A DNA stretch of 64,000 nt from Pandoraea pnomenusa. GTDB lineage: Bacteria; Pseudomonadota; Gammaproteobacteria; Burkholderiales; Burkholderiaceae. Numbering within the stretch: the stretch's first letter is position 1; each line of letters starts with the position of its first letter. Both the position numbers and the translations under genes were made by a program. The notes beneath the pieces were generated by a model that was given only the letters and a program-made list of their open reading frames with translations, searched no databases and was not told where the DNA came from. The stretch spans positions 1,922,001 to 1,986,000 of the forward strand of contig NZ_CP009553.3 of NCBI RefSeq assembly GCF_000767615.3, read 5' to 3'. Positions 1 to 64,000 of the stretch are shown piece by piece.

Positions 1-947
1 GCGGCACGCTCGGCTTCGATGAATTCGCGCTCGAACAGTGCGATCTCCTCAGGGTAATAGAATTCGACGATGTTGGTCGTCTTCTGCGGCCCTCGGGGAA
101 TCAGCCACGATACCACCAGCACGTGCGGATACCACTCGATCATCAGATGCGGGTAGTACACCATCCAGATCGCGCCGAAGTCGGGCGGAACGCCTTCGCG
201 ATAACGCAGCAGCACGTCATGCCACTGGCGATAGATCGGACTGCCGGGCTTGGCGAGGCCTTCGTGCACGCCCACCGTCTGCACGCTGTACCAGTCGCCG
301 AATTCCCAGCTCAGGTCTTCGCACGAGACGAAGCTGCCCAGCCCGGGGTGGAACGGCACGACGTGGTAGTCCTCGAGGTAGACCTCGATGAACGTCTTCC
401 AGTTGTAGTTGCATTCGTGAACTTCGACGTGATCGAACATGAAATTCGAAAAGTCGAGATGGTGCTTCACGCCCAGACGGGCGAGATCGGCCTGCACATC
501 GCGGCCCTCGGCTTCGAACAGCAAGCCGTTCCAGCGTTGCAGCGGGAACTTGGCGAGGTTCAGGCAGGGCTTTTCCGGGAAGTGCGGCGCGCCGAGCAGT
601 TCGCCCTTCGTGTCGTACGTCCAGCGATGCAGCGGGCACACGATGTTGGGCGTGTTCCCGCGACCATTGAGCATGACCGCCTGACGATGACGACAGACGT
701 TCGAGAGCAGTTCCACGCCGCCTTGCCCGTGTGCGCCGTTGCGCACGAGCATGCGCCCTTCCTGCTCCGCCGGGAGGGCGAAATAGTCGCCCGCTTCCGG
801 CACCATCAGTTCATGGCCCACGTAACGCGGGCCGTGTTTGAAGAGGACTTCACGTTCGCGAGCAAGGAGCGCCTCGTCGAAATACGTGTAGACCGGCAAT
901 TGGCTCGAGGCCGGTTTCAATTGCAAAGCGCTGCTTAGATTGGACAT
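1..947 (-). CDS. Rieske aromatic ring-hydroxylating oxygenase, alpha subunit (3' end cut by window edge)
   Basis: Translating the minus strand from the ATG at 945-947 (MSNLSSALQLKP) gives 315 codons with no stop before the window ends, so the C-terminus is missing. A Rieske [2Fe-2S] site is clear: a CRH triplet followed 16 residues later by CPLH, near residues 85-108. Further on, EDYHVVPFH supplies the two histidines (H-x4-H) of the mononuclear iron site. The third iron ligand, normally an Asp much further on, is beyond the edge. The family activates O2 to hydroxylate aromatic or quaternary-amine substrates and needs a separate reductase, which I do not see in the window. The specific substrate cannot be told. 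The gene is divergent from xseB across about 230 bases. A long plus-strand open frame over the same DNA is antisense shadow. Confidence 0.88.
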   Translation of the reverse strand, partial: MSNLSSALQLKPASSQLPVYTYFDEALLAREREVLFKHGPRYVGHELMVPEAGDYFALPAEQEGRMLVRNGAHGQGGVELLSNVCRHRQAVMLNGRGNTPNIVCPLHRWTYDTKGELLGAPHFPEKPCLNLAKFPLQRWNGLLFEAEGRDVQADLARLGVKHHLDFSNFMFDHVEVHECNYNWKTFIEVYLEDYHVVPFHPGLGSFVSCEDLSWEFGDWYSVQTVGVHEGLAKPGSPIYRQWHDVLLRYREGVPPDFGAIWMVYYPHLMIEWYPHVLVVSWLIPRGPQKTTNIVEFYYPEEIALFEREFIEAERA

Positions 948-1175
948 TCCCACTCCCGTCTAGCTTGAAAGCAGTGAACAACCCAACCATCGAAAATTCG
1001 ATTTAGGGGAACCGACGATTATACCCGGTATGTGTCTCAGGGGGCCGCTAAGTCCATGATTTGCGTTAAATAATGTCCGAAAATTGTCATCCGGACCGGA
1101 TTTCAGGCAATTTACGCTCTGCGAGCTAGTCCGCTTTTGCCGTAAAATGGAACATTCGACCCGAATTTTGCGTTT

Positions 1176-1448
1176 ATGGCCAAGACTGCAAAGTCGCAAG
1201 ACGCGGCGCCCGAGGTGCCGCAAGACCTGCCCGAGACCTACGAGGCTGCGCTTGCCGAGCTGGAAAAGCTCGTCGGGCGCATGGAGGGCGGTGAGCTGGG
1301 ACTGGAGGAATCGTTGGGCGCCTATCGGCGCGGCGCCGTGCTGGTGAAGTATTGCCAGGGCCTGCTCGAGAAAGTCGAGCAGCAGGTCAAGGTGCTCGAA
1401 GGCGAGACGCTCAAGCCGCTCGAGCCGACGACGCGCGACGAGTTCTGA
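1176..1448 (+). CDS. xseB: Exodeoxyribonuclease VII small subunit
   Basis: This 90-residue protein matches XseB in size and pattern: YEAALAELEKLVGRMEGG followed by LEESLGAYRRG and a second helix rich in Glu and Lys. These form the short helical hairpin that binds the large subunit XseA. Exonuclease VII degrades single-stranded DNA into short oligonucleotides, and XseA carries catalysis. Only the small subunit is here. It starts a rightward series with ispA and dxs, an arrangement common in proteobacteria, and a gap of about 110 bases separates it from ispA. The first ATG is used because the sequence MAKTAKSQ begins a typical poorly conserved N-terminal tail. Confidence 0.93.
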   Translation: MAKTAKSQDAAPEVPQDLPETYEAALAELEKLVGRMEGGELGLEESLGAYRRGAVLVKYCQGLLEKVEQQVKVLEGETLKPLEPTTRDEF

Positions 1449-1557
1449 CCGGCATCCGGCAGGACACGGCAAGACCCACGACCCAAAGCGCGCCCGGGCT
1501 GCCCCGGGCGACGCAATAACACGCACGGCCCGGTCGGGTACGTGCAGGACGAAGACG

Positions 1558-2454
1558 ATGGCGGATCAGAATATCAAGGCCTGGATGCAGGCGGTACAGG
1601 CCCGTGTGGAACAGGCGCTCGACGCCGCGCTGCCGGGTGAGGCCGACGGTGGCTCGGCCCGGCTCAATGAATCGATGCGATACGCTGTGCTCGGCGGCGG
1701 CAAGCGGGTGCGCCCGCTACTGTGCTTCGCGGCCGGCGAGGTGACGCAGGCGAGCGAGACCGCGCTCGCGCGAGCCGCCTGCGCCGTGGAAATGATCCAT
1801 GCCTACTCGTTGGTGCACGACGATCTGCCGTGCATGGACGATGACGATCTGCGCCGGGGCAAGCCCACGGTGCACGTGCAGTACGACGAAGCGACCGGCC
1901 TGCTGGCGGGCGATGCGCTGCAAACGCAGGCATTTGTGCTGCTGGGCGAGGCGACCGGCGACCTGAGCGCGGCGCAGTCGCTCGCGCTGGTGCGCGAACT
2001 GGCGCTCGCCTCCGGTGCGCTCGGCATGGCGGGTGGCCAGGCGATCGATCTGGAGAGCGTGGGCATCAAGCTCACGCAGTCGCAACTGGAAAACATGCAT
2101 CGGCTGAAGACGGGTGCGCTGCTGCGCGCGTCGTTGCGCATGGGCGCCATTTGCGGCCGTGCGCTGTCGGACGACGAAACGGTGGCGCTCGATGCGTACG
2201 CCGCCGCCGTCGGTCTCGCGTTCCAGGTCGTCGATGACATTCTCGACACGACGGCCGATTCGGCGACGCTGGGCAAGACGGCCGGCAAGGACGCCGCCAA
2301 CGACAAGCCGACCTATGTGTCGCTGATGGGGCTGGACGGCGCGCGCGCCTACGCGGAAAAGCTGCGAGCGGACGCCCACGCCGCGAGCGTATCGCTGGGC
2401 AACGCGGAACGTCTGCGCGCGCTGGCCGATTACGTGGTGGATCGCATCAACTGA
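1558..2454 (+). CDS. ispA: Polyprenyl (farnesyl/geranyl) diphosphate synthase
   Basis: This 298-residue protein condenses isopentenyl diphosphate with allylic diphosphates to make farnesyl diphosphate, the precursor of quinone side chains and undecaprenyl phosphate. The first aspartate-rich motif, [10 protein letters not shown], is at residues 88-97 and the second, DDILD, at 226-230; both bind the Mg2+-diphosphate. [10 protein letters not shown] near residues 47-55 is the isopentenyl diphosphate-binding start of the domain. Length and motifs are standard for IspA. It lies between xseB and dxs on the same strand, so two steps of the isoprenoid route are adjacent. The start ATG follows the purine stretch GGACGAAGACG. 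Confidence 0.95.
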
Positions 2455-2656
2455 CCTTCATTCCCCGGGAATGGCAGGGCAGGGAAGTTTGAGACGGCCT
2501 CCGGTGGCACGAATTACGGGATCCGGGGCGGTTTGCAGTAGAACAAGCAAGGGGCAAGGAGGGTCGGCGCGGTCTCCCCACAGAGCGCACCGGCAGGAGA
2601 TCGGAGCGGGTGCACTGGGGGCGCCGGCCGATAAAACGCCTATCTATGGAACGACG

Positions 2657-4570
2657 ATGTACGAACTGTTAAATACCATCGATGACCCGGCCGCGTTGCG
2701 GCGTCTGGAGCGTCGTCAACTTGCGCCGTTGGCCGAAGAGCTGCGCGCCTTCGTGCTCGAGAGTGTGTCGCGTACGGGCGGTCACTTGTCGTCCAATCTC
2801 GGTACGGTCGAGCTGACGATTGCGCTGCACTACGTTTTCAACACGCCGGAAGACCGCATCGTGTGGGACGTGGGGCATCAGAGCTACCCGCACAAGATCC
2901 TGACCGGGCGTCGCGAGGCCATGGGCTCGCTGCGTCAGCTCGGCGGCATCTCGGGTTTCCCGAAGCGCGACGAATCGCCGTACGACACGTTTGGCACGGC
3001 GCATTCGAGCACGTCGATTTCGGCGGCGCTCGGCATGGCGCTCGGTGCGCGCACCAAGGGCGAGGATCGCTTCGGCATCGCGGTGATCGGCGACGGCGCC
3101 ATGACGGCGGGCATGGCCTTCGAAGCCATGAACAACGCCGGCGTGCACGAGGACGTGCCGCTGCTGGTCATCCTGAACGACAACGACATGTCGATCTCGC
3201 CGCCCGTCGGCGCGCTCAACCGGTACTTGGCGCGTCTGATGTCGGGCCGTTTCTACGCCGCCGCGAAGAAGGGCGTGGAGAAGGTGCTGAGCGTGGCGCC
3301 GCCCGTGCTGGAGCTTGCGCGCAAGCTCGAGGAACACGCCAAGGGCATGGTCGTGCCGGCCACGATGTTCGAGGAGTTTGGCTTCAACTACATCGGCCCG
3401 ATCGACGGGCACGACCTCGATTCGCTGATCCCGACGCTCGAGAACATCAAGAATCTGAAAGGGCCCCAGTTCCTGCATGTGGTCACGCGCAAGGGCTATG
3501 GCTACAAGCTGGCGGAAGCCGATCCGGTGCTGTATCACGGCCCCGGCAAATTCAATCCGGCCGAAGGCATCAAGCCGAGCACCAGCAGCAAGAAGACCTA
3601 CACGCAGGTTTTCGGCGACTGGCTGTGCGACATGGCCGCCGCGGACAAGCGGATCGTGGGGATCACCCCCGCCATGCGCGAAGGCTCGGGCCTGGTTGAA
3701 TTCGAGAAGCGTTTCCCGGACCGTTATTACGATGTCGGCATCGCCGAGCAGCATGCGGTGACGTTTGCGGGCGGCATGGCGACCGAAGGGCTCAAGCCGG
3801 TGGTGGCGATCTATTCGACGTTCCTGCAGCGCGGTTACGATCAACTGATTCACGACGTCGCGCTGCAGAATCTTCCGGTACTGTTCGCGCTCGACCGTTC
3901 GGGCCTGGTGGGCGCCGACGGCGCCACCCATGCCGGCGCCTACGACATCGCGTATCTGCGTTGCATCCCGAACATGGTCGTGATGGCGCCCTCGGACGAA
4001 AACGAGTGCCGCCAGATGCTGTACACGGGCGTGCAGATCGACGGCCCGTCGGCCGTGCGTTATCCGCGTGGCGCGGGCACGGGGGCGGTCATCGAACAGA
4101 CGATGACGGCGCTGCCGATCGGCAAGGGGGTTGTGCGTCGCGAAGGTCAGGCACCGGCCGGGCGTCGCGTGGCGATTCTCGCCTTCGGCAGCATGGTCGC
4201 GCCGGCCATGGCGGCAGCGGCGCAACTCGACGCCACGGTGGCCGACATGCGCTTCGTCAAGCCGATCGACGACGCGCTGATCGCCCGCCTCGCGCAGACG
4301 CACGACTATCTGGTGACGGTCGAAGAGGGCAGCATCATGGGCGGTGCGGGTTCCGCCGTGGCCGAATCCCTGCTCGCCGGTGGGGTTACCCGCCCCGTAC
4401 TACAATTGGGGCTGCCCGACCGCTTCATCGATCACGGCGATCCGGCCTTGCTGCTGGCGGCCGAAGGACTCGATGCTGCCGGTATCGCGAAGTCGATCTG
4501 CGAGCGTTTCGATCTCAAGCCGGTCGAAGCCGCGCCGGCGGGCAAAGTTACGACGAAGCTCGTCGCCTGA
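2657..4570 (+). CDS. dxs: 1-deoxy-D-xylulose-5-phosphate synthase
   Basis: The enzyme joins pyruvate and glyceraldehyde 3-phosphate with thiamine diphosphate, the first step of the MEP isoprenoid pathway in the cytoplasm. From the ATG at 2657 the protein is 637 residues, the usual Dxs length; an in-frame start at 2471 would add 62 low-complexity residues with no homology pattern, so I reject it. Visible motifs are [12 protein letters not shown], the thiamine-binding stretch [16 protein letters not shown], the transketolase segment [17 protein letters not shown], and [13 protein letters not shown] strong hairpin follows the stop codon. ispA lies upstream in the same direction with about 200 bases between, enough for its own promoter. 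Confidence 0.96.
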
Positions 4571-4594
4571 GCGTCCGGTCGTCCTGAGCACGCG

Positions 4595-4628
4595 AACGAT
4601 CCGGCTGCCATGCCGGATCGTTTCGTTT
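4595..4628 (+). terminator. Probable rho-independent terminator after dxs
   Basis: Two 11-base arms, AACGATCCGGC at 4595-4605 and GCCGGATCGTT at 4612-4622, pair perfectly around a six-base loop. The following TCGTTTTGCGTTTTGCG is T-rich though interrupted. It sits 25 bases after the dxs stop. A second hairpin, CGTGCCGG/CCGGCACG at 4657-4678, lies further on in the folE2 leader and has no T run. Confidence 0.65.
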
Positions 4629-4779
4629 TGCGTTTTGCGTTTCGCATTTCTCGTCCCGTGCCGGGGATCTCCGGCACGTTCCCGATGACACGCGCCGGAG
4701 GCCCGCAAGCCGTGCGTCGGACACGTTTGCCCATTGCCTCCCCCCGAAGTCGGCTTGCCGGCAAAGAAGGAAGAATTCG

Positions 4780-5589
4780 ATGAACCAGATGAACCCCGCT
4801 TTCGTCATGCCCGACGTGCAGAGCACGGTCGATACCCGGCAGATCCCGATTCAGCGCGTTGGCGTGCGCGGTGTACGTCATCCGCTGACGGTGCGCCTGA
4901 CCGGTGGCGATACGCAGGCCACGGTCGGCATGTTCAATCTCGACGTGCATTTGCCGGCCGACCAGAAGGGCACGCACATGTCGCGCTTCGTGGCCTTGCT
5001 CGAGGAGAATCGCGTACCGATGGATGTCGCGGGCTTCCGCGCCATGCTCGACGGCATGCTGGAGAAGCTGGAGGCGCAAGCCGGGCGCATCGAAGTCACA
5101 TTTCCGTACTTCATCAACAAGACGGCGCCGGTGTCGGGGGTGCGGAGCCTGATGGATTACGAAGTCACGCTCACGGGCGACGTGCGCGATGGCCAGACTC
5201 GCGTGTGGCTCAAGGTACTCGTGCCGGTCACAAGCCTTTGCCCGTGCTCGAAGAAGATCTCGCAGTATGGCGCGCACAATCAGCGCTCGCACATCACGAT
5301 CGACGCCGAAATCGATGGCGATATCGCGGTCGAGGCGCTGGTGAAGATGGCAGAGGAGGAGGCGTCGTGCGAACTCTGGGGGCTTCTCAAGCGCCCGGAC
5401 GAGAAGTACGTCACCGAGCGCGCGTATGAAAATCCGAAGTTCGTCGAGGATCTGGTGCGTGACGTGGCGACGCGTCTGAACGATGAACCTCGCATCGTCG
5501 CCTACGTACTTCAGGCCGAAAACTTCGAGTCGATCCACAATCACAGCGCCTACGCCGTGATCGAGCGCGACAAGCGTACGACCGTCTGA
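4780..5589 (+). CDS. folE2: GTP cyclohydrolase FolE2 (type IB)
   Basis: This 269-residue protein converts GTP to 7,8-dihydroneopterin triphosphate, the first step of folate and related pterin synthesis. It is the type IB fold, unrelated in sequence to FolE except for the shared T-fold. Family marks are [10 protein letters not shown] near residues 61-70 and [10 protein letters not shown] near 151-160, whose cysteine region forms the metal site. The ATG at 4780 follows AAGAAGGAAG, a good ribosome binding site. The same window carries a zinc-dependent FolE at 42547, so the pathway's first step is duplicated. I see no obvious Zur-like palindrome in the leader. A bidirectional terminator closes the gene. 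Confidence 0.94.
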
Positions 5590-5621
5590 TGCGGTGGCGT
5601 CCGCGTGGACGCGCCAGTGAC

Positions 5622-5649
5622 AAAAAACCGCTCCGAGGAGCGGTTTTTT
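5622..5649. terminator. Bidirectional terminator between folE2 and tsaD
   Basis: AAAAAACCGCTCC at 5622-5634 mirrors GGAGCGGTTTTTT at 5637-5649 with almost no loop beyond GA. Either strand reads a GC stem followed by six T residues, fitting the convergent genes on each side. Confidence 0.85.
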
Positions 5650-5693
5650 CATGCGTATTCGCCAATGCCCGGTGGGGGCGAGTCCGCGCAGTG

Positions 5694-6725
<1,032 letters not shown>

Positions 6726-7030
6726 GGCGGAAGGAGTGCGTGCAGCAAATTGAGGGACAACCGGGAAGTATACCAGCGGCCCCTGCCGCCTGCCGGGGAT
6801 TGCAGTATTCCCGCTTTCGGGGCGTTGTGCCTCGCGCTATCGGGTACGCGTTTCAATACGTCAAGCCAGTGAAAATGCCGTAGTGCGACGGCGGTTGCGC
6901 GCGCGTTTTCACCCGCGGCGGCGCTAAGTCAGCGCTAAGTGTCGTGCCGCAGAATCCGCATTCGGGAGCGACGGCAATCGGGCCGTCGGCAGACCCATCG
7001 ACGTTTTCCATCGGTGGAAGAGAGGTCGTC

Positions 7031-7591
7031 ATGAATCAAGCTGTCACGCGCTACGACACTGCGTCGCGCTATCTGCACTGGTTGACCGCGGCGTTGTTGG
7101 CCGCACAATTCGTCGTCGCCTGGACGATGCCCGACATCACGCGGCAAACGCCCGCGATCGGACTCGTGGCCTGGCACCTGTCACTTGGCGTGACGATTCT
7201 GGGGCTGGTCGCGATCCGGCTGATGTGGACGCGCGTTCGCCGCGCGCCGGCTCAAGGCGTGAAGTCGCGCCTGCAAGCGCTGGCCGCCGTGGCACACAAG
7301 GGCATCTACGCGTTGCTCGTGCTCGTGCCCGTATTGGGCTGGATCAATGCCTCCTCACGCGGCTACGGCGTCTCGCTACTTGGTGTGGTGCCATTGCCGG
7401 CGCTCGTGGCGCGCGGGTCTTCCTTCGGTCATAGCATGGGCGACGTCCATTCGTTGCTTGCCTACGGCTTGCTCGGCGCCATCGCCCTGCACATTTGCGG
7501 CGCACTCTATCACCACTGGGTACTGCGCGACGGCACCCTGCACAAGATGCTGCCCGTTCAGAAGCAGCCCAAACCCGGCGCTTATCAATAA
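7031..7591 (+). CDS. Cytochrome b561 family membrane protein
   Basis: This protein has 186 residues, four membrane helices, and histidines placed as in the YodB/CybB di-haem quinol-binding cytochromes: RYLHWLTA near the start, VAWHLSLG in helix two, AAVAHKGIYA in helix three, and GDVHSLLAY in helix four. Proteins of this type pass electrons between quinol and periplasmic or membrane partners; the partner is unknown here. I chose the ATG at 7031 because GGAAGAGAGG lies just before it and the conserved RYDTASRYLHW follows. An earlier in-frame ATG at 6944 would add 29 residues without family pattern. Confidence 0.85.
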   Translation: MNQAVTRYDTASRYLHWLTAALLAAQFVVAWTMPDITRQTPAIGLVAWHLSLGVTILGLVAIRLMWTRVRRAPAQGVKSRLQALAAVAHKGIYALLVLVPVLGWINASSRGYGVSLLGVVPLPALVARGSSFGHSMGDVHSLLAYGLLGAIALHICGALYHHWVLRDGTLHKMLPVQKQPKPGAYQ

Positions 7592-7639
7592 CGTTGGGTA
7601 ACTTGGCCGCAACGGCGCGGCGATCGAATCGTCAATTTC

Positions 7640-8236
7640 ATGGAAAACCTTAACGACACGCTTTTCCTGATGCTCAATGCCGGCGCGACGCCGGCTCCCT
7701 GGGCACTGGCGGTCGCGACATGCCTGGCCCAATACCTCATCATGCTTGTGCCGATCGGCCTGGGCGCGATGTGGTTGCACGCCGACGCTTCACGGCGGCG
7801 TGCGCTGGTCACGGCGGCAGTGGCCGGCGCCGTGGGGATGGCGATCAATCAGATGATCGGCTGGGTGTGGGTGCATCCCCGCCCGTTCATGGTGGGCCTG
7901 GGGCACACCTATCTCTTGCATGCCGCCGACAGCTCGTTTCCGAGCGATCACCTGACGCTGATCTGGTCGGTGGCGTTCGCGCTCCTGCTGCACCGGCGCA
8001 CTCGTGCTGCGGGTGTGGCCGCGACACTGCTGGGTTTGCCGGTCGCCTGGGCGCGTATTTTTCTCGGCGTACACTTCCCGATGGACATGGCGGGCTCAGC
8101 CATCGTCGCCGTCATCTCGAGCTGGCTGGTGGCCCGGCGCATGCCGTGGCTGGTGGCGCCCGCGTACTGGCTGGCCGTGGGTGTGCATCAGAAGGTGTTT
8201 GCACGATGGATTGCGCGCGGTTGGGTGAGGGGATAG
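7640..8236 (+). CDS. PAP2-family phosphatase, undecaprenyl-diphosphatase-like
   Basis: This 198-residue integral membrane protein carries the three PAP2 phosphatase motifs in order: WVHPRPF (motif 1, with the key Arg-Pro), SSFPSDHLT (motif 2, with the catalytic His) and ARIFLGVHFPMDM (motif 3, with Arg, His and Asp). Several hydrophobic helices surround them. The likely role is dephosphorylating undecaprenyl diphosphate or another lipid phosphate at the periplasmic face, as in BcrC, but the substrate cannot be read from the sequence. It lies 48 bases after the cytochrome gene and 47 before the DUF2127 gene, so the three membrane-protein genes may be cotranscribed. Confidence 0.85.
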   Translation: MENLNDTLFLMLNAGATPAPWALAVATCLAQYLIMLVPIGLGAMWLHADASRRRALVTAAVAGAVGMAINQMIGWVWVHPRPFMVGLGHTYLLHAADSSFPSDHLTLIWSVAFALLLHRRTRAAGVAATLLGLPVAWARIFLGVHFPMDMAGSAIVAVISSWLVARRMPWLVAPAYWLAVGVHQKVFARWIARGWVRG

Positions 8237-8283
8237 TCTCGCCATCATGACGAAACGGTGATATCGGTTGCGGAGCGTGAAGC

Positions 8284-8775
8284 GTGACAGGCTTGTCCAA
8301 TGCGGCGGAGAAACGCCTTCATGGTCTTTTCGAGACGAGTTTGTGGATCAAGGCGCTCTTCGCATTGTCCGAGATCGTCGCCGGTGCGGCCGCCTACTTC
8401 ATCCCCAGTCACGTCGTCCTGACGTTCGTGCTGCGAATCACGGGGCATGAACTGCGTGAGGATCCGCACGACGTCGTGGCCGGCGTCCTGCTCCATGCGG
8501 CTCAGCATTTGTCGCTCGGTTCGCAAGCGTTCGCCGCCGTTTATCTGCTTGCGCACGGCGTGCTCAAACTTTGGTTGATCGTGGGCCTGCTGCGCGAACG
8601 GCTCTGGATTTTTCCGGTTTCCGTCGTCATATTCGCGTTGTTCATTGCCTACCAGTTGTACCGGTACGCGCACACCCATTCGGTCTGGCTGATATTGTTA
8701 TCGGTGCTCGATCTTGGCGTCATCGCGCTGACCTGGCATGAGTTTCGCCGAATCCAGCGCCGGGGGCGGCCCTGA
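8284..8775 (+). CDS. DUF2127 family membrane protein
   Basis: This 163-residue protein begins at a GTG codon (8284) and has about four hydrophobic segments. The N-terminal LHGLFETSLWIKALFALSE, the central YLLAHGVLKLWLIVGLLR and the terminal LDLGVIALTWHEFR match the DUF2127 pattern of small bacterial membrane proteins. No biochemical role is known to me. It follows the PAP2 phosphatase on the same strand. No ATG is available close to the conserved start, which supports GTG. Confidence 0.75.
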   Translation: MTGLSNAAEKRLHGLFETSLWIKALFALSEIVAGAAAYFIPSHVVLTFVLRITGHELREDPHDVVAGVLLHAAQHLSLGSQAFAAVYLLAHGVLKLWLIVGLLRERLWIFPVSVVIFALFIAYQLYRYAHTHSVWLILLSVLDLGVIALTWHEFRRIQRRGRP

Positions 8776-8949
8776 CCCGCTGAATGTCGGTTGGATTGCC
8801 GGCGTCGGTGGCGACATCGGATCATTGAGTTCTCGGCCGGTTCCTGTATCATTCGCCCCTTCTCGCGGCGTCCTTCTGCCGCAATCTAAGATTCTGATAA
8901 ATATACAAATTTTGACTTGTCCTGGTCGGACTCCCAGGCAACGCGCGCC

Positions 8950-10200
8950 ATGGAAAAGTACGATGTAGCGATTGTGGGTGCCGGCGCGGCCGGCCTGATG
9001 TGCGCGGCGGCGGCCGGGCAGCTCGGGCTGCGCGTGGTGCTTATCGATCATGCGACGCGCCTGGCGGAGAAGATTCGCATCTCGGGCGGCGGACGCTGCA
9101 ACTTCACCAATATCAATGCCGGGCCGGGCAATTATTTGTCCGAAAATCCCCGTTTCTGTCGTTCCGCGCTGGCACGCTACACGCCCCGCGACTTTCTGGA
9201 GTTGCTCAGGCGCCACCGAATCGCGTGGCACGAAAAGCATCGCGGGCAGCTCTTCTGCGACGAAAGTGCCGAGGACATCATCGAAATGCTGCGCAAGGAG
9301 TGTGCTGCCGGCCATGTCCACTGGCGCATGCCCTGTGCGGTGCACACCGTGGCTTACACAGATGCCGGAGGCGCACATCGCTACCATTTGACGACAGATG
9401 CCGGGCATATCGCCGCAAAACGTCTGGTTATTGCGACGGGTGGCCTGTCCATTCCGAAAATCGGCGCTACGGACTGGGGATATCGCATCGCGCGGCAGTT
9501 CGGGCTGGACATCGTGGAGCCGCGTCCGGCGCTGGTGCCGCTGATGTTCGATGCCTCGACCTGGGCGCCGTTTGCGGGCCTGTCGGGATTGTCGCTCGAA
9601 GTCGAGGTGAGCACGGGCAAAGGCAAGGCGGCGGGGAGCTTCCTCGAGGATTTGCTGTTCACGCACCGGGGGTTGTCGGGCCCGGCCATTCTGCAGATCT
9701 CCAGTTTCTGGGCACCGGGGCAGTCGATCACCCTCGATTTGGCGCCATCGTCGGATATCGAGGCGGCATTGTTCGATGCGAAGGCCTCATCCAGGCGTCA
9801 GTTGGCGAATCTGCTGGCGCAGTGGGTGCCGGCACGCTTGGCCGACGCGTGGGTCGCCAACAGTGGCCTCTCGCCGCAGGCGCGTGTGCAGGAGCTGCCC
9901 GACAAGGCATTGCGTTCGCTGGCGCAGGCCTTTTCCGGCTGGACGCTCAAGCCGTGCGGCTCGGAAGGGTGGCGCAAGGCCGAAGTCACGCGCGGCGGCG
10001 TGGATACCCGGGGGCTTTCGTCGGCGGCGCTCGAGGCGCGTTCGCAGCCGGGATTGCATTTCGTCGGGGAAGTGGTGGACGTGACGGGGTGGCTCGGCGG
10101 CTACAACTTTCAGTGGGCGTGGGCGTCGGCGGTGGCGTGCGCGCAGGCAATGTCCGAAAGCGTGCGAGCCGAGCGGGCGGGCGAGGACGCCCTGTCGTAG
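8950..10200 (+). CDS. BaiN/YhiN (HI0933-like) FAD-dependent oxidoreductase
   Basis: From the ATG at 8950 this is a 416-residue flavoprotein. The dinucleotide-binding motif VAIVGAGAAGLMCAAAAG starts at residue 6, and KIRISGGGRCNFTN is the signature of the HI0933/YhiN family. The second FAD segment is LVIATGG, and the C-terminal HFVGEVVDVTGWLGGYNFQWAWASG-type stretch (here ending in WASAVACAQ) closes the domain. The reaction in most bacteria is unknown; relatives reduce unsaturated bile acid intermediates. A TTG at 8917 would add 11 residues ahead of the motif, which I consider less likely. Confidence 0.88.
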   Translation: MEKYDVAIVGAGAAGLMCAAAAGQLGLRVVLIDHATRLAEKIRISGGGRCNFTNINAGPGNYLSENPRFCRSALARYTPRDFLELLRRHRIAWHEKHRGQLFCDESAEDIIEMLRKECAAGHVHWRMPCAVHTVAYTDAGGAHRYHLTTDAGHIAAKRLVIATGGLSIPKIGATDWGYRIARQFGLDIVEPRPALVPLMFDASTWAPFAGLSGLSLEVEVSTGKGKAAGSFLEDLLFTHRGLSGPAILQISSFWAPGQSITLDLAPSSDIEAALFDAKASSRRQLANLLAQWVPARLADAWVANSGLSPQARVQELPDKALRSLAQAFSGWTLKPCGSEGWRKAEVTRGGVDTRGLSSAALEARSQPGLHFVGEVVDVTGWLGGYNFQWAWASAVACAQAMSESVRAERAGEDALS

Positions 10201-10276
10201 ACGGCCGCGATGGCGCTGTGATACGCTCTCCCCTTCGTGGAGACGACGCGCTCAAGGTGTCGCGGTCTCCGGCGAG

Positions 10277-10319
10277 CCCGCTTGTGATCGCGTTCGCGGT
10301 CGTCCGCCAAGCGGGTTTT
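10277..10319 (+). terminator. Possible terminator after the BaiN/YhiN gene
   Basis: CCCGCTT at 10277-10283 pairs with AAGCGGG at 10309-10315, followed by TTTTG. The intervening GATCGCG/CGCGGTC can form an inner stem. The T run is short, so this is tentative. Confidence 0.4.
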
Positions 10320-10458
10320 GTGCTTTCTGCCCCCGCTCGTTCCCGGCGCTGCTTCTCTGGCTGCGGCTGCGCGCGGCGAGTGTCTGGCGGCGGCCGTCCT
10401 TTTCTTTAAGGCGGCATGCACTACACTGAAACGTATTCGAATTCCGGAACCCCTGCTC

Positions 10459-10905
10459 ATGAGTCTGAAAGAACGCATCAACGAAGACATGAAGACGGCC
10501 ATGCGTGCCAAGGCCGCGGACAAACTGGGGACCATCCGGCTGTTGCTCGCCGCGATCAAACAGAAGGAAGTCGACGAGCGCATCACTCTCGACGACACGG
10601 CCGTCGTTGCCGTGGTCGACAAGCTGATCAAACAACGCAAGGATTCCATCGGCCAGTTTCAGGCTGCCGGCCGCACCGACCTGGCCGACAAGGAGGCCGC
10701 CGAACTCGAAGTGCTCCAGGTCTATATGCCGCAGCAGCTCTCGGCGGAGGAAGTCGCGCAGGCCGTCAAGGCAGCGGTAGCCCAGACCGGCGCCGCCGGT
10801 CCCCAGGACATGGGCAAAGTCATGGGGGTGCTCAAGGGCCAGTTGGCCGGACGTGCCGACATGACGGCCGTTTCGGCGCAGGTGAAGGCCGCGTTGACAG
10901 CGTAA
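10459..10905 (+). CDS. GatB/YqeY domain-containing protein
   Basis: This 148-residue protein consists of a single YqeY domain: MSLKERINEDMKTAMRAK at the start, the central LRLLLAAIKQKEVDER-like block and the C-terminal DMGKVMGVLKGQLAGRADM. The domain resembles the tRNA-binding tail of GatB, and the protein may act in amidotransferase-linked tRNA handling, but no exact role is established. It precedes dnaG and rpoD as in many proteobacteria. The usual rpsU gene is absent from the 258 bases upstream. The ATG at 10459 was preferred over a start 47 codons earlier that has no domain match. Confidence 0.88.
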   Translation: MSLKERINEDMKTAMRAKAADKLGTIRLLLAAIKQKEVDERITLDDTAVVAVVDKLIKQRKDSIGQFQAAGRTDLADKEAAELEVLQVYMPQQLSAEEVAQAVKAAVAQTGAAGPQDMGKVMGVLKGQLAGRADMTAVSAQVKAALTA

Positions 10906-10974
10906 TTCGGTTGCGCGGTACGGCGCCGTCGCACATGTGACGGTGCGAGGCCGCGTTGCGATGGCATCGATCCA

Positions 10975-12858
10975 GTGATTCCCCAGTCGTTTTTGCAGGA
11001 CTTGCTCAACCGCGTCGACATTGTCGAGGTGGTGGGCCGTTATGTGCAGTTGAAGAAGGGTGGGGCGAACTTCATGGGGCTATGCCCCTTTCATAATGAG
11101 AAGTCGCCCTCATTTACGGTAAGCCCCACCAAGCAGTTCTATCACTGCTTCGGGTGCGGCGCGCACGGCAGCGCGATCAGTTTTCTCATGGAGCATGCCG
11201 GGCTTGGTTTTGTCGAAGCTGTCGAGGAGTTGGCCCGCAACGTCGGGCTGGATGTGCCGCGTGAGGCGCCGATGCCGGGCGCGCCGGCGCCTGCCGCGCA
11301 ACGGGCGCAAACCCTCGGGCTGGTCGACGTGATGACGCGCGCGTGCGATTACTACCGCAAGCAGTTGCGCAGCGCGCCGGCCGCCATCGACTATTTGAAG
11401 CGACGTGGCCTGACAGGCGAGATCGCCGCGCATTTCGGACTGGGATATGCCCCGGATGCCTGGCAGAACCTGGAGGCCGCGTTCCAGAATTACCGCGATG
11501 ACCAGCTGCTCGATGCAGGTCTCGTCATCGAAAGCGAGAAGGGCGAGGCCGGCGGTGCCAGGCGTCGCTACGACCGATTCCGCGACCGGATCATGTTCCC
11601 GATCCGGAATACGAAGGGGCAGGTGATTGCCTTCGGCGGGCGCGTGCTTGACAAGGGCGAGCCCAAATACCTGAATTCGCCCGAGACGCCGCTGTTCAGC
11701 AAGGGCAGCGAGTTGTACGGATTGTTCGAGGCGCGGGCCGGCATTCGCGACGCGGGCTACGTGCTGGTGGTCGAAGGGTATATGGATGTGGTGGCGCTGG
11801 CGCAGCTCGGTTTCCCGCAAGCTGTGGCGACGCTGGGAACGGCCTGCACGCCGATGCATGTGCAGAAGTTGTTGCGTCAGACCGAGACGGTCGTGTTCAG
11901 CTTCGACGGCGATGCGGCAGGCCGCCGGGCGGCCCGTCGCGCGTTGGAAGCCTGTCTGCCTCATGCCGACGACAACCGGAGCTTCAAGTTCCTGTTCCTG
12001 CCGAGCGAGCATGACCCGGACAGCTACGTGCGGGAATACGGTGCGCAGGCGTTTGCGGACGAGGTCTCGCGGGCCATGCCGATGTCGCAGTTCCTGATTG
12101 GCGAGGTGACGTCCGGCAAGGAAATGCATCAACCCGAGGGCCGGGCGCGGGCGCTGTTCGAGGCCAAGCCATTGTTGCAGCAAATGCCGGCGAACGCGCT
12201 GCGGGGCCAGATCCTGCATGCCTTGGCCGAGCGCGTGGGCAGCTCGATCGAGGAAGTCGCTGAATTGTGCGAATTGCAGATTGGCGCGGCCCGTCGGCAT
12301 AACGCGTGGGACAAGACACCGGCCAAGCGCGAAAAGCGCCGTGTCGTGGGGACGGAACACCGTGCCTTGCAGAATCTGTTGATGTTTCCGGTGCTCGGAA
12401 ACGAACTGACCGAAGAAGAGACCAAGATATTACGGGAAGTGCGTCATCACGCCGAGATCTTCTCGGAGGTGCTCTCGCACTGCCACGAGATGGGCGCGCA
12501 GGCGGATTTTCGCTTTATGTCGGATCGTCTGCGAGCGTCGCCGAACTGGGCGAGTTTCGACGACATCATTCGCGAAATTCTGTCTTTTGAGGAAAATGCA
12601 CGCGATTTGCTGTTATTCGACCCGGCCGACGAGGCTCAGGTCGAGCGTCGTGAAGAGCAGATATCGTTGCGGCTCGCCGAGTTGCGTAGCGCCATCCGGC
12701 GGCTGCAATACGACGGGCTGTGCGAGGAACTGGAGACGATTTTCAAGCGGGCGTCACTGACGGCCGATGAAATGCGCCATGCGCAGGCGCTGTCGCGGCA
12801 ACGCGACGAATTGAAGCGGTGGCTGGCTACGGCCGGCACAGGAGGCACGCGAAGTTGA
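10975..12858 (+). CDS. dnaG: DNA primase
   Basis: This 627-residue primase makes RNA primers at the replication fork. It starts at GTG 10975. The zinc-binding domain is at the N-terminus: CPFH near residue 40 and CFGCGAHG near 61-68. The Toprim catalytic core shows VVEGYMDVVAL, GTACTPMH and FSFDGDAAGRRAA, providing the acidic metal ligands. The C-terminal 150 residues form the DnaB helicase-binding region. It lies between yqeY and rpoD, 33 bases before the internal in-frame GTG of the rpoD frame; the rpoD promoter overlaps the end of dnaG's downstream spacer. Length and motifs are standard. Confidence 0.96.
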   Translation: MIPQSFLQDLLNRVDIVEVVGRYVQLKKGGANFMGLCPFHNEKSPSFTVSPTKQFYHCFGCGAHGSAISFLMEHAGLGFVEAVEELARNVGLDVPREAPMPGAPAPAAQRAQTLGLVDVMTRACDYYRKQLRSAPAAIDYLKRRGLTGEIAAHFGLGYAPDAWQNLEAAFQNYRDDQLLDAGLVIESEKGEAGGARRRYDRFRDRIMFPIRNTKGQVIAFGGRVLDKGEPKYLNSPETPLFSKGSELYGLFEARAGIRDAGYVLVVEGYMDVVALAQLGFPQAVATLGTACTPMHVQKLLRQTETVVFSFDGDAAGRRAARRALEACLPHADDNRSFKFLFLPSEHDPDSYVREYGAQAFADEVSRAMPMSQFLIGEVTSGKEMHQPEGRARALFEAKPLLQQMPANALRGQILHALAERVGSSIEEVAELCELQIGAARRHNAWDKTPAKREKRRVVGTEHRALQNLLMFPVLGNELTEEETKILREVRHHAEIFSEVLSHCHEMGAQADFRFMSDRLRASPNWASFDDIIREILSFEENARDLLLFDPADEAQVERREEQISLRLAELRSAIRRLQYDGLCEELETIFKRASLTADEMRHAQALSRQRDELKRWLATAGTGGTRS

Positions 12859-12870
12859 GGTAAGCCCGCG

Positions 12871-12879
12871 TGCTATAAT
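12871..12879 (+). promoter_or_regulatory. Extended -10 promoter for rpoD
   Basis: TGC TATAAT at 12871-12879 is a perfect -10 hexamer with the TGn extension. No good -35 is seen at 16-18 bases (GAAGTT region), which an extended -10 can tolerate. Transcription would begin near 12886, about 36 bases before the rpoD ATG. Confidence 0.6.
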
Positions 12880-12921
12880 GGAAAGTTTTCAGTGGGCTGT
12901 TTTCTGGCAAGCGAGATCGCT

Positions 12922-15558
<2,637 letters not shown>

Positions 15559-15586
15559 TTGCTGCTGAGCGAGCGCCGGTAGTTGA

Positions 15587-15662
<76 letters not shown>

Positions 15663-15672
15663 AAGAAGCAAG

Positions 15673-15707
15673 AAAGCCCCTGACGGTGACGTCAGGGGCT
15701 TTTTTTA
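15673..15707 (+). terminator. Terminator after rpoD/tRNA
   Basis: AAAGCCCCTGAC at 15673-15684 pairs perfectly with GTCAGGGGCTTT at 15691-15702 around a six-base loop, followed by more T residues to 15706. It lies 10 bases after the tRNA. Confidence 0.85.
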
Positions 15708-15863
15708 TGTCAATAAGTTGCGTAGAAATTCTCGCCCCGGGTGCCCACGCTCATTCCGATGGGACGAGAGTGCCGGTAGCGTGATCTCTCCACCAAAAAA
15801 TGGCCCTTGGTTGGTGCACCTGCGGCGACATCCTCGGATGCCATCGGCGGTCGCCGCGCATGC

Positions 15864-16238
15864 TCAGGTCTGGGCGTCGAACACTTCGCGTGCGACACGG
15901 AAGCTGTCGATCGCCGCAGGCACACCGGCGTAGATCGCGGCTTGCAGGAACACCTCGGTGATTTCCTCCTTCGTCACGCCGTTGGTCAGCGCGCCGCGCA
16001 CATGCAGCTTCAGCTCGTGCGGACGATTCATGACCGTGAGCATGCCCAGATTCAGCAAGCTCCGGGTGCGCCGGTCGAGACCCGGGCGATTCCATATCTC
16101 GCCCCAACAGTACTCCGTCACCAGTTCCTGCATCGGGCGATTGAAAGCATCGGCCGACGCAATCGACTTATCCACGTACTCGCTGCCGAGCACCTCGCGG
16201 CGCGTCTTCAGCCCCTTCTCGAACAATTCCGGATTCAT
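15864..16238 (-). CDS. Carboxymuconolactone decarboxylase (PcaC-like) family protein
   Basis: This 124-residue protein has the all-helical CMD fold pattern: LVTEYCWGEIWNRPGL, then RTRSLLNLGMLTVMNRPHELKLHV, then ITEVFLQAAIYAGVPAAI. The size and absence of a CxxC redox pair resemble PcaC, which decarboxylates 4-carboxymuconolactone in protocatechuate breakdown, rather than AhpD. No other pca gene is present, so a role on a different intermediate is likely. It is the last gene of the leftward island, 31 bases after the ABC substrate-binding protein gene, and is probably cotranscribed with it. Confidence 0.85.
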   Translation of the reverse strand: MNPELFEKGLKTRREVLGSEYVDKSIASADAFNRPMQELVTEYCWGEIWNRPGLDRRTRSLLNLGMLTVMNRPHELKLHVRGALTNGVTKEEITEVFLQAAIYAGVPAAIDSFRVAREVFDAQT

Positions 16239-16269
16239 TGGACACCTCCCTCATTTTTCATTTCGGCAA

Positions 16270-17292
16270 TTACTTCGCCTTGGCCGCGGTCGCCACCCAC
16301 TGATCCATCTGCGCCTTGTTGGCGGCGATCCACTCGTCCGAGAGTTTCGTTATCAGCGCCGGCGAGCCGCCTTCCTTGCTGATGGTAGCCTCCCACTGCG
16401 ACCACGTCTTGCCTGGGAAGCGGATCTGCTCGATGAGCGCCTTCACGGCCGGGTTAGCGGCAATGAACTGCTTGTTTGCGACCGAGCCCCAGTTCCAGGA
16501 CGCCATCGCCATGCGGCACGGATTCGCCCCGCCAGCGCACCCCTCGACGTTGTTCACGAGCGCCGAGCCCTTGTTGGGGACGTTCGGCGGGAGTGCGTCA
16601 GCCGGGGTCGGGAGCCACACCACATCCACGCCCGGCACGAGCGCGTTCGTCACCCATGACGGACTCCACGCGTAGAAAAATGCCGGCTTGCCCTGTCTGA
16701 CCTTCGTGACCGCCTCGACCATCAGCGCTTCGTACTTGCCTCGCACTGCCTTGACCGTCGGCTTCAGGCCGAACTTGTCGAGCTGGTAATCGACGACATC
16801 GCCGCAACTCCAGCCCGGATCGCAACTGATCAGCTCGGCCTTGCCGTCCTTGCCGAAGAGTCCGGCGATCTTCGGATCCTTCATCTGCTCGAGACTGGTG
16901 ATGTGATACTGCAGCGCCGTCTTCTTGTCGATCAGATAGCCGTTGATGCCATCGCCCGCGATGAGGCCCGAGCCCACGATCATCGCCTGCGACGCCACCG
17001 CGCGGAAGCCCGGTTCACGTTGCGGGAAGTTCACATCGGTGGCGATGTCGATATCGCCTTGCGCAACCGCCTGGAAGAACAGCGTCGTATTCATCGTACT
17101 GAGCTTGACGTCGTACCCCAGCCCCTTGAACGCCTTCGAGACGATCTGGGCGACGACGTAATTACCGCCGAAGCTGTCGCTTTGCGCGTAATGGATCGTC
17201 TTTCCCGTGCCCGGAAGCGTCTGGGCATGCAACGCGCCCGCCGCGACCAGCGAAAACGTGAACGAAGCAACCGCCTTTGCGAATCCTTTCAT
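16270..17292 (-). CDS. ProX/OpuAC-type glycine betaine ABC transporter substrate-binding protein
   Basis: The 340-residue protein starts at the ATG at 17292 with a signal peptide: MKGFAKAVASF, a hydrophobic core, and a cleavage site at ALHA/QT. The mature part begins with GKTIHYAQSDSFGGNYV and contains tryptophan-bearing segments (PGWSCGD, YAWSPSWV) of the type that cage quaternary ammonium groups in ProX relatives. It would bind the substrate in the periplasm for the permease and ATPase encoded just upstream. A gap of 157 bases separates it from the permease gene. Within an uptake-catabolism cluster, the ligand is more likely a nutrient than an osmoprotectant, but its identity is unknown. 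An earlier start would add charged residues before the signal peptide and is rejected. Confidence 0.9.
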   Translation of the reverse strand: MKGFAKAVASFTFSLVAAGALHAQTLPGTGKTIHYAQSDSFGGNYVVAQIVSKAFKGLGYDVKLSTMNTTLFFQAVAQGDIDIATDVNFPQREPGFRAVASQAMIVGSGLIAGDGINGYLIDKKTALQYHITSLEQMKDPKIAGLFGKDGKAELISCDPGWSCGDVVDYQLDKFGLKPTVKAVRGKYEALMVEAVTKVRQGKPAFFYAWSPSWVTNALVPGVDVVWLPTPADALPPNVPNKGSALVNNVEGCAGGANPCRMAMASWNWGSVANKQFIAANPAVKALIEQIRFPGKTWSQWEATISKEGGSPALITKLSDEWIAANKAQMDQWVATAAKAK

Positions 17293-17449
17293 TGCTGCTC
17301 TCCAAGACCTGTTCGATCTTTCCGATCGTCGAGTTATCGGCCCGCGGGACTTCCGCCCGAGGGCTCGGGTGCCGATCCCTGACACCGTCGTCATGGCCGG
17401 CGTTTCTGTGCTGCCAAACGTACGAAAACCTGATGCTCCGCCGCTTCGT

Positions 17450-18403
17450 TCAGAGCGCTTCACGCGCATCCGCCGCACGCGCCGTCGGCGGCACTTCGGC
17501 CCCCGCCCGACGCTCCCCACGAAACAATCGCGAGATCACCGCCCGAAACGTCTGCTGATCGCGCGGCTTCGTGCGTGCGAGCTTCTGTGTGAACCGGTCG
17601 AGCATCATGGCCAGCAACACGATGGCGATGCCACCGACAGCCGCGCGTCCCACATCGAGTCGCCCCAGCCCCTGCAGCACCACCAGCCCGAGACCTTCCG
17701 CGCCGATCATGGCCACCACGACCGACATCACCATCGCCGTGAGCACGGTCTGGTTCAGGCCACCGAGAATCGTCGGCACCGCGAGCGGCAATTGCACCTC
17801 CCACAGCAACTGACGCTTGTCCGCCCCAAACGCGAGACCGGCTTCCACGATTTCATGCTCGACCATGCGAATGCCCAGATGCGTGAAGCGGATGAGCGGT
17901 GGCATCGCGGCCGTCACCACGGCGACTTCGCCCGGCACGTTGCCCACGCCGAAGAGCATCACCACCGGCACGAGATATACGAACGTCGGGGTCGTCTGCA
18001 TGATGTCGAGCACCGGTCGCACCACCAGCCACGCTCGCTCGCTGCGCGCGCTCCAGATGCCGATGGGAATGCCAATGAGCGCACAGAACAGAATGGCGGT
18101 CATGATGAGCGAGAGCGTCGTCATCGCTTCGCCCCACACCCCGAGCATGGCGATGACCACGAACACGACGGCGCTGAATGCCGCGACGCCAAGACTGGCC
18201 AAACGCCAACACAGCAGGAACGCGATCACGACCATCACCGGGAACGGCGCGGCGTGAAATACGCTGTCGTTGAACGTCAGCAACCGCTCGACAGGCCATT
18301 TGATGACCAGGAACAGCGGACGCATGTGCAGCGCCATCCATTGCACGCCCTCCTGAATCCATTGATCGAAGGGGAATACCGCAAGTTGGTCGGCATTAAG
18401 CAT
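17450..18403 (-). CDS. ProW/OpuAB-type ABC transporter permease
   Basis: This 317-residue inner-membrane protein has about six to seven helices. The ABC-coupling loop EAGLAFGADKRQLLWEVQLPLA near the middle fits the EAA motif that contacts the ATPase, and TTPTFVYLVPVVMLFG and GLNQTVLTAMVMSVV are typical of ProW. The ATG at 18403 overlaps the end of the ATPase gene by eight bases, which argues for translational coupling. Together with the neighbours it forms a complete type I importer for a betaine-like compound. Confidence 0.9.
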   Translation of the reverse strand: MLNADQLAVFPFDQWIQEGVQWMALHMRPLFLVIKWPVERLLTFNDSVFHAAPFPVMVVIAFLLCWRLASLGVAAFSAVVFVVIAMLGVWGEAMTTLSLIMTAILFCALIGIPIGIWSARSERAWLVVRPVLDIMQTTPTFVYLVPVVMLFGVGNVPGEVAVVTAAMPPLIRFTHLGIRMVEHEIVEAGLAFGADKRQLLWEVQLPLAVPTILGGLNQTVLTAMVMSVVVAMIGAEGLGLVVLQGLGRLDVGRAAVGGIAIVLLAMMLDRFTQKLARTKPRDQQTFRAVISRLFRGERRAGAEVPPTARAADAREAL

Positions 18404-19445
18404 GATGGTCTCCTGCGCCGGCAGTGGCGCCAATCCGGGCAAGCAACTGCCCCACGTCCAGCACTCCGATCAGCTTGCCGTCGTCGTCGGTCACACCCAT
18501 CGGTCCGTCGGATTTGAAACGCGCGGCCACATCGACCAGGCGCATGTCGGCCGGCACGCATGGCAACCCGTGCTCGCATTGGGCGAGCACCGCGGGCACG
18601 GGCGCCATCACCGAACGTGCATCGAAAAGGCGGGCACGGTCGACGTCACGGGTGAACGCCGCCACGTAGTCGCTGCCCGGATCCAGCACGATCTGTTGCG
18701 GCGTGCCTTCGCGCACAAGGCGACCCTCCGACATGATGGCGATGCGCGTGCCGAGCTTCAGCGCTTCCTGAAAGTCATGCGTGATGAACAGAATGGTCTT
18801 GTTGAGCGTGTGCTGAAGACGCAGCAGCTCGTCCTGCATTTCCGTTCGGATGAGCGGATCGAGCGCGCTGAAGGCTTCATCCATGATGAGGACGTCCGCC
18901 TCGGTAGCGAGCGCACGGGCCAGCCCCACGCGCTGCCGCATACCGCCGCTCAGTTCGTGCGGCATGTGATACGCCCAGCGCGCCAGTCCAACCACGCACA
19001 GCACCTCCTCGGCGCGACGGCGCCGCTGTGCTGCCGGCATGCCACGCAGCTTGAGTCCGAACTCCACGTTTTCGATGACACGGCGATTCGGTAGCAGCGC
19101 GAAGTGCTGGAACACCATCGATATGCGATTGCGACGCACCTCGCGCAGCCCCCCCTCGTGAAGCGCACACAGGTCCTCGCCGTCAAGCAGAATCCGGCCG
19201 TCGGAAGGCTCGTTGAGGCGGTTGATGCAACGCGCGAGCGTCGATTTCCCGGAGCCGGAGAGCCCCATGATCATGTAGATCGCACCGGACGGAACCGTCA
19301 GGGAGACGTCGTCGAGTCCCACGACCTGGCCGAGCGTTTCGAGCACCTCGGACTTGCGTTTGCCGTCGCGCAACATGGCCAGCGCTCGCGCCGGCTTGTC
19401 GGCGAAGACCTTGTACAGGTTTTCGATTCTCAGTCGGTCAGTCAT
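18396..19445 (-). CDS. ProV/OpuAA-type ABC transporter ATP-binding protein
   Basis: This 349-residue ATPase powers the importer. Walker A is GLSGSGKST, the signature is LSGGMRQRVGLARAL, and Walker B is VLIMDEAFSALDP followed by the switch histidine in FITHD. The N-terminal ENLYKVFADKPARAL is diagnostic for the ProV branch, and a C-terminal CBS-like regulatory region follows. The ATG at 19445 has a near-perfect AAAGGAGG ribosome site and overlaps the NIPSNAP gene by eight bases. Overlaps on both sides show that the transporter belongs to the same transcript as the enzymes. Confidence 0.92.
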   Translation of the reverse strand: MTDRLRIENLYKVFADKPARALAMLRDGKRKSEVLETLGQVVGLDDVSLTVPSGAIYMIMGLSGSGKSTLARCINRLNEPSDGRILLDGEDLCALHEGGLREVRRNRISMVFQHFALLPNRRVIENVEFGLKLRGMPAAQRRRRAEEVLCVVGLARWAYHMPHELSGGMRQRVGLARALATEADVLIMDEAFSALDPLIRTEMQDELLRLQHTLNKTILFITHDFQEALKLGTRIAIMSEGRLVREGTPQQIVLDPGSDYVAAFTRDVDRARLFDARSVMAPVPAVLAQCEHGLPCVPADMRLVDVAARFKSDGPMGVTDDDGKLIGVLDVGQLLARIGATAGAGDHHA

Positions 19446-19815
19446 GGCCAACCTCCTTTGGGTCCGTAGAATGATGGTCCGTGGCAGCCTGTGGCGTGAA
19501 CGCCGTGAGCGGGGAAAAATCGGTCGGTACCAGAATGCGGTTCTCGGCGGTTTCGATCAATTCGGACAGACGCGGAATGAACGCCTGCCAGCGCTTGTCT
19601 TGCGCCAGGCGCGCGCGACGCCTGGCACGCTCGTCCAGACTCGGATACGCCCAGAGATGGGTCACCTGACTGAGCACACCGATCTCCGTCGTGAAATACC
19701 CGACGAGATGCCCGAGGATGGGCTGCTGAATCGCCAGCCCTTCGGTCCGCACGAGATTCAGGTACAGACTCATGCAACCGTTGCGAATGCGGTAAATGCG
19801 CTCTTCGACGATCAT
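19438..19815 (-). CDS. NIPSNAP family protein
   Basis: This 125-residue protein has the NIPSNAP ferredoxin-like pattern: MIVEERIYRIRNGCM at the start, then LVGYFTTEIGVLSQVTHLWAYPS and RARLAQDKRW. Such small dimeric alpha-beta barrel proteins often sit in catabolic operons and may act as enzymes or chaperones for reactive intermediates; no reaction is assigned. The start overlaps the stop of the hydrolase gene by four bases, and its stop overlaps the ATPase start. This tight packing is evidence of one operon. Confidence 0.82.
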   Translation of the reverse strand: MIVEERIYRIRNGCMSLYLNLVRTEGLAIQQPILGHLVGYFTTEIGVLSQVTHLWAYPSLDERARRRARLAQDKRWQAFIPRLSELIETAENRILVPTDFSPLTAFTPQAATDHHSTDPKEVGHD

Positions 19816-20690
19816 GCTGGGGGCCCCTTCTTTTCCGGGTCATCAACAAGGAAATCCAGCAACAGCCCCGCGACCGGCGCGGCCGCTTCGACCAGAATCG
19901 AATGCCGCATGCCCGGCAGGATGGCGAGTTGCGAGCCGACGATGCACTCATGCATAAAGCGGGCCATGCGCGGGTTCGAGCCCTGATCGTCTTCGCCGGT
20001 GACGATGAGCGTCGGCACGCGGATCTGATCGATGAACCCGCCGAAATCGGTCTCCGCCAGCACGCGGTAGGCCGACGCATAACAATCCGGATCGTTCTGC
20101 GCATTGCGATTGCGCAGATAGACGATCCGCTCCGGATGTCTCGCCTGAAAGTCTTCCGTCAGCCAGCGAGACAGCGAGGCGTCGTAATGGGCGCCACGCT
20201 CGCCGCCCTGCAACGCGGCGAGCCTCGCGAGTACGCGCTCGCGCTCCTCTTTGGTCCGGCCCGACACCGTGGCGAGCAGCGCAAGACGACGCAGGCGCGT
20301 CGGATACGAGAGCGCCAGCCGCTGTGCGATCAGCCCGCCCAGCGAGAAGCCCGCGAGATCGAACGTGGCGAAGCCCACGTGATCCGCAAGTGCCAGCGCG
20401 TCGGCGACGAAATCGTCGATCTCGTATCGTCCCTTTACCCGCGACGAGTTGCCGTGACCGCGCAGATCGAAGGTGAGGATGCGGAAGTCGTCGGCCAGCA
20501 GGGTAGCCACGTCGTCCCAAGCTTCCTGGTACGATCCCACGCCGTGAATGCACACGAGCGGGCGGGTGCCTCGGCCGAGCAGGCGATAGGCCAGCGTGAC
20601 ATTGCCGACTTGCAGCGTCTGTGCGGGCGAATCGGTGGACGAATCGGTGGGCGAATCGGTGGGCGGTTCGGTCATGGCGCGCGCACTCAT
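19812..20690 (-). CDS. Alpha/beta-fold hydrolase
   Basis: This 292-residue protein has the serine-hydrolase elbow AGFSLGGL, the oxyanion-hole HGVGS segment, the DLRGHGNS loop and a late histidine in GMRHSILVE, giving a Ser-Asp-His triad. The closest groups by pattern are 3-oxoadipate enol-lactonase and related lactonases, but amide or ester hydrolysis is equally possible. The N-terminal 25 residues contain a short repeat of PTDS/STDS units coded by near-identical 12-base repeats and are probably disordered; a shorter start at the ATG for MTEPPTD is possible. It sits three bases after the LLM gene. Confidence 0.82.
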   Translation of the reverse strand: MSARAMTEPPTDSPTDSSTDSPAQTLQVGNVTLAYRLLGRGTRPLVCIHGVGSYQEAWDDVATLLADDFRILTFDLRGHGNSSRVKGRYEIDDFVADALALADHVGFATFDLAGFSLGGLIAQRLALSYPTRLRRLALLATVSGRTKEERERVLARLAALQGGERGAHYDASLSRWLTEDFQARHPERIVYLRNRNAQNDPDCYASAYRVLAETDFGGFIDQIRVPTLIVTGEDDQGSNPRMARFMHECIVGSQLAILPGMRHSILVEAAAPVAGLLLDFLVDDPEKKGPPA

Positions 20691-20693
20691 GCG

Positions 20694-21830
20694 TCAGCGG
20701 CCCGCCGATGCCAGCGCGGCCGGACGCCCAGACGTCTCGGCCAACTGTGCCGCCGCAGCCGCATTGGCCTCCCTGGCGCGACCTGCTTCACGCGCGGCGA
20801 AATGGGGCATCACTTCGTCGATGAACAGACGCAGCGTCTTTACCTGCAACTCGAACGGCAGATTGAACGACAGGCCGAGGCAGAACTGGTCGACGCCTTG
20901 CGCCTCGTACACTTCGAGCTTGCGCACGATCTCGTCCGGCGTGCCAAACATCAGGTTTTCTCGGATTGCCGCCGGATCGTAGTTGGCGCGCCCGACAACC
21001 GACTCGTACGGCACGGCTTCCGGGAAGCCGTTCCTGACGGTGCCGATGTTCTGCATCAGGTTCTCGAACGTGCGGCCGAAATCCACGCTGTGACGCACGG
21101 CGATTTCCCAGTCCTGCGGACGGTCGTACACGCAGGTGCGGCGCAGCATCATGAAGCGCGGCCGCGGGCGTTCCGGATGATCGGCCACTGCCTTGCGGAA
21201 TTTATCGCCCAGCACGGCGACTTCGGAGACAGGGGCGGCGAGCGGCGTCGACAGGATGTTCGCGCCAACACCGACGGCCCAGTCGAAACTGCCCGGATCA
21301 CGTGTTGCCACCCAGATCGGCGGATGCGGCTGTTGCAGCGGCTTGGGCACCGACGTGGCGAGCGGGAATTGCCAGTAATGCCCGTCATGCGCGTAATCGC
21401 CTTCCCACAACTTCTTCACCGCCGGCACCAGTTCCTTCATGTACGCCACGCCTTCCTGCTGCGGAATACCGCCCGCCATGCGGTCGAACTCATACTGATA
21501 CGCGCCGCGCGCGATACCGAATTCGAGGCGTCCGCCCGTCAGGTGGTCGCACATCGCGGCCTCGCCTGCCAGACGAATCGGCGACCAGTACGGTGCGACG
21601 ATGGTGGCCGTGCCCAGACGGATCTGCTCGGTGTGCTGCGAGAGCCACGTAAGCGTGATGAACGGGTTCGGCGAGATGGTGCATTCGATGGTGTGGTGCT
21701 CGGCGGTCCACAGCGTCTCGAAGCCGCCTTCGTCGGCGATGCGCGCGAGGTGCAGCATGTTGCGCACGGCGTCGTTCATCGTGTCCTGCGGCGAGAAGCG
21801 CTCCATGCTGAGCGATACGGAGAATTTCAT
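20694..21830 (-). CDS. LLM-class (bacterial luciferase-like) flavin-dependent monooxygenase
   Basis: This 378-residue protein begins MKFSVSLSMERF and shows the luciferase-like TIM-barrel pattern: GGFETLWTAEHH, then SPNPFITLTWLSQHTEQIRLGT, LTGGRLEFGIARGAYQYEF, and PHPPIWVATRDPGSFDWA. Such enzymes use FMNH2 from a separate reductase to insert oxygen into C-N, C-S or carbonyl substrates. The flavin reductase gene two genes upstream is the natural partner. The ATG at 21830 is preceded by GGAGATC; an earlier start would add 11 charged residues. The exact substrate is unknown. The C-terminal 30 residues are alanine-rich and probably disordered. Confidence 0.9.
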   Translation of the reverse strand: MKFSVSLSMERFSPQDTMNDAVRNMLHLARIADEGGFETLWTAEHHTIECTISPNPFITLTWLSQHTEQIRLGTATIVAPYWSPIRLAGEAAMCDHLTGGRLEFGIARGAYQYEFDRMAGGIPQQEGVAYMKELVPAVKKLWEGDYAHDGHYWQFPLATSVPKPLQQPHPPIWVATRDPGSFDWAVGVGANILSTPLAAPVSEVAVLGDKFRKAVADHPERPRPRFMMLRRTCVYDRPQDWEIAVRHSVDFGRTFENLMQNIGTVRNGFPEAVPYESVVGRANYDPAAIRENLMFGTPDEIVRKLEVYEAQGVDQFCLGLSFNLPFELQVKTLRLFIDEVMPHFAAREAGRAREANAAAAAQLAETSGRPAALASAGR

Positions 21831-21872
21831 GGGTAGATCTCCAGGGGGTTTTCGTTTGTGCATTGCGGGCGA

Positions 21873-23384
21873 TCAGCGCAGACGGATCACGAACGGATCC
21901 TGCATCGCCCCCGAGTAATCGATCACGACGTTCTTCAGACGGGAGAACTCGCGCATCACTTCGAAGCCGCCGCGACGGCCGTAGCCGCTGTGCTTGGTGC
22001 CGCCGTTGGCTGACATGTAAGCCGCCGAGCGATAGGTATTGATCCAGACCGTGCCCGCCTCCACGTCGCGCGCGAAGCGCATGGCGCGGTCGATGTCGCG
22101 CGTCCAGATGCCGGCGGCCAGGCCATACTCCGTGGCATTTGCCAGCCGGATGAGTTCGGCTTCGTCCGAGAACGGCACGACACCGACGACCGGACCGAAG
22201 ATCTCCTCCTGCATGAAGCGCATTTCGTTGCGCGCATGCGTCATGACGGTCGGCTCGTAGTACCAGCCACCGGTGAGATCGTCGCGCGCCGGGCGCTGAC
22301 CGCCGGCGGCCACGCGCGCCCCTTCCTGAATGCCCGAAGCCACGTAGCCCTCGACCTTGTCCAATTGCGCGGCCAGCGCCAGCGGTCCGATGTCGGTGTC
22401 TTCGTGCGTCGGATGCCCCACACGCACCCGACGCGTGCGCTCAACCAGCGCCTCGACGAAACGGTCGTGCACGGACGCCTCGACGAAGCAGCGTGACCCG
22501 GCCACGCATGTCTGACCGGCGGCGGCGAACACGCCCGAGACGACGCCGTTCACGGCGCGCTCGATGTCGACGTCGCCAAACACCACGTGCGGCGACTTAC
22601 CTCCGAGTTCCATCTGACAAGGCACCAGATTTTGCGCAGCGTTGCCGGCAATCTTGCGCCCGGTCACGGTGCTGCCCGTGAAAACGTATTTGGCGATGCC
22701 GGGATGACGCGTCAGCGCGTCGCCGGTGGTCATGCCGTCGCCCGTCACCACGTTCACGACGCCCGGCGGAATACCGGCTTCGATCGCCAGTTCGGCGAGC
22801 GCGAGCGTGGACGCCGTCGCGTGCTCCGATGGCTTCACCACGATGGTGTTGCCAATCGCAAGACAGGGTGCGAGCGTGCCGGTGAGCATCATCAGGGGCG
22901 AGTTCCACGGAATGATCATGCCGACCACGCCAATGGGCTCGCGCGTGTTGAAGTTCAGCGTGTCGAGCTTGTTGACGGGAATGGTGTCGCCTTGCAGCTT
23001 GTCTGCCATGCCCGCGAAATACGAATACGAATCGGGAATCGCCCGCATCTGCGCACGCATTTCCTTGAGCAGCTTGCCGTTGTCGCGGCACTCGATGGCG
23101 GCGAGCGCTTCGGCGTTGGCGAGCACCAGTTCGCCGAGCTTGCGCACGAGCTTGCCACGCTCGGTTTGCGTCATGCGCCGCCAGGCCGGGTTGACGAGCG
23201 CCGCTTGTGCGCAGCGTACGGCGCGGTCGACGTCCACCGCATCGGCCTGCGCGAACTCGTACCAGGGGCGGCCGGTCGTCGGGTCGTAGCTCGGAACGTA
23301 CACGTTGCTATGCGGCGCGGTGAACTGCCCGTCGATAAACAGTTGCTGGCGAGAGCCTTCCAGCGTTTGTACCGTCGTATGCAT
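21873..23384 (-). CDS. NAD(P)-dependent aldehyde dehydrogenase
   Basis: This 503-residue ALDH-superfamily enzyme oxidises an aldehyde to an acid. The cofactor-binding IIPWNSPL and VKPSEHA, the general base E259 in MELGGKSP, and the nucleophile C293 in AAGQTCVAGSR are all intact. The C-terminal substrate-channel region reads WINTYRSAAYMSANGGTKHSGYGR. It follows the flavin reductase by 15 bases and precedes the LLM monooxygenase by about 40, so it is placed to oxidise an aldehyde released when the monooxygenase cleaves a C-N bond. This last statement is inference. Confidence 0.93.
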   Translation of the reverse strand: MHTTVQTLEGSRQQLFIDGQFTAPHSNVYVPSYDPTTGRPWYEFAQADAVDVDRAVRCAQAALVNPAWRRMTQTERGKLVRKLGELVLANAEALAAIECRDNGKLLKEMRAQMRAIPDSYSYFAGMADKLQGDTIPVNKLDTLNFNTREPIGVVGMIIPWNSPLMMLTGTLAPCLAIGNTIVVKPSEHATASTLALAELAIEAGIPPGVVNVVTGDGMTTGDALTRHPGIAKYVFTGSTVTGRKIAGNAAQNLVPCQMELGGKSPHVVFGDVDIERAVNGVVSGVFAAAGQTCVAGSRCFVEASVHDRFVEALVERTRRVRVGHPTHEDTDIGPLALAAQLDKVEGYVASGIQEGARVAAGGQRPARDDLTGGWYYEPTVMTHARNEMRFMQEEIFGPVVGVVPFSDEAELIRLANATEYGLAAGIWTRDIDRAMRFARDVEAGTVWINTYRSAAYMSANGGTKHSGYGRRGGFEVMREFSRLKNVVIDYSGAMQDPFVIRLR

Positions 23385-23399
23385 CAGTTGACTCCAGCG

Positions 23400-24416
23400 T
23401 CAGGCTTGGAAAGGTTGGGTCCACGGCTGTGCATCGCTGACCATTGCGATGCGCCCACCATCGTGAGAATCCATGTAAATGCCGAAGTGTCCTCCGGCGG
23501 TTTCGCGAACGTAGCGACGCACCATCGATCGAATTTCGCGGGACGCGATGTCGTCGTAGGGCAACTGGTCGAACGGGAAGAAGCGGAAGTTCGGCGGCAG
23601 CTCGTCGTGCGAGAGCGGTTGCGCGAGTCGCGCCCGGTACATCAGATAGCCGGGATCGTTCTCGGCGGTGTCGAACACCGAGTAGAGAAAGGTGTCGTGC
23701 GGCACCAGCTCGAGTTCACCGCCACCGGCGAGCGGCAGGCGTCCGCTCGCAAGACGGCGCGGCGCGCTGGGCAGTACCCATCCGCCCTTGCCGTCCTGCG
23801 CGAGCAGCAGGCTTCCGTTCGCGTCGATCAGATAACCGACAATCATGTCGTGCGACGACAGCCAGCCCGGCGGCAACGGATCTTTCACATGGGCGTAGCG
23901 ACCACGGCAGAAGCCGAGCGGCGCGGCCGGGCTGGTACCGAAGGCCTGAATCTGGCCGATCAGGATGGCGTGGTCGCCGGCGTCGACGCGGTTGTGCACA
24001 ATGCAGTCGAACCACGTCAGGCAGTCGGTCAGGACCGGCGCGCCCGTGTGGACGACGTCATGCCCCACCGTCGTGAACTTCTCCGCGGACTTCGATGCGA
24101 ACAGGTTCGACACTTCGGTCTGGCCGTCATGCAGCAGATTGACGGCGAAGTGTTCCGTGCGCTGGAACACCGGGTAGCTCGCCGCACGCTTGCCGATGCA
24201 TACGAGCAACAGCGGCGGGTCGAGCGAGACGGACGTGAAGGAGTTGGCGGTCATGCCGCGCGGGCGGCCTTCTTCGTCACGCGTCGTGACGACGGTCACA
24301 CCGGTCACGAATGTTCCGAGCGCGCGGCGTAGCGCCACCGGGTCGATGGCCGAAATCGCGGGGGCGGTGCCAGCGCCGGCCGCGGGCGTCTGGCGCTGTT
24401 GGGTGACAGCTTGCAT
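23400..24416 (-). CDS. Flavin reductase fused to a Nudix-like C-terminal domain
   Basis: The protein has 338 residues. Residues about 25-185 form a flavin reductase-like split-barrel domain: RRALGTFVTGVTVVTT, GMTANSFTSVSLDPPLLLVC and the C-terminal PLGFCRGRY. It would supply reduced FMN to the LLM monooxygenase. Residues about 190-330 (GYLIDANGSLLLAQDGKGGWVLPSA onward) look like a Nudix fold, but the canonical Nudix box with its REVxEExG core is absent, so it is probably a non-hydrolytic or altered domain. It is the first gene of the leftward operon, immediately downstream of a large palindrome and the pucR-like gene. Confidence 0.82.
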   Translation of the reverse strand: MQAVTQQRQTPAAGAGTAPAISAIDPVALRRALGTFVTGVTVVTTRDEEGRPRGMTANSFTSVSLDPPLLLVCIGKRAASYPVFQRTEHFAVNLLHDGQTEVSNLFASKSAEKFTTVGHDVVHTGAPVLTDCLTWFDCIVHNRVDAGDHAILIGQIQAFGTSPAAPLGFCRGRYAHVKDPLPPGWLSSHDMIVGYLIDANGSLLLAQDGKGGWVLPSAPRRLASGRLPLAGGGELELVPHDTFLYSVFDTAENDPGYLMYRARLAQPLSHDELPPNFRFFPFDQLPYDDIASREIRSMVRRYVRETAGGHFGIYMDSHDGGRIAMVSDAQPWTQPFQA

Positions 24417-24419
24417 GTC

Positions 24420-24453
24420 GTTGACCTCGAAACGTCATTACGTTGAGGTCAAC
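24420..24453. promoter_or_regulatory. Palindromic operator candidate before the flavin reductase gene
   Basis: GTTGACCTC at 24420-24428 is mirrored by GAGGTCAAC at 24445-24453, and inside lies AACGT (24431-24435) mirrored by ACGTT (24440-24444). The site starts four bases before the ATG of the flavin reductase and lies in the 93-base gap behind the regulator gene. It could be an operator for the whole leftward operon. It has no T run, so a terminator is unlikely. Confidence 0.55.
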
Positions 24454-24509
24454 GATATGCGAGGACTTTTTTGTCGGCTTCCGTCGAATCGCAGGAGACG
24501 CGAAGTGGT

Positions 24510-26450
24510 TTACTCTCGATTGCGCGGCAGGGTTTTCATGGATGCGCTCGCCACACGCCCGCCGGCATGCACGCTCGACGCGGCCTGCATGGCTTTTGAC
24601 TTCGCCCCTTCGGTGGATGGCGCCGCCCCAGGTGTGACGGGAGCCGCGCGCTTCGTGAGCGCGTGCAGATGAATGGCAAGCTCCACCGCGAAGCGGCGCT
24701 CCGGTGTCTCCACGTCGATGCCGAACAACTCCTGAATGCGGGCGAGGCGGTACCGCAGCGTGGTGACGTGCAGTCCCATCGCGTCGGCGCACGGCTGACT
24801 GCGGCAGCCGGAGCGTACGTATTCCGTCAGCGTGTCGAGGTACGGCGATCCCGACTGTCGGTCGTGTTCGACGAGCTTGCCGATGGTGCCTTCCACAAAA
24901 CCGTGGACGTCGGACGAATCGGCCGCTCCCATGAGCATCGGCAGGGGGCCCAGGCCCGGCATGTCCAGCGGGCCGCTGCGACCAAACTTGCGCGCCACGC
25001 GAATCATGCGCCAGCAACGCTCCCATTCGCGCGCGAGCGGCTCCAGCCCTTCGCAGAGATCGCTCATCACGATGATAGGCTCGCGTCCCAGGGACCGTGC
25101 CAGCGCCTCGCTCATGCGCCTGGCGAGGCGGGCGAGTGCGGTGGCGTCTGCCGAACCGTCCTGCGGCGCCAGACACACCAGACCGCCTCCGATCGTCACG
25201 ATGTGCATCGGCACATTCAACTGACGGGCAAGCAATTCGACCGTGCTATGGCTCTCCAGCGACAGATGCCCGGCGGCACGGCCCGAGGCCACACTGGTTC
25301 GCTGGTCCGGATAATCGACGACCATCATGCGCAGCGGCGCATCGAGGGCGACGCCGAGATGGCGGGCGCGGCTAATCAAATCGCCTTCATCTCGCCAGCG
25401 GCGCTCCACAATCTCGAAGAACAACTCGGTGAGCGTGCGTGTCTCGAACCGGAACCGCACCACGCTGCGCATCAGTTGAACGCTCAGCGCAAAGCGGGCG
25501 CTCTCCAACAGTAACTGCTGGAGGTCGCTCAGCGCATCGTCGCCGAACGTGAGCAGCGCGCCGACGAGGTCGTCGTCGACCGTCAACGGTTCAATGCCCG
25601 CGCCGACGGTGGCCTGACCGGGGGGACGTCCCAGCGGCACGTCGAGGCGGGTCTGACGGTAGCGTTGCAGGGCGTCGCGCACGTTAGCGCTGAGCTCTCG
25701 CCCCTGTGCGCCGGACAGCCAGCGTGTCCACGCCGCATCGTCCATCAGCGAGGGAACGGGCGACGCCGACGCGTGCCATTGATTGGCGAGGAAGTCGATG
25801 ACGAGCACCGGACGTCCGATCAGATCGCTCAGCGACGACGTCAACTGATCGAACGAGCCGCCGGCGAGCACATCGCCCAGCAACGTGCGTTGCGCTTCGA
25901 GCGTGCGTTGCAGACGCTCATGCGCCATCACCTGCGCGCGCTGCCGGTGAGCCCGCTCCACCGCAATCGCGCCGAGATGCACGACCGTCGCCATGAAGGT
26001 GAGGTCGTCCTCGCCGACGTCGCGCACCTTGCGCGATGCGACCGTCAGCACCATCGGCCGGCCTTCCGTATCGCGCGAGGCCATCGGCAGTACCAGCACC
26101 GTCCGGTAGCCGCGCTCGCGCGCTTCGCGCCGGTAGCCGGGGAATTGCGGGTTCTCCAGCGCATCGCGGATATAGACGGGTTCATTCGTCTGCAAGGCGA
26201 TGAGCGACGGACTGGTCGCCAACTCCCAGCGGTCTTCGACATGCTGCGGCAGCATGCTTGTCTCGAAGCGCGTGATCACCAGCCCGTAGCCATGGGCGAG
26301 ATCGATGCTCATGACGGAGCCGAGATCCCACCCACCTTGCTGCACCGCACCACGCACGAGATCGCGAAACAGTGCGTCGATGTCTTCGTCATTGCTGATC
26401 TGACTGGCGACATGGCGCAATGCCATGAGCCGTTGGTGATGTTCCGGCAT
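24510..26450 (-). CDS. PucR/CdaR-type transcriptional regulator with GAF domain
   Basis: This 646-residue regulator has a GAF-like sensory domain at residues about 10-175 (RHVASQISNDEDIDALF, then PMASRDTEGRPMVL), a middle region of the CdaR GGDEF-like type, and a C-terminal PucR helix-turn-helix (TLTEYVRSGCRSQPCADAMG, then LHVTTLRYRLARIQELF) at about 555-600. Such proteins are usually activators that respond to a pathway substrate. It is divergent from the DUF1185 gene and precedes the flavin reductase operon on the same strand, so it can control both arms. The last 40 residues are low-complexity. The inducer is unknown. Confidence 0.88.
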   Translation of the reverse strand: MPEHHQRLMALRHVASQISNDEDIDALFRDLVRGAVQQGGWDLGSVMSIDLAHGYGLVITRFETSMLPQHVEDRWELATSPSLIALQTNEPVYIRDALENPQFPGYRREARERGYRTVLVLPMASRDTEGRPMVLTVASRKVRDVGEDDLTFMATVVHLGAIAVERAHRQRAQVMAHERLQRTLEAQRTLLGDVLAGGSFDQLTSSLSDLIGRPVLVIDFLANQWHASASPVPSLMDDAAWTRWLSGAQGRELSANVRDALQRYRQTRLDVPLGRPPGQATVGAGIEPLTVDDDLVGALLTFGDDALSDLQQLLLESARFALSVQLMRSVVRFRFETRTLTELFFEIVERRWRDEGDLISRARHLGVALDAPLRMMVVDYPDQRTSVASGRAAGHLSLESHSTVELLARQLNVPMHIVTIGGGLVCLAPQDGSADATALARLARRMSEALARSLGREPIIVMSDLCEGLEPLAREWERCWRMIRVARKFGRSGPLDMPGLGPLPMLMGAADSSDVHGFVEGTIGKLVEHDRQSGSPYLDTLTEYVRSGCRSQPCADAMGLHVTTLRYRLARIQELFGIDVETPERRFAVELAIHLHALTKRAAPVTPGAAPSTEGAKSKAMQAASSVHAGGRVASASMKTLPRNRE

Positions 26451-26489
26451 TGCGTGCCTCCTTTCTCGCCCAAAAAATCTACACCAAAG

Positions 26490-26529
26490 CGTCGGAAGAA
26501 AAAAAACATCTTCCGACGTTCCGGCGGAA
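26490..26529. promoter_or_regulatory. Inverted repeats in the divergent pucR/DUF1185 promoter region
   Basis: CGTCGGAAGA at 26490-26499 pairs with TCTTCCGACG at 26509-26518 around an A-rich nine-base spacer, and TTCCG/CGGAA repeats again at 26519-26529. The block sits 40 bases upstream of the regulator start on one side and 165 before the DUF1185 start on the other. It is a candidate binding site for the regulator. The rest of the 244-base gap shows nothing clear. Confidence 0.5.
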
Positions 26530-26694
26530 GACCGGCCGCTTCGGGCGCAATAGCATGAGTCTCATCGGCAAGCCACGGATGTTTGCCACGTTTTCCCCAG
26601 GCGCCCGGATCGCCGCGGCGCACGTCCTTCGAGCCGCTTCGCCGCACGAGCGGCAGGTGACGGCATCTGTACTGCAGCGCAACAGGAGACACCC

Positions 26695-27297
26695 GTGAAA
26701 CAAGAGCTTCGCAAGATCGCAACGTACGTCGAGACCACCTACCGTGAGGGCGGCAAGGCCGCCGAGACGCCGGTCACGACGGTCGTCGTCGCCGCTGTCA
26801 TTCGCAATCCATGGGCCGGTCAGGGATTCGTCGAGAATCTGCGTCCGGAAATCGTGCGTCTCGCCCCGGAGCTTGGTGCGCTAATGACGCAACGTCTGGT
26901 CGATGTCATCCCAGGGGAGCGCGTGGAGGCATACGGCAAGGCGGCTGTCGTCGGCACGAACGGCGAAATCGAACATGCCTCGGCCATGATTCACACGCTG
27001 CGCTTCGGCAATCTGTTCCGCACCGCCGTGAACGGCACGGCCTTCCTGCCGTTCACCAACACGCGCGTCGGCCCGGGCACGCTGGTGTCGGTGCCGATGA
27101 TTCACAAATCGGAAACGGGCAAGCGTTCCCACTTCATCACGGCGACGTTCCAGATGACGGATGCCCCTGGCCCAGACGAAATTCTGCTGGCGATTGGCGC
27201 GTCCGACGGCGGCCGCGTGCATCCGCGCATCGCCGACCGCTTTAAGGACATGGAAGAGATGGCGAACGACGCCGCCACCGCGGCCACCACAGCCTGA
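26695..27297 (+). CDS. DUF1185 (amino acid synthesis) family protein
   Basis: This 200-residue protein matches Pfam AA_synth/DUF1185: RKIATYVETTYREGG, then TTVVVAAVIRNPWAG, GEIEHASAMIHTLRFGN and MTDAPGPDEILLAIGASDGGRVHPR. Solved family members have a variant chorismate-mutase fold, and their genome context suggested a role in amino-acid metabolism, but no reaction has been proved. It is the first gene of the rightward arm, divergent from the PucR regulator. The ATG-equivalent is a GTG at 26695 after CAGGAGAC. It probably acts on the same compound as the LLM/flavin reductase arm. Confidence 0.85.
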   Translation: MKQELRKIATYVETTYREGGKAAETPVTTVVVAAVIRNPWAGQGFVENLRPEIVRLAPELGALMTQRLVDVIPGERVEAYGKAAVVGTNGEIEHASAMIHTLRFGNLFRTAVNGTAFLPFTNTRVGPGTLVSVPMIHKSETGKRSHFITATFQMTDAPGPDEILLAIGASDGGRVHPRIADRFKDMEEMANDAATAATTA

Positions 27298-27309
27298 ACG
27301 AGCGCCACG

Positions 27310-28254
27310 ATGCCGCCCGTCATTGCCTTCCTTAGCCGGATGTCCGCGGACTATCAACGTCCGTACCTCGACGCCCTGCGCGCCGCGCTGCCCGGCGAGA
27401 TCGTCGCGCCGCTGGCCGAACTGTCGGCGTCGCAGCGCGAGCAGGTGTCCGTTGCCATCGTCGCGAATCCGGATCCCGCGGACTTGACCGCCCTGACGGG
27501 CTTGCGATGGATTCAGAGCCTTTGGGCCGGCGTGGAATCGCTCATCGCGGCGCTCCCGTCGGACAGTCCGCCGATCACGCGACTGATCGATCCCGAGATG
27601 TCGCGCACGATGGCCGAGGCCGTGCTGGCGTGGACCTACTACCTGCAACGCGACATGCCCCGCTACGCGCGTCAGCAAACGCAGCGCGTTTGGTTGCAGC
27701 ACGCCTATCGCAAGCCGTCGCAGACGACGGTGGGATTGCTCGGACTCGGTGAACTCGGGCAGGCGGCCGCGGTGCGATTGCGCGACGCCGGGTTCGTCGT
27801 GCACGGATGGAGTCGTTCGCCGAAGACGCTGGACGGCGTCGAAACGTACGCTCGCGACGACGGCCTGTGCGCGATGCTCTCCGCAAGCGACATCGTCGTC
27901 AGCCTGATTCCGTTGACGGCGCAAACCCGAGGTATGCTGGACGCGGAGCGCCTCGGTCGCATCAAACCGGGTGCCTCGCTCATCAATTTCTCGCGTGGTC
28001 CTGTGATCGTGGCGTCCGACTTGCTCGACGCCCTCGACCGGGGCCACCTCACGCATGCCGTGCTCGACGTGTTCGACGTCGAACCGCTGCCGCTCGATTC
28101 GTCGTTCTGGGACCATCCGCGCGTGACCGTGCTGCCGCACATTTCGGCACCCACGGATCATGAGACGGCAGCGCGAGTGATCGCCGACAACATCCGCGAT
28201 TTTCGCGAAACGGGACGAGTTCCCTGCAACGTCGACCTGACGCGAGGTTATTGA
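27310..28254 (+). CDS. D-isomer-specific 2-hydroxyacid dehydrogenase (GhrA-like)
   Basis: This 314-residue enzyme reversibly reduces a 2-oxoacid using NAD(P)H. The nucleotide-binding motif is GLLGLGELGQAAAVRL near residues 140-155, followed by GWSRSPK, which suggests NADPH preference. The catalytic Arg lies in INFSRGPVI, the Glu in DVFDVEPLP, and the His in VTVLPHISAPT, all as in glyoxylate/hydroxypyruvate reductase A. It starts 12 bases after the DUF1185 gene and its stop lies two bases before the next start, so the three are one operon. The substrate is not known. Confidence 0.9.
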   Translation: MPPVIAFLSRMSADYQRPYLDALRAALPGEIVAPLAELSASQREQVSVAIVANPDPADLTALTGLRWIQSLWAGVESLIAALPSDSPPITRLIDPEMSRTMAEAVLAWTYYLQRDMPRYARQQTQRVWLQHAYRKPSQTTVGLLGLGELGQAAAVRLRDAGFVVHGWSRSPKTLDGVETYARDDGLCAMLSASDIVVSLIPLTAQTRGMLDAERLGRIKPGASLINFSRGPVIVASDLLDALDRGHLTHAVLDVFDVEPLPLDSSFWDHPRVTVLPHISAPTDHETAARVIADNIRDFRETGRVPCNVDLTRGY

Positions 28255-28256
28255 GC

Positions 28257-29306
28257 ATGCATCGCGATCAAGAGGTTCTCGCACTTCCGCCGCGTGTGTA
28301 TCCGACGGTCGATCTTCGTCAGGACGGCGTCCAGCACGGCTTTCTGAAAGTCCCGCACTCCAACGATACGAGTGCGTGGGGCGCCGTGATGGTGCCGATC
28401 ACCGTCATCCGGCGTGACGACGGCCCCGTCGCGCTACTCACCGGCGGCAATCATGGCGACGAGTACGAAGGGCCTATCGTGCTATCGCGACTGGCGAATG
28501 CCCTCAAGACACGCGACGTCACCGGCACCGTCATCATCGTGCCGTTCATGAACACGCCTGCCGTGCATGCGGGAAAACGCACGTCGCCGCTGGACGGTGG
28601 CAACCTGAACCGCGCTTTCCCGGGACGCGCCGACGGCTCGGTCACCGAGCGCGTGGCCGACTATTTCTCACGTTGCCTGCTGCCCATGGCGGACGTCGTG
28701 CTCGACATCCATTCCGGAGGTCGTACGTTGGATTTCCTGCCGTTCGCCGCCATCCACGAACTGAACGACACCGAGCAACAAGCCCGTTGCGACGCCGCGA
28801 TGCAGGCCTTCGGCGCACCCTATTCGCTGCGCATGCGAGATCCCGATGCTCACGGACTTTACGACAATGCGGCGGAATCGCAGGGCAAGGTGTTCGTTAC
28901 GACGGAGCTCGGCGGCGGTGGAACGGCAAGTGCGCGCAACGTCGCAATCGCGCATCGCGGCGTGTACGGCGTGCTCGTGCACGCAGGCATCGTGCCGGCC
29001 GACGTGGCATGGCGCGACGGCGCTGACGCCGCGAGCGAGGCAACGTCGGTACAACTCGCCATGCCTGACGACGACTGCCACCTCACCAGCGAGCACGACG
29101 GGCTGCTTGAAATGCGCCATGACCTCGGCACGATGGTGAAGCGTTGCGACGTCATTGCGCGCGTTCACGACGTGACACGGACGGGCGTCGCACCAGTGGA
29201 GTACCGGGCAAGACGCGATGGCATGCTCATCGGCCGACATTTTCCGGGCCGCGTCGGCATCGGTGACACGCTCTGCGTTCTGGCCGACGTGCTGCCGAGC
29301 GCATAG
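28257..29306 (+). CDS. M14-family succinylglutamate desuccinylase/aspartoacylase-like deacylase (DoeB-like)
   Basis: This 349-residue zinc hydrolase shows the metal-binding GGNHGDEYEG (His and Glu) and DIHSGG (third ligand His), with the catalytic Glu region TTELGGGGTASA further on. The pattern fits the DoeB group, which removes the acetyl group from N-acetyl-2,4-diaminobutyrate in ectoine breakdown, and other N-acyl amino acid deacylases. The following Lrp/AsnC, dehydrogenase and aminotransferase genes echo the doe gene set, but the ectoine ring hydrolase DoeA is missing, so the substrate is uncertain. The ATG at 28257 follows the previous stop by two bases. Confidence 0.85.
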   Translation: MHRDQEVLALPPRVYPTVDLRQDGVQHGFLKVPHSNDTSAWGAVMVPITVIRRDDGPVALLTGGNHGDEYEGPIVLSRLANALKTRDVTGTVIIVPFMNTPAVHAGKRTSPLDGGNLNRAFPGRADGSVTERVADYFSRCLLPMADVVLDIHSGGRTLDFLPFAAIHELNDTEQQARCDAAMQAFGAPYSLRMRDPDAHGLYDNAAESQGKVFVTTELGGGGTASARNVAIAHRGVYGVLVHAGIVPADVAWRDGADAASEATSVQLAMPDDDCHLTSEHDGLLEMRHDLGTMVKRCDVIARVHDVTRTGVAPVEYRARRDGMLIGRHFPGRVGIGDTLCVLADVLPSA

Positions 29307-29358
29307 CGTCAGCGACTCGCGTACGCCTCAGCCCTCTCTTTAAAAAGCGTTCCCTCCC

Positions 29359-29838
29359 ATGGTGAAACTCGACCGTTTCGACATCGCCATCCTCAGTGTG
29401 CTGGCCCGTGAAGGCCGCATCACCAAATCGCGTCTGGCCGAGCGGATCCACCTGTCCGTTTCGCCCACGTGGGAGCGCGTGCAGCGACTCGAAGCGGCGG
29501 GGGTGATTCGTGGCTATCGCGCCGACGTCGACTGGAGCGGCGTGATGCACGTCAGCCGTATCATCGTCGAGATCACGCTCGCGCGGCACACCGCGCATGA
29601 CATGAACCGCTTCGAGGCGCGCCTGTGCGACGCCCCCGAGGTCGTGCAATGCCACGCCACAGGTGGCGGTGTCGATTACATCGTTCACGTACTCGCGCGC
29701 GACATCGATCATTACCAGCGTTTCATCGACGGCCTGCTGATGGCGGACTTGGGCATCGAGCGCTACTTCACCTACGTCGTTACCAAAGTCGTCAAAGTCC
29801 AGGCGCACGCAGTTCCGGGCTGGGTCGACGCCGACTGA
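29359..29838 (+). CDS. Lrp/AsnC family transcriptional regulator (DoeX-like)
   Basis: This 159-residue regulator has an N-terminal winged helix-turn-helix (LDRFDIAILSVLAREGRITKS, then LAERIHLSVSPTWERVQRLEAAGVI) and a C-terminal RAM domain (IIVEITLARHTAHDMNRFE to YVVTKVV) that senses an amino acid-like effector. It lies between the deacylase and the dehydrogenase/aminotransferase block and probably controls one or both. An Lrp-type regulator also sits in ectoine degradation clusters (DoeX). Confidence 0.88.
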   Translation: MVKLDRFDIAILSVLAREGRITKSRLAERIHLSVSPTWERVQRLEAAGVIRGYRADVDWSGVMHVSRIIVEITLARHTAHDMNRFEARLCDAPEVVQCHATGGGVDYIVHVLARDIDHYQRFIDGLLMADLGIERYFTYVVTKVVKVQAHAVPGWVDAD

Positions 29839-29981
29839 TCGCGGTCCGCGAAATCTTTCTCGCCAGGCACGGCTAAATCAGAAGAAAACCGACGTCCGCA
29901 CGATCGGAACAGAAAAAACAGCGGGCCGTCGCCACCGACAATCGCTTCATGACGAACGAACGCCATGTCAGGAGTTTGCCG

Positions 29982-31457
29982 ATGTTGCTCGACCACCCGG
30001 TGCTGTTCAAATCGCTGTGTTACATCGACGGACGCTGGACGCATAGCGACGACGCCGCGTCCATTGCCGTCGTCGATCCGGCCGATCAATCGACGCTCGG
30101 CCATGTGCCGATGCTCACGCGTGAGCAAATCGGCGTCGCGGTCGATGCCGCCGAGCGCGCCTTCTCGACGTGGCGCTGGACACCCGCTGCCGAGCGCTGC
30201 GCCGCGCTGCAGCGCTGGCACGCGTTGATCCGGCAGCACGCCGAAGACCTTGCGGTGCTGCTCGCCCACGAGCAGGGCAAGCCGCTCCATGAAGCGCGCG
30301 GCGAGATTGGCTATGGCGCATCGTTCATCGAGTGGTACGGTCACGAGGCCCGCCGTCTCGATGGTCGAACCATTACGTCGCACATCGAAGGTGCGCAATT
30401 GGGCACCGTGCGCGAGCCGGTCGGCGTTGCGGCGCTCATCACGCCCTGGAACTTTCCTTTCGCGATGATCACGCGCAAGGCCGCCGCCGCGCTGGCGGCC
30501 GGTTGCACTGTCGTCGTGAAGCCCGCACACGAGACGCCGTTCAGCGCGCTTGCACTCGCGCAGTTGGCCGACGAAGCGGGGCTGCCGCCGGGGCTTTTCA
30601 ATGTGGTGCTGGGTGAGCCGGACATGGCGATGCGCGCGCTCGTCGGCGACGCTCGCGTGCGGGCCGTCAGCTTTACGGGCTCGACACGCGTCGGCCAACG
30701 GGGGGCGCAGGCCGCAGCGGCGAGCGGCGTCAAGAAGCTCGCCCTCGAACTCGGCGGAAACGCGCCGTTCATCGTGCTGGACGATGTGGATATCGATGAG
30801 GCGGTACGCATCGCCGTTGCCGCCAAGTTCCAGACGTCCGGACAGGACTGCTGCGCCGCGAACCGGATTTTTGTCGCGCGCACGCGCTATGGGGCGTTTG
30901 TAGATCGGTATACGCAAGCGGTCGCGCGGTTACGCGTCGGTCCGGCGTTTTCCGCGAACGTCGATGTCGGGCCACTCATGCATCAGGCGGCGTTCGAGGC
31001 GACTGCGGCCCGCGTGGAAGACGCCCGCCGGAAGGGCGCCCAGATCACCGTCGGCGGCGAGCCGCATCCGCTCGGCGGCTGGTTCTACCGCCCGACCGTC
31101 GTCGCCGACGCCGCTCCCGGCATGCGCATCTACGACGAAGAAAACTTCGGCCCGATTTCCGCCTTGTGCGCGTTCGACTCGCTCGACGAGGTCGTCACCC
31201 GGGCCAACGACACCGAGTACGGCCTTGCCGCATACGTCTGCGGACGACGCGTGGACGAGATTTTTACGCTGATCCGCCGCCTCGATTTCGCGATGGTAAG
31301 CGTCAACGGCGTGAAGTTCACCGGCGCCCCGGTGGCGTTCGGCGGCATGAAGGCGTCTGGCCTCGGCCGCGAAGGCGGCGTGGACGGGTTCGAGCCGTTC
31401 ACCGAAACCAAGTACTTCTGCCTCGGCAATCTCGGCATCCCGATGCATCGCACCTGA
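29982..31457 (+). CDS. Semialdehyde dehydrogenase, succinate-semialdehyde dehydrogenase-like (copy 1)
   Basis: This 491-residue ALDH has ITPWNFPFAMITRK, VKPAHETPFSA, the general base in LELGGNAPF and the nucleophile Cys in SGQDCCAANR. GabD-type enzymes oxidise succinate semialdehyde; DoeC-type members oxidise aspartate semialdehyde. I chose ATG 29982 since CAGGAG lies eight bases upstream; a start at 29949 adds 11 residues. Upstream is a 143-base gap with a candidate regulatory motif. It precedes a class III aminotransferase, which would supply its semialdehyde. A second copy at 34496 is only moderately similar. Confidence 0.9.
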   Translation: MLLDHPVLFKSLCYIDGRWTHSDDAASIAVVDPADQSTLGHVPMLTREQIGVAVDAAERAFSTWRWTPAAERCAALQRWHALIRQHAEDLAVLLAHEQGKPLHEARGEIGYGASFIEWYGHEARRLDGRTITSHIEGAQLGTVREPVGVAALITPWNFPFAMITRKAAAALAAGCTVVVKPAHETPFSALALAQLADEAGLPPGLFNVVLGEPDMAMRALVGDARVRAVSFTGSTRVGQRGAQAAAASGVKKLALELGGNAPFIVLDDVDIDEAVRIAVAAKFQTSGQDCCAANRIFVARTRYGAFVDRYTQAVARLRVGPAFSANVDVGPLMHQAAFEATAARVEDARRKGAQITVGGEPHPLGGWFYRPTVVADAAPGMRIYDEENFGPISALCAFDSLDEVVTRANDTEYGLAAYVCGRRVDEIFTLIRRLDFAMVSVNGVKFTGAPVAFGGMKASGLGREGGVDGFEPFTETKYFCLGNLGIPMHRT

Positions 31458-31507
31458 TTCGCTCGTCCGCATTCTTTTTTGCTTCATTGATATCAAGGAG
31501 ACGTCCC

Positions 31508-32893
31508 ATGCCCCCCTCGACCGAACAATTGCTCGCACAGGACCGCGCACACTTCATGCACCCGTCCACGCACGCCGCCGATCATGCCAGCGGCACACTG
31601 CCGGGCAAGATCATCCGCACGGCGCAGGGCATGCGCATCGAGGACCATGAGGGCCGCCGCTATCTCGACGCCTTCGCCGGCCTCTATTGCGTGAACATCG
31701 GCTACGGCCGCATGGAAGTGGCCGACGCCATCCACAAGCAGGCGTTGTCGCTTGCCTACTACCACACGTATGTGGGCCACTCGACCGACGCCATCATCGA
31801 GTTGTCGAAGCGCATCATCGACTGGTCGCCCGACGGCATGAAGAAGGTCTATTACGGTTTGTCCGGCTCGGATGCGAACGAGACGCAGATCAAGATCGTC
31901 TGGTACTACAACAACGTGCTCGGACGTCCGCGGAAGAAGAAAATCATTTCGCGCGAGCGCGGCTATCACGGCTCAGGCATCGTCACGGGCAGCCTGACCG
32001 GGCTGCCGAGCTTCCACCAGCACTTCGACCTGCCGGTCGAGCGGGTGCATCACACGATTTGCCCGCACTGGTACCGCAAGGCACCGGCCGGCATGAGCGA
32101 GCAGGCGTTCGTGGCGCATTGCGTCGAGGCGCTCGAGACGCTGATCGCCCGCGAAGGTGCCGACACCATTGCGGCCTTCATCGGTGAGCCGGTGATGGGC
32201 ACCGGCGGCATCATCGCACCGCCTGCCGGCTATTGGGAAGCGATTCAGGCCGTGCTGCGCCGTCACGACATTCTGCTCATCGCAGACGAGGTCGTGTGTG
32301 GCTTCGGCCGTCTCGGGTCGTCAATGGGCTCCCAACACTACGGCATGACGCCGGATCTGATCACCATCGCCAAGGGGCTGACGAGCGCATATGCGCCGCT
32401 CTCCGGCGTGATCGTGGGCGAGCGCGTTTGGGATGTGATCGAACGCGGTTCGCGCGAGAACGGCCCGATGGGCCACGGCTGGACGTACTCCGGACACCCG
32501 ATCTGTGCCGCGGCGGCGCTCGCCAACCTCGACATTCTGGAGCGCGAGAATCTGACGCAGAACGCGGCCGACGTCGGCAAGTACTTCGGCGAGAGGTTGC
32601 GCGCGGCGTTCGACAGGCATCCGCTCGTGGGGGAGGTGCGTGGCGTCGGCTTGCTGGCGGCGATCGAGTTCATGGCGGATGGTGCGGCGCGTCAGCCTTT
32701 CGACGCCGCGATGAAGATCGGCCCGCGCGTGTCCGCCGCCGCACTGGCCCGCGGCATGATCGCGCGCGCCATGCCACACGGCGACATTCTCGGCTTCGCC
32801 CCGCCGCTGATCGCCACGCGGGCGGACGTCGACGAGATGGTCAGCATTGCTCGCGCAGCGGTGGACGACGTTGCCGAGCAGGTGCTGCGGTAA
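31508..32893 (+). CDS. Class III PLP-dependent aminotransferase (copy 1)
   Basis: This 461-residue enzyme is an omega-amino acid or diamine transaminase. The PLP lysine is in ITIAKGLTSAYAPLSG, the preceding Asp is in LLIADEVVCGFGRLG, and the phosphate-binding region reads GLSGSDANETQ; EPVMGTGGI is also typical. It converts a terminal amine to a semialdehyde, the substrate type of the dehydrogenase encoded 50 bases upstream. AAGGAGACGTCCC precedes the ATG at 31508. An earlier in-frame start at 31166 would overlap the dehydrogenase gene in another frame and is rejected. Confidence 0.92.
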   Translation: MPPSTEQLLAQDRAHFMHPSTHAADHASGTLPGKIIRTAQGMRIEDHEGRRYLDAFAGLYCVNIGYGRMEVADAIHKQALSLAYYHTYVGHSTDAIIELSKRIIDWSPDGMKKVYYGLSGSDANETQIKIVWYYNNVLGRPRKKKIISRERGYHGSGIVTGSLTGLPSFHQHFDLPVERVHHTICPHWYRKAPAGMSEQAFVAHCVEALETLIAREGADTIAAFIGEPVMGTGGIIAPPAGYWEAIQAVLRRHDILLIADEVVCGFGRLGSSMGSQHYGMTPDLITIAKGLTSAYAPLSGVIVGERVWDVIERGSRENGPMGHGWTYSGHPICAAAALANLDILERENLTQNAADVGKYFGERLRAAFDRHPLVGEVRGVGLLAAIEFMADGAARQPFDAAMKIGPRVSAAALARGMIARAMPHGDILGFAPPLIATRADVDEMVSIARAAVDDVAEQVLR

Positions 32894-33057
32894 CGCATGC
32901 CTCTCCACGAGAAGCAGCACGTCGCCCACGTTGTCTCCATCGGTTCGTAGGATGACCTCGATTTTCGGCGAGTCTCTAATGGGATGACACGGTGGCCCGC
33001 GCACACCACGCCGCGGGTCGCGACTCCGTTCCCCAACATTCCGATGAGGTGCCGCGT

Positions 33058-34437
33058 ATGTCCAACGAATCGCTGATCGATGCCGATCGCCAGTTTCTGA
33101 TTCACCCGGTTGCCGACTACCGCGCGCATGAGGCGCAGGGCGCGACGTTGCTTACCAGCGGCAACGGCGCCTGGCTGCACGACGCGGACGGTAACGCCTT
33201 GCTCGACGGATTTGCCGGTCTGTGGTGCGTCAATACCGGTTACGGACAGCCGTCCATCGTCAAGGCGGCGACGGAGCAATTGAACCGGCTGCCCTACGCG
33301 ACAGGCTATTTCGGCTTTGCCTGCGCACCGGCCATCACGCTTGCGCAGAAACTCGTGGAACTGACGCCGCCGTCATTGCAACACGTCTACTTCACGCTCG
33401 GCGGTTCGGATGCCGTCGACGCCGCCGTGCGCTTCATCACGCATTACTACAACGCTATCGGCAAGCCGGCCAAGAAGCACTTCATCGCGCTTGAGCGCGG
33501 GTATCACGGGTCGTCGTCCACCGGTGCCGGACTGACTGCACTGGCTGCCTTCCATCGCAACTTCGATTTGCCGCTCGCGACGCAACATCACATCCCGTCG
33601 CCCTATCCGTACCGAAGCGCCACACCCGACGACCCGCAGGCGATCATTGCCGCCTCGGTCGCCGCACTTGAAGCAAAGGTCGGTGAACTCGGCGCGGAGC
33701 ACGTCGCGGCGTTCTTCTGTGAACCCGTGCAGGGCTCCGGCGGCGTGATCGTGCCGCCCAGAGGTTGGCTGCGCGCCATGCGCGATGCGTGCCGGCGCCT
33801 CGACATCCTGTTCGTCGCCGACGAGGTCATCACCGGTTTCGGGCGTACCGGGCCGATGTTCGCCTGCGAGGCGGAAGAGGTCTCCCCCGATCTGATGACG
33901 CTCGCCAAGGGACTGACCGCCGGTTATGCGCCGATGGGCGCGGTGCTGATGTCCGACGGCATTTATCAGGCCATTGCCGACGCGGCGAAAGGCGCTCCCG
34001 TAGGGCATGGTCAGACGTACTCTGCGCATCCGGTGAGCGCGGCCATCGGTCTCGCATGTCTGAAGCTCTATGTCGAAGACGGCCTGCTGGCAAACGGTCA
34101 GGCACACGCCAGGACGTTTGCCGACGGGCTCGACGCACTCCTCGATCATCCCCTGGTCGGTGACTCGCGTCATCGCGGTTTGCTCGGCGCGCTCGAACTC
34201 GTCGCCGACAAGACGACGCGCCGACGCTTCGATCCGTCACTCAAACTCCATGAGCGCATCGGCGCGGCGGCGTATCGCAACGGTGTGATTTTCCGCGCCT
34301 TCGGCGACAACATCCTCGGCTTCGCGCCTGCCTTGTGTTACACAGCGGACGACTTCGCCGAACTGTTCTCCCGCGTTCGCGCCACGCTCGACGACGTACT
34401 CGAGGCGGCCGACGTGCGCGCCGCGCTTCATGGCTGA
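33058..34437 (+). CDS. Class III PLP-dependent aminotransferase (copy 2)
   Basis: This 459-residue transaminase has the same class III landmarks as its upstream neighbour: TLGGSDAVDAAVRF, LFVADEVITGFGRTG and MTLAKGLTAGYAPMGAVL with the PLP lysine. The two copies are clearly related yet differ along most of their length, so they are not a recent duplication and may take different amine donors. A 164-base gap separates them. ATG 33058 follows GATGAGGTGCCGCGT. It is followed by the second semialdehyde dehydrogenase. Confidence 0.92.
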   Translation: MSNESLIDADRQFLIHPVADYRAHEAQGATLLTSGNGAWLHDADGNALLDGFAGLWCVNTGYGQPSIVKAATEQLNRLPYATGYFGFACAPAITLAQKLVELTPPSLQHVYFTLGGSDAVDAAVRFITHYYNAIGKPAKKHFIALERGYHGSSSTGAGLTALAAFHRNFDLPLATQHHIPSPYPYRSATPDDPQAIIAASVAALEAKVGELGAEHVAAFFCEPVQGSGGVIVPPRGWLRAMRDACRRLDILFVADEVITGFGRTGPMFACEAEEVSPDLMTLAKGLTAGYAPMGAVLMSDGIYQAIADAAKGAPVGHGQTYSAHPVSAAIGLACLKLYVEDGLLANGQAHARTFADGLDALLDHPLVGDSRHRGLLGALELVADKTTRRRFDPSLKLHERIGAAAYRNGVIFRAFGDNILGFAPALCYTADDFAELFSRVRATLDDVLEAADVRAALHG

Positions 34438-34495
34438 ACCGCACAGCCGCGCTTGAACCCGCATCCAGTTCGCCCCATTCCGGAGACTCGCCCGT

Positions 34496-35968
34496 ATGTC
34501 GCTTTCCCTGTCACGCCCCGATTTGATGCGCCGCCAGAACCTGATCAACGGCGAATGGGCCGATGCCCGCGATGCTCGTCGCTACCCCGTACAGAACCCG
34601 GCCAGCGACGCGTTGCTGGCGGAGGTGCCCGACAGCACGGCTATCGATGCTCGCGCCGCGACCGACGCCGCCTACCGTGCGCTTCCCGGCTGGCGTCACA
34701 AGCTGCCGCGCGAACGCGCCGAGGTACTCAGGCGCTGGCATGCGCTGATTCTCGCGAACGGGGACGATCTCGCCACGCTGATCTCGCTCGAGCAAGGCAA
34801 GCCGCTTTCCGAGGCTCGCGGCGAAGTGGCATACGGCGCCTCGTATGTCGACTGGTTCGCGGGCGAGGCGACACGCGTCTACGGCGACATCATTCCGCAA
34901 CAGCAACCCGGCAAGCGCATGACGGCGGAGAAGGAGCCTGTCGGCGTCGTCGCTGCCATCACGCCCTGGAATTTCCCCCTCGCGATGATCGCGCGCAAGA
35001 TTGCGCCGGCGCTGGCCGTAGGTTGCACGGTGGTCGCCAAACCCGCCGAGGACACGCCGCTCACCGCCCTTGCGCTGGCGGCACTCGCCGTCGAGGCCGG
35101 TGTGACGCCGGGGGTACTCAACGTCATTACGGCGTCGCGCACGCGCGGCATCGATGCCGTCGCGGACTGGCTGGCCGACGATCGCGTGCGCAAAATGACT
35201 TTCACCGGCTCGACGGCCGTGGGCATTCACCTCGCGCGCGAATCGGCCGGCACGCTCAAGAAGCTCTCGCTGGAACTCGGCGGCAACGCCCCGTTCGTCG
35301 TATTCGACGATGCCGATCTCGAGTCGGCGGTCGCGGGTTTGATGGCGTCAAAGTTCCGGAATGGCGGACAGACGTGCGTCTGTCCGAATCGCGTGTATGT
35401 GCAGGCGGGCGTCTACGAACGGTTCGCTTCAATGCTGGCCAAGCGGGTGGAGGCGTTGCACGTCGCGCCCGCGAGCGATGCCAATGCGCAGATCGGACCG
35501 ATGATCAATCCTCGGGCAGTCGAGAAGATCGGTCGTCATGTCGAAGATGCGCTCTCACACGGCGCACGCGCGCTGACCGGTGGCGCGACGCTGCCTCTGC
35601 TCGGGTCCAACTACTTCGCACCGACCGTGCTGGTCGACGTGAACGACAGTATGCTCGTCAGTCAGGAGGAAACGTTCGGGCCCGTGGTGCCGCTGTTCCG
35701 ATTCGAGACCGAGGATGAAGCGATCCACCGAGCCAACGACACGCCTTTCGGGCTGGCGGCATACTTCTACACACAGGACATGCGTCGCGCCCAGCGGGTC
35801 GCGCGACGTCTCGAGGCCGGCGTTATCGGCATGAACGAAGGCGCCGTGTCGAGCGAAGCCGCGCCGTTCGGCGGGGTAAAAGCGTCCGGCTACGGACGCG
35901 AGGGATCGAAATACGGGCTCGACGATTATGTGTCGATCAAGTACGTCTGTCAGGGCGGGCTGGACTGA
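34496..35968 (+). CDS. gabD: NAD(P)-dependent succinate-semialdehyde dehydrogenase (copy 2)
   Basis: This 490-residue protein is a good GabD match: ITPWNFPLAMIARKIAPALA, VAKPAEDTPL, LELGGNAPFVVFDDAD and the nucleophile in GGQTCVCPNR. The C-terminal PFGGVKASGYGREGSKYG is typical of the family. It oxidises succinate semialdehyde to succinate, feeding the citric acid cycle. It follows the second aminotransferase by 58 bases, giving a transaminase/dehydrogenase pair suited to GABA or a similar omega-amino acid. The stop codon overlaps the first arm of the terminator. Confidence 0.93.
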   Translation: MSLSLSRPDLMRRQNLINGEWADARDARRYPVQNPASDALLAEVPDSTAIDARAATDAAYRALPGWRHKLPRERAEVLRRWHALILANGDDLATLISLEQGKPLSEARGEVAYGASYVDWFAGEATRVYGDIIPQQQPGKRMTAEKEPVGVVAAITPWNFPLAMIARKIAPALAVGCTVVAKPAEDTPLTALALAALAVEAGVTPGVLNVITASRTRGIDAVADWLADDRVRKMTFTGSTAVGIHLARESAGTLKKLSLELGGNAPFVVFDDADLESAVAGLMASKFRNGGQTCVCPNRVYVQAGVYERFASMLAKRVEALHVAPASDANAQIGPMINPRAVEKIGRHVEDALSHGARALTGGATLPLLGSNYFAPTVLVDVNDSMLVSQEETFGPVVPLFRFETEDEAIHRANDTPFGLAAYFYTQDMRRAQRVARRLEAGVIGMNEGAVSSEAAPFGGVKASGYGREGSKYGLDDYVSIKYVCQGGLD

Positions 35969-35996
35969 TCCGCGGCCCGCGGATCGCCTCTTTTTG
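35967..35996 (+). terminator. Terminator after gabD copy 2
   Basis: GATCCGC at 35967-35973 pairs with GCGGATC at 35979-35985 (extendable to nine pairs), followed by GCCTCTTTTTG. It closes the rightward arm of the island before the leftward dab genes. Confidence 0.7.
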
Positions 35997-36053
35997 TCTT
36001 GCAACCGGCGATTCGGATGGGGCAGGGCAGGGAGCACTGAATCGCGGTCAGTG

Positions 36054-38600
36054 TCATCTCCCCGCCAGATCCACCGGTGACCAGCGCCCTTGGACATAAC
36101 GCTCAAAGCCTGCCTGTTCGAAGCGCCAGAGGTGGAGCCAGCCATTGTCCAGCAGGTGGCGCACGACTTCGTGCTTGCCGATCACCGTGTCGATCGCCGC
36201 CCGCGGCGCGTCGACGACCACGGTCAGCCGCACGGGTTCATGTATCCATCGCTCGCCGTCGTGCAGCGACTGCTGCGACAGGCCGATGCGCAGATCGCCG
36301 CCGTTGCCCTCGAAGACGCCGAGGCTGCCCCCCACGACGTTATGCAGCAGCTTGTTGCCGCTGCCCAGCCGAAGCGGATCACAGGTCGATGCGTGGTATT
36401 GCCAGTTGATCCAGTGCGTCACCAGCATGGGCGCCGTCATCAACAGTTCGAGCACGCTGCCGTCGGCGTCCCGACTGGCGTCGTAATCGTGCAGGAAGCT
36501 ACGTCCGTCGAGCATCACGCCGCGGCTTCTGTCCCGGGGCGCGATCAGAAACGCCGCGTTGCGGGCAAGTCCCCATTCGGGCCGCGTTTGCGCGCCGTCG
36601 TTGGCGCGACGCTGCAACCGCGCCAGCAGCGCATGATGCGGCGCGCGGGGATCGAGCGTCAGGCTCGCGGCGCGTTCGCGGCGTACCTGATCGCAAGCCT
36701 GGGCAAAGATGGGCTGCAAACGCGCCCAGCGATCCCGTGCGGCTTGCGGCAGCAGATCCAGATCGAAGCCCTCGAGTTCATCCGTGGTGGTGTTGTGCAG
36801 CACCGCCACGAAGCGAGTTGCCTCAGGTATCGCGAGTTGCTGCGCGCGCAGGCCGTCGCGCACCGCCGGGTCATTGAGCAGTTGCGCCAGGCTGCGCGCG
36901 TTCACTTCACCGGTCTGGCCGCAGCAGGCGCCGCAATCCAGGGCCGCCGCATGAGCATTGTTGGCGGACTGACTGCCGTGCCCGACGAGAAGTACCAGCG
37001 GCGCCAGGTATCGGTCCAGGCCCATCGCGTGAAGCACCCGTGTGGCCAGGGCCACCTTGGACGCCAGGTCCATCCCCTGGAGTTGCGGGCGGCAGATGGG
37101 GCGATAACGGGCGGGTATGCCGGCCAGGTCGTCTCTGGGGCGCGCTTGCCGGCCCGGTTGCAGCCAATTGCCGAGTTTGCCGAGATAGCCCAGTCCGGCG
37201 GCCTCCACGAAGGAAAACGCGGCACCCGGCCACCGGCTGGCCGCCTGCCACTGATCCGCCATCGCAAATCGCGATCGACGCACACGGCCGACAGCGCGCT
37301 GCCGGGCCTCATCCGCCGCGCGCTGCGCCGCATCGGTGCTGACAATGCTGTCGGTCACCTCGATGGCCGGCGCGAGCAGGCCGGGCAGTTGGGGGCGCCG
37401 AGCCGGCGTGCCCAGGGGCGTGTAGGCGATCGGCAACCCGAAGAAGCCGGCAAACCCGAGCGTCTGGATGCCCGGCGACACGGCCTCGAGCGACCGGCGC
37501 AAGGGTTCGCTGCGCACGTCGATGCAAAAGGCCGCCTGGACCTCGATGTCCGTCGGCGCCGGACCGTGAGGGTTCGCGGCAGTCAGGCGCTGTGCCAGCT
37601 CACGCTGGTAGCCGATCTCGAGGGCCAACTGCCATACCTCGTCGATCAGCAGCGCCTGCTCCGTTTCCTGCAAGATGCGCGGGGCCGAGCGCCACGCCGC
37701 GTGCAGCGCGGCAAACGCATGCCTCGCGGCGGCGTCATCCTTGCACTCGAGCAGCAGTGCACCCCAGGCAAGGCGAATTGCCAGCAATTCACGCAGATGG
37801 GCATCGCGCCCGCCCGCCAGTCCGGCCTCCCAGCCCAGGTAGGCACACCACGACGCCCAGCCGTTGACCGTCAGAAGCACCGATTCGAGATAGTCCGCCC
37901 AGACCGCTTGCGGTAGCCCCAGGCGCTCCATGACCCAGCGCTCGGCATCCTGCGCTTTGGCAGGCAGGGCGCCGGTGGCCCGCCCGATATGCGGCAGCCC
38001 CATCAAGATGCCTATCCCGTGGTCGTGCTGCAAAGTGTCGCGCCAGAAGGCATACAGGCCCTGTTCGCGCTCGGGTTGCCAGCTTGCCTGCCGCGCATCG
38101 AAGAAGGCGGCGCAGGTCTGGCTGACCTGATGCGTGATGGCTTGCCGCCAGGACAACCGCGCATGGCGCTCGGGATCGTTGTCGAGCACGTCGATCAACA
38201 GCGGCAATTGCGCCTGCGGCGCGCCGGACTCAAGTGCCGCGACGCACTGCTCGGGTGTGAGCGCGGCCGACTGGGCCGCGGGCAACTGATGCAATGCAAC
38301 GGCCAGATCCTCCGCCGTGATGCGACCCTCGCGCCAGGCTTGCCGTTGTCGATCTCTCGGCGGAAAGACGTGGATGCCGCCAAGCACGGCCATCCGGGCG
38401 GCCACACGGCGCACGGGCATGCCGATACGCGACCAGTGCGGATTCACGGCAATGGCGCGGTCCAGCGGCCATGCGGGAGCAATCGCCGCGCAGGCCTCTT
38501 GGCAGGCGCGCTCGATGTCGGCATACCGCACCTGCGGGTCATCCGCGACCAATGCCGTGAGGCCGGCCGCGGCGAGCGTGTCGTGGGTCAAGGGTTTCAT
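36054..38600 (-). CDS. dabA: Inorganic carbon transporter subunit DabA (DUF2309)
   Basis: This 848-residue protein of the DUF2309 family works with DabB as an energy-coupled carbon-accumulating complex; DabA resembles a beta-carbonic anhydrase site facing the cytoplasm. The zinc-site residues are visible: C359 and D361 in FCIDVRSEP, H541 in VGHGSQSANN, and C556 in DCGACCG. The last two are 15 residues apart, as in the Halothiobacillus protein. The ATG at 38600 was chosen; a GTG two codons earlier is possible. It lies 24 bases after dabB, so the two are cotranscribed leftward away from a LysR gene. Confidence 0.93.
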   Translation of the reverse strand: MKPLTHDTLAAAGLTALVADDPQVRYADIERACQEACAAIAPAWPLDRAIAVNPHWSRIGMPVRRVAARMAVLGGIHVFPPRDRQRQAWREGRITAEDLAVALHQLPAAQSAALTPEQCVAALESGAPQAQLPLLIDVLDNDPERHARLSWRQAITHQVSQTCAAFFDARQASWQPEREQGLYAFWRDTLQHDHGIGILMGLPHIGRATGALPAKAQDAERWVMERLGLPQAVWADYLESVLLTVNGWASWCAYLGWEAGLAGGRDAHLRELLAIRLAWGALLLECKDDAAARHAFAALHAAWRSAPRILQETEQALLIDEVWQLALEIGYQRELAQRLTAANPHGPAPTDIEVQAAFCIDVRSEPLRRSLEAVSPGIQTLGFAGFFGLPIAYTPLGTPARRPQLPGLLAPAIEVTDSIVSTDAAQRAADEARQRAVGRVRRSRFAMADQWQAASRWPGAAFSFVEAAGLGYLGKLGNWLQPGRQARPRDDLAGIPARYRPICRPQLQGMDLASKVALATRVLHAMGLDRYLAPLVLLVGHGSQSANNAHAAALDCGACCGQTGEVNARSLAQLLNDPAVRDGLRAQQLAIPEATRFVAVLHNTTTDELEGFDLDLLPQAARDRWARLQPIFAQACDQVRRERAASLTLDPRAPHHALLARLQRRANDGAQTRPEWGLARNAAFLIAPRDRSRGVMLDGRSFLHDYDASRDADGSVLELLMTAPMLVTHWINWQYHASTCDPLRLGSGNKLLHNVVGGSLGVFEGNGGDLRIGLSQQSLHDGERWIHEPVRLTVVVDAPRAAIDTVIGKHEVVRHLLDNGWLHLWRFEQAGFERYVQGRWSPVDLAGR

Positions 38601-38624
38601 CGTCACACTTTCCTTGTCGTCAGT

Positions 38625-40190
38625 TCAGCGCTGGGCTTCCGCCAGCCGCGAGGCGAGCGCTTTGGGGCCAGGATGTGCTGCCGCTGCCTGCGCCCACCGG
38701 GCGGGCCAGAGCAGCAGCGCCAGGCGCGTGTAACCCTCGTCCAGATAGAAGCCGGCGTAGCTCCAGCGACGCCAGCAGGCGGGCAGGGACGCCCGGTGTT
38801 GCAGACGTGCCTGGCAGAGATACAAAGCCGCCATGAAGGTCAGCGTGAGAACGCCCAGCCGATGATCCGGCGCATCCTGAAGTCCGAGCGGCAGGACGTG
38901 TGCGGCCATTGCGGCCAAGGTCAGACCCAGAACGCTCAGGAGCCCGAAAAGTAACTGGGCCAGGCGTGCATCGGCGCGAGACGGCGCGGAACTCAACCAC
39001 AGCAGCGGCGCCCAGGCCAGTCCCAGCACCGCGCACCACCACCAGGGCCAGACGGCGATACCGGCGAGCGCCATTGCCAGTAACACGATCGACGTCGTCA
39101 CCGCGGGGGCCAGCACGAGACTGCCGGTCATGGGGGCGGCAATCGTGTGCATTGCGCGCGCACGCGTATCGCGCACGACCGACGAGGCGGACAGAAAGGC
39201 ATGCGCCTTGTACAAGGAGTGACCCATCAGATGTAGCGCGGCGAGCGTGTAGAGACCCAACGCGCATTCGACCAGCATGAAACCCATCTGCGAGACGGTC
39301 GACCAGGCCAGCCGAACCTTGATGCTGATGCGCGTCAGCACGACCATGCTTGCCAGCACGGCGGTCGCCAGACCGAGCAACGCCAACAGATCGCGTGCGG
39401 CGTCGGCTTTCTCCAACATCGGTGCAAAGCGAATCAGCACGAAGCCGCCGAGATTGACCACGCCCGCATGCAGCAACGCGGATACCGGGGTCGGGGCTTC
39501 CATTACCTGGATCAACCAGCCATGTACCGGCAACAAGGCGGTGCGCAGTGTCACCGCCAGCACCAGCAAGACGGCGCTCGCCTGCAGGGGCAGGGACAGG
39601 CCATGCTGCGCAATATGTGCCCACAAGTCCGTCAGCGAGCCGCTTCCCACCTGCTGCCAGGCTAGCGCGGTCGCTCCCAGCAGCATGACGTCGGCCAGCC
39701 GATCGGCAATCCGCTTCTTGTGCGCCGCCAGCAAGGCAAAGGGGCGATCCGGGTAGAAGCACAGCAGTCGCTGCAACGCCAGGCCCACGGCCGCCCAGGC
39801 GACGATCAGCACTAGCCAGTGATCGGCGAGGAGAAGCAGGTGCACGCTGGCCAGTACGGTGGCCAGTGCACCGAGATAGCGTGGCTGGTTCGCTTCCCCT
39901 TCGAGGTAGCGGGCGGAAAACGCGGCGATGACGGTGCCCAGCAGTTGCACCAGCAACGCCAGCGCCAGGCCGAAGCGCGTCGTCGTCAAAACACCCGGCC
40001 AAATGCCCTGGCCGACGCAGACGAACAGCGACACGGCCGTCGATACGAGCGCGGCAGACGACATCGTCAGAAACACACGCCACTGTCGCCGGATCGTCTG
40101 CGAACTCACCCATGTCGCACTGACCAGCGCGGCCATCAGCGCCGGTGGCGTGAGCACGCAAGCGACGCGCAAAGCCTCGGGAAAATCCAT
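38625..40190 (-). CDS. dabB: Inorganic carbon transporter subunit DabB (NuoL/MrpA-like proton channel)
   Basis: This 521-residue polytopic membrane protein has more than twelve hydrophobic segments. The antiporter-like core shows LLPVHGWLIQVMEAPTPVSALLHAGVVN, with the Lys/Glu and His residues of proton-pumping subunits, and the later STVSQMGFMLVECALG and HLMGHSLYKAHAFLS. DabB is thought to use the cation gradient to drive CO2 hydration by DabA. Length and pairing with dabA make the assignment firm although the sequence resembles complex I subunit L. No nuo genes are near. Confidence 0.9.
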   Translation of the reverse strand: MDFPEALRVACVLTPPALMAALVSATWVSSQTIRRQWRVFLTMSSAALVSTAVSLFVCVGQGIWPGVLTTTRFGLALALLVQLLGTVIAAFSARYLEGEANQPRYLGALATVLASVHLLLLADHWLVLIVAWAAVGLALQRLLCFYPDRPFALLAAHKKRIADRLADVMLLGATALAWQQVGSGSLTDLWAHIAQHGLSLPLQASAVLLVLAVTLRTALLPVHGWLIQVMEAPTPVSALLHAGVVNLGGFVLIRFAPMLEKADAARDLLALLGLATAVLASMVVLTRISIKVRLAWSTVSQMGFMLVECALGLYTLAALHLMGHSLYKAHAFLSASSVVRDTRARAMHTIAAPMTGSLVLAPAVTTSIVLLAMALAGIAVWPWWWCAVLGLAWAPLLWLSSAPSRADARLAQLLFGLLSVLGLTLAAMAAHVLPLGLQDAPDHRLGVLTLTFMAALYLCQARLQHRASLPACWRRWSYAGFYLDEGYTRLALLLWPARWAQAAAAHPGPKALASRLAEAQR

Positions 40191-40239
40191 TGCATGACCC
40201 TCTTGAATTACGGTGCGAGGATGATGCTTGCGGCAAGAG

Positions 40240-40273
40240 GTTCTGTAAAATAGATTATAAAGAACAAATTGTT
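40240..40273. promoter_or_regulatory. Palindromes in the dabB/LysR divergent promoter
   Basis: GTTCT at 40240-40244 mirrors AGAAC at 40261-40265, and AACAA/TTGTT at 40263-40273 forms a second palindrome with one central A. The 98-base gap is markedly AT-rich (AATAGATTATAAAG). Such sites fit a LysR regulator controlling itself and dabBA. Confidence 0.5.
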
Positions 40274-40288
40274 AGCAAAAAACGAACG

Positions 40289-41212
40289 ATGGACCTCAAT
40301 CAACTCAATTTCAATCATCTCTACTACTTCTGGCGCGTGGCCAAGCTCGGCCATCTGACGCGTGCGGCGGAGCGGTTGCATACCTCGCAATCAGCCGTCT
40401 CGGCGCAGATTCGTCAGTTGGAGGAGAAGATCGGCGACGATCTGTTTGTCCGGGCAGGACGGCGACTCACGTTGACCGATACCGGGCAGTTGGTGCTGGC
40501 GTACGCCGACAACATTTTCGGGCTGGGCGAGGAGCTGTTGGGACGCCTGCATGGGCGCTCTGCGGGCGTTACGCGCTTGCGCGTCGGCAGCGTGGCCACA
40601 CTGTCGCGCAACTATCAGGAGAACTGGATTCGACCTTTGCTCACCAACCCGGCCGTTGTGCTGACGCTCGAATCGGGGTTGATGGAAGGGCTGCTGACCC
40701 GGCTCATCCAGCATCAACTCGACGTCGTGCTGGCCAACGAGACGGTGCCCGCCGATCCGGATCGGCCATTGCACTGCCAGTTCCTGGGCAGTCAGGCAAT
40801 CTCGCTCGTGGGGCCTGCCAGCGTATGGGCGTCGAAAACCCTGCGGATCCCGGAAGATCTCGATGACGTCGACATCGTGCTGCCCGGCCCACGCCACGCG
40901 TTGCGCGGTCAATTCGACGCGCTTTGCGCCACGGCAGGTGTCAGTCCCAGACTGCGCGCTGAAGTGGACGACATGGCGATGCTTCGCCTGATTGCCCGCG
41001 ACAGTGGGTGGCTGACCGTCTTGCCCGAAGTGGTCGTGCAGGATGAGCTGCGAACCGGATCGCTCGTCGTGGTGGGGCAATCGACTGCGCTGCAGGAGCA
41101 TTTCTACGCCATTACGGCGCCAAGGCGACATCGCATCGAAGTGCTGGAGCCATTGCTCGCCGGCAAGCGCGACGTCCACAACGAGGTCGCCCGCAAAACC
41201 TCCGCGAGCTAG
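40289..41212 (+). CDS. LysR family transcriptional regulator of the dab genes (NhaR-like)
   Basis: This 307-residue regulator has a LysR helix-turn-helix: LNFNHLYYFWRVAKLGHLTRAA, then LHTSQSAVSAQIRQLEEKIG, and a periplasmic-binding-like effector domain. The N-terminus resembles NhaR. It is divergent from dabBA with 98 bases between, so it probably controls inorganic-carbon uptake, perhaps in response to CO2 or pH. The ATG at 40289 is chosen because the HTH starts at once; an earlier frame start at 40190 lies in the dabB coding region. Confidence 0.9.
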   Translation: MDLNQLNFNHLYYFWRVAKLGHLTRAAERLHTSQSAVSAQIRQLEEKIGDDLFVRAGRRLTLTDTGQLVLAYADNIFGLGEELLGRLHGRSAGVTRLRVGSVATLSRNYQENWIRPLLTNPAVVLTLESGLMEGLLTRLIQHQLDVVLANETVPADPDRPLHCQFLGSQAISLVGPASVWASKTLRIPEDLDDVDIVLPGPRHALRGQFDALCATAGVSPRLRAEVDDMAMLRLIARDSGWLTVLPEVVVQDELRTGSLVVVGQSTALQEHFYAITAPRRHRIEVLEPLLAGKRDVHNEVARKTSAS

Positions 41213-41523
41213 AACGCCTGCGCGAATGCCCTGGTTTTCGTGCGGCGACCATCCCTGCCGGCAGAGCCTTTTGTCACCTCGGGCGCCGTCGCCGACGAGC
41301 GAATCCGGTGCTGGCGCGACCTGCATCGTCCCGACCACTGTCGGCGCAATGCCATCGACAGTGTTGCCTCCTTCCGAGAGTCATTGTTGAGTTAGAATTT
41401 AAACTCAAATTAATAGATTGTCAGTATTTTGAGTTTATTTATTGACTCTAATTTTTCCGTGAGTTAAGGTTTGCGCACAAGTGGCAAATCAAGCGGGAAA
41501 TTTGTCTGGGGACGGAGGATACG
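41213..41523. other. Regulatory gap before the MerR/LitR-like gene
   Basis: This 311-base gap holds no convincing gene. The first 170 bases are GC-rich and featureless. From 41385 to 41470 the DNA becomes strongly AT-rich and carries the repeated TTGAGTT-type sites described separately. It probably contains the promoter of the light-response cluster. Confidence 0.6.
41387..41465. promoter_or_regulatory. Repeated operator TTGAGTT-N8-AACTCAA
   Basis: TTGAGTT at 41387-41393 and AACTCAA at 41402-41408 form a perfect inverted repeat with an eight-base spacer. A second copy, TTGAGTT at 41429-41435 and GACTCTA at 41444-41450, has the same spacer and five of seven matching bases. The copies are 42 bases apart, four helical turns. 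A half site GTGAGTT is at 41459-41465. The likely binder is the MerR protein encoded just downstream. Confidence 0.6.
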
Positions 41524-42504
41524 GTGAGTTCAGTTCGGCGTTATCGAAGCGGCGAGGCCGCAAAGCTCGTCGACATGCCCGCCGCCACGTTGCGGATCTG
41601 GGAGCAGCGCTATGGCGTGATTTCCCCGCCCACGAGCGCCTCGGGTCAGCGCCTGTATTCCGACATGGACGTGAGCCGGCTGAAGACGATCAAGTCGCTG
41701 GTCGACGGGGGCCATGCGATCGGCGCCATCGCGCATTTAGACAACGAGCAGTTGAGCCGACTGGCGAGTGGCGCCGCCGTCGGGACGTCTGCGCCCCACG
41801 TGCCCCACGTGCCACACGGCGCGAACCTGTTTATCGTGGGCTTCGGCGATGACGCCGCGTCCGCCATACCCGACGGCGTCACGTGCCAGGCGTTTTCGCG
41901 AGCCGAGGCGATTCCTGGCGTCGATCCCACGTCCGCCACTGTCAGCGGCATGGTCGTGCGGGTCGAGGCGTTGCACGAAGACACCGTGCTGTCGATCGTC
42001 GCGGCTGCGCGCAGGGCGCACTGCGACCACGTGCTCGTCGTCTATGCATTCGGCACACGGCGGGCCGTCGATCTTGCCCGTCTGGAAGGCATTCGCCTGA
42101 TGCGCACTTCCGGTGCTCTGCTCCATGCGGACGAGCTTCTCTCCGATTTCGCGCAGTCTTTTGCACGCAACGACGCTCGCGGGTCGGCCCGCCAGCGGCT
42201 CTGGTCGAGATTGCCGCGCCGGTTCGATGAACAAACGTTGACCCGGCTGACCCGGCAGTCCTCGACGATCGCGTGCGAATGTCCCAAGCATATCGGCGAG
42301 CTGCTGCTGCAGATCGCCGCCTTCGAGCGTTACAGCGACGAATGCGTGTCGCGCTCGCGCGCCGACGCCTTGCTTCACCAGCATCTGGGCGATGCCGCCA
42401 ACCGTGCCGTGGCGCTGTTCGAGGACGCGCTGGCGGCGGTCGTCGAGCACGAGGGCTGGTCGGTGCCGGCAACCGTTCCCGCACTACGGCGCGGCGAGCG
42501 CTGA
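41524..42504 (+). CDS. MerR family regulator, LitR/PplR-like without a visible B12 motif
   Basis: This 326-residue protein starts at GTG 41524 after GGAGGATAC. Residues about 5-75 are a MerR DNA-binding domain: YRSGEAAKLVDMPAATLRIWEQRYGV, then GQRLYSDMDVSRLKTIKSLVD. The C-terminal part resembles the cobalamin-binding half of LitR/CarH light sensors in layout, yet I find no DxHxxG or equivalent histidine motif, so adenosyl-B12 binding is doubtful. Similar B12-independent PplR proteins in Pseudomonas putida work with LOV photoreceptors to control phrB, folE and cryB. The downstream genes here are just that type. No LOV gene is in the window. Confidence 0.78.
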   Translation: MSSVRRYRSGEAAKLVDMPAATLRIWEQRYGVISPPTSASGQRLYSDMDVSRLKTIKSLVDGGHAIGAIAHLDNEQLSRLASGAAVGTSAPHVPHVPHGANLFIVGFGDDAASAIPDGVTCQAFSRAEAIPGVDPTSATVSGMVVRVEALHEDTVLSIVAAARRAHCDHVLVVYAFGTRRAVDLARLEGIRLMRTSGALLHADELLSDFAQSFARNDARGSARQRLWSRLPRRFDEQTLTRLTRQSSTIACECPKHIGELLLQIAAFERYSDECVSRSRADALLHQHLGDAANRAVALFEDALAAVVEHEGWSVPATVPALRRGER

Positions 42505-42546
42505 AACACGATTCGCATTCGGACCCTCTTCCATCGGGAGCATTTC

Positions 42547-43284
42547 ATGGGCGCAGTCATCGATTCACAGCAGGCCATTGCCATTACGCAGGGCCCTCAG
42601 GAGGGGATCCCGCTGTCGCAGGCGATCCGTCAGCGTCTTCGCGGTGCCGGTGTCCGTTTTCATGCCAACGACAATATCGCTGCCTACCTTCGCGAGGGCG
42701 ACGTTGACAGGCTTCAGGACGAAGTCACCGTGCATATCGAGAATGCGCTTCGCGCACTCGTCATCGATGTCGACAACGACCACAACACCCGGGACACCGC
42801 CAAACGCGTCGCGAAAATGTTCGTGAAGGAAGTGTTCGCGGGGCGCTACGAGCCGCCTCCGGCGATCACCGAATTCCCGAACATCGGCCAGTTGAACGAA
42901 CTCACGCTGATCGGCCCGCTTCGGGTGCGCAGCGCCTGCTCGCACCACTTGTGCCCGATCATGGGGCATGCGTGGATCGGCGTGCTGCCCAACGCCGACT
43001 CCAATTTGCCCGGGTTGTCGAAATACGCGCGGCTGCTCAACTGGGTCATGGCGCGGCCACAGATTCAGGAAGAAGCGGTCAAGCAGATTGCCGATCTGCT
43101 CGAGGAAAAGATTGCGCCGGACGGCCTGGCGGTCGTCATGGAGGCGGATCACTTCTGCATGCACTGGCGCGGGACGAAGGACGACGGCGCACGCATGGTG
43201 AGCAGCGTGATGCGCGGGCGATTCCTCGAGGACTCCGCGCTTCGCCGGGAATTCCTGGCGTTGATGGCGTCGCGCGCCCGGTAA
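42547..43284 (+). CDS. folE: GTP cyclohydrolase I, zinc type
   Basis: This 245-residue FolE has a variable N-terminus and then the conserved core: DNDHNTRDTAKRVAKMFVKEVF, the zinc site in ACSHHLCPIMG, SKYARLLNWVMARPQIQEEAV and the last zinc cysteine in EADHFCMHWRG. It makes dihydroneopterin triphosphate. This is a second, unrelated enzyme for the reaction of FolE2 at 4780. In light-response clusters folE may raise pterin supply for photolyase/cryptochrome cofactors; here it sits between the MerR gene and a sigma factor, with 42-base gaps on each side. GGGAGCATTTC precedes the ATG. Confidence 0.93.
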   Translation: MGAVIDSQQAIAITQGPQEGIPLSQAIRQRLRGAGVRFHANDNIAAYLREGDVDRLQDEVTVHIENALRALVIDVDNDHNTRDTAKRVAKMFVKEVFAGRYEPPPAITEFPNIGQLNELTLIGPLRVRSACSHHLCPIMGHAWIGVLPNADSNLPGLSKYARLLNWVMARPQIQEEAVKQIADLLEEKIAPDGLAVVMEADHFCMHWRGTKDDGARMVSSVMRGRFLEDSALRREFLALMASRAR

Positions 43285-43326
43285 GCGCACGCGCGCCGCG
43301 GCCCGATCCTTTCTCGAAATGTCGCC

Positions 43327-44007
43327 ATGACAATCGCCGACGTCACTCAGCCCGCTCCGCCCGTTGCCGCCAAGGCGCGTGGTGTCGCGCCGGCGCCCAG
43401 CCCGGTGGGGACGCCGCCGCAGACGCACGGATTCAAGGTGCCCGGCGTGAGCGCGAGATCCGCACCCATCGACAAGGAGGGCCTCGCAGTCCTGCTCACG
43501 AATGCCCAGCGCGGTGACGCGCAAGCGTTCGCGCAGTTCTACCGGCGAACATCGTCGCTGATCCTCGGCGCGATCCTGCGCATCGTCAACGGCCGCGCCG
43601 AGGCGGAAGACATTTTGCAGGATATCTACATGGCGCTCTGGCAGCGCAGCGTCATATTCGATGCGCAGCGGGGCGACGTGCTGCCGTGGATCTTCACCAT
43701 CGCCCGGCACAGGGCGATCAATCATCTGCGTGGGCAGAAGCCACTCGTGGCGGACGACGCGCTGATGGCATCGCTTCCGTCGGACACCGCGTCGCCCGAC
43801 GAGATCAGCCAGACAAGGCGAGCCTCGCGACAACTGAGCGAGGCGCTGTCCACACTCTCGGCGCAACAGCGTCAGGCGATCACGGTCGCCTATTTCGGTG
43901 GCTTCTCCTATACCGAACTGGCGCAGGTCCTCGGCGTGCCGGAGGGCACGGCGAAGAGCTGGATCCGTCGCGGTCTGGCCTCATTGCGCCAGATGCTCGA
44001 TCGATAA
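43327..44007 (+). CDS. ECF-type RNA polymerase sigma factor
   Basis: This 226-residue protein carries sigma region 2 (FAQFYRRTSSLILGAILRIV, then DILQDIYMALWQRS and PWIFTIARHRAINHLRGQ) and region 4 (LSTLSAQQRQAITVAYFGGFSYTELAQVLG with VPEGTAKSWIRRGL). The first 50 residues are a disordered-looking Ala/Pro leader. Pattern is close to the SigK/ECF11-like group. No anti-sigma gene adjoins it, so control may be mainly transcriptional through the MerR regulator. It probably transcribes other stress genes outside the window. Confidence 0.9.
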   Translation: MTIADVTQPAPPVAAKARGVAPAPSPVGTPPQTHGFKVPGVSARSAPIDKEGLAVLLTNAQRGDAQAFAQFYRRTSSLILGAILRIVNGRAEAEDILQDIYMALWQRSVIFDAQRGDVLPWIFTIARHRAINHLRGQKPLVADDALMASLPSDTASPDEISQTRRASRQLSEALSTLSAQQRQAITVAYFGGFSYTELAQVLGVPEGTAKSWIRRGLASLRQMLDR

Positions 44008-44042
44008 GCCACCGCCTTGCGCCGCGGGGGGCGCTTCTTGCC

Positions 44043-45596
44043 ATGCATGCCGATACCGAACCACCGACTCATACCCTGCGCCTGGTGCTGGGAGACCAAT
44101 TGCACCCGGGCCATCGCTGGTTTTCGCGGGTGGACCCAGCGGTCGTCTACGTATTGATGGAAGTGCGGCAGGAAACCGACTACGTGCTGCACCATGCCCA
44201 GAAGATCATCGCCATATTCGCCGCGATGCGTGACTTTGCCCGGCACCTGCGCGCCGGAGGGCACCGTGTGCGCTACGTGGCACTGGACCATCCGAGCAAT
44301 CGTCAATCCATCACGGAAAATCTGGCGGCACTCGCCGATCACTACGGCGCCCGCCGGGTCGAGTGGCAACAGCCGGACGAATGGCGACTGGACGCGCAAC
44401 TCAACAGTTGGGGGATGTCTCAGCCCCTGGACTGGGCGGTGGTGGACAGCGAACATTTCCTGACGCCGCGTGACGCGCTTGCCTCGCTCATGGGCGAGCG
44501 CAAGCAGTGGTTGATGGAGCACTTCTACCGGAACATGCGCCGGCGCTGGCATTTGCTGCTCGATGCCGACGGCGGCCCGCAAGGCGGTCGATGGAATTTC
44601 GACTCGGACAACCGCAAGCGCTGGCCGGGAACGCCGCCAGAGCCGACGGACTGGCGCCCGCGACACGATCACCGGGCGCTGTGGCAAATGCTGCAGCGCG
44701 CAGGCGTGCGCAGCTTCGGCGATCCGCAGGCCGACGCGATGCGCTGGCCGGTCAACCGCACGGAGGCGCTGGCCTGCCTTGAGGCTTTCATCACACAGGC
44801 GCTGCCGCACTTCGGCGACTACGAGGATGCATTGGCCGCCGGCGCGCCACGCCTGTTCCATTCGCTTCTGTCGTTCGCGCTCAACGTCAAGATGCTGCAT
44901 CCCCTGGAAGTGGTGCGGCGTGCGGAGGCTGCCTACGCTGCGGGCCGGGCGCCGCTTGCCGCGGTGGAAGGCTTCGTTCGGCAGATCGCGGGGTGGCGAG
45001 AATACGTGCGCGGCATTTACTGGGCGAAGATGCCCGACTACGCGTCGCACAACGCCCTGAATCACGAGACCCCCTTGCCGGACTGGTTCTGGAGCGGCAA
45101 CACCCGCATGCGCTGTCTGCACCTGGCCATCACGCAGTCCCTGCAAACCGCGCATGCGCACCATATCCAACGGCTCATGGTGATCGGCAATTTCGCCTTG
45201 CTGGCCCGACTCGACCCGCAGGCGCTGCATCGCTGGTATCTGGGCGTGTACATCGACGCATTCGAGTGGGTGGAGCTGCCGAACACACTTGGCATGAGCC
45301 AGCGCGCCGATGGCGGACTGATTGCCACGAAACCCTATGTGAGCAGTGCTGCCTACCTGCGGCGAATGGGCGATTACTGCCAGGGCTGTGCTTACGATCC
45401 CATGCAAAAAACCGGTGCGCGCGCCTGCCCGTTCAACGCGCTTTACTGGGATTTCTTTGACCACCATGCGCCCACGCTGCAGGACAACCCGCGCCTTGCG
45501 ATCGTTTTCCGCCAGTGGCAAAAGATGGACGACGCGCAGCGCGAGGCGCTACGTGCGCATGCCGCGAAGTTGCGCGAGCGACTGGACACCTTGTAA
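44043..45596 (+). CDS. Cryptochrome/photolyase of the iron-sulphur bacterial class (FeS-BCP)
   Basis: This 517-residue protein matches PhrB/CryB-type (6-4) photolyases. It opens with LRLVLGDQLHPGHRWF, has VYVLMEVRQETDYVLHHAQK in the antenna domain, and FAD-domain segments GWREYVRGIYW and LMVIGNFALLARLDPQ. Four cysteines for a [4Fe-4S] cluster are in TRMRCLHL, YCQGCAYDP and ARACPFNALYW. It repairs (6-4) photoproducts or senses blue light using FAD; relatives carry a lumazine antenna. ATG 44043 was chosen as the motif begins ten codons later; the earlier frame overlaps the sigma factor gene. It is 35 bases after the sigma gene. Confidence 0.93.
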   Translation: MHADTEPPTHTLRLVLGDQLHPGHRWFSRVDPAVVYVLMEVRQETDYVLHHAQKIIAIFAAMRDFARHLRAGGHRVRYVALDHPSNRQSITENLAALADHYGARRVEWQQPDEWRLDAQLNSWGMSQPLDWAVVDSEHFLTPRDALASLMGERKQWLMEHFYRNMRRRWHLLLDADGGPQGGRWNFDSDNRKRWPGTPPEPTDWRPRHDHRALWQMLQRAGVRSFGDPQADAMRWPVNRTEALACLEAFITQALPHFGDYEDALAAGAPRLFHSLLSFALNVKMLHPLEVVRRAEAAYAAGRAPLAAVEGFVRQIAGWREYVRGIYWAKMPDYASHNALNHETPLPDWFWSGNTRMRCLHLAITQSLQTAHAHHIQRLMVIGNFALLARLDPQALHRWYLGVYIDAFEWVELPNTLGMSQRADGGLIATKPYVSSAAYLRRMGDYCQGCAYDPMQKTGARACPFNALYWDFFDHHAPTLQDNPRLAIVFRQWQKMDDAQREALRAHAAKLRERLDTL

Positions 45597-45620
45597 CGCC
45601 CGGCGTTGGAGAGCAAACCG

Positions 45621-46319
45621 ATGAAATCCCTGGTATCCGGTTACCGCGCTATCGTACTTGGTGCCTCGGGCGCCATCGGCGCCGCGATTTGCCACGCACT
45701 GCGAGACGACCCACGTTGCGCCACCGTGCTGGCACTGGGACGCACCAGCGTGCCAGCCATCGACTTCGAGGCCCCGGCGAGCATCGTGGATGCCGCCGCA
45801 GCCGTGGCCGCACAAGGTCCGTGGCACCTCATGGTCGTTGCCACTGGCATGCTCCAGGGGCCGACCGGCACGCCCGAGAAGCGACTCGCCGACCTGAGCG
45901 CTCGGCACATGACGAGCAGCTTCGCCGTCAATACCATCGGGCCCGCGCTGGCAATCGCGCATTTCGCCCCACAGCTTGCGCGCACCGAGCGCAGCCTGGT
46001 GGCCGTGCTCTCGGCCAAGGTGGGCAGCATCGGGGACAATCGCCTCGGGGGCTGGTACAGCTACCGTGCGTCGAAGGCGGCGCTCAACATGGTCGTCAAG
46101 ACCGCGGCGATCGAGCTGGCCCGTACGCACCCGCAACTGGTCGTCGCGGCACTGCATCCCGGCACGGTGGACTCGGCGCTTTCCGCGCCGTTTCGGGGGG
46201 CGCAGATCGGGCGCACGCCGGGCGCCGCCGCACGGGATTTGTTGTCCGTCATCGATGCCTTGCAACCCGAGGACAGCGGCGGCTTTCGTGCGTACGATGG
46301 CCAGCGCCTGCCCTGGTAG
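45621..46319 (+). CDS. Short-chain dehydrogenase/reductase (CsgA/C-factor-like)
   Basis: This 232-residue SDR has the nucleotide-binding AIVLGASGAIGAAICHAL at the start, an active-site YxxxK in WYSYRASKAALNMVVK, and LHPGTVDSALSAPF late. It belongs to the C-factor-like SDRs often found beside FeS-type photolyases. The substrate is unknown. It starts 24 bases after the photolyase gene, with GGAGAGC upstream, and ends the light-response operon. No terminator is evident after it. Confidence 0.86.
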   Translation: MKSLVSGYRAIVLGASGAIGAAICHALRDDPRCATVLALGRTSVPAIDFEAPASIVDAAAAVAAQGPWHLMVVATGMLQGPTGTPEKRLADLSARHMTSSFAVNTIGPALAIAHFAPQLARTERSLVAVLSAKVGSIGDNRLGGWYSYRASKAALNMVVKTAAIELARTHPQLVVAALHPGTVDSALSAPFRGAQIGRTPGAAARDLLSVIDALQPEDSGGFRAYDGQRLPW

Positions 46320-46631
46320 CGGGGGCGGCGGTCCCGATGGTTCCGGTGGTCGCGACGATCGCGCCGATCCTGGTGGTTCAGCGCGAGTCGATACGCGTCA
46401 GCGGACGGCGGGCGTGGGCTGGGACTGGGGACGCGTCACGAGCGACAGGCAGACCACCGGCAGGGGCTCCGTCAGGTGGAGAGGGCTCAGATTGGCAATG
46501 CGTTGGCGCCGGTCGGTGTGCATGACACCGGCCGGCGCATCGTCATCGTTTTCCTGAGCGGCATCGACGGATGCCCGTATTCGGTATTCGGGAAATGATA
46601 TCGCGAGACGTCATGCGTCCCGATGGCTCGC
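46320..46631. other. Gap between the SDR gene and the ACS transporter gene
   Basis: The 312 bases between these convergent genes are GC-rich. I see no convincing gene, tRNA or strong terminator. Confidence 0.5.
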
Positions 46632-47987
46632 TCAGGCGGACGCGGGTTTCGCGTCGCGGCGACCGAGCGCCGGCCCGACGCCGGGCTTGACCTGCAGCAT
46701 GGCGATCACGCCGATTGCCGTGGCCACCGAGGTGGCCACGAACATCGACGAATAGCCGTACTTCGCCGAGAGAATGCCGGCGAGCGTGGGCGCCAGCACC
46801 GACGCGATGTTCGCGATGAAGTGCATCAGGCCGCTGAACGTACCCACGCGCGTGGGTGCCGTATCGATCACCACTGCCCAGTAGACCGAGTTCGGCAGTG
46901 CGTTCAGGGCGTTGCCCAGCGTCATCAACGCGATCACGGCCCATACGCTGTGCGCTTGCGACACCATCAGGAAGCACAGCGTCGTGCACGTCAGGGCCGC
47001 GGCCGCAAACCAGCTGCGTGCGATCACCAGCTTGCCCGTCTTGCGATACAGCCAGTCGGAGATGCGCCCGCCGAGCAGCACCGTTACGCACGCGCCCGTC
47101 CACGGAATCATGCCCACGTACCAGAGCGACGACAGCGTGAAGTGGAACTCGTCGGCGAGATACTTCGGTGTCCAGGTGAGCAGCATGAAGTTCACGTAGA
47201 TGAACGCGAAGTAGCCGATCGAGTTGAACACCAGCGTCTTGCTGCGGAAAAAGCTCCACCACGGCATGTCGCTGGCCGCGGCGGCCGCGGTCGTCGTCTG
47301 CGCTGGCCGCCCCGCCTGAATCAGCGCCACCTCGGCCGCGTTCACGCGCGGATTGTCCTCGGGCCGGTTCGTATAGACGCGGGCGAACAGCGCGATCAGC
47401 ACGAAGCCCGCAATGCCGAGCACGACATACATCGTGCGCCAGCTATCGGTGAGCAGCAGCAAGCCGACGGCCACCGGCGCCGTGAGCAACGCGCCAAGCG
47501 GCGTGCTCAACAAGCCGATCGACACGGCGAAGCCTCGCTCGGAGGGTGACGCCCAGGCCGACATCGTCTTGTTGATGATGGAATAGGCCGGACCCTCGGC
47601 AAAGCCGAACAGCACGCGAATCGTGGCGAATCCGGTCAACGCCGAGCCGCCGAACACCGCAATGCCGATGTCGCCCGCCCAGATCATCGCAATGGCAAAG
47701 GCCGACCAGGCAATGCCCGCGATGACCCACACCTTCTTGGCGCCCAGACGATCCGCCAGCGCGCCGCCGAACAACGCACCGAACATGTAGCCGTAGCCGA
47801 AGTATCCGAGCACGGCGCCCCAGCCCGCGCGGTCGAAACCGTACTCGGCCGTGATCTGCCCGGCCGAGTACGAAATCGCTCCCCGGTCGATGTAGTTCAC
47901 CAGCGCAATCACCACGATCAGCGCGAACACCGCGAACCGGTATCGCGTCGCCCCAGCGGCCGGATGGCCCACCGTTGTTGGTTGCAT
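46632..47987 (-). CDS. MFS transporter, anion:cation symporter (ACS) type
   Basis: This 451-residue transporter has twelve predicted helices. It shows ALVNYIDRGAISYSAG in helix one, GALADRLGAKKVWVIAG between helices two and three, and FGFAEGPAYSIINKTMSAW in the fifth segment, which place it in the ACS family of organic acid and sugar-acid symporters. Its likely substrate is an organic anion. The ATG at 47987 has GAGGAGACGTC ahead; a longer frame to 48092 would run into the divergent promoter. It is divergent from asparaginase-gntR, so the GntR protein may control it. Confidence 0.9.
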   Translation of the reverse strand: MQPTTVGHPAAGATRYRFAVFALIVVIALVNYIDRGAISYSAGQITAEYGFDRAGWGAVLGYFGYGYMFGALFGGALADRLGAKKVWVIAGIAWSAFAIAMIWAGDIGIAVFGGSALTGFATIRVLFGFAEGPAYSIINKTMSAWASPSERGFAVSIGLLSTPLGALLTAPVAVGLLLLTDSWRTMYVVLGIAGFVLIALFARVYTNRPEDNPRVNAAEVALIQAGRPAQTTTAAAAASDMPWWSFFRSKTLVFNSIGYFAFIYVNFMLLTWTPKYLADEFHFTLSSLWYVGMIPWTGACVTVLLGGRISDWLYRKTGKLVIARSWFAAAALTCTTLCFLMVSQAHSVWAVIALMTLGNALNALPNSVYWAVVIDTAPTRVGTFSGLMHFIANIASVLAPTLAGILSAKYGYSSMFVATSVATAIGVIAMLQVKPGVGPALGRRDAKPASA

Positions 47988-48048
47988 GACGTCTCCTCGA
48001 TGTCGAATTGGCTGCGAAGCACCCGATGCCCTTCGCAAACGATTGTCG

Positions 48049-48071
48049 ATTATATATAATGCACAATGCAT
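48049..48071. promoter_or_regulatory. AT-rich palindromes between the ACS transporter and asparaginase
   Basis: ATTATATATAAT at 48049-48060 is a perfect palindrome, overlapped by ATGCA-CAA-TGCAT at 48059-48071. They lie 62 bases from the transporter start and 58 from the asparaginase start. A FadR/FCD-type GntR protein encoded 1.1 kb downstream is a likely binder. Confidence 0.5.
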
Positions 48072-48128
48072 ATCAACCGAAATCAAAAACACGCGTCCAC
48101 CTCATTCACCTCATCGACTTCGCTCAAC

Positions 48129-49139
48129 ATGTCCCAATCGCTTCCCGTGGTTGCCGTCGCCTCGCTTGGCGGCACGATCAGCATGACGCCCTCCGATGCC
48201 GCGGGCGGCGTCGTCCCCACACTCGACGCCGAGCAACTGGCCCGCTCGGTGCCGGGCCTGCCCGGGATCGCGACGATCCGCACGGCGTCGCTTCGTCAAC
48301 TGCCGAGTGCTTCGTTGCGCTACGACGATCTGATGGAGGCGCTCGCGTGGGCGGAGGCGCAGGTCCGCGAGGGGGCCGCAGGCGTCGTGCTTACGCAGGG
48401 CACCGACACGTTGGAGGAAACGGCCTTCCTGCTGGATCTGTTCTGGAAATTGCCCGCGCCGCTCATCGTGACCGGGGCGATGCGGGCGCCGCAGGCCGCC
48501 GGCGCTGACGGTCCCGCGAATCTGCTCGCGGCGGTGCGTACGGCGATACATCCGGACAGCGCCGGACGCGGTGTGCTGGTGGTCATGAACGACACGGTTC
48601 ATTACGCGCGTTGGGTGAGCAAGGGCGATTCGCTGGCGGTCCAGGCGTTCGTGTCGCACGACGGCGGCGTCGCCGCGCGCGTGGTGGAGGGCCGTCCGAC
48701 GTTCTTCCACGCGCCGCCGGCGCGCCCGGCGCCGCTGGCGCGTCCGGTGCGTGCGTGGCCGAAAGTTGCGTTGGTCACGGCCGTGCTGGGTGACGAGGGC
48801 GAGCTCGCGGAGCTGGCCGTCAAGGCCGGCTACGAAGCGGTGGTGATCGCGGCGCAGGGGGCGGGGCACGTGTCGTTCGGCTTCGCCGGGCGCATCGGCG
48901 AGCTGACCGCGCAGGTGCCGGTCGTGATCGCCAGTCGCGCCTCGGCCGGCGCCACGGCGTCGCAGACGTATGGCTACGTGGGCGCGGAAATCGACCTGGT
49001 GCGGCGCGGTGCGCACATGTCCGGCTGGTTGTCGGCGCTCAAGTCGCGCCTGCTCGTGAGCGCGTTGCTGGCCTCGGGCGTGGGGGCCCGCGACGTGGGA
49101 GAGGCGCTGGCAAATTGGAGTAAACTCACGCGTCAATAA
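48129..49139 (+). CDS. L-asparaginase family protein
   Basis: This 336-residue protein hydrolyses asparagine or a related amide. The first catalytic Thr lies in ASLGGTISMTPS, and the second in VVLTQGTDTLEETAFLLD with the Asp beside it. The Lys of the second triad is represented in the region TGAMRAPQAAGADGPANL by conserved TGAMR. The typical type II signal peptide is not visible with this start, suggesting a cytoplasmic enzyme. An in-frame ATG at 48066 would add 21 polar residues and overlap the AT-rich operator; I prefer 48129. The gntR gene follows with an 18-base gap. Confidence 0.86.
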   Translation: MSQSLPVVAVASLGGTISMTPSDAAGGVVPTLDAEQLARSVPGLPGIATIRTASLRQLPSASLRYDDLMEALAWAEAQVREGAAGVVLTQGTDTLEETAFLLDLFWKLPAPLIVTGAMRAPQAAGADGPANLLAAVRTAIHPDSAGRGVLVVMNDTVHYARWVSKGDSLAVQAFVSHDGGVAARVVEGRPTFFHAPPARPAPLARPVRAWPKVALVTAVLGDEGELAELAVKAGYEAVVIAAQGAGHVSFGFAGRIGELTAQVPVVIASRASAGATASQTYGYVGAEIDLVRRGAHMSGWLSALKSRLLVSALLASGVGARDVGEALANWSKLTRQ

Positions 49140-49157
49140 TCTTCACACGTCACCCCA

Positions 49158-49880
49158 TTGAAAAGCACGTCCTCCGCCGCCACTGCCGCTTCGGCCGCTT
49201 CGGCCGGCACGACCGGCCGTCGCCGGCTCACGGCCTATCAGTACGCCATCGAGACACTGCGCACCGAGATTCTCCAGGGCCGGCTCAAGGCGGGCGACCG
49301 CCTGCGGCAGGACGACCTCGCGCGCCGTCTGGAAATGTCGACCACGCCTGTGCGCGAAGCCCTGCGCACGCTGGTTTCGGAGGGGTTGGTGTTCTTCGAC
49401 GTTCACCGGGGCGCCGTGGTGCGCGGACTCACGGTGGACGACGTCAACGAGCTTTACCGTTTGCGCAAGACCCTCGAGCCGATGATGGCCGAGCAGGCGA
49501 TGGCCACGATTCGCGAGGACGATATCGCCCGCGCGCAGGCGCTGCATGCGGAAATGCTCGCGACGTCGGACGTCGTCAAGTGGACCGAACTGAACCAGGC
49601 GTTTCACGCCGCGCTATGGGCGTCGCAGGACGACTCGCGGCTGGCGCATCTGATCAAAACGCTGCGTGACGCTTCGGGGCCCTACATTGCGCTGTCGCTC
49701 TATATGCGTCCCGTACACGTCGAGGTGAGCAATCAGGAGCACCAGAAGATGCTCGATGAATACCGTGCGCGCGACGTGGCCGCCGCCCGGCGTCATACGG
49801 AAGATCATCTCGACGCCACACTGCGCATCATCGTCAAGGCGATCGAGCAGTCCGAGGCCGCCGCCGCCGCCCAGGGCTGA
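49158..49880 (+). CDS. GntR family (FCD-type) transcriptional regulator
   Basis: This 240-residue regulator starts at TTG 49158. The N-terminal winged helix reads AIETLRTEILQGRLKAGDRL, RQDDLARRLEMSTTPVREALR and LVSEGLVFFDVHRGAVV. The C-terminal FCD domain has the metal-binding histidines in LNQAFHAAL and the later EVSNQEHQKMLD and RHTEDHLDATL. It likely senses an organic acid and controls the asparaginase and the divergent ACS transporter. The only alternative starts lie inside the helix-turn-helix, so TTG is accepted. Confidence 0.86.
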   Translation: MKSTSSAATAASAASAGTTGRRRLTAYQYAIETLRTEILQGRLKAGDRLRQDDLARRLEMSTTPVREALRTLVSEGLVFFDVHRGAVVRGLTVDDVNELYRLRKTLEPMMAEQAMATIREDDIARAQALHAEMLATSDVVKWTELNQAFHAALWASQDDSRLAHLIKTLRDASGPYIALSLYMRPVHVEVSNQEHQKMLDEYRARDVAAARRHTEDHLDATLRIIVKAIEQSEAAAAAQG

Positions 49881-50077
49881 CCGGCGCACGATTGTCGCGC
49901 ACGCGGGGGCGGTCGACCCGATGGGCGAGACCGTGGCGTTGTTCCGGCCGCGTGAGCTCGCCCTCCCGCCGAAATTGCCGCACAATGGAGCGCACACCGG
50001 CGGGCCTCCTCACGCTCCACGTTTTTCCCTCTCCCTGTTCCCGTCGGCCCATTTCCAATATCGTCAGGAGATACGGC

Positions 50078-50434
50078 ATGGCGAACCAGCAATATTCCGG
50101 CGGATGCCATTGCGGTAGTTTGAGATTTATCGCGAATGTTGATTTGTCCAAAACAATTGCGTGCAATTGTTCAATCTGTAAAAAGCGCGGATTGATTCTC
50201 GCGTTTACGCCGATGAATGAATTTTCGCAAACGGCTGGTGCAGGAAATGCAAGGGAGTATCTCTTCAACAAGCACGTCATTCGTCATCAGTTTTGTCCGG
50301 AATGCGGGGTCGAGGCATTTGCGTTCGGTGAAAGGCCGGACGGCGGCAAGATGGCGGCGGTCAACGTACGCTGCATCGACGACATCGATCTCGATACCGT
50401 GCATCCCACGCCCTTCGACGGCGCCAGCAAGTGA
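50078..50434 (+). CDS. GFA (CENP-V) family zinc-binding protein
   Basis: This 118-residue protein has zinc-binding cysteines of the GFA fold: YSGGCHCGSLRF near the start, ACNCSICKKRG, and FCPECGVEAFAFG. The fold is that of the so-called glutathione-dependent formaldehyde-activating enzyme, but the role in catalysis is disputed and no partner formaldehyde gene is nearby. AGGAG is seven bases before the ATG. Confidence 0.87.
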   Translation: MANQQYSGGCHCGSLRFIANVDLSKTIACNCSICKKRGLILAFTPMNEFSQTAGAGNAREYLFNKHVIRHQFCPECGVEAFAFGERPDGGKMAAVNVRCIDDIDLDTVHPTPFDGASK

Positions 50435-50696
50435 TCCGTTCGCATTCATATTCTTGCCTGTGGATTAAGAAATATATGAAGCCGCATATCATGCGGCGCC
50501 TGTTCCGGTTTTCATCGATTTGGCGATGAAGGCCAGAAATGGGTATTCCTTGCTTATGGAAAGTGGCGTGATTTTCCTTGCCACCGATATATGGAAACCC
50601 ATAAGGTGGGAATCAGGGGGGAATTGACTCAAGCATTTTCCAATGCTCGCCCGTTAATCAGTGCGATTGTTCGGTTTTTATCGCATTGGAGCAGGC

Positions 50697-52361
50697 ATGA
50701 GGTTCTTGGGAAGTCTCAAAATCGGCACACGGTTGAGCATTGGGTTCGCGATTACGCTGGTTTTGTTGTGCATTGTGGGTGGCATGGCCGTGTTTCAGGC
50801 GTCGCGCATCTACGCGGGCACGCGCGATCTGGCCGACAACTGGCTACCGAGCGTGCAGACGCTCGGCGAGGCGCAGGTGGCCGCCAACGCCACCCGTCGT
50901 GCCACGCTGGCGTTGCTGCTCACGACGGTCGACGGCACGCGTGTCGACGAAACGAACAAGCGCCGCGCGGCGATCGACATGATGACCAGGACGCTCGAGC
51001 GCTACAACGGCATGGTGGCCTCCGACGAGGACCGGCGCGCCTATGACGCCGTGCGTGAGGCCTGGGGCAAGTATCTCGCCATCGATAACCGCATTGCCGA
51101 ACTGTCCACGGGCGACGACGACGCGAAAGGGCAGGCGCGCACACTGGCGATGACGGATGCGGTGTCGGCGTTCGCGGCACTCGGCCAGCGTCTGGCCGAG
51201 CACGTGGCCGTGAACCGCGCCGGCGCCGTGGCCGCGACCGATGCCGCCGCCACCAGCTACCACACCGCCCTTGTCGCCGCGCTCGTGCTGATTCTCGTTG
51301 CGCTTGGCGTGAACACGGCAATCGCGCTGCTCATCACACGCTCGATCACGGTGCCCGTCGGTCGCTGTGTGCACATCGCGCAAACGGTGGCGCGCGGCGA
51401 TCTGACCTCGCGCATCGAAGTGCAGGGCAAGGACGAGCTCGCGCAACTGCTCGGCTCGCTGCGCGACATGAACACGAAGCTCGCGAGCGTTGTCGGTCAG
51501 GTGCGCAACAGCAGCGAGAGCATTGCCACCGGCTCGGCACAGATTGCCGCGGGAAACACCGATCTGTCGTCTCGAACGGAACAGCAGGCGGCATCGCTGG
51601 AGGAGACAGCGGCAAGCATGGAAGAGCTGACCACCACCGTGAAGCAGAACGCCGACAACGCCGAGCAGGGCAACATGCTCGCGACGAATGCTTCGCACAT
51701 TGCGCAGCGTGGCGGCGAAGTGGTGCGTCAGGTGGTCGAGACGATGCGCGAGATCTCGGACGGATCGGCACGCGTCTCGGACATCACGAGCGTGATCGAG
51801 GGGATCGCCTTCCAGACCAATATCCTCGCGCTCAACGCGGCGGTTGAGGCGGCGCGCGCCGGGGAGCAGGGACGAGGCTTCGCCGTGGTGGCGGGCGAAG
51901 TGCGCACGCTGGCACAGCGCAGCGCCAATGCCGCTAAGGAGATCAAGGAGCTGATCGACGCCTCGACGCGTCAGGTCAGCGACGGCGCCAGACTGGTCTC
52001 GGAGGCGGGCAGTACGATGGACGAGGTCGTTCACGCCGTGAAGCGCGTGACCGACCTGATGGCGGAAATCGCCGCGGCGTCCACCGAGCAGCGCACCGGC
52101 ATCGAGCAAGTCAATCAGGCCGTCATGCAGATGGACGCGGTGACGCAACAGAATGCAGCGCTGGTGGAGCAGGCGTCGGCCGCCGCCCAGTCGATGGCCG
52201 CCCAGTCGAGCGGCCTGCGCGAACTGGTGTCGGTGTTCCGCCTCGATGGCGGCGAGAATACGGCGCTCGCGTCGCGGCGTGCATCGCCCGGCCAGGCGCC
52301 GCGGGACGCACGCGTTGTACAGATGTCGCAGCCCGCGCAGCGGCAGCGACTGAGCGCCTGA
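50697..52361 (+). CDS. Methyl-accepting chemotaxis protein
   Basis: This 554-residue chemoreceptor has a first membrane helix at residues about 10-33 ([20 protein letters not shown]), a periplasmic four-helix sensor of about 150 residues, a second helix near 190-212, then a HAMP linker ([22 protein letters not shown]). The signalling hairpin is intact with [20 protein letters not shown] and [17 protein letters not shown]; both methylation helices are Gln/Glu/Ala-rich. It signals through CheW/CheA. Ligand unknown. No CheB/CheR-binding pentapeptide is visible at the C-terminus. The 262-base gap upstream is comparatively AT-rich, with a small GCCGCAT/ATGCGGC hairpin at 50481-50497. Confidence 0.92.
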
Positions 52362-52570
52362 GCCCACGCCGACGGGAAGAAAAAGCGGCCCGCCCGCACA
52401 TGCCGGCGAGCCGCGAATGCCGTGGCGCTCTCACCAGCGCCCGGCCCATGGAACCGCATGCGTCCCATGTGCGGTGCGGCACCGACTTGCCGATCAGCGC
52501 TGTCGATGCCGATGGATCGTTCCGCGCTCAGCCGCGGCCCGGTTGAGCGGCCGGCACGGACCGTCCTGCG

Positions 52571-54067
52571 TCACTTCCCCGCGAGCATCGAGCCGCGCTC
52601 GCGCAGGTTGATGTGCATGTCGAAAGCGCGCTCGAGCGCGTGCGGCGTCTGTCCGCCATATCGCAGTGCATCGCGGTAGTAGTCGCGCAGCACGTCGCGG
52701 TAGCTCGGGTGGGCGCAATGGTCGATCACCAGATTCACGCGCTCGCGCGGGGCGAGCGTGCGCAGGTCGGCCAGACCCTGTTCGGTCACGATGATGTCGA
52801 CGTCATGCTCGTTGTGGTCGACGTGCGGCACCATGGGAACGATGCTCGATATCCTGCCGTCCTTGGCGATCGACTTGGTGGCGAAAATCGCCACGCGGGC
52901 GTTGCGGGCGAAGTCGCCCGAGCCACCGATGCCGTTCATCATGTGCGTGCCGCCCACGTGAGTGGAATTCACGTTGCCGTAAATATCCGCTTCGAGCGCG
53001 GTGTTCAGCGCGATCAGACCTAGACGGCGAATGACTTCGGGGTGGTTGCTGACTTCCTGCGGCCGCAGCACGAGTTTGTCGCGATAGCGCTCGAGGTGCT
53101 TGAATACGCGGTCCTGAACGGCTTGCGACACCGTGATCGACGACCCCGAAGCGAATACCATCTTGCCCGCATCCATGAGCTCGAAGGTCGAGTCCTGGAG
53201 TACCTCGGAATACATCGTGAGATCCTCGAACGGCGATTCGAGGAAGCCCGAGAGCACCGCGTTCGCGATCGTGCCGATGCCCGATTGAATGGCGGGCAGC
53301 GTGCGCGGCAGGCGTCCACGCGAGACTTCATGCTGGAAGAACTCGATCAAATGGCCGGCGATCATTTGCGTTTCGGCGTCGGGCGGCAGCGCATTCGAAG
53401 CGCTGTCGGGCGTATCGGTGATGACGATGGCCGCGATCTTTTCGGGAGCGATCTTCACCACGTTCGTGCCCACGCGGTCGCGCACGTCGACGATGGGCAG
53501 CGGCGTGCGGTGCGGGCGCTGGGCCGGAATCCAGATGTCGTGCATGCCCTCGAACGCGAGCGGCTGCGCGAGGTTGATCTCCACGATGACCTTGTCCGCG
53601 AGAATCGCGAAGCTCGCCGAATTGCCGACTGACGAGCTCGGCACGAGTCCGCCGTCTTCCGTGATGGCCACGGCTTCGATCACGGCCACGTCGAGCCGGC
53701 CGAACTGGCCGGCGCGCAAGAACTCGACGGTCTCGGACAAATGCTGGTCGACGAACATGACCTCGCCGCGATTGATCGCGCCGCGCAACGTCGTGTCGAC
53801 CTGGAACGGCAGGCGCTTGGCAAGCACGCCGGCCTGCGTGAGCGTCTTGTCGGAGTCGTGCCCGAGCGATGCCCCGGTGATCAACGTGATCTTCATTGGG
53901 TGGGCCTTTGCCCGCTTTGCCAGCGCAATCGGCATGTCCTTGGCGTCGCCGGCGCGGGTGAATCCGCTCATGCCGACCACCATGCCGTCGCCGATCAGCT
54001 TCGCGGCATCGTCGGCGCTCATCACCCGGTCGCGCAGCGACGCCAGGCGGATGCGATCTTCAAACAT
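52571..54067 (-). CDS. Acetyl-CoA hydrolase/succinyl-CoA:acetate CoA-transferase family protein
   Basis: This 498-residue protein belongs to the Cat1/AarC family that moves CoA between carboxylic acids. The CoA-binding QSGIGTIANAVL and the catalytic Glu in MYSEVLQDSTFEL are present, along with SSITVSQAVQDRVF and GGTHMMNGIGGSGDFARNA. Succinyl-CoA:acetate or propionyl-CoA:succinate transfer are the usual reactions. The ATG at 54067 has GAGGAGCGTC ahead. It is divergent from a LysR regulator, which may control it. A frame to 54169 adds 34 residues of no family pattern. Confidence 0.92.
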   Translation of the reverse strand: MFEDRIRLASLRDRVMSADDAAKLIGDGMVVGMSGFTRAGDAKDMPIALAKRAKAHPMKITLITGASLGHDSDKTLTQAGVLAKRLPFQVDTTLRGAINRGEVMFVDQHLSETVEFLRAGQFGRLDVAVIEAVAITEDGGLVPSSSVGNSASFAILADKVIVEINLAQPLAFEGMHDIWIPAQRPHRTPLPIVDVRDRVGTNVVKIAPEKIAAIVITDTPDSASNALPPDAETQMIAGHLIEFFQHEVSRGRLPRTLPAIQSGIGTIANAVLSGFLESPFEDLTMYSEVLQDSTFELMDAGKMVFASGSSITVSQAVQDRVFKHLERYRDKLVLRPQEVSNHPEVIRRLGLIALNTALEADIYGNVNSTHVGGTHMMNGIGGSGDFARNARVAIFATKSIAKDGRISSIVPMVPHVDHNEHDVDIIVTEQGLADLRTLAPRERVNLVIDHCAHPSYRDVLRDYYRDALRYGGQTPHALERAFDMHINLRERGSMLAGK

Positions 54068-54265
54068 CGTGACGCTCCTCGTCTCTCTTATTCGAATCTC
54101 TTGAATTCGGCGCGTGTCCCGGAGATTCTCGGGCGCGGTTCGCGCTTGACTCGAAGTGTATTGACCCATCGGTCACATTTCCAATATATTGAACATAGAG
54201 TTTTCATATTTTTTATGTATTGATGGCGCAAAGCCCAATGGGCACGGGCCATCTGGGGAACCGTC

Positions 54266-55183
54266 ATGGAATTGCGGCATTTGCAATACTTCATTGCCGT
54301 GGCCGAGGAGCGTCATTTCACGCGGGCGGCGGCGCGCGTGGGCATTCAGCAGCCGCCGTTAAGCCTGCAGATTCGGCAGTTGGAAACGGAATTGGGCGGC
54401 GCGCTGTTCGTGCGCCTGCCGCGCGACGTGGTGCTTACGGAACTGGGCGAGGCCTTCCTGCCTGAGGCGCGGCAGATCCTCGAGCGAGTGGCGCGCGTCA
54501 AGCGCCGAATGCAGCAAATCTCGCGCGGCGAAGCGGGGCATATTCACATCGGGTTCGCCGGCGCAACGTATTTCGAACCCCGCATTCCTGCCTGGATCCG
54601 TGACTTTCGCGCGCGTTATCCGGACGTTCAGTTGCATCCTCAGCAAAGCAACACGGCGAATCTGCTGGCGGCGTTAGGGGATGAGACCGTCGATGCGGCG
54701 TTCGTGCGAACGCCGTTCGAATGGCCGCCCGGCATTGCAAGTGTGCCCGTGGCCGACGAGCCGATGGTGTTGGTGCTGCCGCTCGGGCATCCGATGTGTG
54801 CGCGCGAGCGCGTGCCGCTGTCGGCATTGGCGAACGAGGAATTCATTCTCCTGCCGCGAGATATCAGTCCGGCGTTGTACGACCGCACGATCGCGGCGTG
54901 CGAATCGGCCGGATTTCGGCCGAAGCTCGGCCAGGAAGCGCCACAGATCACGTCGATCGTGCCGATGGTCGCGGCTGGCTTCGGCGTGTCGCTGGTGCCG
55001 GCGTCGGTCAGTCAGATTCGTACGCCGGGCATGGGGTTCTGGCCGATCGAGGGCAAGGTGCCGCTCGCGCCGATCAGTCTCGCCTATCGCGAAGACCACG
55101 GGTCGGCGGCACTCGAGCGCTTTATTGCGATGCAGCCGGCAGACTCGCCAGACAGTGACGACAGCGCACGGCCTGAAGCTTGA
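54266..55183 (+). CDS. LysR family transcriptional regulator
   Basis: This 305-residue regulator has an N-terminal helix-turn-helix (LRHLQYFIAVAEERHFTRAA, then VGIQQPPLSLQIRQLETELG) and a substrate-binding domain with GHIHIGFAGATYFEPRIP. It resembles the CatM/BenM/TfdR branch in the first strand. It is divergent from the CoA-transferase gene across about 200 AT-rich bases and may control it, responding to an organic acid. Its last 62 bases overlap the 3' end of the convergent zinc-ribbon gene. Confidence 0.9.
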   Translation: MELRHLQYFIAVAEERHFTRAAARVGIQQPPLSLQIRQLETELGGALFVRLPRDVVLTELGEAFLPEARQILERVARVKRRMQQISRGEAGHIHIGFAGATYFEPRIPAWIRDFRARYPDVQLHPQQSNTANLLAALGDETVDAAFVRTPFEWPPGIASVPVADEPMVLVLPLGHPMCARERVPLSALANEEFILLPRDISPALYDRTIAACESAGFRPKLGQEAPQITSIVPMVAAGFGVSLVPASVSQIRTPGMGFWPIEGKVPLAPISLAYREDHGSAALERFIAMQPADSPDSDDSARPEA

Positions 55184-55643
55184 CGTATTCGCCGCAGTAA
55201 AGGCACGCCTTTTCGTCGGGGAGAATGTCTGCACTTTGGTTCGCACTCCGCACATCTAACGCGGGGGCTGGAACTACCGGGGCGAGGACGATGCCGGTCT
55301 TGCCGCGCGTGGAGGCGCTCGCCCGGTAGGCGTCGTAGCCTCGCTGGCCGGCACTGGCAACGTCCGCGTCGCTTGCACTGGCCCAGCCGTTGGCACGCAG
55401 GCGGCCCACGAGCAGCGGGTGAATCAGCAGCGAGTAGAGCAGGCAGGTGGCGGGTAGCGAGAGCGCGAGCGCCGATTTCCAGATCAGCGCCGGGCCGATG
55501 GCGAGCGTGATCCACGCGAGTGCGTGCCACGGGAAGCCGTAGGCCATCAGATAGAGCGGGCCGAGGAAGAAGGCCGCGACACACGACAGGTATGTGATCT
55601 CGACGACATCCCCGTTCGCCGGATTGCGAAATTTGAGCGTCAT
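55122..55643 (-). CDS. Zinc-ribbon membrane protein (DUF2628-like)
   Basis: This 173-residue protein has hydrophobic segments in the first 90 residues (AFFLGPLYLMAYGFPWHALAW and WKSALALSLPATCLLYSLL) and a C-terminal zinc ribbon, CLYCGEY then CRHC, ten residues apart. The N-terminal TLKFRNPANGDVVEI and the helix with GPLYL resemble DUF2628. Function unknown. Its 3' end overlaps the LysR gene by 62 bases in the opposite direction, so both C-termini are coded by the same DNA. Confidence 0.7.
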   Translation of the reverse strand: MTLKFRNPANGDVVEITYLSCVAAFFLGPLYLMAYGFPWHALAWITLAIGPALIWKSALALSLPATCLLYSLLIHPLLVGRLRANGWASASDADVASAGQRGYDAYRASASTRGKTGIVLAPVVPAPALDVRSANQSADILPDEKACLYCGEYVKLQAVRCRHCLASLPAASQ

Positions 55644-55893
55644 GGCGAAGCCGTGAGGGTGAAGGCGTAGGGCGCCACTTTAACCGGGCGCCGACCCCAA
55701 TTCGTCCTACTGCCGAATGTCCGCGCAATGCCCCGCGGAGCGGGGTGGCGGGGCCGGCGGCGCCGCGGTTCTTTGCGATATGGCGCGGCCTCGCGCGCAC
55801 TCGTGTGGCAATCCGATACATCGGCGTGGCAGTGCGCTACACTTCCGCCATGCCCCCGCAGGGATCCGGGGCGTCACGTGGACGGCACACGCC

Positions 55894-57485
55894 ATGCAAA
55901 CGCTACAAAGGCTGGCTCGCTGGCTGCCGGTGCTGGCGGGGGCGATCGCCGGCATGCTGATCATGCTGGTGGTCGGACAGATCGTGCAGACGCGCATCGA
56001 CGACTTCCGGCTGCGCGCGTACGTGCAGGACATCATGGGCTTCATGAGCGACGCGTCGGTCTCGAGCCGCGACGCACTGCAAAGCGCGATGTACAGCGGT
56101 GCGGTGCCCTGCACCGACGAGGACATCCTCGCGCTGCGCCGCGTCGCCATGCGCAGTCCCTATTTCCACGACATCGCGCGCGTGCACGGCTCGCACCTGC
56201 TGTGCTCCGCGGTGGCCGGCCGTCTGGCGTCGGCGCCCGAACTGCCTCCCCGAGTCACGAAACCCGCAACGGCCTGAAGCTCTGGCATACGCTCACGGGC
56301 ATCGTCACGCCCGGCGTACGCGTCAATGCGGTTGGTCTTGGGGACGTGGTCGTATTCAGCCCGCCGGTGCTGCCTGACCGGCTGGTCACGCCCGCCCGGG
56401 GCTTCGCGTCGGTGGCGTCGACGAGCGACATGCGTTTCCAGTTCTGGCGTGCCGGCCTGTTCGATGACCAGCAGCGCATCCGGCCGGGCGAGACGTCGCG
56501 CTGGCTCGATGTCGGGGTCGTGCGACGCTACTCGGCTTGCTCGAACCGGGCGGACGTGTGTGCCTCGGCCGTGTACGTGTCGTCGAGCCTTGCCGGCAAC
56601 CCAACCGGGCTGGCGCTGGCGCTGGCGATCGGTGGACTGGCAGGAGGATCGGTCGGGTTGTCCTGGCGAGCGCGCCGGCGATACCGAACGTCCATTGACT
56701 GGGTGACGCAGCAGGCCGCGGAAGCCGGGGGCATTCACGTGGTCTATCAACCGCTGGTGCGCCTGAGCGATCGCAAGATGGTGGGGGTGGAGGCGCTTGC
56801 GCGGCTCAACGACACCTCAGGCGCGCCGATTTCCCCCGATATGTTCATCCCGATCGCGGAACGGCGCGGTGTGCTCGGGCTCATCACCCGACAGGTCGTG
56901 CGCCGTGCGCTCATCGAGATGCACGGGCGGGCGTTGGCCGACCCAGAGTTTCACATCAGCATCAATCTCGCCGCGGCGGACGTCGTCGACCGCAGTTTCC
57001 ATACCTACCTCAACCACATGGCGGCATCGCTGCGCGTGCCACGGGCGCAGATCGCACTGGAGATCACTGAGCGCTCGACCGATAACATGAAGCGATTGCG
57101 AGAGGCACTCGACCGGCTGCGTGCGGATGGCTACCAGATCCATATCGACGATTTCGGCACCGGCTTTTCCAATCTCGCCTACCTGTCGACATTGAACGTC
57201 GACGCGCTGAAAATCGACCGGATGTTCACGCACGCAATCGGGAGCGACGCGGTGGGCAGCGCCATCGTCGATCAGATCTGCAAGATGGCCGCGCTGCTCG
57301 AGGTGGATGTCATTGTCGAGGGGATCGAAACCCAGGCGCAGGCAGACTACATGCTCGCGCTGTCGCCGCGCGCCATCGGGCAGGGCTGGTTGTTCGGCAA
57401 GGCAGTGCCGGCCGATGCACTCGGTTCCGGTGTGGCCGGCGCACGGGCGCCGGAGGCGGTCGATGCGCCTGGCGAGCGCGCGTGA
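55894..57485 (+). pseudogene. CSS-motif/EAL cyclic-di-GMP phosphodiesterase, frameshifted
   Basis: The first part (55894-56277) reads a transmembrane helix (LPVLAGAIAGMLIMLVVGQIV) and the start of a CSS redox-sensor domain, ending in a stop after PELPPRVTKPATA. The rest, including the second membrane helix (GLALALAIGGLAGG) and the EAL domain, continues in another frame to 57485. Adding one C to the CCCC run at 56248-56251 restores a single protein of about 530 residues reading PELPPPSHETRNGLKLW. The EAL domain is intact: YQPLVRLSDRKMVGVEALAR, INLAAADVVD, EITERS, IDDFGTGFSNLAYL and KIDRMF. PdeC-type proteins degrade cyclic-di-GMP. It may be a true mutation, phase variation or an assembly error. 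Confidence 0.8.
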
Positions 57486-57804
57486 ACATGGGCGATGATG
57501 CGGGCAGGCGGCCTGCCGGCGGAGCTTGCGATACGGCGCGTGTCCCCGAGCGAGGCTGACGCGGTTCGGCACACTGCCGTGCGCGCATCAGGCAAATTAC
57601 CGAGAATAACGACAGGGATTCGGGACTAGAGTGAAAGCACCGTGGTCATGAAGTGCCCCCGACCTCCACGGACTGTCCGGCTCGCCGTCTTGGCGAGCCG
57701 CTTTTTTTTCCGATTGTCGGACGGTATTGTTGAACATGTTACGATTTCCGAAAAAACAGCATTGGCTGGCAGTTCCATAGCTGTCGCTTTACGGAAGGGG
57801 ACAT
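57486..57804. other. Gap after the phosphodiesterase gene
   Basis: This 319-base gap has no convincing gene. It contains the terminator at 57679-57709 and, after it, an AT-rich stretch (TTGTTGAACATGTTACG) that likely holds the promoter for the small hypothetical gene. Confidence 0.5.
57679..57709 (+). terminator. Rho-independent terminator
   Basis: GGCTCGCC at 57679-57686 pairs with GGCGAGCC at 57692-57699 around GTCTT, followed by GC and eight T residues. It lies almost 200 bases after the phosphodiesterase stop, so it may end that message or a separate short transcript. Confidence 0.8.
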
Positions 57805-58089
57805 ATGACCGACTCATTTCATTTTTCCTGGCACTACGTCAGCCACACGCCGCCAGGGCGTCCGTTTGAACTGGCCGGTGCCGTGACACCGCGCGCGGAT
57901 GAACGCTTCGACGGCGCCGTCGATGCCTATTGCGACGGTCACTACATCGGCCGCTGCGAATTCTCGAGCATTACGGCGCGAGACGCGTCGTCCGCGGCCG
58001 CACAGATTCGTAAGCGCATCGAGCAACGCATCGAGGATCGCGTTGCCAACGAGAGCGCGACGGCTCCCACTTCGACTTCCTCGCACTGA
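57805..58089 (+). CDS. Hypothetical protein of 94 residues
   Basis: I do not recognise this gene. The ATG at 57805 has GGAAGGGGACAT upstream, a strong ribosome site, and codon use is like neighbouring genes. The protein begins MTDSFHFSWHYVSHTPPG, has a central FDGAVDAYCDGHYIGRCEF and a charged amphipathic helix (QIRKRIEQRIEDRV) at the end. No signal peptide or membrane helix is seen. The two cysteines in YCDGHYIGRC are eight residues apart. It stands alone between two terminator-like elements. Confidence 0.65.
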   Translation: MTDSFHFSWHYVSHTPPGRPFELAGAVTPRADERFDGAVDAYCDGHYIGRCEFSSITARDASSAAAQIRKRIEQRIEDRVANESATAPTSTSSH

Positions 58090-58842
58090 ACGCGGCGCCA
58101 CCCGCCGCCGCTTCCTTGCATTCGTCACAACGCCGCCATTGCGTCGTGCCCGTACGAGCGCGCCAGTGCCCTTTGGGGTAACGCGCGACGCGGGCCATGG
58201 CTGGCGCGCGCCCTCATCTTCCTTGTCCTCCCATCGTCCTTGCGGCAGTCTGCGTCGCACAGAACCGGCGCGCAAAAAAAAAACGGCCAGCGCGTTGCTG
58301 GCCGTGAAATCCACCAGGAGGAGGTGGAGGAGACAGGTGCAACTATATCAGGGAAATCCCTAGACGGGTAAACCTTCTTTAAAAAATCTGTAGAAAAACC
58401 ACAACTGCGACAATTCGTCGCTTTTCGATCGTCGGATCGTCCTCGAGACGCCACGCCCACGACCCTCGTCGTCTTCTGAGCATCTTCCAACAGAAACTCG
58501 GGTCGCTTCCCATCCCGAAGTGGAGAAAAACCACAGACCGGTCTCGCATCGTGCGCCGTGCGGTCGGTCGCCGGATCGATCCGGTCGAGGGCGCTGTCCC
58601 CCTGGCATCCGTCGGGAATCTAAGTGTTTACACTGAGCATCGATTTACGTTCGGCGGGATAAACTTCCGCAAAGCGTAATTTCGTGGGCTGAACATGGCC
58701 GGGTACGGTCGCGTTTTGCCCCGAAATCGCCTGTTGACCCGATTGGAGGGGGCAGGGGGCCTGGCACGAGGCAACGAACCAAGAAACCGGCGCCTCGACC
58801 GGAACGCAATGACACGAAGTTGCGAGAACGTTTGGAGACAGA
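58090..58842. other. Long gap holding a candidate small RNA and the MFS promoter region
   Basis: This 753-base gap has no protein gene that I trust; the open frames in it on the minus strand are arginine-rich and have no ribosome site. It contains the candidate small RNA at 58274-58335. From 58618 the DNA carries GTGTTTACACTGAGC and GATTTACG, which may be part of the MFS promoter. Confidence 0.5.
58274..58335 (-). ncRNA. Candidate small RNA with anti-Shine-Dalgarno loop
   Basis: Reading the minus strand, a TATAGT -10 (58342-58347) precedes a transcript of about 62 bases. It folds a hairpin CCACC-TCCTCCT-GGTGG (58311-58327 in plus coordinates), exposing CCTCC, the complement of the ribosome binding site, with a further CTCCTCC on its 5' side. 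It ends in the terminator CGGCCAGC/GCTGGCCG (58284-58304) with ten T residues. Hfq-dependent C-rich small RNAs of this design are known in Burkholderia. The start and -35 (TTTACC, spacing about 19) are uncertain. Confidence 0.55.
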
Positions 58843-60198
58843 ATGAAAGCAGCACAAGTGAATGTGGGCGCGCTTATCGACGAGAGTCGTCTTGGCCCGT
58901 ACCAATGGTGGGTGATCGTGTTGTGCGCGATGTGCCTGGTCGTTGACGGCTTCGACGTGCAGGCCATGGGGTACGTCGCGCCGGTCGTGATTCGTGAGTG
59001 GGGCATCGCCAAGGAGACGCTCTCCCCGGTGTTCGGCGCGGGACTGTTCGGCATGCTGGTCGGTTCGCTGACCTTCTCGGCGCTGGCCGACAAGCTGGGC
59101 CGGCGCCCGGTGCTGATCGGCGCCACGCTCTTTTTCTCCGTGTGCATGCTCGTCACGGGCTTCGCCAATACCATCACCGAGCTGGTCGTGTGGCGTTTCG
59201 CCGCGGGCCTGGGCCTGGGCTGCATCATGCCCAATGCCATGGCGCTGGCTGGTGAATATAGCCCGCGTCGCATGCGCGTGTCGCTCATGATGATCGTGTC
59301 GTGCGGCTTCACGCTGGGCGGCGTGGTCGGCGGGCTCATCACCGCTGCCATCATTCCGAGCCTGGGCTGGCGCGCGGTGTTCTACATCGGCGGCGCGATT
59401 CCGCTGGTGCTGGGTCTGCTGATGTGGATCTCGCTGCCGGAATCGATTCAGTTCCTGATGTTCAGGAAGAGCGACAACGCGCGCATCCGCAAGCAATTGC
59501 TGCGCGTCGCGCCCGGCGCCGACGTGCCGGCCGGCGCACAGTTCGTGCTCGACGAGCAGAAAGCCAAGGGCGTGCCGTTCATCGAATTGTTCAAGGACGG
59601 CCGCGCACGGGTGACGCTGCTGCTGTGGGTCATCAATTTCGCCAACCTGCTCGACATGTACTTCCTGTCGAACTGGCTGCCGACGGTGATCCGCGACGCC
59701 GGTTACTCGACGCAGGTCGCCGTGATGGCCGGTACCGCGCTGTGGGCGGGCGGTGTGATCGGTACGTTGTTGCTCGGTCGCGTGATCGACCGCGTGGGCT
59801 TCACGAGCGTGCTGGCCGTCACCTTCCTGATCGCCATTGCGGCCACCGCGGCCATCGGCAATCCGGTAGTGATGGTGTCGATGGTGGCCGTTTTCATTGC
59901 GATCTTCTTCGCGGGCTTCTCGATCATCGGCGGGCAACCGGCGCTCAACGCGCTGGCGGCGACCTACTACCCCACATCGCTGCGCTCCACGGGCATCGGC
60001 TGGAGCCTGGGTGTCGGCCGGATCGGCTCGGTCCTCGGTCCCGTGCTGGGGGGCGCGTTGATGCACCTGCAATGGTCGTCCTCGTCGCTGTTCCTCGCGG
60101 CGGCCGTGCCGGCATGCGTGTCGTTGATCGGTGTGCTCGCCATTGCCCGTTCCCAACGCGGCGATCGCGGCAATCTGCGCACCGCGACCGCCGGTTGA
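58843..60198 (+). CDS. MFS transporter, aromatic acid:H+ symporter (AAHS) type
   Basis: This 451-residue, twelve-helix transporter has the AAHS mark VVDGFDVQAMGYVAP in helix one, the MFS loop SALADKLGRRPVLIG, RFAAGLGLGCIMPNAMAL and the late FSIIGGQPALNALAATYYP. Family members such as PcaK and BenK import protocatechuate, benzoate or related acids. The substrate is not known, and no aromatic pathway adjoins it. GGAGACAGA precedes the ATG. A hairpin terminator follows about 100 bases after the stop. Confidence 0.92.
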   Translation: MKAAQVNVGALIDESRLGPYQWWVIVLCAMCLVVDGFDVQAMGYVAPVVIREWGIAKETLSPVFGAGLFGMLVGSLTFSALADKLGRRPVLIGATLFFSVCMLVTGFANTITELVVWRFAAGLGLGCIMPNAMALAGEYSPRRMRVSLMMIVSCGFTLGGVVGGLITAAIIPSLGWRAVFYIGGAIPLVLGLLMWISLPESIQFLMFRKSDNARIRKQLLRVAPGADVPAGAQFVLDEQKAKGVPFIELFKDGRARVTLLLWVINFANLLDMYFLSNWLPTVIRDAGYSTQVAVMAGTALWAGGVIGTLLLGRVIDRVGFTSVLAVTFLIAIAATAAIGNPVVMVSMVAVFIAIFFAGFSIIGGQPALNALAATYYPTSLRSTGIGWSLGVGRIGSVLGPVLGGALMHLQWSSSSLFLAAAVPACVSLIGVLAIARSQRGDRGNLRTATAG

Positions 60199-60293
60199 GG
60201 GCGTCTCGTTGCTGGCGTTGCGGGACTGTCGGGGCCGGTCCGAGCAGCCATGAGCAGCGGTTAGGGGTCCGATAACGATCGAGTATGAAAGTG

Positions 60294-60334
60294 CGACGCC
60301 CGCCGGCGTTATCATGGCGGGCGTCGTTCATTTT
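60294..60334 (+). terminator. Terminator after the AAHS transporter
   Basis: CGACGCCCGCC at 60294-60304 pairs with GGCGGGCGTCG at 60316-60326 around an 11-base loop, followed by TTCATTTT. Confidence 0.65.
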
Positions 60335-60385
60335 GCGGCGGCATCTGCGATGCGCCACGCGTCGCGTTGAATAACCAGAACGACA

Positions 60386-61606
60386 ATGACATCGACGTCC
60401 GAACTCTCTCCTGCGTTGCCGTCCGAGCGCGTGCTGCTCGGCATTCTCGGCCTGTTCATGATGATCGCGCCGGCCTCCACCGACATGTACCTGCCGGGGC
60501 TGGTGACCATGCGGCATGAGCTGGACGCGAGTGCGGCCGCCGCGCAACTCACGCTGTCGTACTTCTTCCTCGGCTTCGCGTTCGGACAACTGCTCTGGGG
60601 GCCGCTGGCCGACCGCTTTGGCCGGCGTCGCCCGATGGCGGCGGGCATCGCGCTGTACATCTTCGGCAGCATCGGCTGCGCCTTCGCCGACAGCATGGAT
60701 CACATGATGGTGTGGCGCTTCGTGCAAGCGCTGGGCGGCTGTGCGATGCCGGTGATAGCGCAGGCCATCGTGCGCGACGTCTACGGTCCGCGCAACAGCG
60801 CGCGCGCCTTCTCGATCATGCTGCTGGTGATGAGCGTGGCACCGATCGTGGCGCCGCTCGTCGGCGGCCAGATGCTGCGATTCACCTCCTGGCGCGTGAT
60901 CTTCGGGGTGCTCGCCCTGTTTGGCGCGGTGGCGATGCTTGCGCTGTGGCGCCTGCCGGAGACGGGGGCGGTGCATGCGCGTCAGGCGGGCGGTCCGCGC
61001 GCGGTCGCGGTGTCGTACTGGCAACTGCTGCGCGATCCGCATTTCGTCGGTTACATGCTCGCGGGCGGGGCGGTCTTCGGCGCGTCGTTCACCTACATCA
61101 CGGGTACGCCGCTCGTGTACATGGAGTACTTCCACGTGTCGCCGCAGTTCTTCGGCGTGTTGTTCGGCATCAACATCGTGGGCATGGCGGGCATGACGGT
61201 CTTTAATTCGCGCCGCGTCGGGCAATTCGGGCCCTATCGCCTCATGCGCGTGGGTATCGTCGGCTGCGCGATCGTCACGTCGGTGCTGTGCGCGACGGTT
61301 TGGCTGGGCTTCGCGCTGCTGCCGCTCATGGTGATGATGCTGTTCCTGTTCATGTCGCTGCGCGGCATCATCACGGCCAATTCGGTCGCGGGCGCGCTGG
61401 CCAATCATCCGACGCGCGCAGGCGCGGCAGCGGCGTTGGTGGGTAGCGTCCAGTACGGCTTCGGCTTTGCCGCGGGCGGGCTGCTCGGGCTGTTCAACGA
61501 TGGCACGCCGCGTCCGCTGGTGGCTGTCATGTGTGGCTTCGCGCTGCTGGCGCTCATCGCATTGTTCACCATGCTGCGTGACCCGCACGGTGCCCGTGCG
61601 CATTGA
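60386..61606 (+). CDS. Bcr/CflA-type multidrug efflux MFS transporter
   Basis: This 406-residue transporter has twelve helices. STDMYLPGL in the first loop, FGQLLWGPLADRFGRRRP in the loop between helices two and three, and QALGGCAMPVIAQAIVRD are characteristic of the Bcr/CflA (DHA1) family that exports bicyclomycin, chloramphenicol or other drugs. The first helix segment LLGILGLFMMIAP is typical. Actual substrates are unknown. It is convergent with the P450 gene; a GC-rich terminator lies between. Confidence 0.92.
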   Translation: MTSTSELSPALPSERVLLGILGLFMMIAPASTDMYLPGLVTMRHELDASAAAAQLTLSYFFLGFAFGQLLWGPLADRFGRRRPMAAGIALYIFGSIGCAFADSMDHMMVWRFVQALGGCAMPVIAQAIVRDVYGPRNSARAFSIMLLVMSVAPIVAPLVGGQMLRFTSWRVIFGVLALFGAVAMLALWRLPETGAVHARQAGGPRAVAVSYWQLLRDPHFVGYMLAGGAVFGASFTYITGTPLVYMEYFHVSPQFFGVLFGINIVGMAGMTVFNSRRVGQFGPYRLMRVGIVGCAIVTSVLCATVWLGFALLPLMVMMLFLFMSLRGIITANSVAGALANHPTRAGAAAALVGSVQYGFGFAAGGLLGLFNDGTPRPLVAVMCGFALLALIALFTMLRDPHGARAH

Positions 61607-61640
61607 CGTATCCACCGACGCGTAACGTGCGCGGGACGAA

Positions 61641-61670
61641 AAAGGGGGGGCGCCGCGGCACCCCCCCTTT
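61641..61670. terminator. Bidirectional terminator between bcr and the P450 gene
   Basis: AAAGGGGGGG at 61641-61650 pairs with CCCCCCCTTT at 61661-61670 around CGCCGCGGCA. Read on the minus strand it is followed by TT and then CG, making a five-T tail; the plus side has a shorter TTTGCTTT. Confidence 0.7.
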
Positions 61671-61695
61671 GCTTTGCCTCGAGCGAGGCCGCGCG

Positions 61696-64000
61696 TTACA
61701 ACGCCAGCACCAACTTCTTGCCGCAGGCGCGTGAGCAGCACGACATCATCTTCGTGTTGGCGTCGCGTTCCGCGCGCGTGAGCACCACGTCGCGGTGGTC
61801 CACGTCGCCTTCGAGGACCTGCACTTCGCACGACCCGCACAGCCCTTCCTCGCAATCGCTCTGCACGTCGATGTTGGCTGCGCGCAGCGCCGTGAGCAGT
61901 GTCTGGTCCGCCGGCACCGTCAACGTGATGCCCGAGTCCTTGAGCGTGACTTCGAACGCATGCTCCTTCTCGGGATCGAGCGTGCCAAGCTGCGACTGGA
62001 AATGTTCGACGCGCAACGTATCGTCCGGCCAATGGGCGCAGCATTCGGCCAGCGCATCGAGCAGGCGCACCGGGCCGCAAGCGTAGACCTGCGTACCGGC
62101 TTGCGGCGTGGCGAGCAAGGCGACGTAATCGGCACGCTGGCCTTCGTCCTTCACCCACAAGTGCAAACGCTCGCCATGCAGTGCCCGAAGCTCGTCGACG
62201 AGCGCCATCGTGCGACGGCTTCGGCCGCTGTAATGGATCTCGTAATCCATGCCGAGCGCCTTTGCACGCCGGGCCATCGCGGCAATCGGTGTGACGCCGA
62301 TGCCGCCGGCCACGAAGATCGCGCGCGGCGTGGTTTCGTCCAGGCGGAAGTGGTTGCGCGGGCCGCGCACGCGCAGCCGATCGCCGACCTTGACCTGTGT
62401 GTGCATCCAGTTCGATCCGCCGCGGCCCTGCGGCTCGTGCAGCACGGCGATTTCGAACGCACCGACGTCCGCCGGGTCGCCGCAAAGCGAGTATTGACGC
62501 GAGAGCCCGGTATCGCCGCATTCGACGTCGATGTGCGAGCCGGGTGCCCAGCGCGGCATGGCACGGCCGTCGGGCGCCACCAGGCGCAGCTTGACGATAC
62601 CGTCGGCCACGGGCGACACCGACTCGACCACGACCGGACGTGTCACGCTGTGGCCAGACGGTTCGCCAATGCGCACCGGCGAATGGCGCGCCAGAATGGA
62701 CGGATCGCGCAACTCGGGATTCTGCGCCGGATCCCACTCCACCCAGAGATGCTCGGGGCCGCGGAACGACGTGTTGGGCACGTACGTGAACTTCTGCTCG
62801 GCGAGCTTCATGTGCGGTAGCCGACGCGTGAACTCTTCCAGGAAAATCTGCATTTCCATGCGGGCGAGATTCTTGCCCATGCACTGGTGCGAGCCGTAGC
62901 CGAACGTCAGTTGGTCGCTGGCATTCTCACGACGGATGTCGAACAGGTCGGCATCGGCGAAATGGGCTTCGTCATGGTTGGCCGACGACGTCACGATGAG
63001 CAGCTTGGCGCCCGCGGCAATGTCGACGCCGCCGATGTTGACGTCCTTCGTCGCGAGGCGGCGCCACGCGGCGACCGAGCCGTTGTGACGCAGGCACTCC
63101 TCGACGGCGTTCGGAATGAGCGACGGGTCTTCGCAGATCTCGCGCCACACGTCGGGGTGTTGCAGCAACAGTTTCATCGCGTTGGCGGTGGCGTTGGCGG
63201 TCGTCTCATGCGCGGCCACGATGCCTGCCATCATCATCGAGTGCAGATACGAATCGGTGACGACTTCCGGGTGTTCCTTCTGCTTGCGAATGCCGTACTG
63301 CATCCAGCCCGGGCCGTCCGGGTTCTGACGCATCTTGTCGAGAATCTTGCCGGCGAGCTGCCAGAAGTTGCCGACTGCGTGCGCCACCGCCACCTGTTCC
63401 TCGGGCTTGGGGCGCCCCCAGGTATTGACCGTGTGCGCAATGGAATACTCGCGCAGTTTGTCCATGTCTTCTTCCGGCACGCCGAGGAAGTGCAGGGCCA
63501 CGGTGAGCGGCACTTCCCACAGCATCTGGTCGACGAGATCGGCGCGACCGTCGTTCACGAACCGGTCGACGTATTCGCGCGCAAGCTGGCGCACGAGGGG
63601 TTCGTGATGCTTGAGATGCTCCGGCGTGAACGGCTCCATCAGCACGCGGCGTCGCGGCATGTGCGCCGGTTCGTCTTCGTTGACCAGTGTGCGATTGAGC
63701 GCGAAACCATAAGACGCGAGCACGGCATTCGCTTCCGGCCCCGTCGGCGTGATCTTCTCCAGCGCGATCGAGGGGCTGAAGGTGATGTTGTCGCGGAAGA
63801 TCGCCTTGATGTCGTCGTAGCGGGTCACCACCCAGTAGCCGAGCTTCGGGCTGTAGAACACCGGCTCCTGCTCGCGCGCCCATCGCACGTACTCGGGGGG
63901 ATCCTGCTGATAACCGTCTTCGAACGGGTCGAACTCGGCGGCGCGTGCGCTGATCGGGCATCCGTTCGGGGCCTTTGCCGCCGTGGCCTGATGAAACGGG
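61696..64000 (-). CDS. Self-sufficient cytochrome P450 fused to a phthalate-family reductase (CYP116B type; 5' end cut by window edge)
   Basis: The frame stays open to the window end, so the first residues and start codon are missing; the visible N-terminus reads GCPISARAAEFDPFEDGYQQD. The haem domain has the I-helix AAHETTANA, the ExxR in EECLRHN, and the haem cysteine in FGYGSHQCMG. A reductase follows: FMN site RQYSLCGDP, NAD(P)H site VAGGIGVTPI, and a plant-type [2Fe-2S] domain with CEEGLCGSC and the fourth Cys about 30 residues on. Electron flow NADPH-FMN-FeS-haem in one chain makes the enzyme independent of partners. CYP116B proteins hydroxylate or dealkylate varied aromatic and thiocarbamate compounds. 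It is the last feature in the window. Confidence 0.94.
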   Translation of the reverse strand, partial: PFHQATAAKAPNGCPISARAAEFDPFEDGYQQDPPEYVRWAREQEPVFYSPKLGYWVVTRYDDIKAIFRDNITFSPSIALEKITPTGPEANAVLASYGFALNRTLVNEDEPAHMPRRRVLMEPFTPEHLKHHEPLVRQLAREYVDRFVNDGRADLVDQMLWEVPLTVALHFLGVPEEDMDKLREYSIAHTVNTWGRPKPEEQVAVAHAVGNFWQLAGKILDKMRQNPDGPGWMQYGIRKQKEHPEVVTDSYLHSMMMAGIVAAHETTANATANAMKLLLQHPDVWREICEDPSLIPNAVEECLRHNGSVAAWRRLATKDVNIGGVDIAAGAKLLIVTSSANHDEAHFADADLFDIRRENASDQLTFGYGSHQCMGKNLARMEMQIFLEEFTRRLPHMKLAEQKFTYVPNTSFRGPEHLWVEWDPAQNPELRDPSILARHSPVRIGEPSGHSVTRPVVVESVSPVADGIVKLRLVAPDGRAMPRWAPGSHIDVECGDTGLSRQYSLCGDPADVGAFEIAVLHEPQGRGGSNWMHTQVKVGDRLRVRGPRNHFRLDETTPRAIFVAGGIGVTPIAAMARRAKALGMDYEIHYSGRSRRTMALVDELRALHGERLHLWVKDEGQRADYVALLATPQAGTQVYACGPVRLLDALAECCAHWPDDTLRVEHFQSQLGTLDPEKEHAFEVTLKDSGITLTVPADQTLLTALRAANIDVQSDCEEGLCGSCEVQVLEGDVDHRDVVLTRAERDANTKMMSCCSRACGKKLVLAL

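Follow-up and report, generated by a model that had tools for sequence, protein, structure and literature searches.

Gene organization of the island

We analyzed a 64,000-nt stretch of Pandoraea pnomenusa DNA (NZ_CP009553.3, positions 1,922,001 to 1,986,000 of the forward strand), hereafter the window, and all coordinates given below are positions within it. Gene calls and family profile searches located an island of 18 genes at 15,864-35,968 (approximately 20 kb). The letters TgnA, TgnC, TgnD, and TgnE are used here as presumptive names for gene types of the trigonelline (tgn) pathway.

The left arm lies on the minus strand, and its first gene encodes a PucR-family regulator with a GAF domain (24,510-26,450; PF13556, PF17853, and PF13185). 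It is followed by genes for a TgnA-like flavin reductase with a Nudix-like C-terminal domain (23,400-24,416; PF01613; profile matches to 3RH7 and 3CNG), a TgnC-like aldehyde dehydrogenase, ALDH1 (21,873-23,384; PF00171; 45% identity to the Rhizobium etli p42c homologue), a luciferase-like (LLM) flavin-dependent oxygenase related to TgnB that forms part of a separate clade in our tree (20,694-21,830; PF00296; 42% identity to the p42c homologue), a TgnD/PcaD-like alpha/beta hydrolase (19,812-20,690; PF00561; 32% identity to the p42c hydrolase), and a NIPSNAP protein of a kind also found in trigonelline-type loci (19,438-19,815; PF07978; 52% identity to the p42c protein). The arm continues with a ProV-like ATPase (18,396-19,445; TIGR01186, 325.8 bits against a cut-off of 326.6; TIGR03415, 375 bits, below the cut-off of 484), a ProW-like permease (17,450-18,403; NF008196, 324.5 bits, below the cut-off of 439), a ProX-like betaine-binding protein (16,270-17,292, with the ATG ending at 17,292 chosen as the start; PF04069; NF008334, 379 bits against 215), and a CMD-family protein close to PcaC, the 4-carboxymuconolactone decarboxylase (15,864-16,238; PF02627; TIGR02425, 154.6 bits against a cut-off of 155.7).

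The right arm, on the plus strand, begins with a TgnF-like DUF1185 protein (26,695-27,297; PF06684, E 8e-66; 51% identity to the p42c homologue; solved homologues 2QTP and 3BYQ) and a GhrA-like 2-hydroxyacid dehydrogenase (27,310-28,254; PF02826; NF012013, 169 bits, below the cut-off of 403), followed by a DoeB/EutE-type N-acyl-diaminobutyrate deacetylase of the M14 family (28,251-29,306). The latter has a TTG start codon, with an ATG located 6 bp inside the gene. A preliminary description of this DNA ended the arm at 29,306; however, further plus-strand genes extend it as far as 35,968, namely an Lrp/AsnC regulator in the DoeX position (29,359-29,838; family profile), ALDH2 in the DoeC position (29,949-31,457; family profile), a class-III aminotransferase in the DoeD position, AT1 (31,508-32,893; NF005684, 857 bits against 687), a second class-III aminotransferase, AT2 (33,058-34,437; NF004625, 828 bits against 729), and ALDH3, nearest to the TgnE-like succinate-semialdehyde dehydrogenase (SSADH) of R. 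etli p42c (34,496-35,968; 52% identity).

The positions and families previously assigned to the nine leftward genes, PucR, DUF1185, the dehydrogenase, and the M14 deacylase agreed with our profile searches. The arms are indeed divergent, but PucR is not the pivot as had been proposed: it is itself transcribed leftward, and, by the gene starts, the divergent region is the 244-bp stretch that separates PucR from DUF1185 (26,451-26,694). The overlapping stops and starts ascribed to the nine leftward genes were found at three of the eight junctions (ProW/ProV, -8 bp; ProV/NIPSNAP, -8 bp; NIPSNAP/hydrolase, -4 bp) but not at the other five, four of which are gaps of 3-42 bp and one, ProX/ProW, a gap of 157 bp with the starts chosen here. 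In the right arm, DUF1185 and the dehydrogenase are separated by 12 bp, and the dehydrogenase overlaps DoeB (-4 bp). A tRNA-Met gene is located at 15,587-15,662. A classical tRNA-integrated genomic island was rejected, there being no second copy of the tRNA-Met 3' end in the window and no difference in GC content (0.646 against 0.645).

Profile searches of solved structures matched the reductase family to 3RH7 over positions 5-316 of 326 and to the NUDIX hydrolase 3CNG at 178-298 (E 1.9e-6), whereas Pfam recognized Flavin_Reduct alone in all 35 members. The "Nudix-like tail" of the preliminary description thus stands as a fold relationship but not as a catalytic domain, since the Nudix-box pattern, in the form we presume for it, occurred in 0/35 members.

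Conservation of the core in related loci

We compared 87 loci related to that of the window and chosen by LLM similarity (W loci) with 13 trigonelline-type loci (T loci). The core recurred in most W loci (PucR in 86, flavin reductase in 85, ALDH1 in 83, LLM in 87, hydrolase in 86, and DUF1185 in 85), which shows that the gene arrangement is not due to chance. PucR was found in 0/13 T loci, 10 of which had a GntR match; the PucR homologue in one W locus (L051) has a stop within the aligned stretch. The W loci carried either a ProW-type importer (48 loci) or an amino-acid-type importer (35), never both, and four carried neither. The CMD gene was present in 42/87 W loci against 2/13 T loci. Formaldehyde genes adjoined only one W locus (L060), which speaks against an N-methyl substrate, as such a compound would favour their presence; TIGR03105, a rough and non-specific proxy for methylamine assimilation, exceeded its cut-off in 0/32 Pandoraea genomes.

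The island has homologues of all six tgn-type genes of R. etli p42c (32-52% identity), in addition to NIPSNAP. The reductase shares 35% identity over 312 aa with its p42c counterpart and is of the TgnA type with an extra C-terminal domain; the TgnC- and TgnD-type enzymes lie beside the oxygenase; and the TgnE and TgnF types are represented by ALDH3, DUF1185, and ALDH2 (46%). The best solved relative of the hydrolase, and its best PDB sequence match, was 2XUA, a 3-oxoadipate enol-lactonase. Judged by gene type, the core is therefore not unprecedented, as all tgn types are present and the right arm carries the lower half of the doe cluster; the earlier statement, that no described pathway is known with this exact set, is correct to the letter but missed both precedents.

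The predicted functions support the earlier view of a catabolic island combining uptake, FMNH2-dependent oxygenation, aldehyde oxidation, and hydrolysis of a betaine-like compound. Generic oxidation of an amine or betaine without ring cleavage, of the glycine betaine, choline, carnitine, or sulfonate type, would fit ProX, which exceeded the glycine-betaine cut-off, and ALDH1, for which betaine-aldehyde dehydrogenase was the best profile. However, ALDH1 scored 493 bits, below the cut-off of 669, and the set of LLM, flavin reductase, ALDH, hydrolase, and DUF1185 is that of trigonelline-type loci. The betaine-like part of the earlier substrate assignment was retained, but generic oxidation appears very unlikely, and cleavage of an N-heteroaromatic ring is the more plausible chemistry. 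Of the three subunits of a ProU glycine betaine importer, ProX alone exceeded its curated cut-off, ProV and ProW falling below their PRK cut-offs.

Ectoine genes in the right arm and their inheritance in Pandoraea

Degradation of the osmoprotectant ectoine in Halomonas elongata is outlined in PMC3187862 with the genes doeA-doeB-doeX-doeC-doeD. In the right arm of the island, the lower half of the ectoine cluster of Burkholderiaceae is present as doeB-doeX-doeC-doeD and is followed by AT2 and ALDH3. The order DoeB-Lrp-ALDH2-AT1 was shared with 8/10 Burkholderiaceae ectoine loci (L155-L164), the exceptions being L159, without an ALDH2 or AT1 match, and L162, without an Lrp match. The doe genes of the island were 61-82% identical to their collinear counterparts (ALDH2, 73-76%; AT1, 79-82%), and DoeB exceeded the curated cut-off (TIGR02994, 489 bits against 402.7) and matched 6TWL/6TWM (415 bits). 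DoeA/EutD ectoine hydrolase scored at best 42 bits in the window genome against a cut-off of 613, and no DoeA exceeded the cut-off in any of 32 Pandoraea genomes (best, 68.6 bits); the gene list of the island itself contained no EutB or EutC.

The two arms are inherited together in Pandoraea. LLM and AT1 were present in an identical set of 11/32 genomes, 8.8-10.0 kb apart, and Lrp-ALDH2-AT1-AT2-ALDH3 were full length in all 10 other island-bearing genomes. The dN/dS values of 15 island genes against six Pandoraea loci were 0.01-0.18; AT1 is outside that set. DoeB was reduced to fragments in 2/11 island-bearing genomes (L174 and L180), so DoeB and its deacylation are dispensable.

Outside Pandoraea, the make-up of the right arm differed from genus to genus: DoeB adjoined the core in just 4/79 loci. 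An AT2 gene adjoined the core in L071, L072/L166 (one locus represented twice), and L085. Ectoine genes adjoined the core in 7/79 non-Pandoraea W loci against 0/13 T loci, as raw counts without a genome-wide background. Whole or partial ectoine clusters, whose genes serve a function of their own there, adjoin the core in Azospirillum (L124 and L127), R. etli (L045), Bosea (L086 and L123), and a Rhizobiales genome (L088), and the core on Agrobacterium fabrum pAt has no annotated ectoine gene in the 24.6 kb viewed. These neighbourhoods, like the broken DoeB, are compatible with two independent osmolyte modules side by side that would be co-inherited without common intermediates: a betaine pathway of the tgn type, and the lower part of an ectoine pathway, left over or put to new use, which would scavenge N-acetyl-diaminobutyrate or diaminobutyrate. 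We consider this somewhat unlikely, because the window and the 10 other genomes have all retained linked, full-length Lrp, ALDH2, and AT1 genes despite the lack of a DoeA above the cut-off, dN/dS is low for DoeB, Lrp, and ALDH2, and the doe genes directly follow DUF1185 and the dehydrogenase.

Separation of the oxygenase from the trigonelline type

In a tree of hand-picked sequences, the oxygenases fell into separate W and T clades (29 and 25 rows) with support of 98/98 and 100/100, and 27 positions, each at least 95% fixed within both groups (27 W and 21 T rows), distinguish the two. The window oxygenase falls outside the clade of proteins named TgnB; the Acinetobacter members of the T clade (P0121-P0123) carry the NCBI name "flavin-dependent trigonelline monooxygenase". 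Rhizobium etli CFN42 has one W and one T copy on different plasmids, and genome G563 combines a W gene (86%) with another one at 44%. Some members are intermediate: the LLM of L035 is 55% identical to that of the window yet has T-like neighbours, and the Parasedimentitalea LLM (48%) lies on the W side of the tree.

The presence of all six tgn gene types would suit an island that degrades trigonelline itself, W being another version of tgn. At least six W members (P0015, P0039, P0043, P0057, P0064, and P0114, among the 120 listed) are named trigonelline monooxygenase in the database, presumably by homology; moreover, the window genome contained only a W copy (search at E 1e-20), and none of the 32 Pandoraea genomes had a second LLM match at E 1e-60. 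However, R. etli CFN42 keeps both types, the clades and fixed differences separate them, the hydrolase is the most diverged of the enzymes in common, and the regulators and importers differ. Because the clade is separate and well supported and both kinds occur in R. etli CFN42, the substrate of the W island is probably not trigonelline, and a second version of tgn seems unlikely.

Proposed pathway and its significance

On balance, we favour, with modest confidence, a single island in which tgn-like FMNH2-dependent ring cleavage of a zwitterionic N-heteroaromatic compound (a pyridinium-type betaine) is joined to ProXWV-like import and an ectoine-type aminotransferase/ALDH back end. We infer from gene content the individual reactions, the substrate class, the order of steps, the sequential use of the two halves, and the regulation. 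The importer would take up a small zwitterion, in all likelihood a relative of trigonelline: a heteroaromatic betaine of the pyridinium type that carries an N-methyl or other N-substituent. Homarine is one candidate. The flavin reductase would feed FMNH2 to the LLM oxygenase, which may open the ring to an aldehyde bearing an N-formyl-type amide. ALDH1 would oxidize this aldehyde, and the hydrolase, perhaps with the CMD protein, would release the amine and formate part together with a semialdehyde. SSADH-like ALDH3/ALDH2 and the class-III aminotransferases could then direct the fragments to central metabolism, with DUF1185 perhaps aiding the dehydrogenases in the manner reported for TgnF. DoeB may remove the acyl group from an N-acyl amino-acid by-product. 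PucR would control both arms, probably by sensing the substrate or product.

As a more tentative extension, the W loci may represent a second and previously undescribed pathway of oxygenolytic ring cleavage, acting on an N-heteroaromatic betaine distinct from trigonelline and scattered in rhizobia, Azospirillum, Bosea, Burkholderiaceae, and others, which in Pandoraea replaces the ring-opener DoeA and feeds doeX-C-D with or without doeB. In literature seen mostly as titles and abstracts, we recognized no substrate or activity for any W-type protein and no assignment of this cluster to a pathway, nor did titles and abstract openings reveal homarine catabolic genes. Passages of PMC8269262 and PMC11354265 go no further on gene function than naming TgnB and citing the trigonelline paper.

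If the proposal is correct, a cluster of many soil and rhizosphere bacteria, whose genes currently bear generic oxidoreductase names or the transferred name trigonelline monooxygenase, would encode a separate pathway for an unrecognized plant- or soil-derived nitrogen compound. It would also provide a consistent context for DUF1185 (PF06684), advise caution against automatic trigonelline naming, and indicate that an ectoine back end can be re-used behind a different front end. The two plasmid-borne types in R. etli CFN42 make the substrate question directly testable there.

Comparison with known systems

The Rut pyrimidine pathway likewise combines an LLM oxygenase (RutA), a flavin reductase (RutF), and an alpha/beta hydrolase (RutD); membership in it was rejected, as RutF (94 bits against 255) and RutD (69 against 239) were far below their cut-offs. 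Pyridine degradation in Arthrobacter, which uses an LLM oxygenase, an ALDH, and an amidohydrolase, resembles the proposed pathway, compared by description only, in that an N-heteroaromatic ring is opened oxygenolytically before ALDH and hydrolase act; we know of no DUF1185 or betaine importer in that system. The doe system shares the doeB-doeX-doeC-doeD order, but the island has neither a DoeA above the cut-off nor EutB/EutC and is headed by DUF1185 and the 2-hydroxyacid dehydrogenase.

A close precedent is the tgnA-F pathway of Acinetobacter baylyi ADP1, which degrades the plant compound trigonelline. DUF1185 had been described as lacking a proven reaction; according to PMC7913881, its homologue TgnF stimulates TgnE-dependent oxidation of succinate semialdehyde in that strain, and the same effect could not be seen with HcdD, the homologue studied there. 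The island and tgn share the flavin reductase and LLM oxygenase, ALDH, alpha/beta hydrolase, SSADH-like enzyme, and DUF1185, and NIPSNAP is found in rhizobial T loci as well. In contrast, the island has an oxygenase of a separate clade, PucR in place of GntR, and a ProXWV-like importer (amino-acid-type in other W loci), and in Pandoraea it adds aminotransferases and Doe genes.

Extent and gene content of the island

The preliminary description had recognized a PucR-headed catabolic island at 15,864-29,306 for an amine- or betaine-like compound. All of the genes that it named were found and the divergent unit is real, but its extent had been set too small. Downstream of doeB, the strand of the DUF1185 gene carries an Lrp/AsnC regulator, a second aldehyde dehydrogenase (ALDH2), two aminotransferases (AT1 and AT2) and a third aldehyde dehydrogenase (ALDH3), so that the right arm runs on to 35,968. 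The gaps within the arms range from -8 to 164 bp with the starts chosen in our parts list, and the spacing between the PucR and DUF1185 genes is 244 bp. The C-terminal domain of the flavin reductase is similar to a Nudix fold but lacks the catalytic motif; by analogy with other two-component reductases, it may sense the substrate. The genome is a single contig of 5.39 Mb. A tRNA-Met (CAT) gene at 15,587-15,662 lies between the CMD end of the island and the gene at 12,892-15,558, which we take from its translation to be rpoD; no tRNA gene was found in eight other named Pandoraea loci, which have short flanks.

Conservation of the core

We compared 87 loci of the window type, comprising the best 80 of 201 confirmed LLM loci from named genomes together with four plasmid loci (L045, L046, L049, and L134) and three from a family draw (L165-L167). 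Similarity to the window was the criterion of choice, and some of the loci are not independent of each other: L072 and L166 are identical, L071 shares 97.5% identity with L072 over 14.8 kb, and L087 and L089 agree at 98% over 6.6 kb. The search for conserved neighborhoods that had been proposed earlier recovered each core gene in 83-87 of these 87 loci, chosen as they were by LLM similarity. The importer was ProXWV-like in 48 loci and of the amino-acid type in 35; four had neither and none had both. Accessory genes were found less uniformly (CMD, 42; NIPSNAP, 48; dehydrogenase, 34; Lrp, 37), and these counts are lower bounds since one best match per place was kept and partial matches were dropped. 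An aminotransferase (at least 50% identity) adjoins 15 of the 87 loci; Pandoraea is undercounted here, as its loci end in or before AT1.

The eight named loci closest by LLM protein all belong to Pandoraea (93-96% identity), and the source of the window was accordingly taken to be a Pandoraea. In an even draw of 200 family genomes, an LLM match of at least 83% occurred in 15, nine of them Pandoraea, and matches of 43-47% in 18 others; in a draw of 369 genomes from the class, only the window's own genome gave a reductase match of more than 50%. Window-type loci are thus scattered rather than universal.

Several loci carry additional genes. Two genes next after CMD in Burkholderia sp. H160 (L060:17303-19286; one of 87 loci) are presumably, from their sequence, a glutathione-dependent formaldehyde dehydrogenase and an S-formylglutathione hydrolase. 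In three Burkholderia/Caballeronia genomes (L064, L067, and L068), the far end of the region holds a gene that reads as a DAO-type FAD oxidoreductase. Genes read as M20-type amidohydrolases, possibly stand-ins for DoeB, occur near L049, L058, L068, and L115 in Ensifer, Caballeronia, and Chelativorans; that of L049 is annotated 'amidohydrolase'.

Relation to trigonelline-type loci

Loci of the trigonelline (tgn) type, such as those of R. etli p42c, S. meliloti pSymA, Acinetobacter junii, and Pantoea, contain DUF1185, hydrolase, reductase, LLM, and ALDH genes, often with GntR, NIPSNAP, and SSADH genes. Of the 13 in our set, five (L035, L038, L040, L041, and L042) are incomplete or fragments of contigs, and the oxygenase of L035 lies closer to the window type (55%). 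The closest relatives of the A. junii oxygenase are named, in Acinetobacter, as the oxygenase component of flavin-dependent trigonelline monooxygenase. Trigonelline is reportedly cleaved at its ring by TgnA/TgnB, and the product is then processed by TgnC and TgnD.

The window proteins share 32-52% identity with the R. etli p42c set. In a tree of hand-selected oxygenases, the window-type (29) and trigonelline-type (25) rows formed separate clades (98/98; 100/100), and 27 positions were fixed differently (at least 95%) between 27 and 21 rows, respectively. R. etli CFN42 carries both types, the window type on p42f and the trigonelline type on p42c, and genome G563 has a second LLM gene at 44% in addition to its window-type gene. 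The separate clades, the fixed positions, and this coexistence suggest, without proving, that the two substrates differ; trigonelline itself is therefore an unlikely substrate of the island, despite the shared gene set.

According to PMC7913881, TgnF (DUF1185) stimulates TgnE-dependent oxidation of succinate semialdehyde, an effect that could not be shown for that study's own DUF1185 homologue; the crystal structure paper on DUF1185 suggested a role in amino-acid metabolism (PMC2954203). Parasedimentitalea marina has a third kind of locus (L133), with a related LLM gene (48%) and DUF1185, hydrolase, ALDH, RidA, and CoA-type genes; no flavin reductase is annotated nearby, and a T_A-type match lies inside a gene annotated as a CoA transferase.

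Inheritance of the two arms in Pandoraea

LLM was present in 11 of 32 Pandoraea genomes and AT1 (at least 92%) in the same 11, 8.8-10.0 kb away; at these thresholds, the other 21 had neither. Full-length matches to Lrp, ALDH2, AT1, AT2, and ALDH3 were found in all 10 other island-bearing genomes, and DoeB was whole (at least 80%) in nine of the 11. In L174 and L180, doeB is present only as short fragments between the dehydrogenase and Lrp genes, and its neighbors are full length. Three genomes also have a distant DoeB relative (39-40%) elsewhere. The dN/dS ratios (Nei-Gojobori) of the 15 island genes from CMD to ALDH2 against six Pandoraea loci were 0.01-0.18; for DoeB, compared with the five loci that have it intact, they were 0.09-0.12. 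The left flank (10,001-15,860) had no match in eight other named Pandoraea loci, nor did the two genes to the right in 10 fetched Pandoraea stretches; therefore, within a few kb of flank, the island seems to occupy different places in different species.

Relation to ectoine degradation and proposed pathway

The window DoeB exceeded the cut-off of its curated model (489 vs 402.7 bits) and matched the solved N-acetyl-diaminobutyrate deacetylases 6TWL/6TWM (415 bits). Outside Pandoraea, 35 of the 200 family genomes gave DoeB matches of 61-68%, and one more gave a match of 38%. We fetched 10 of these 35 loci (L155-L164): all contained DoeA, and eight had the order DoeB-Lrp-ALDH2-AT1, the exceptions being L159 (no AT1 or ALDH2 match) and L162 (no Lrp match). 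Identities to the window were 61-67% for DoeB, 66-76% for Lrp, 73-76% for ALDH2, and 79-82% for AT1. None of the 32 Pandoraea genomes had DoeA over the cut-off; weak matches below it occurred in 31 of them and likewise in 14 of 14 control genomes. The main text of a 2026 ectoine study lists Burkholderia, Caballeronia, Paraburkholderia, and Trinickia as EutD-bearing Burkholderiaceae and does not mention Pandoraea, luciferase, or trigonelline (PMC13188858).

Ectoine genes adjoin seven of 79 window-type loci outside Pandoraea (R. etli L045, P. fungorum L062, Bosea L086 and L123, Rhizobiales L088, and Azospirillum L124 and L127) versus none of the 13 trigonelline-type loci. A pathway of import and oxygenolytic N-heteroaromatic ring cleavage best fits the evidence; this substrate class is suggested by homology with the trigonelline proteins and by importers of the betaine or amino-acid type. 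The alternative, that the arms are mere neighbors without shared intermediates, is less likely but keeps an appreciable probability. The substrate would be imported and its ring opened oxygenolytically, after which the aldehyde would be oxidized and the product hydrolyzed; finally, the right arm would handle the semialdehyde and amino group.

In H. elongata, ectoine is converted to aspartate by doeABCD, together with the regulator doeX (PMC3187862). Of that cluster, the window carries the lower half, placed after the DUF1185 and dehydrogenase genes, without DoeA. The preliminary description knew of no pathway with exactly this gene set. The island is not unprecedented: it represents the trigonelline type in a variant form, linked in Pandoraea to an ectoine back end that lacks DoeA.
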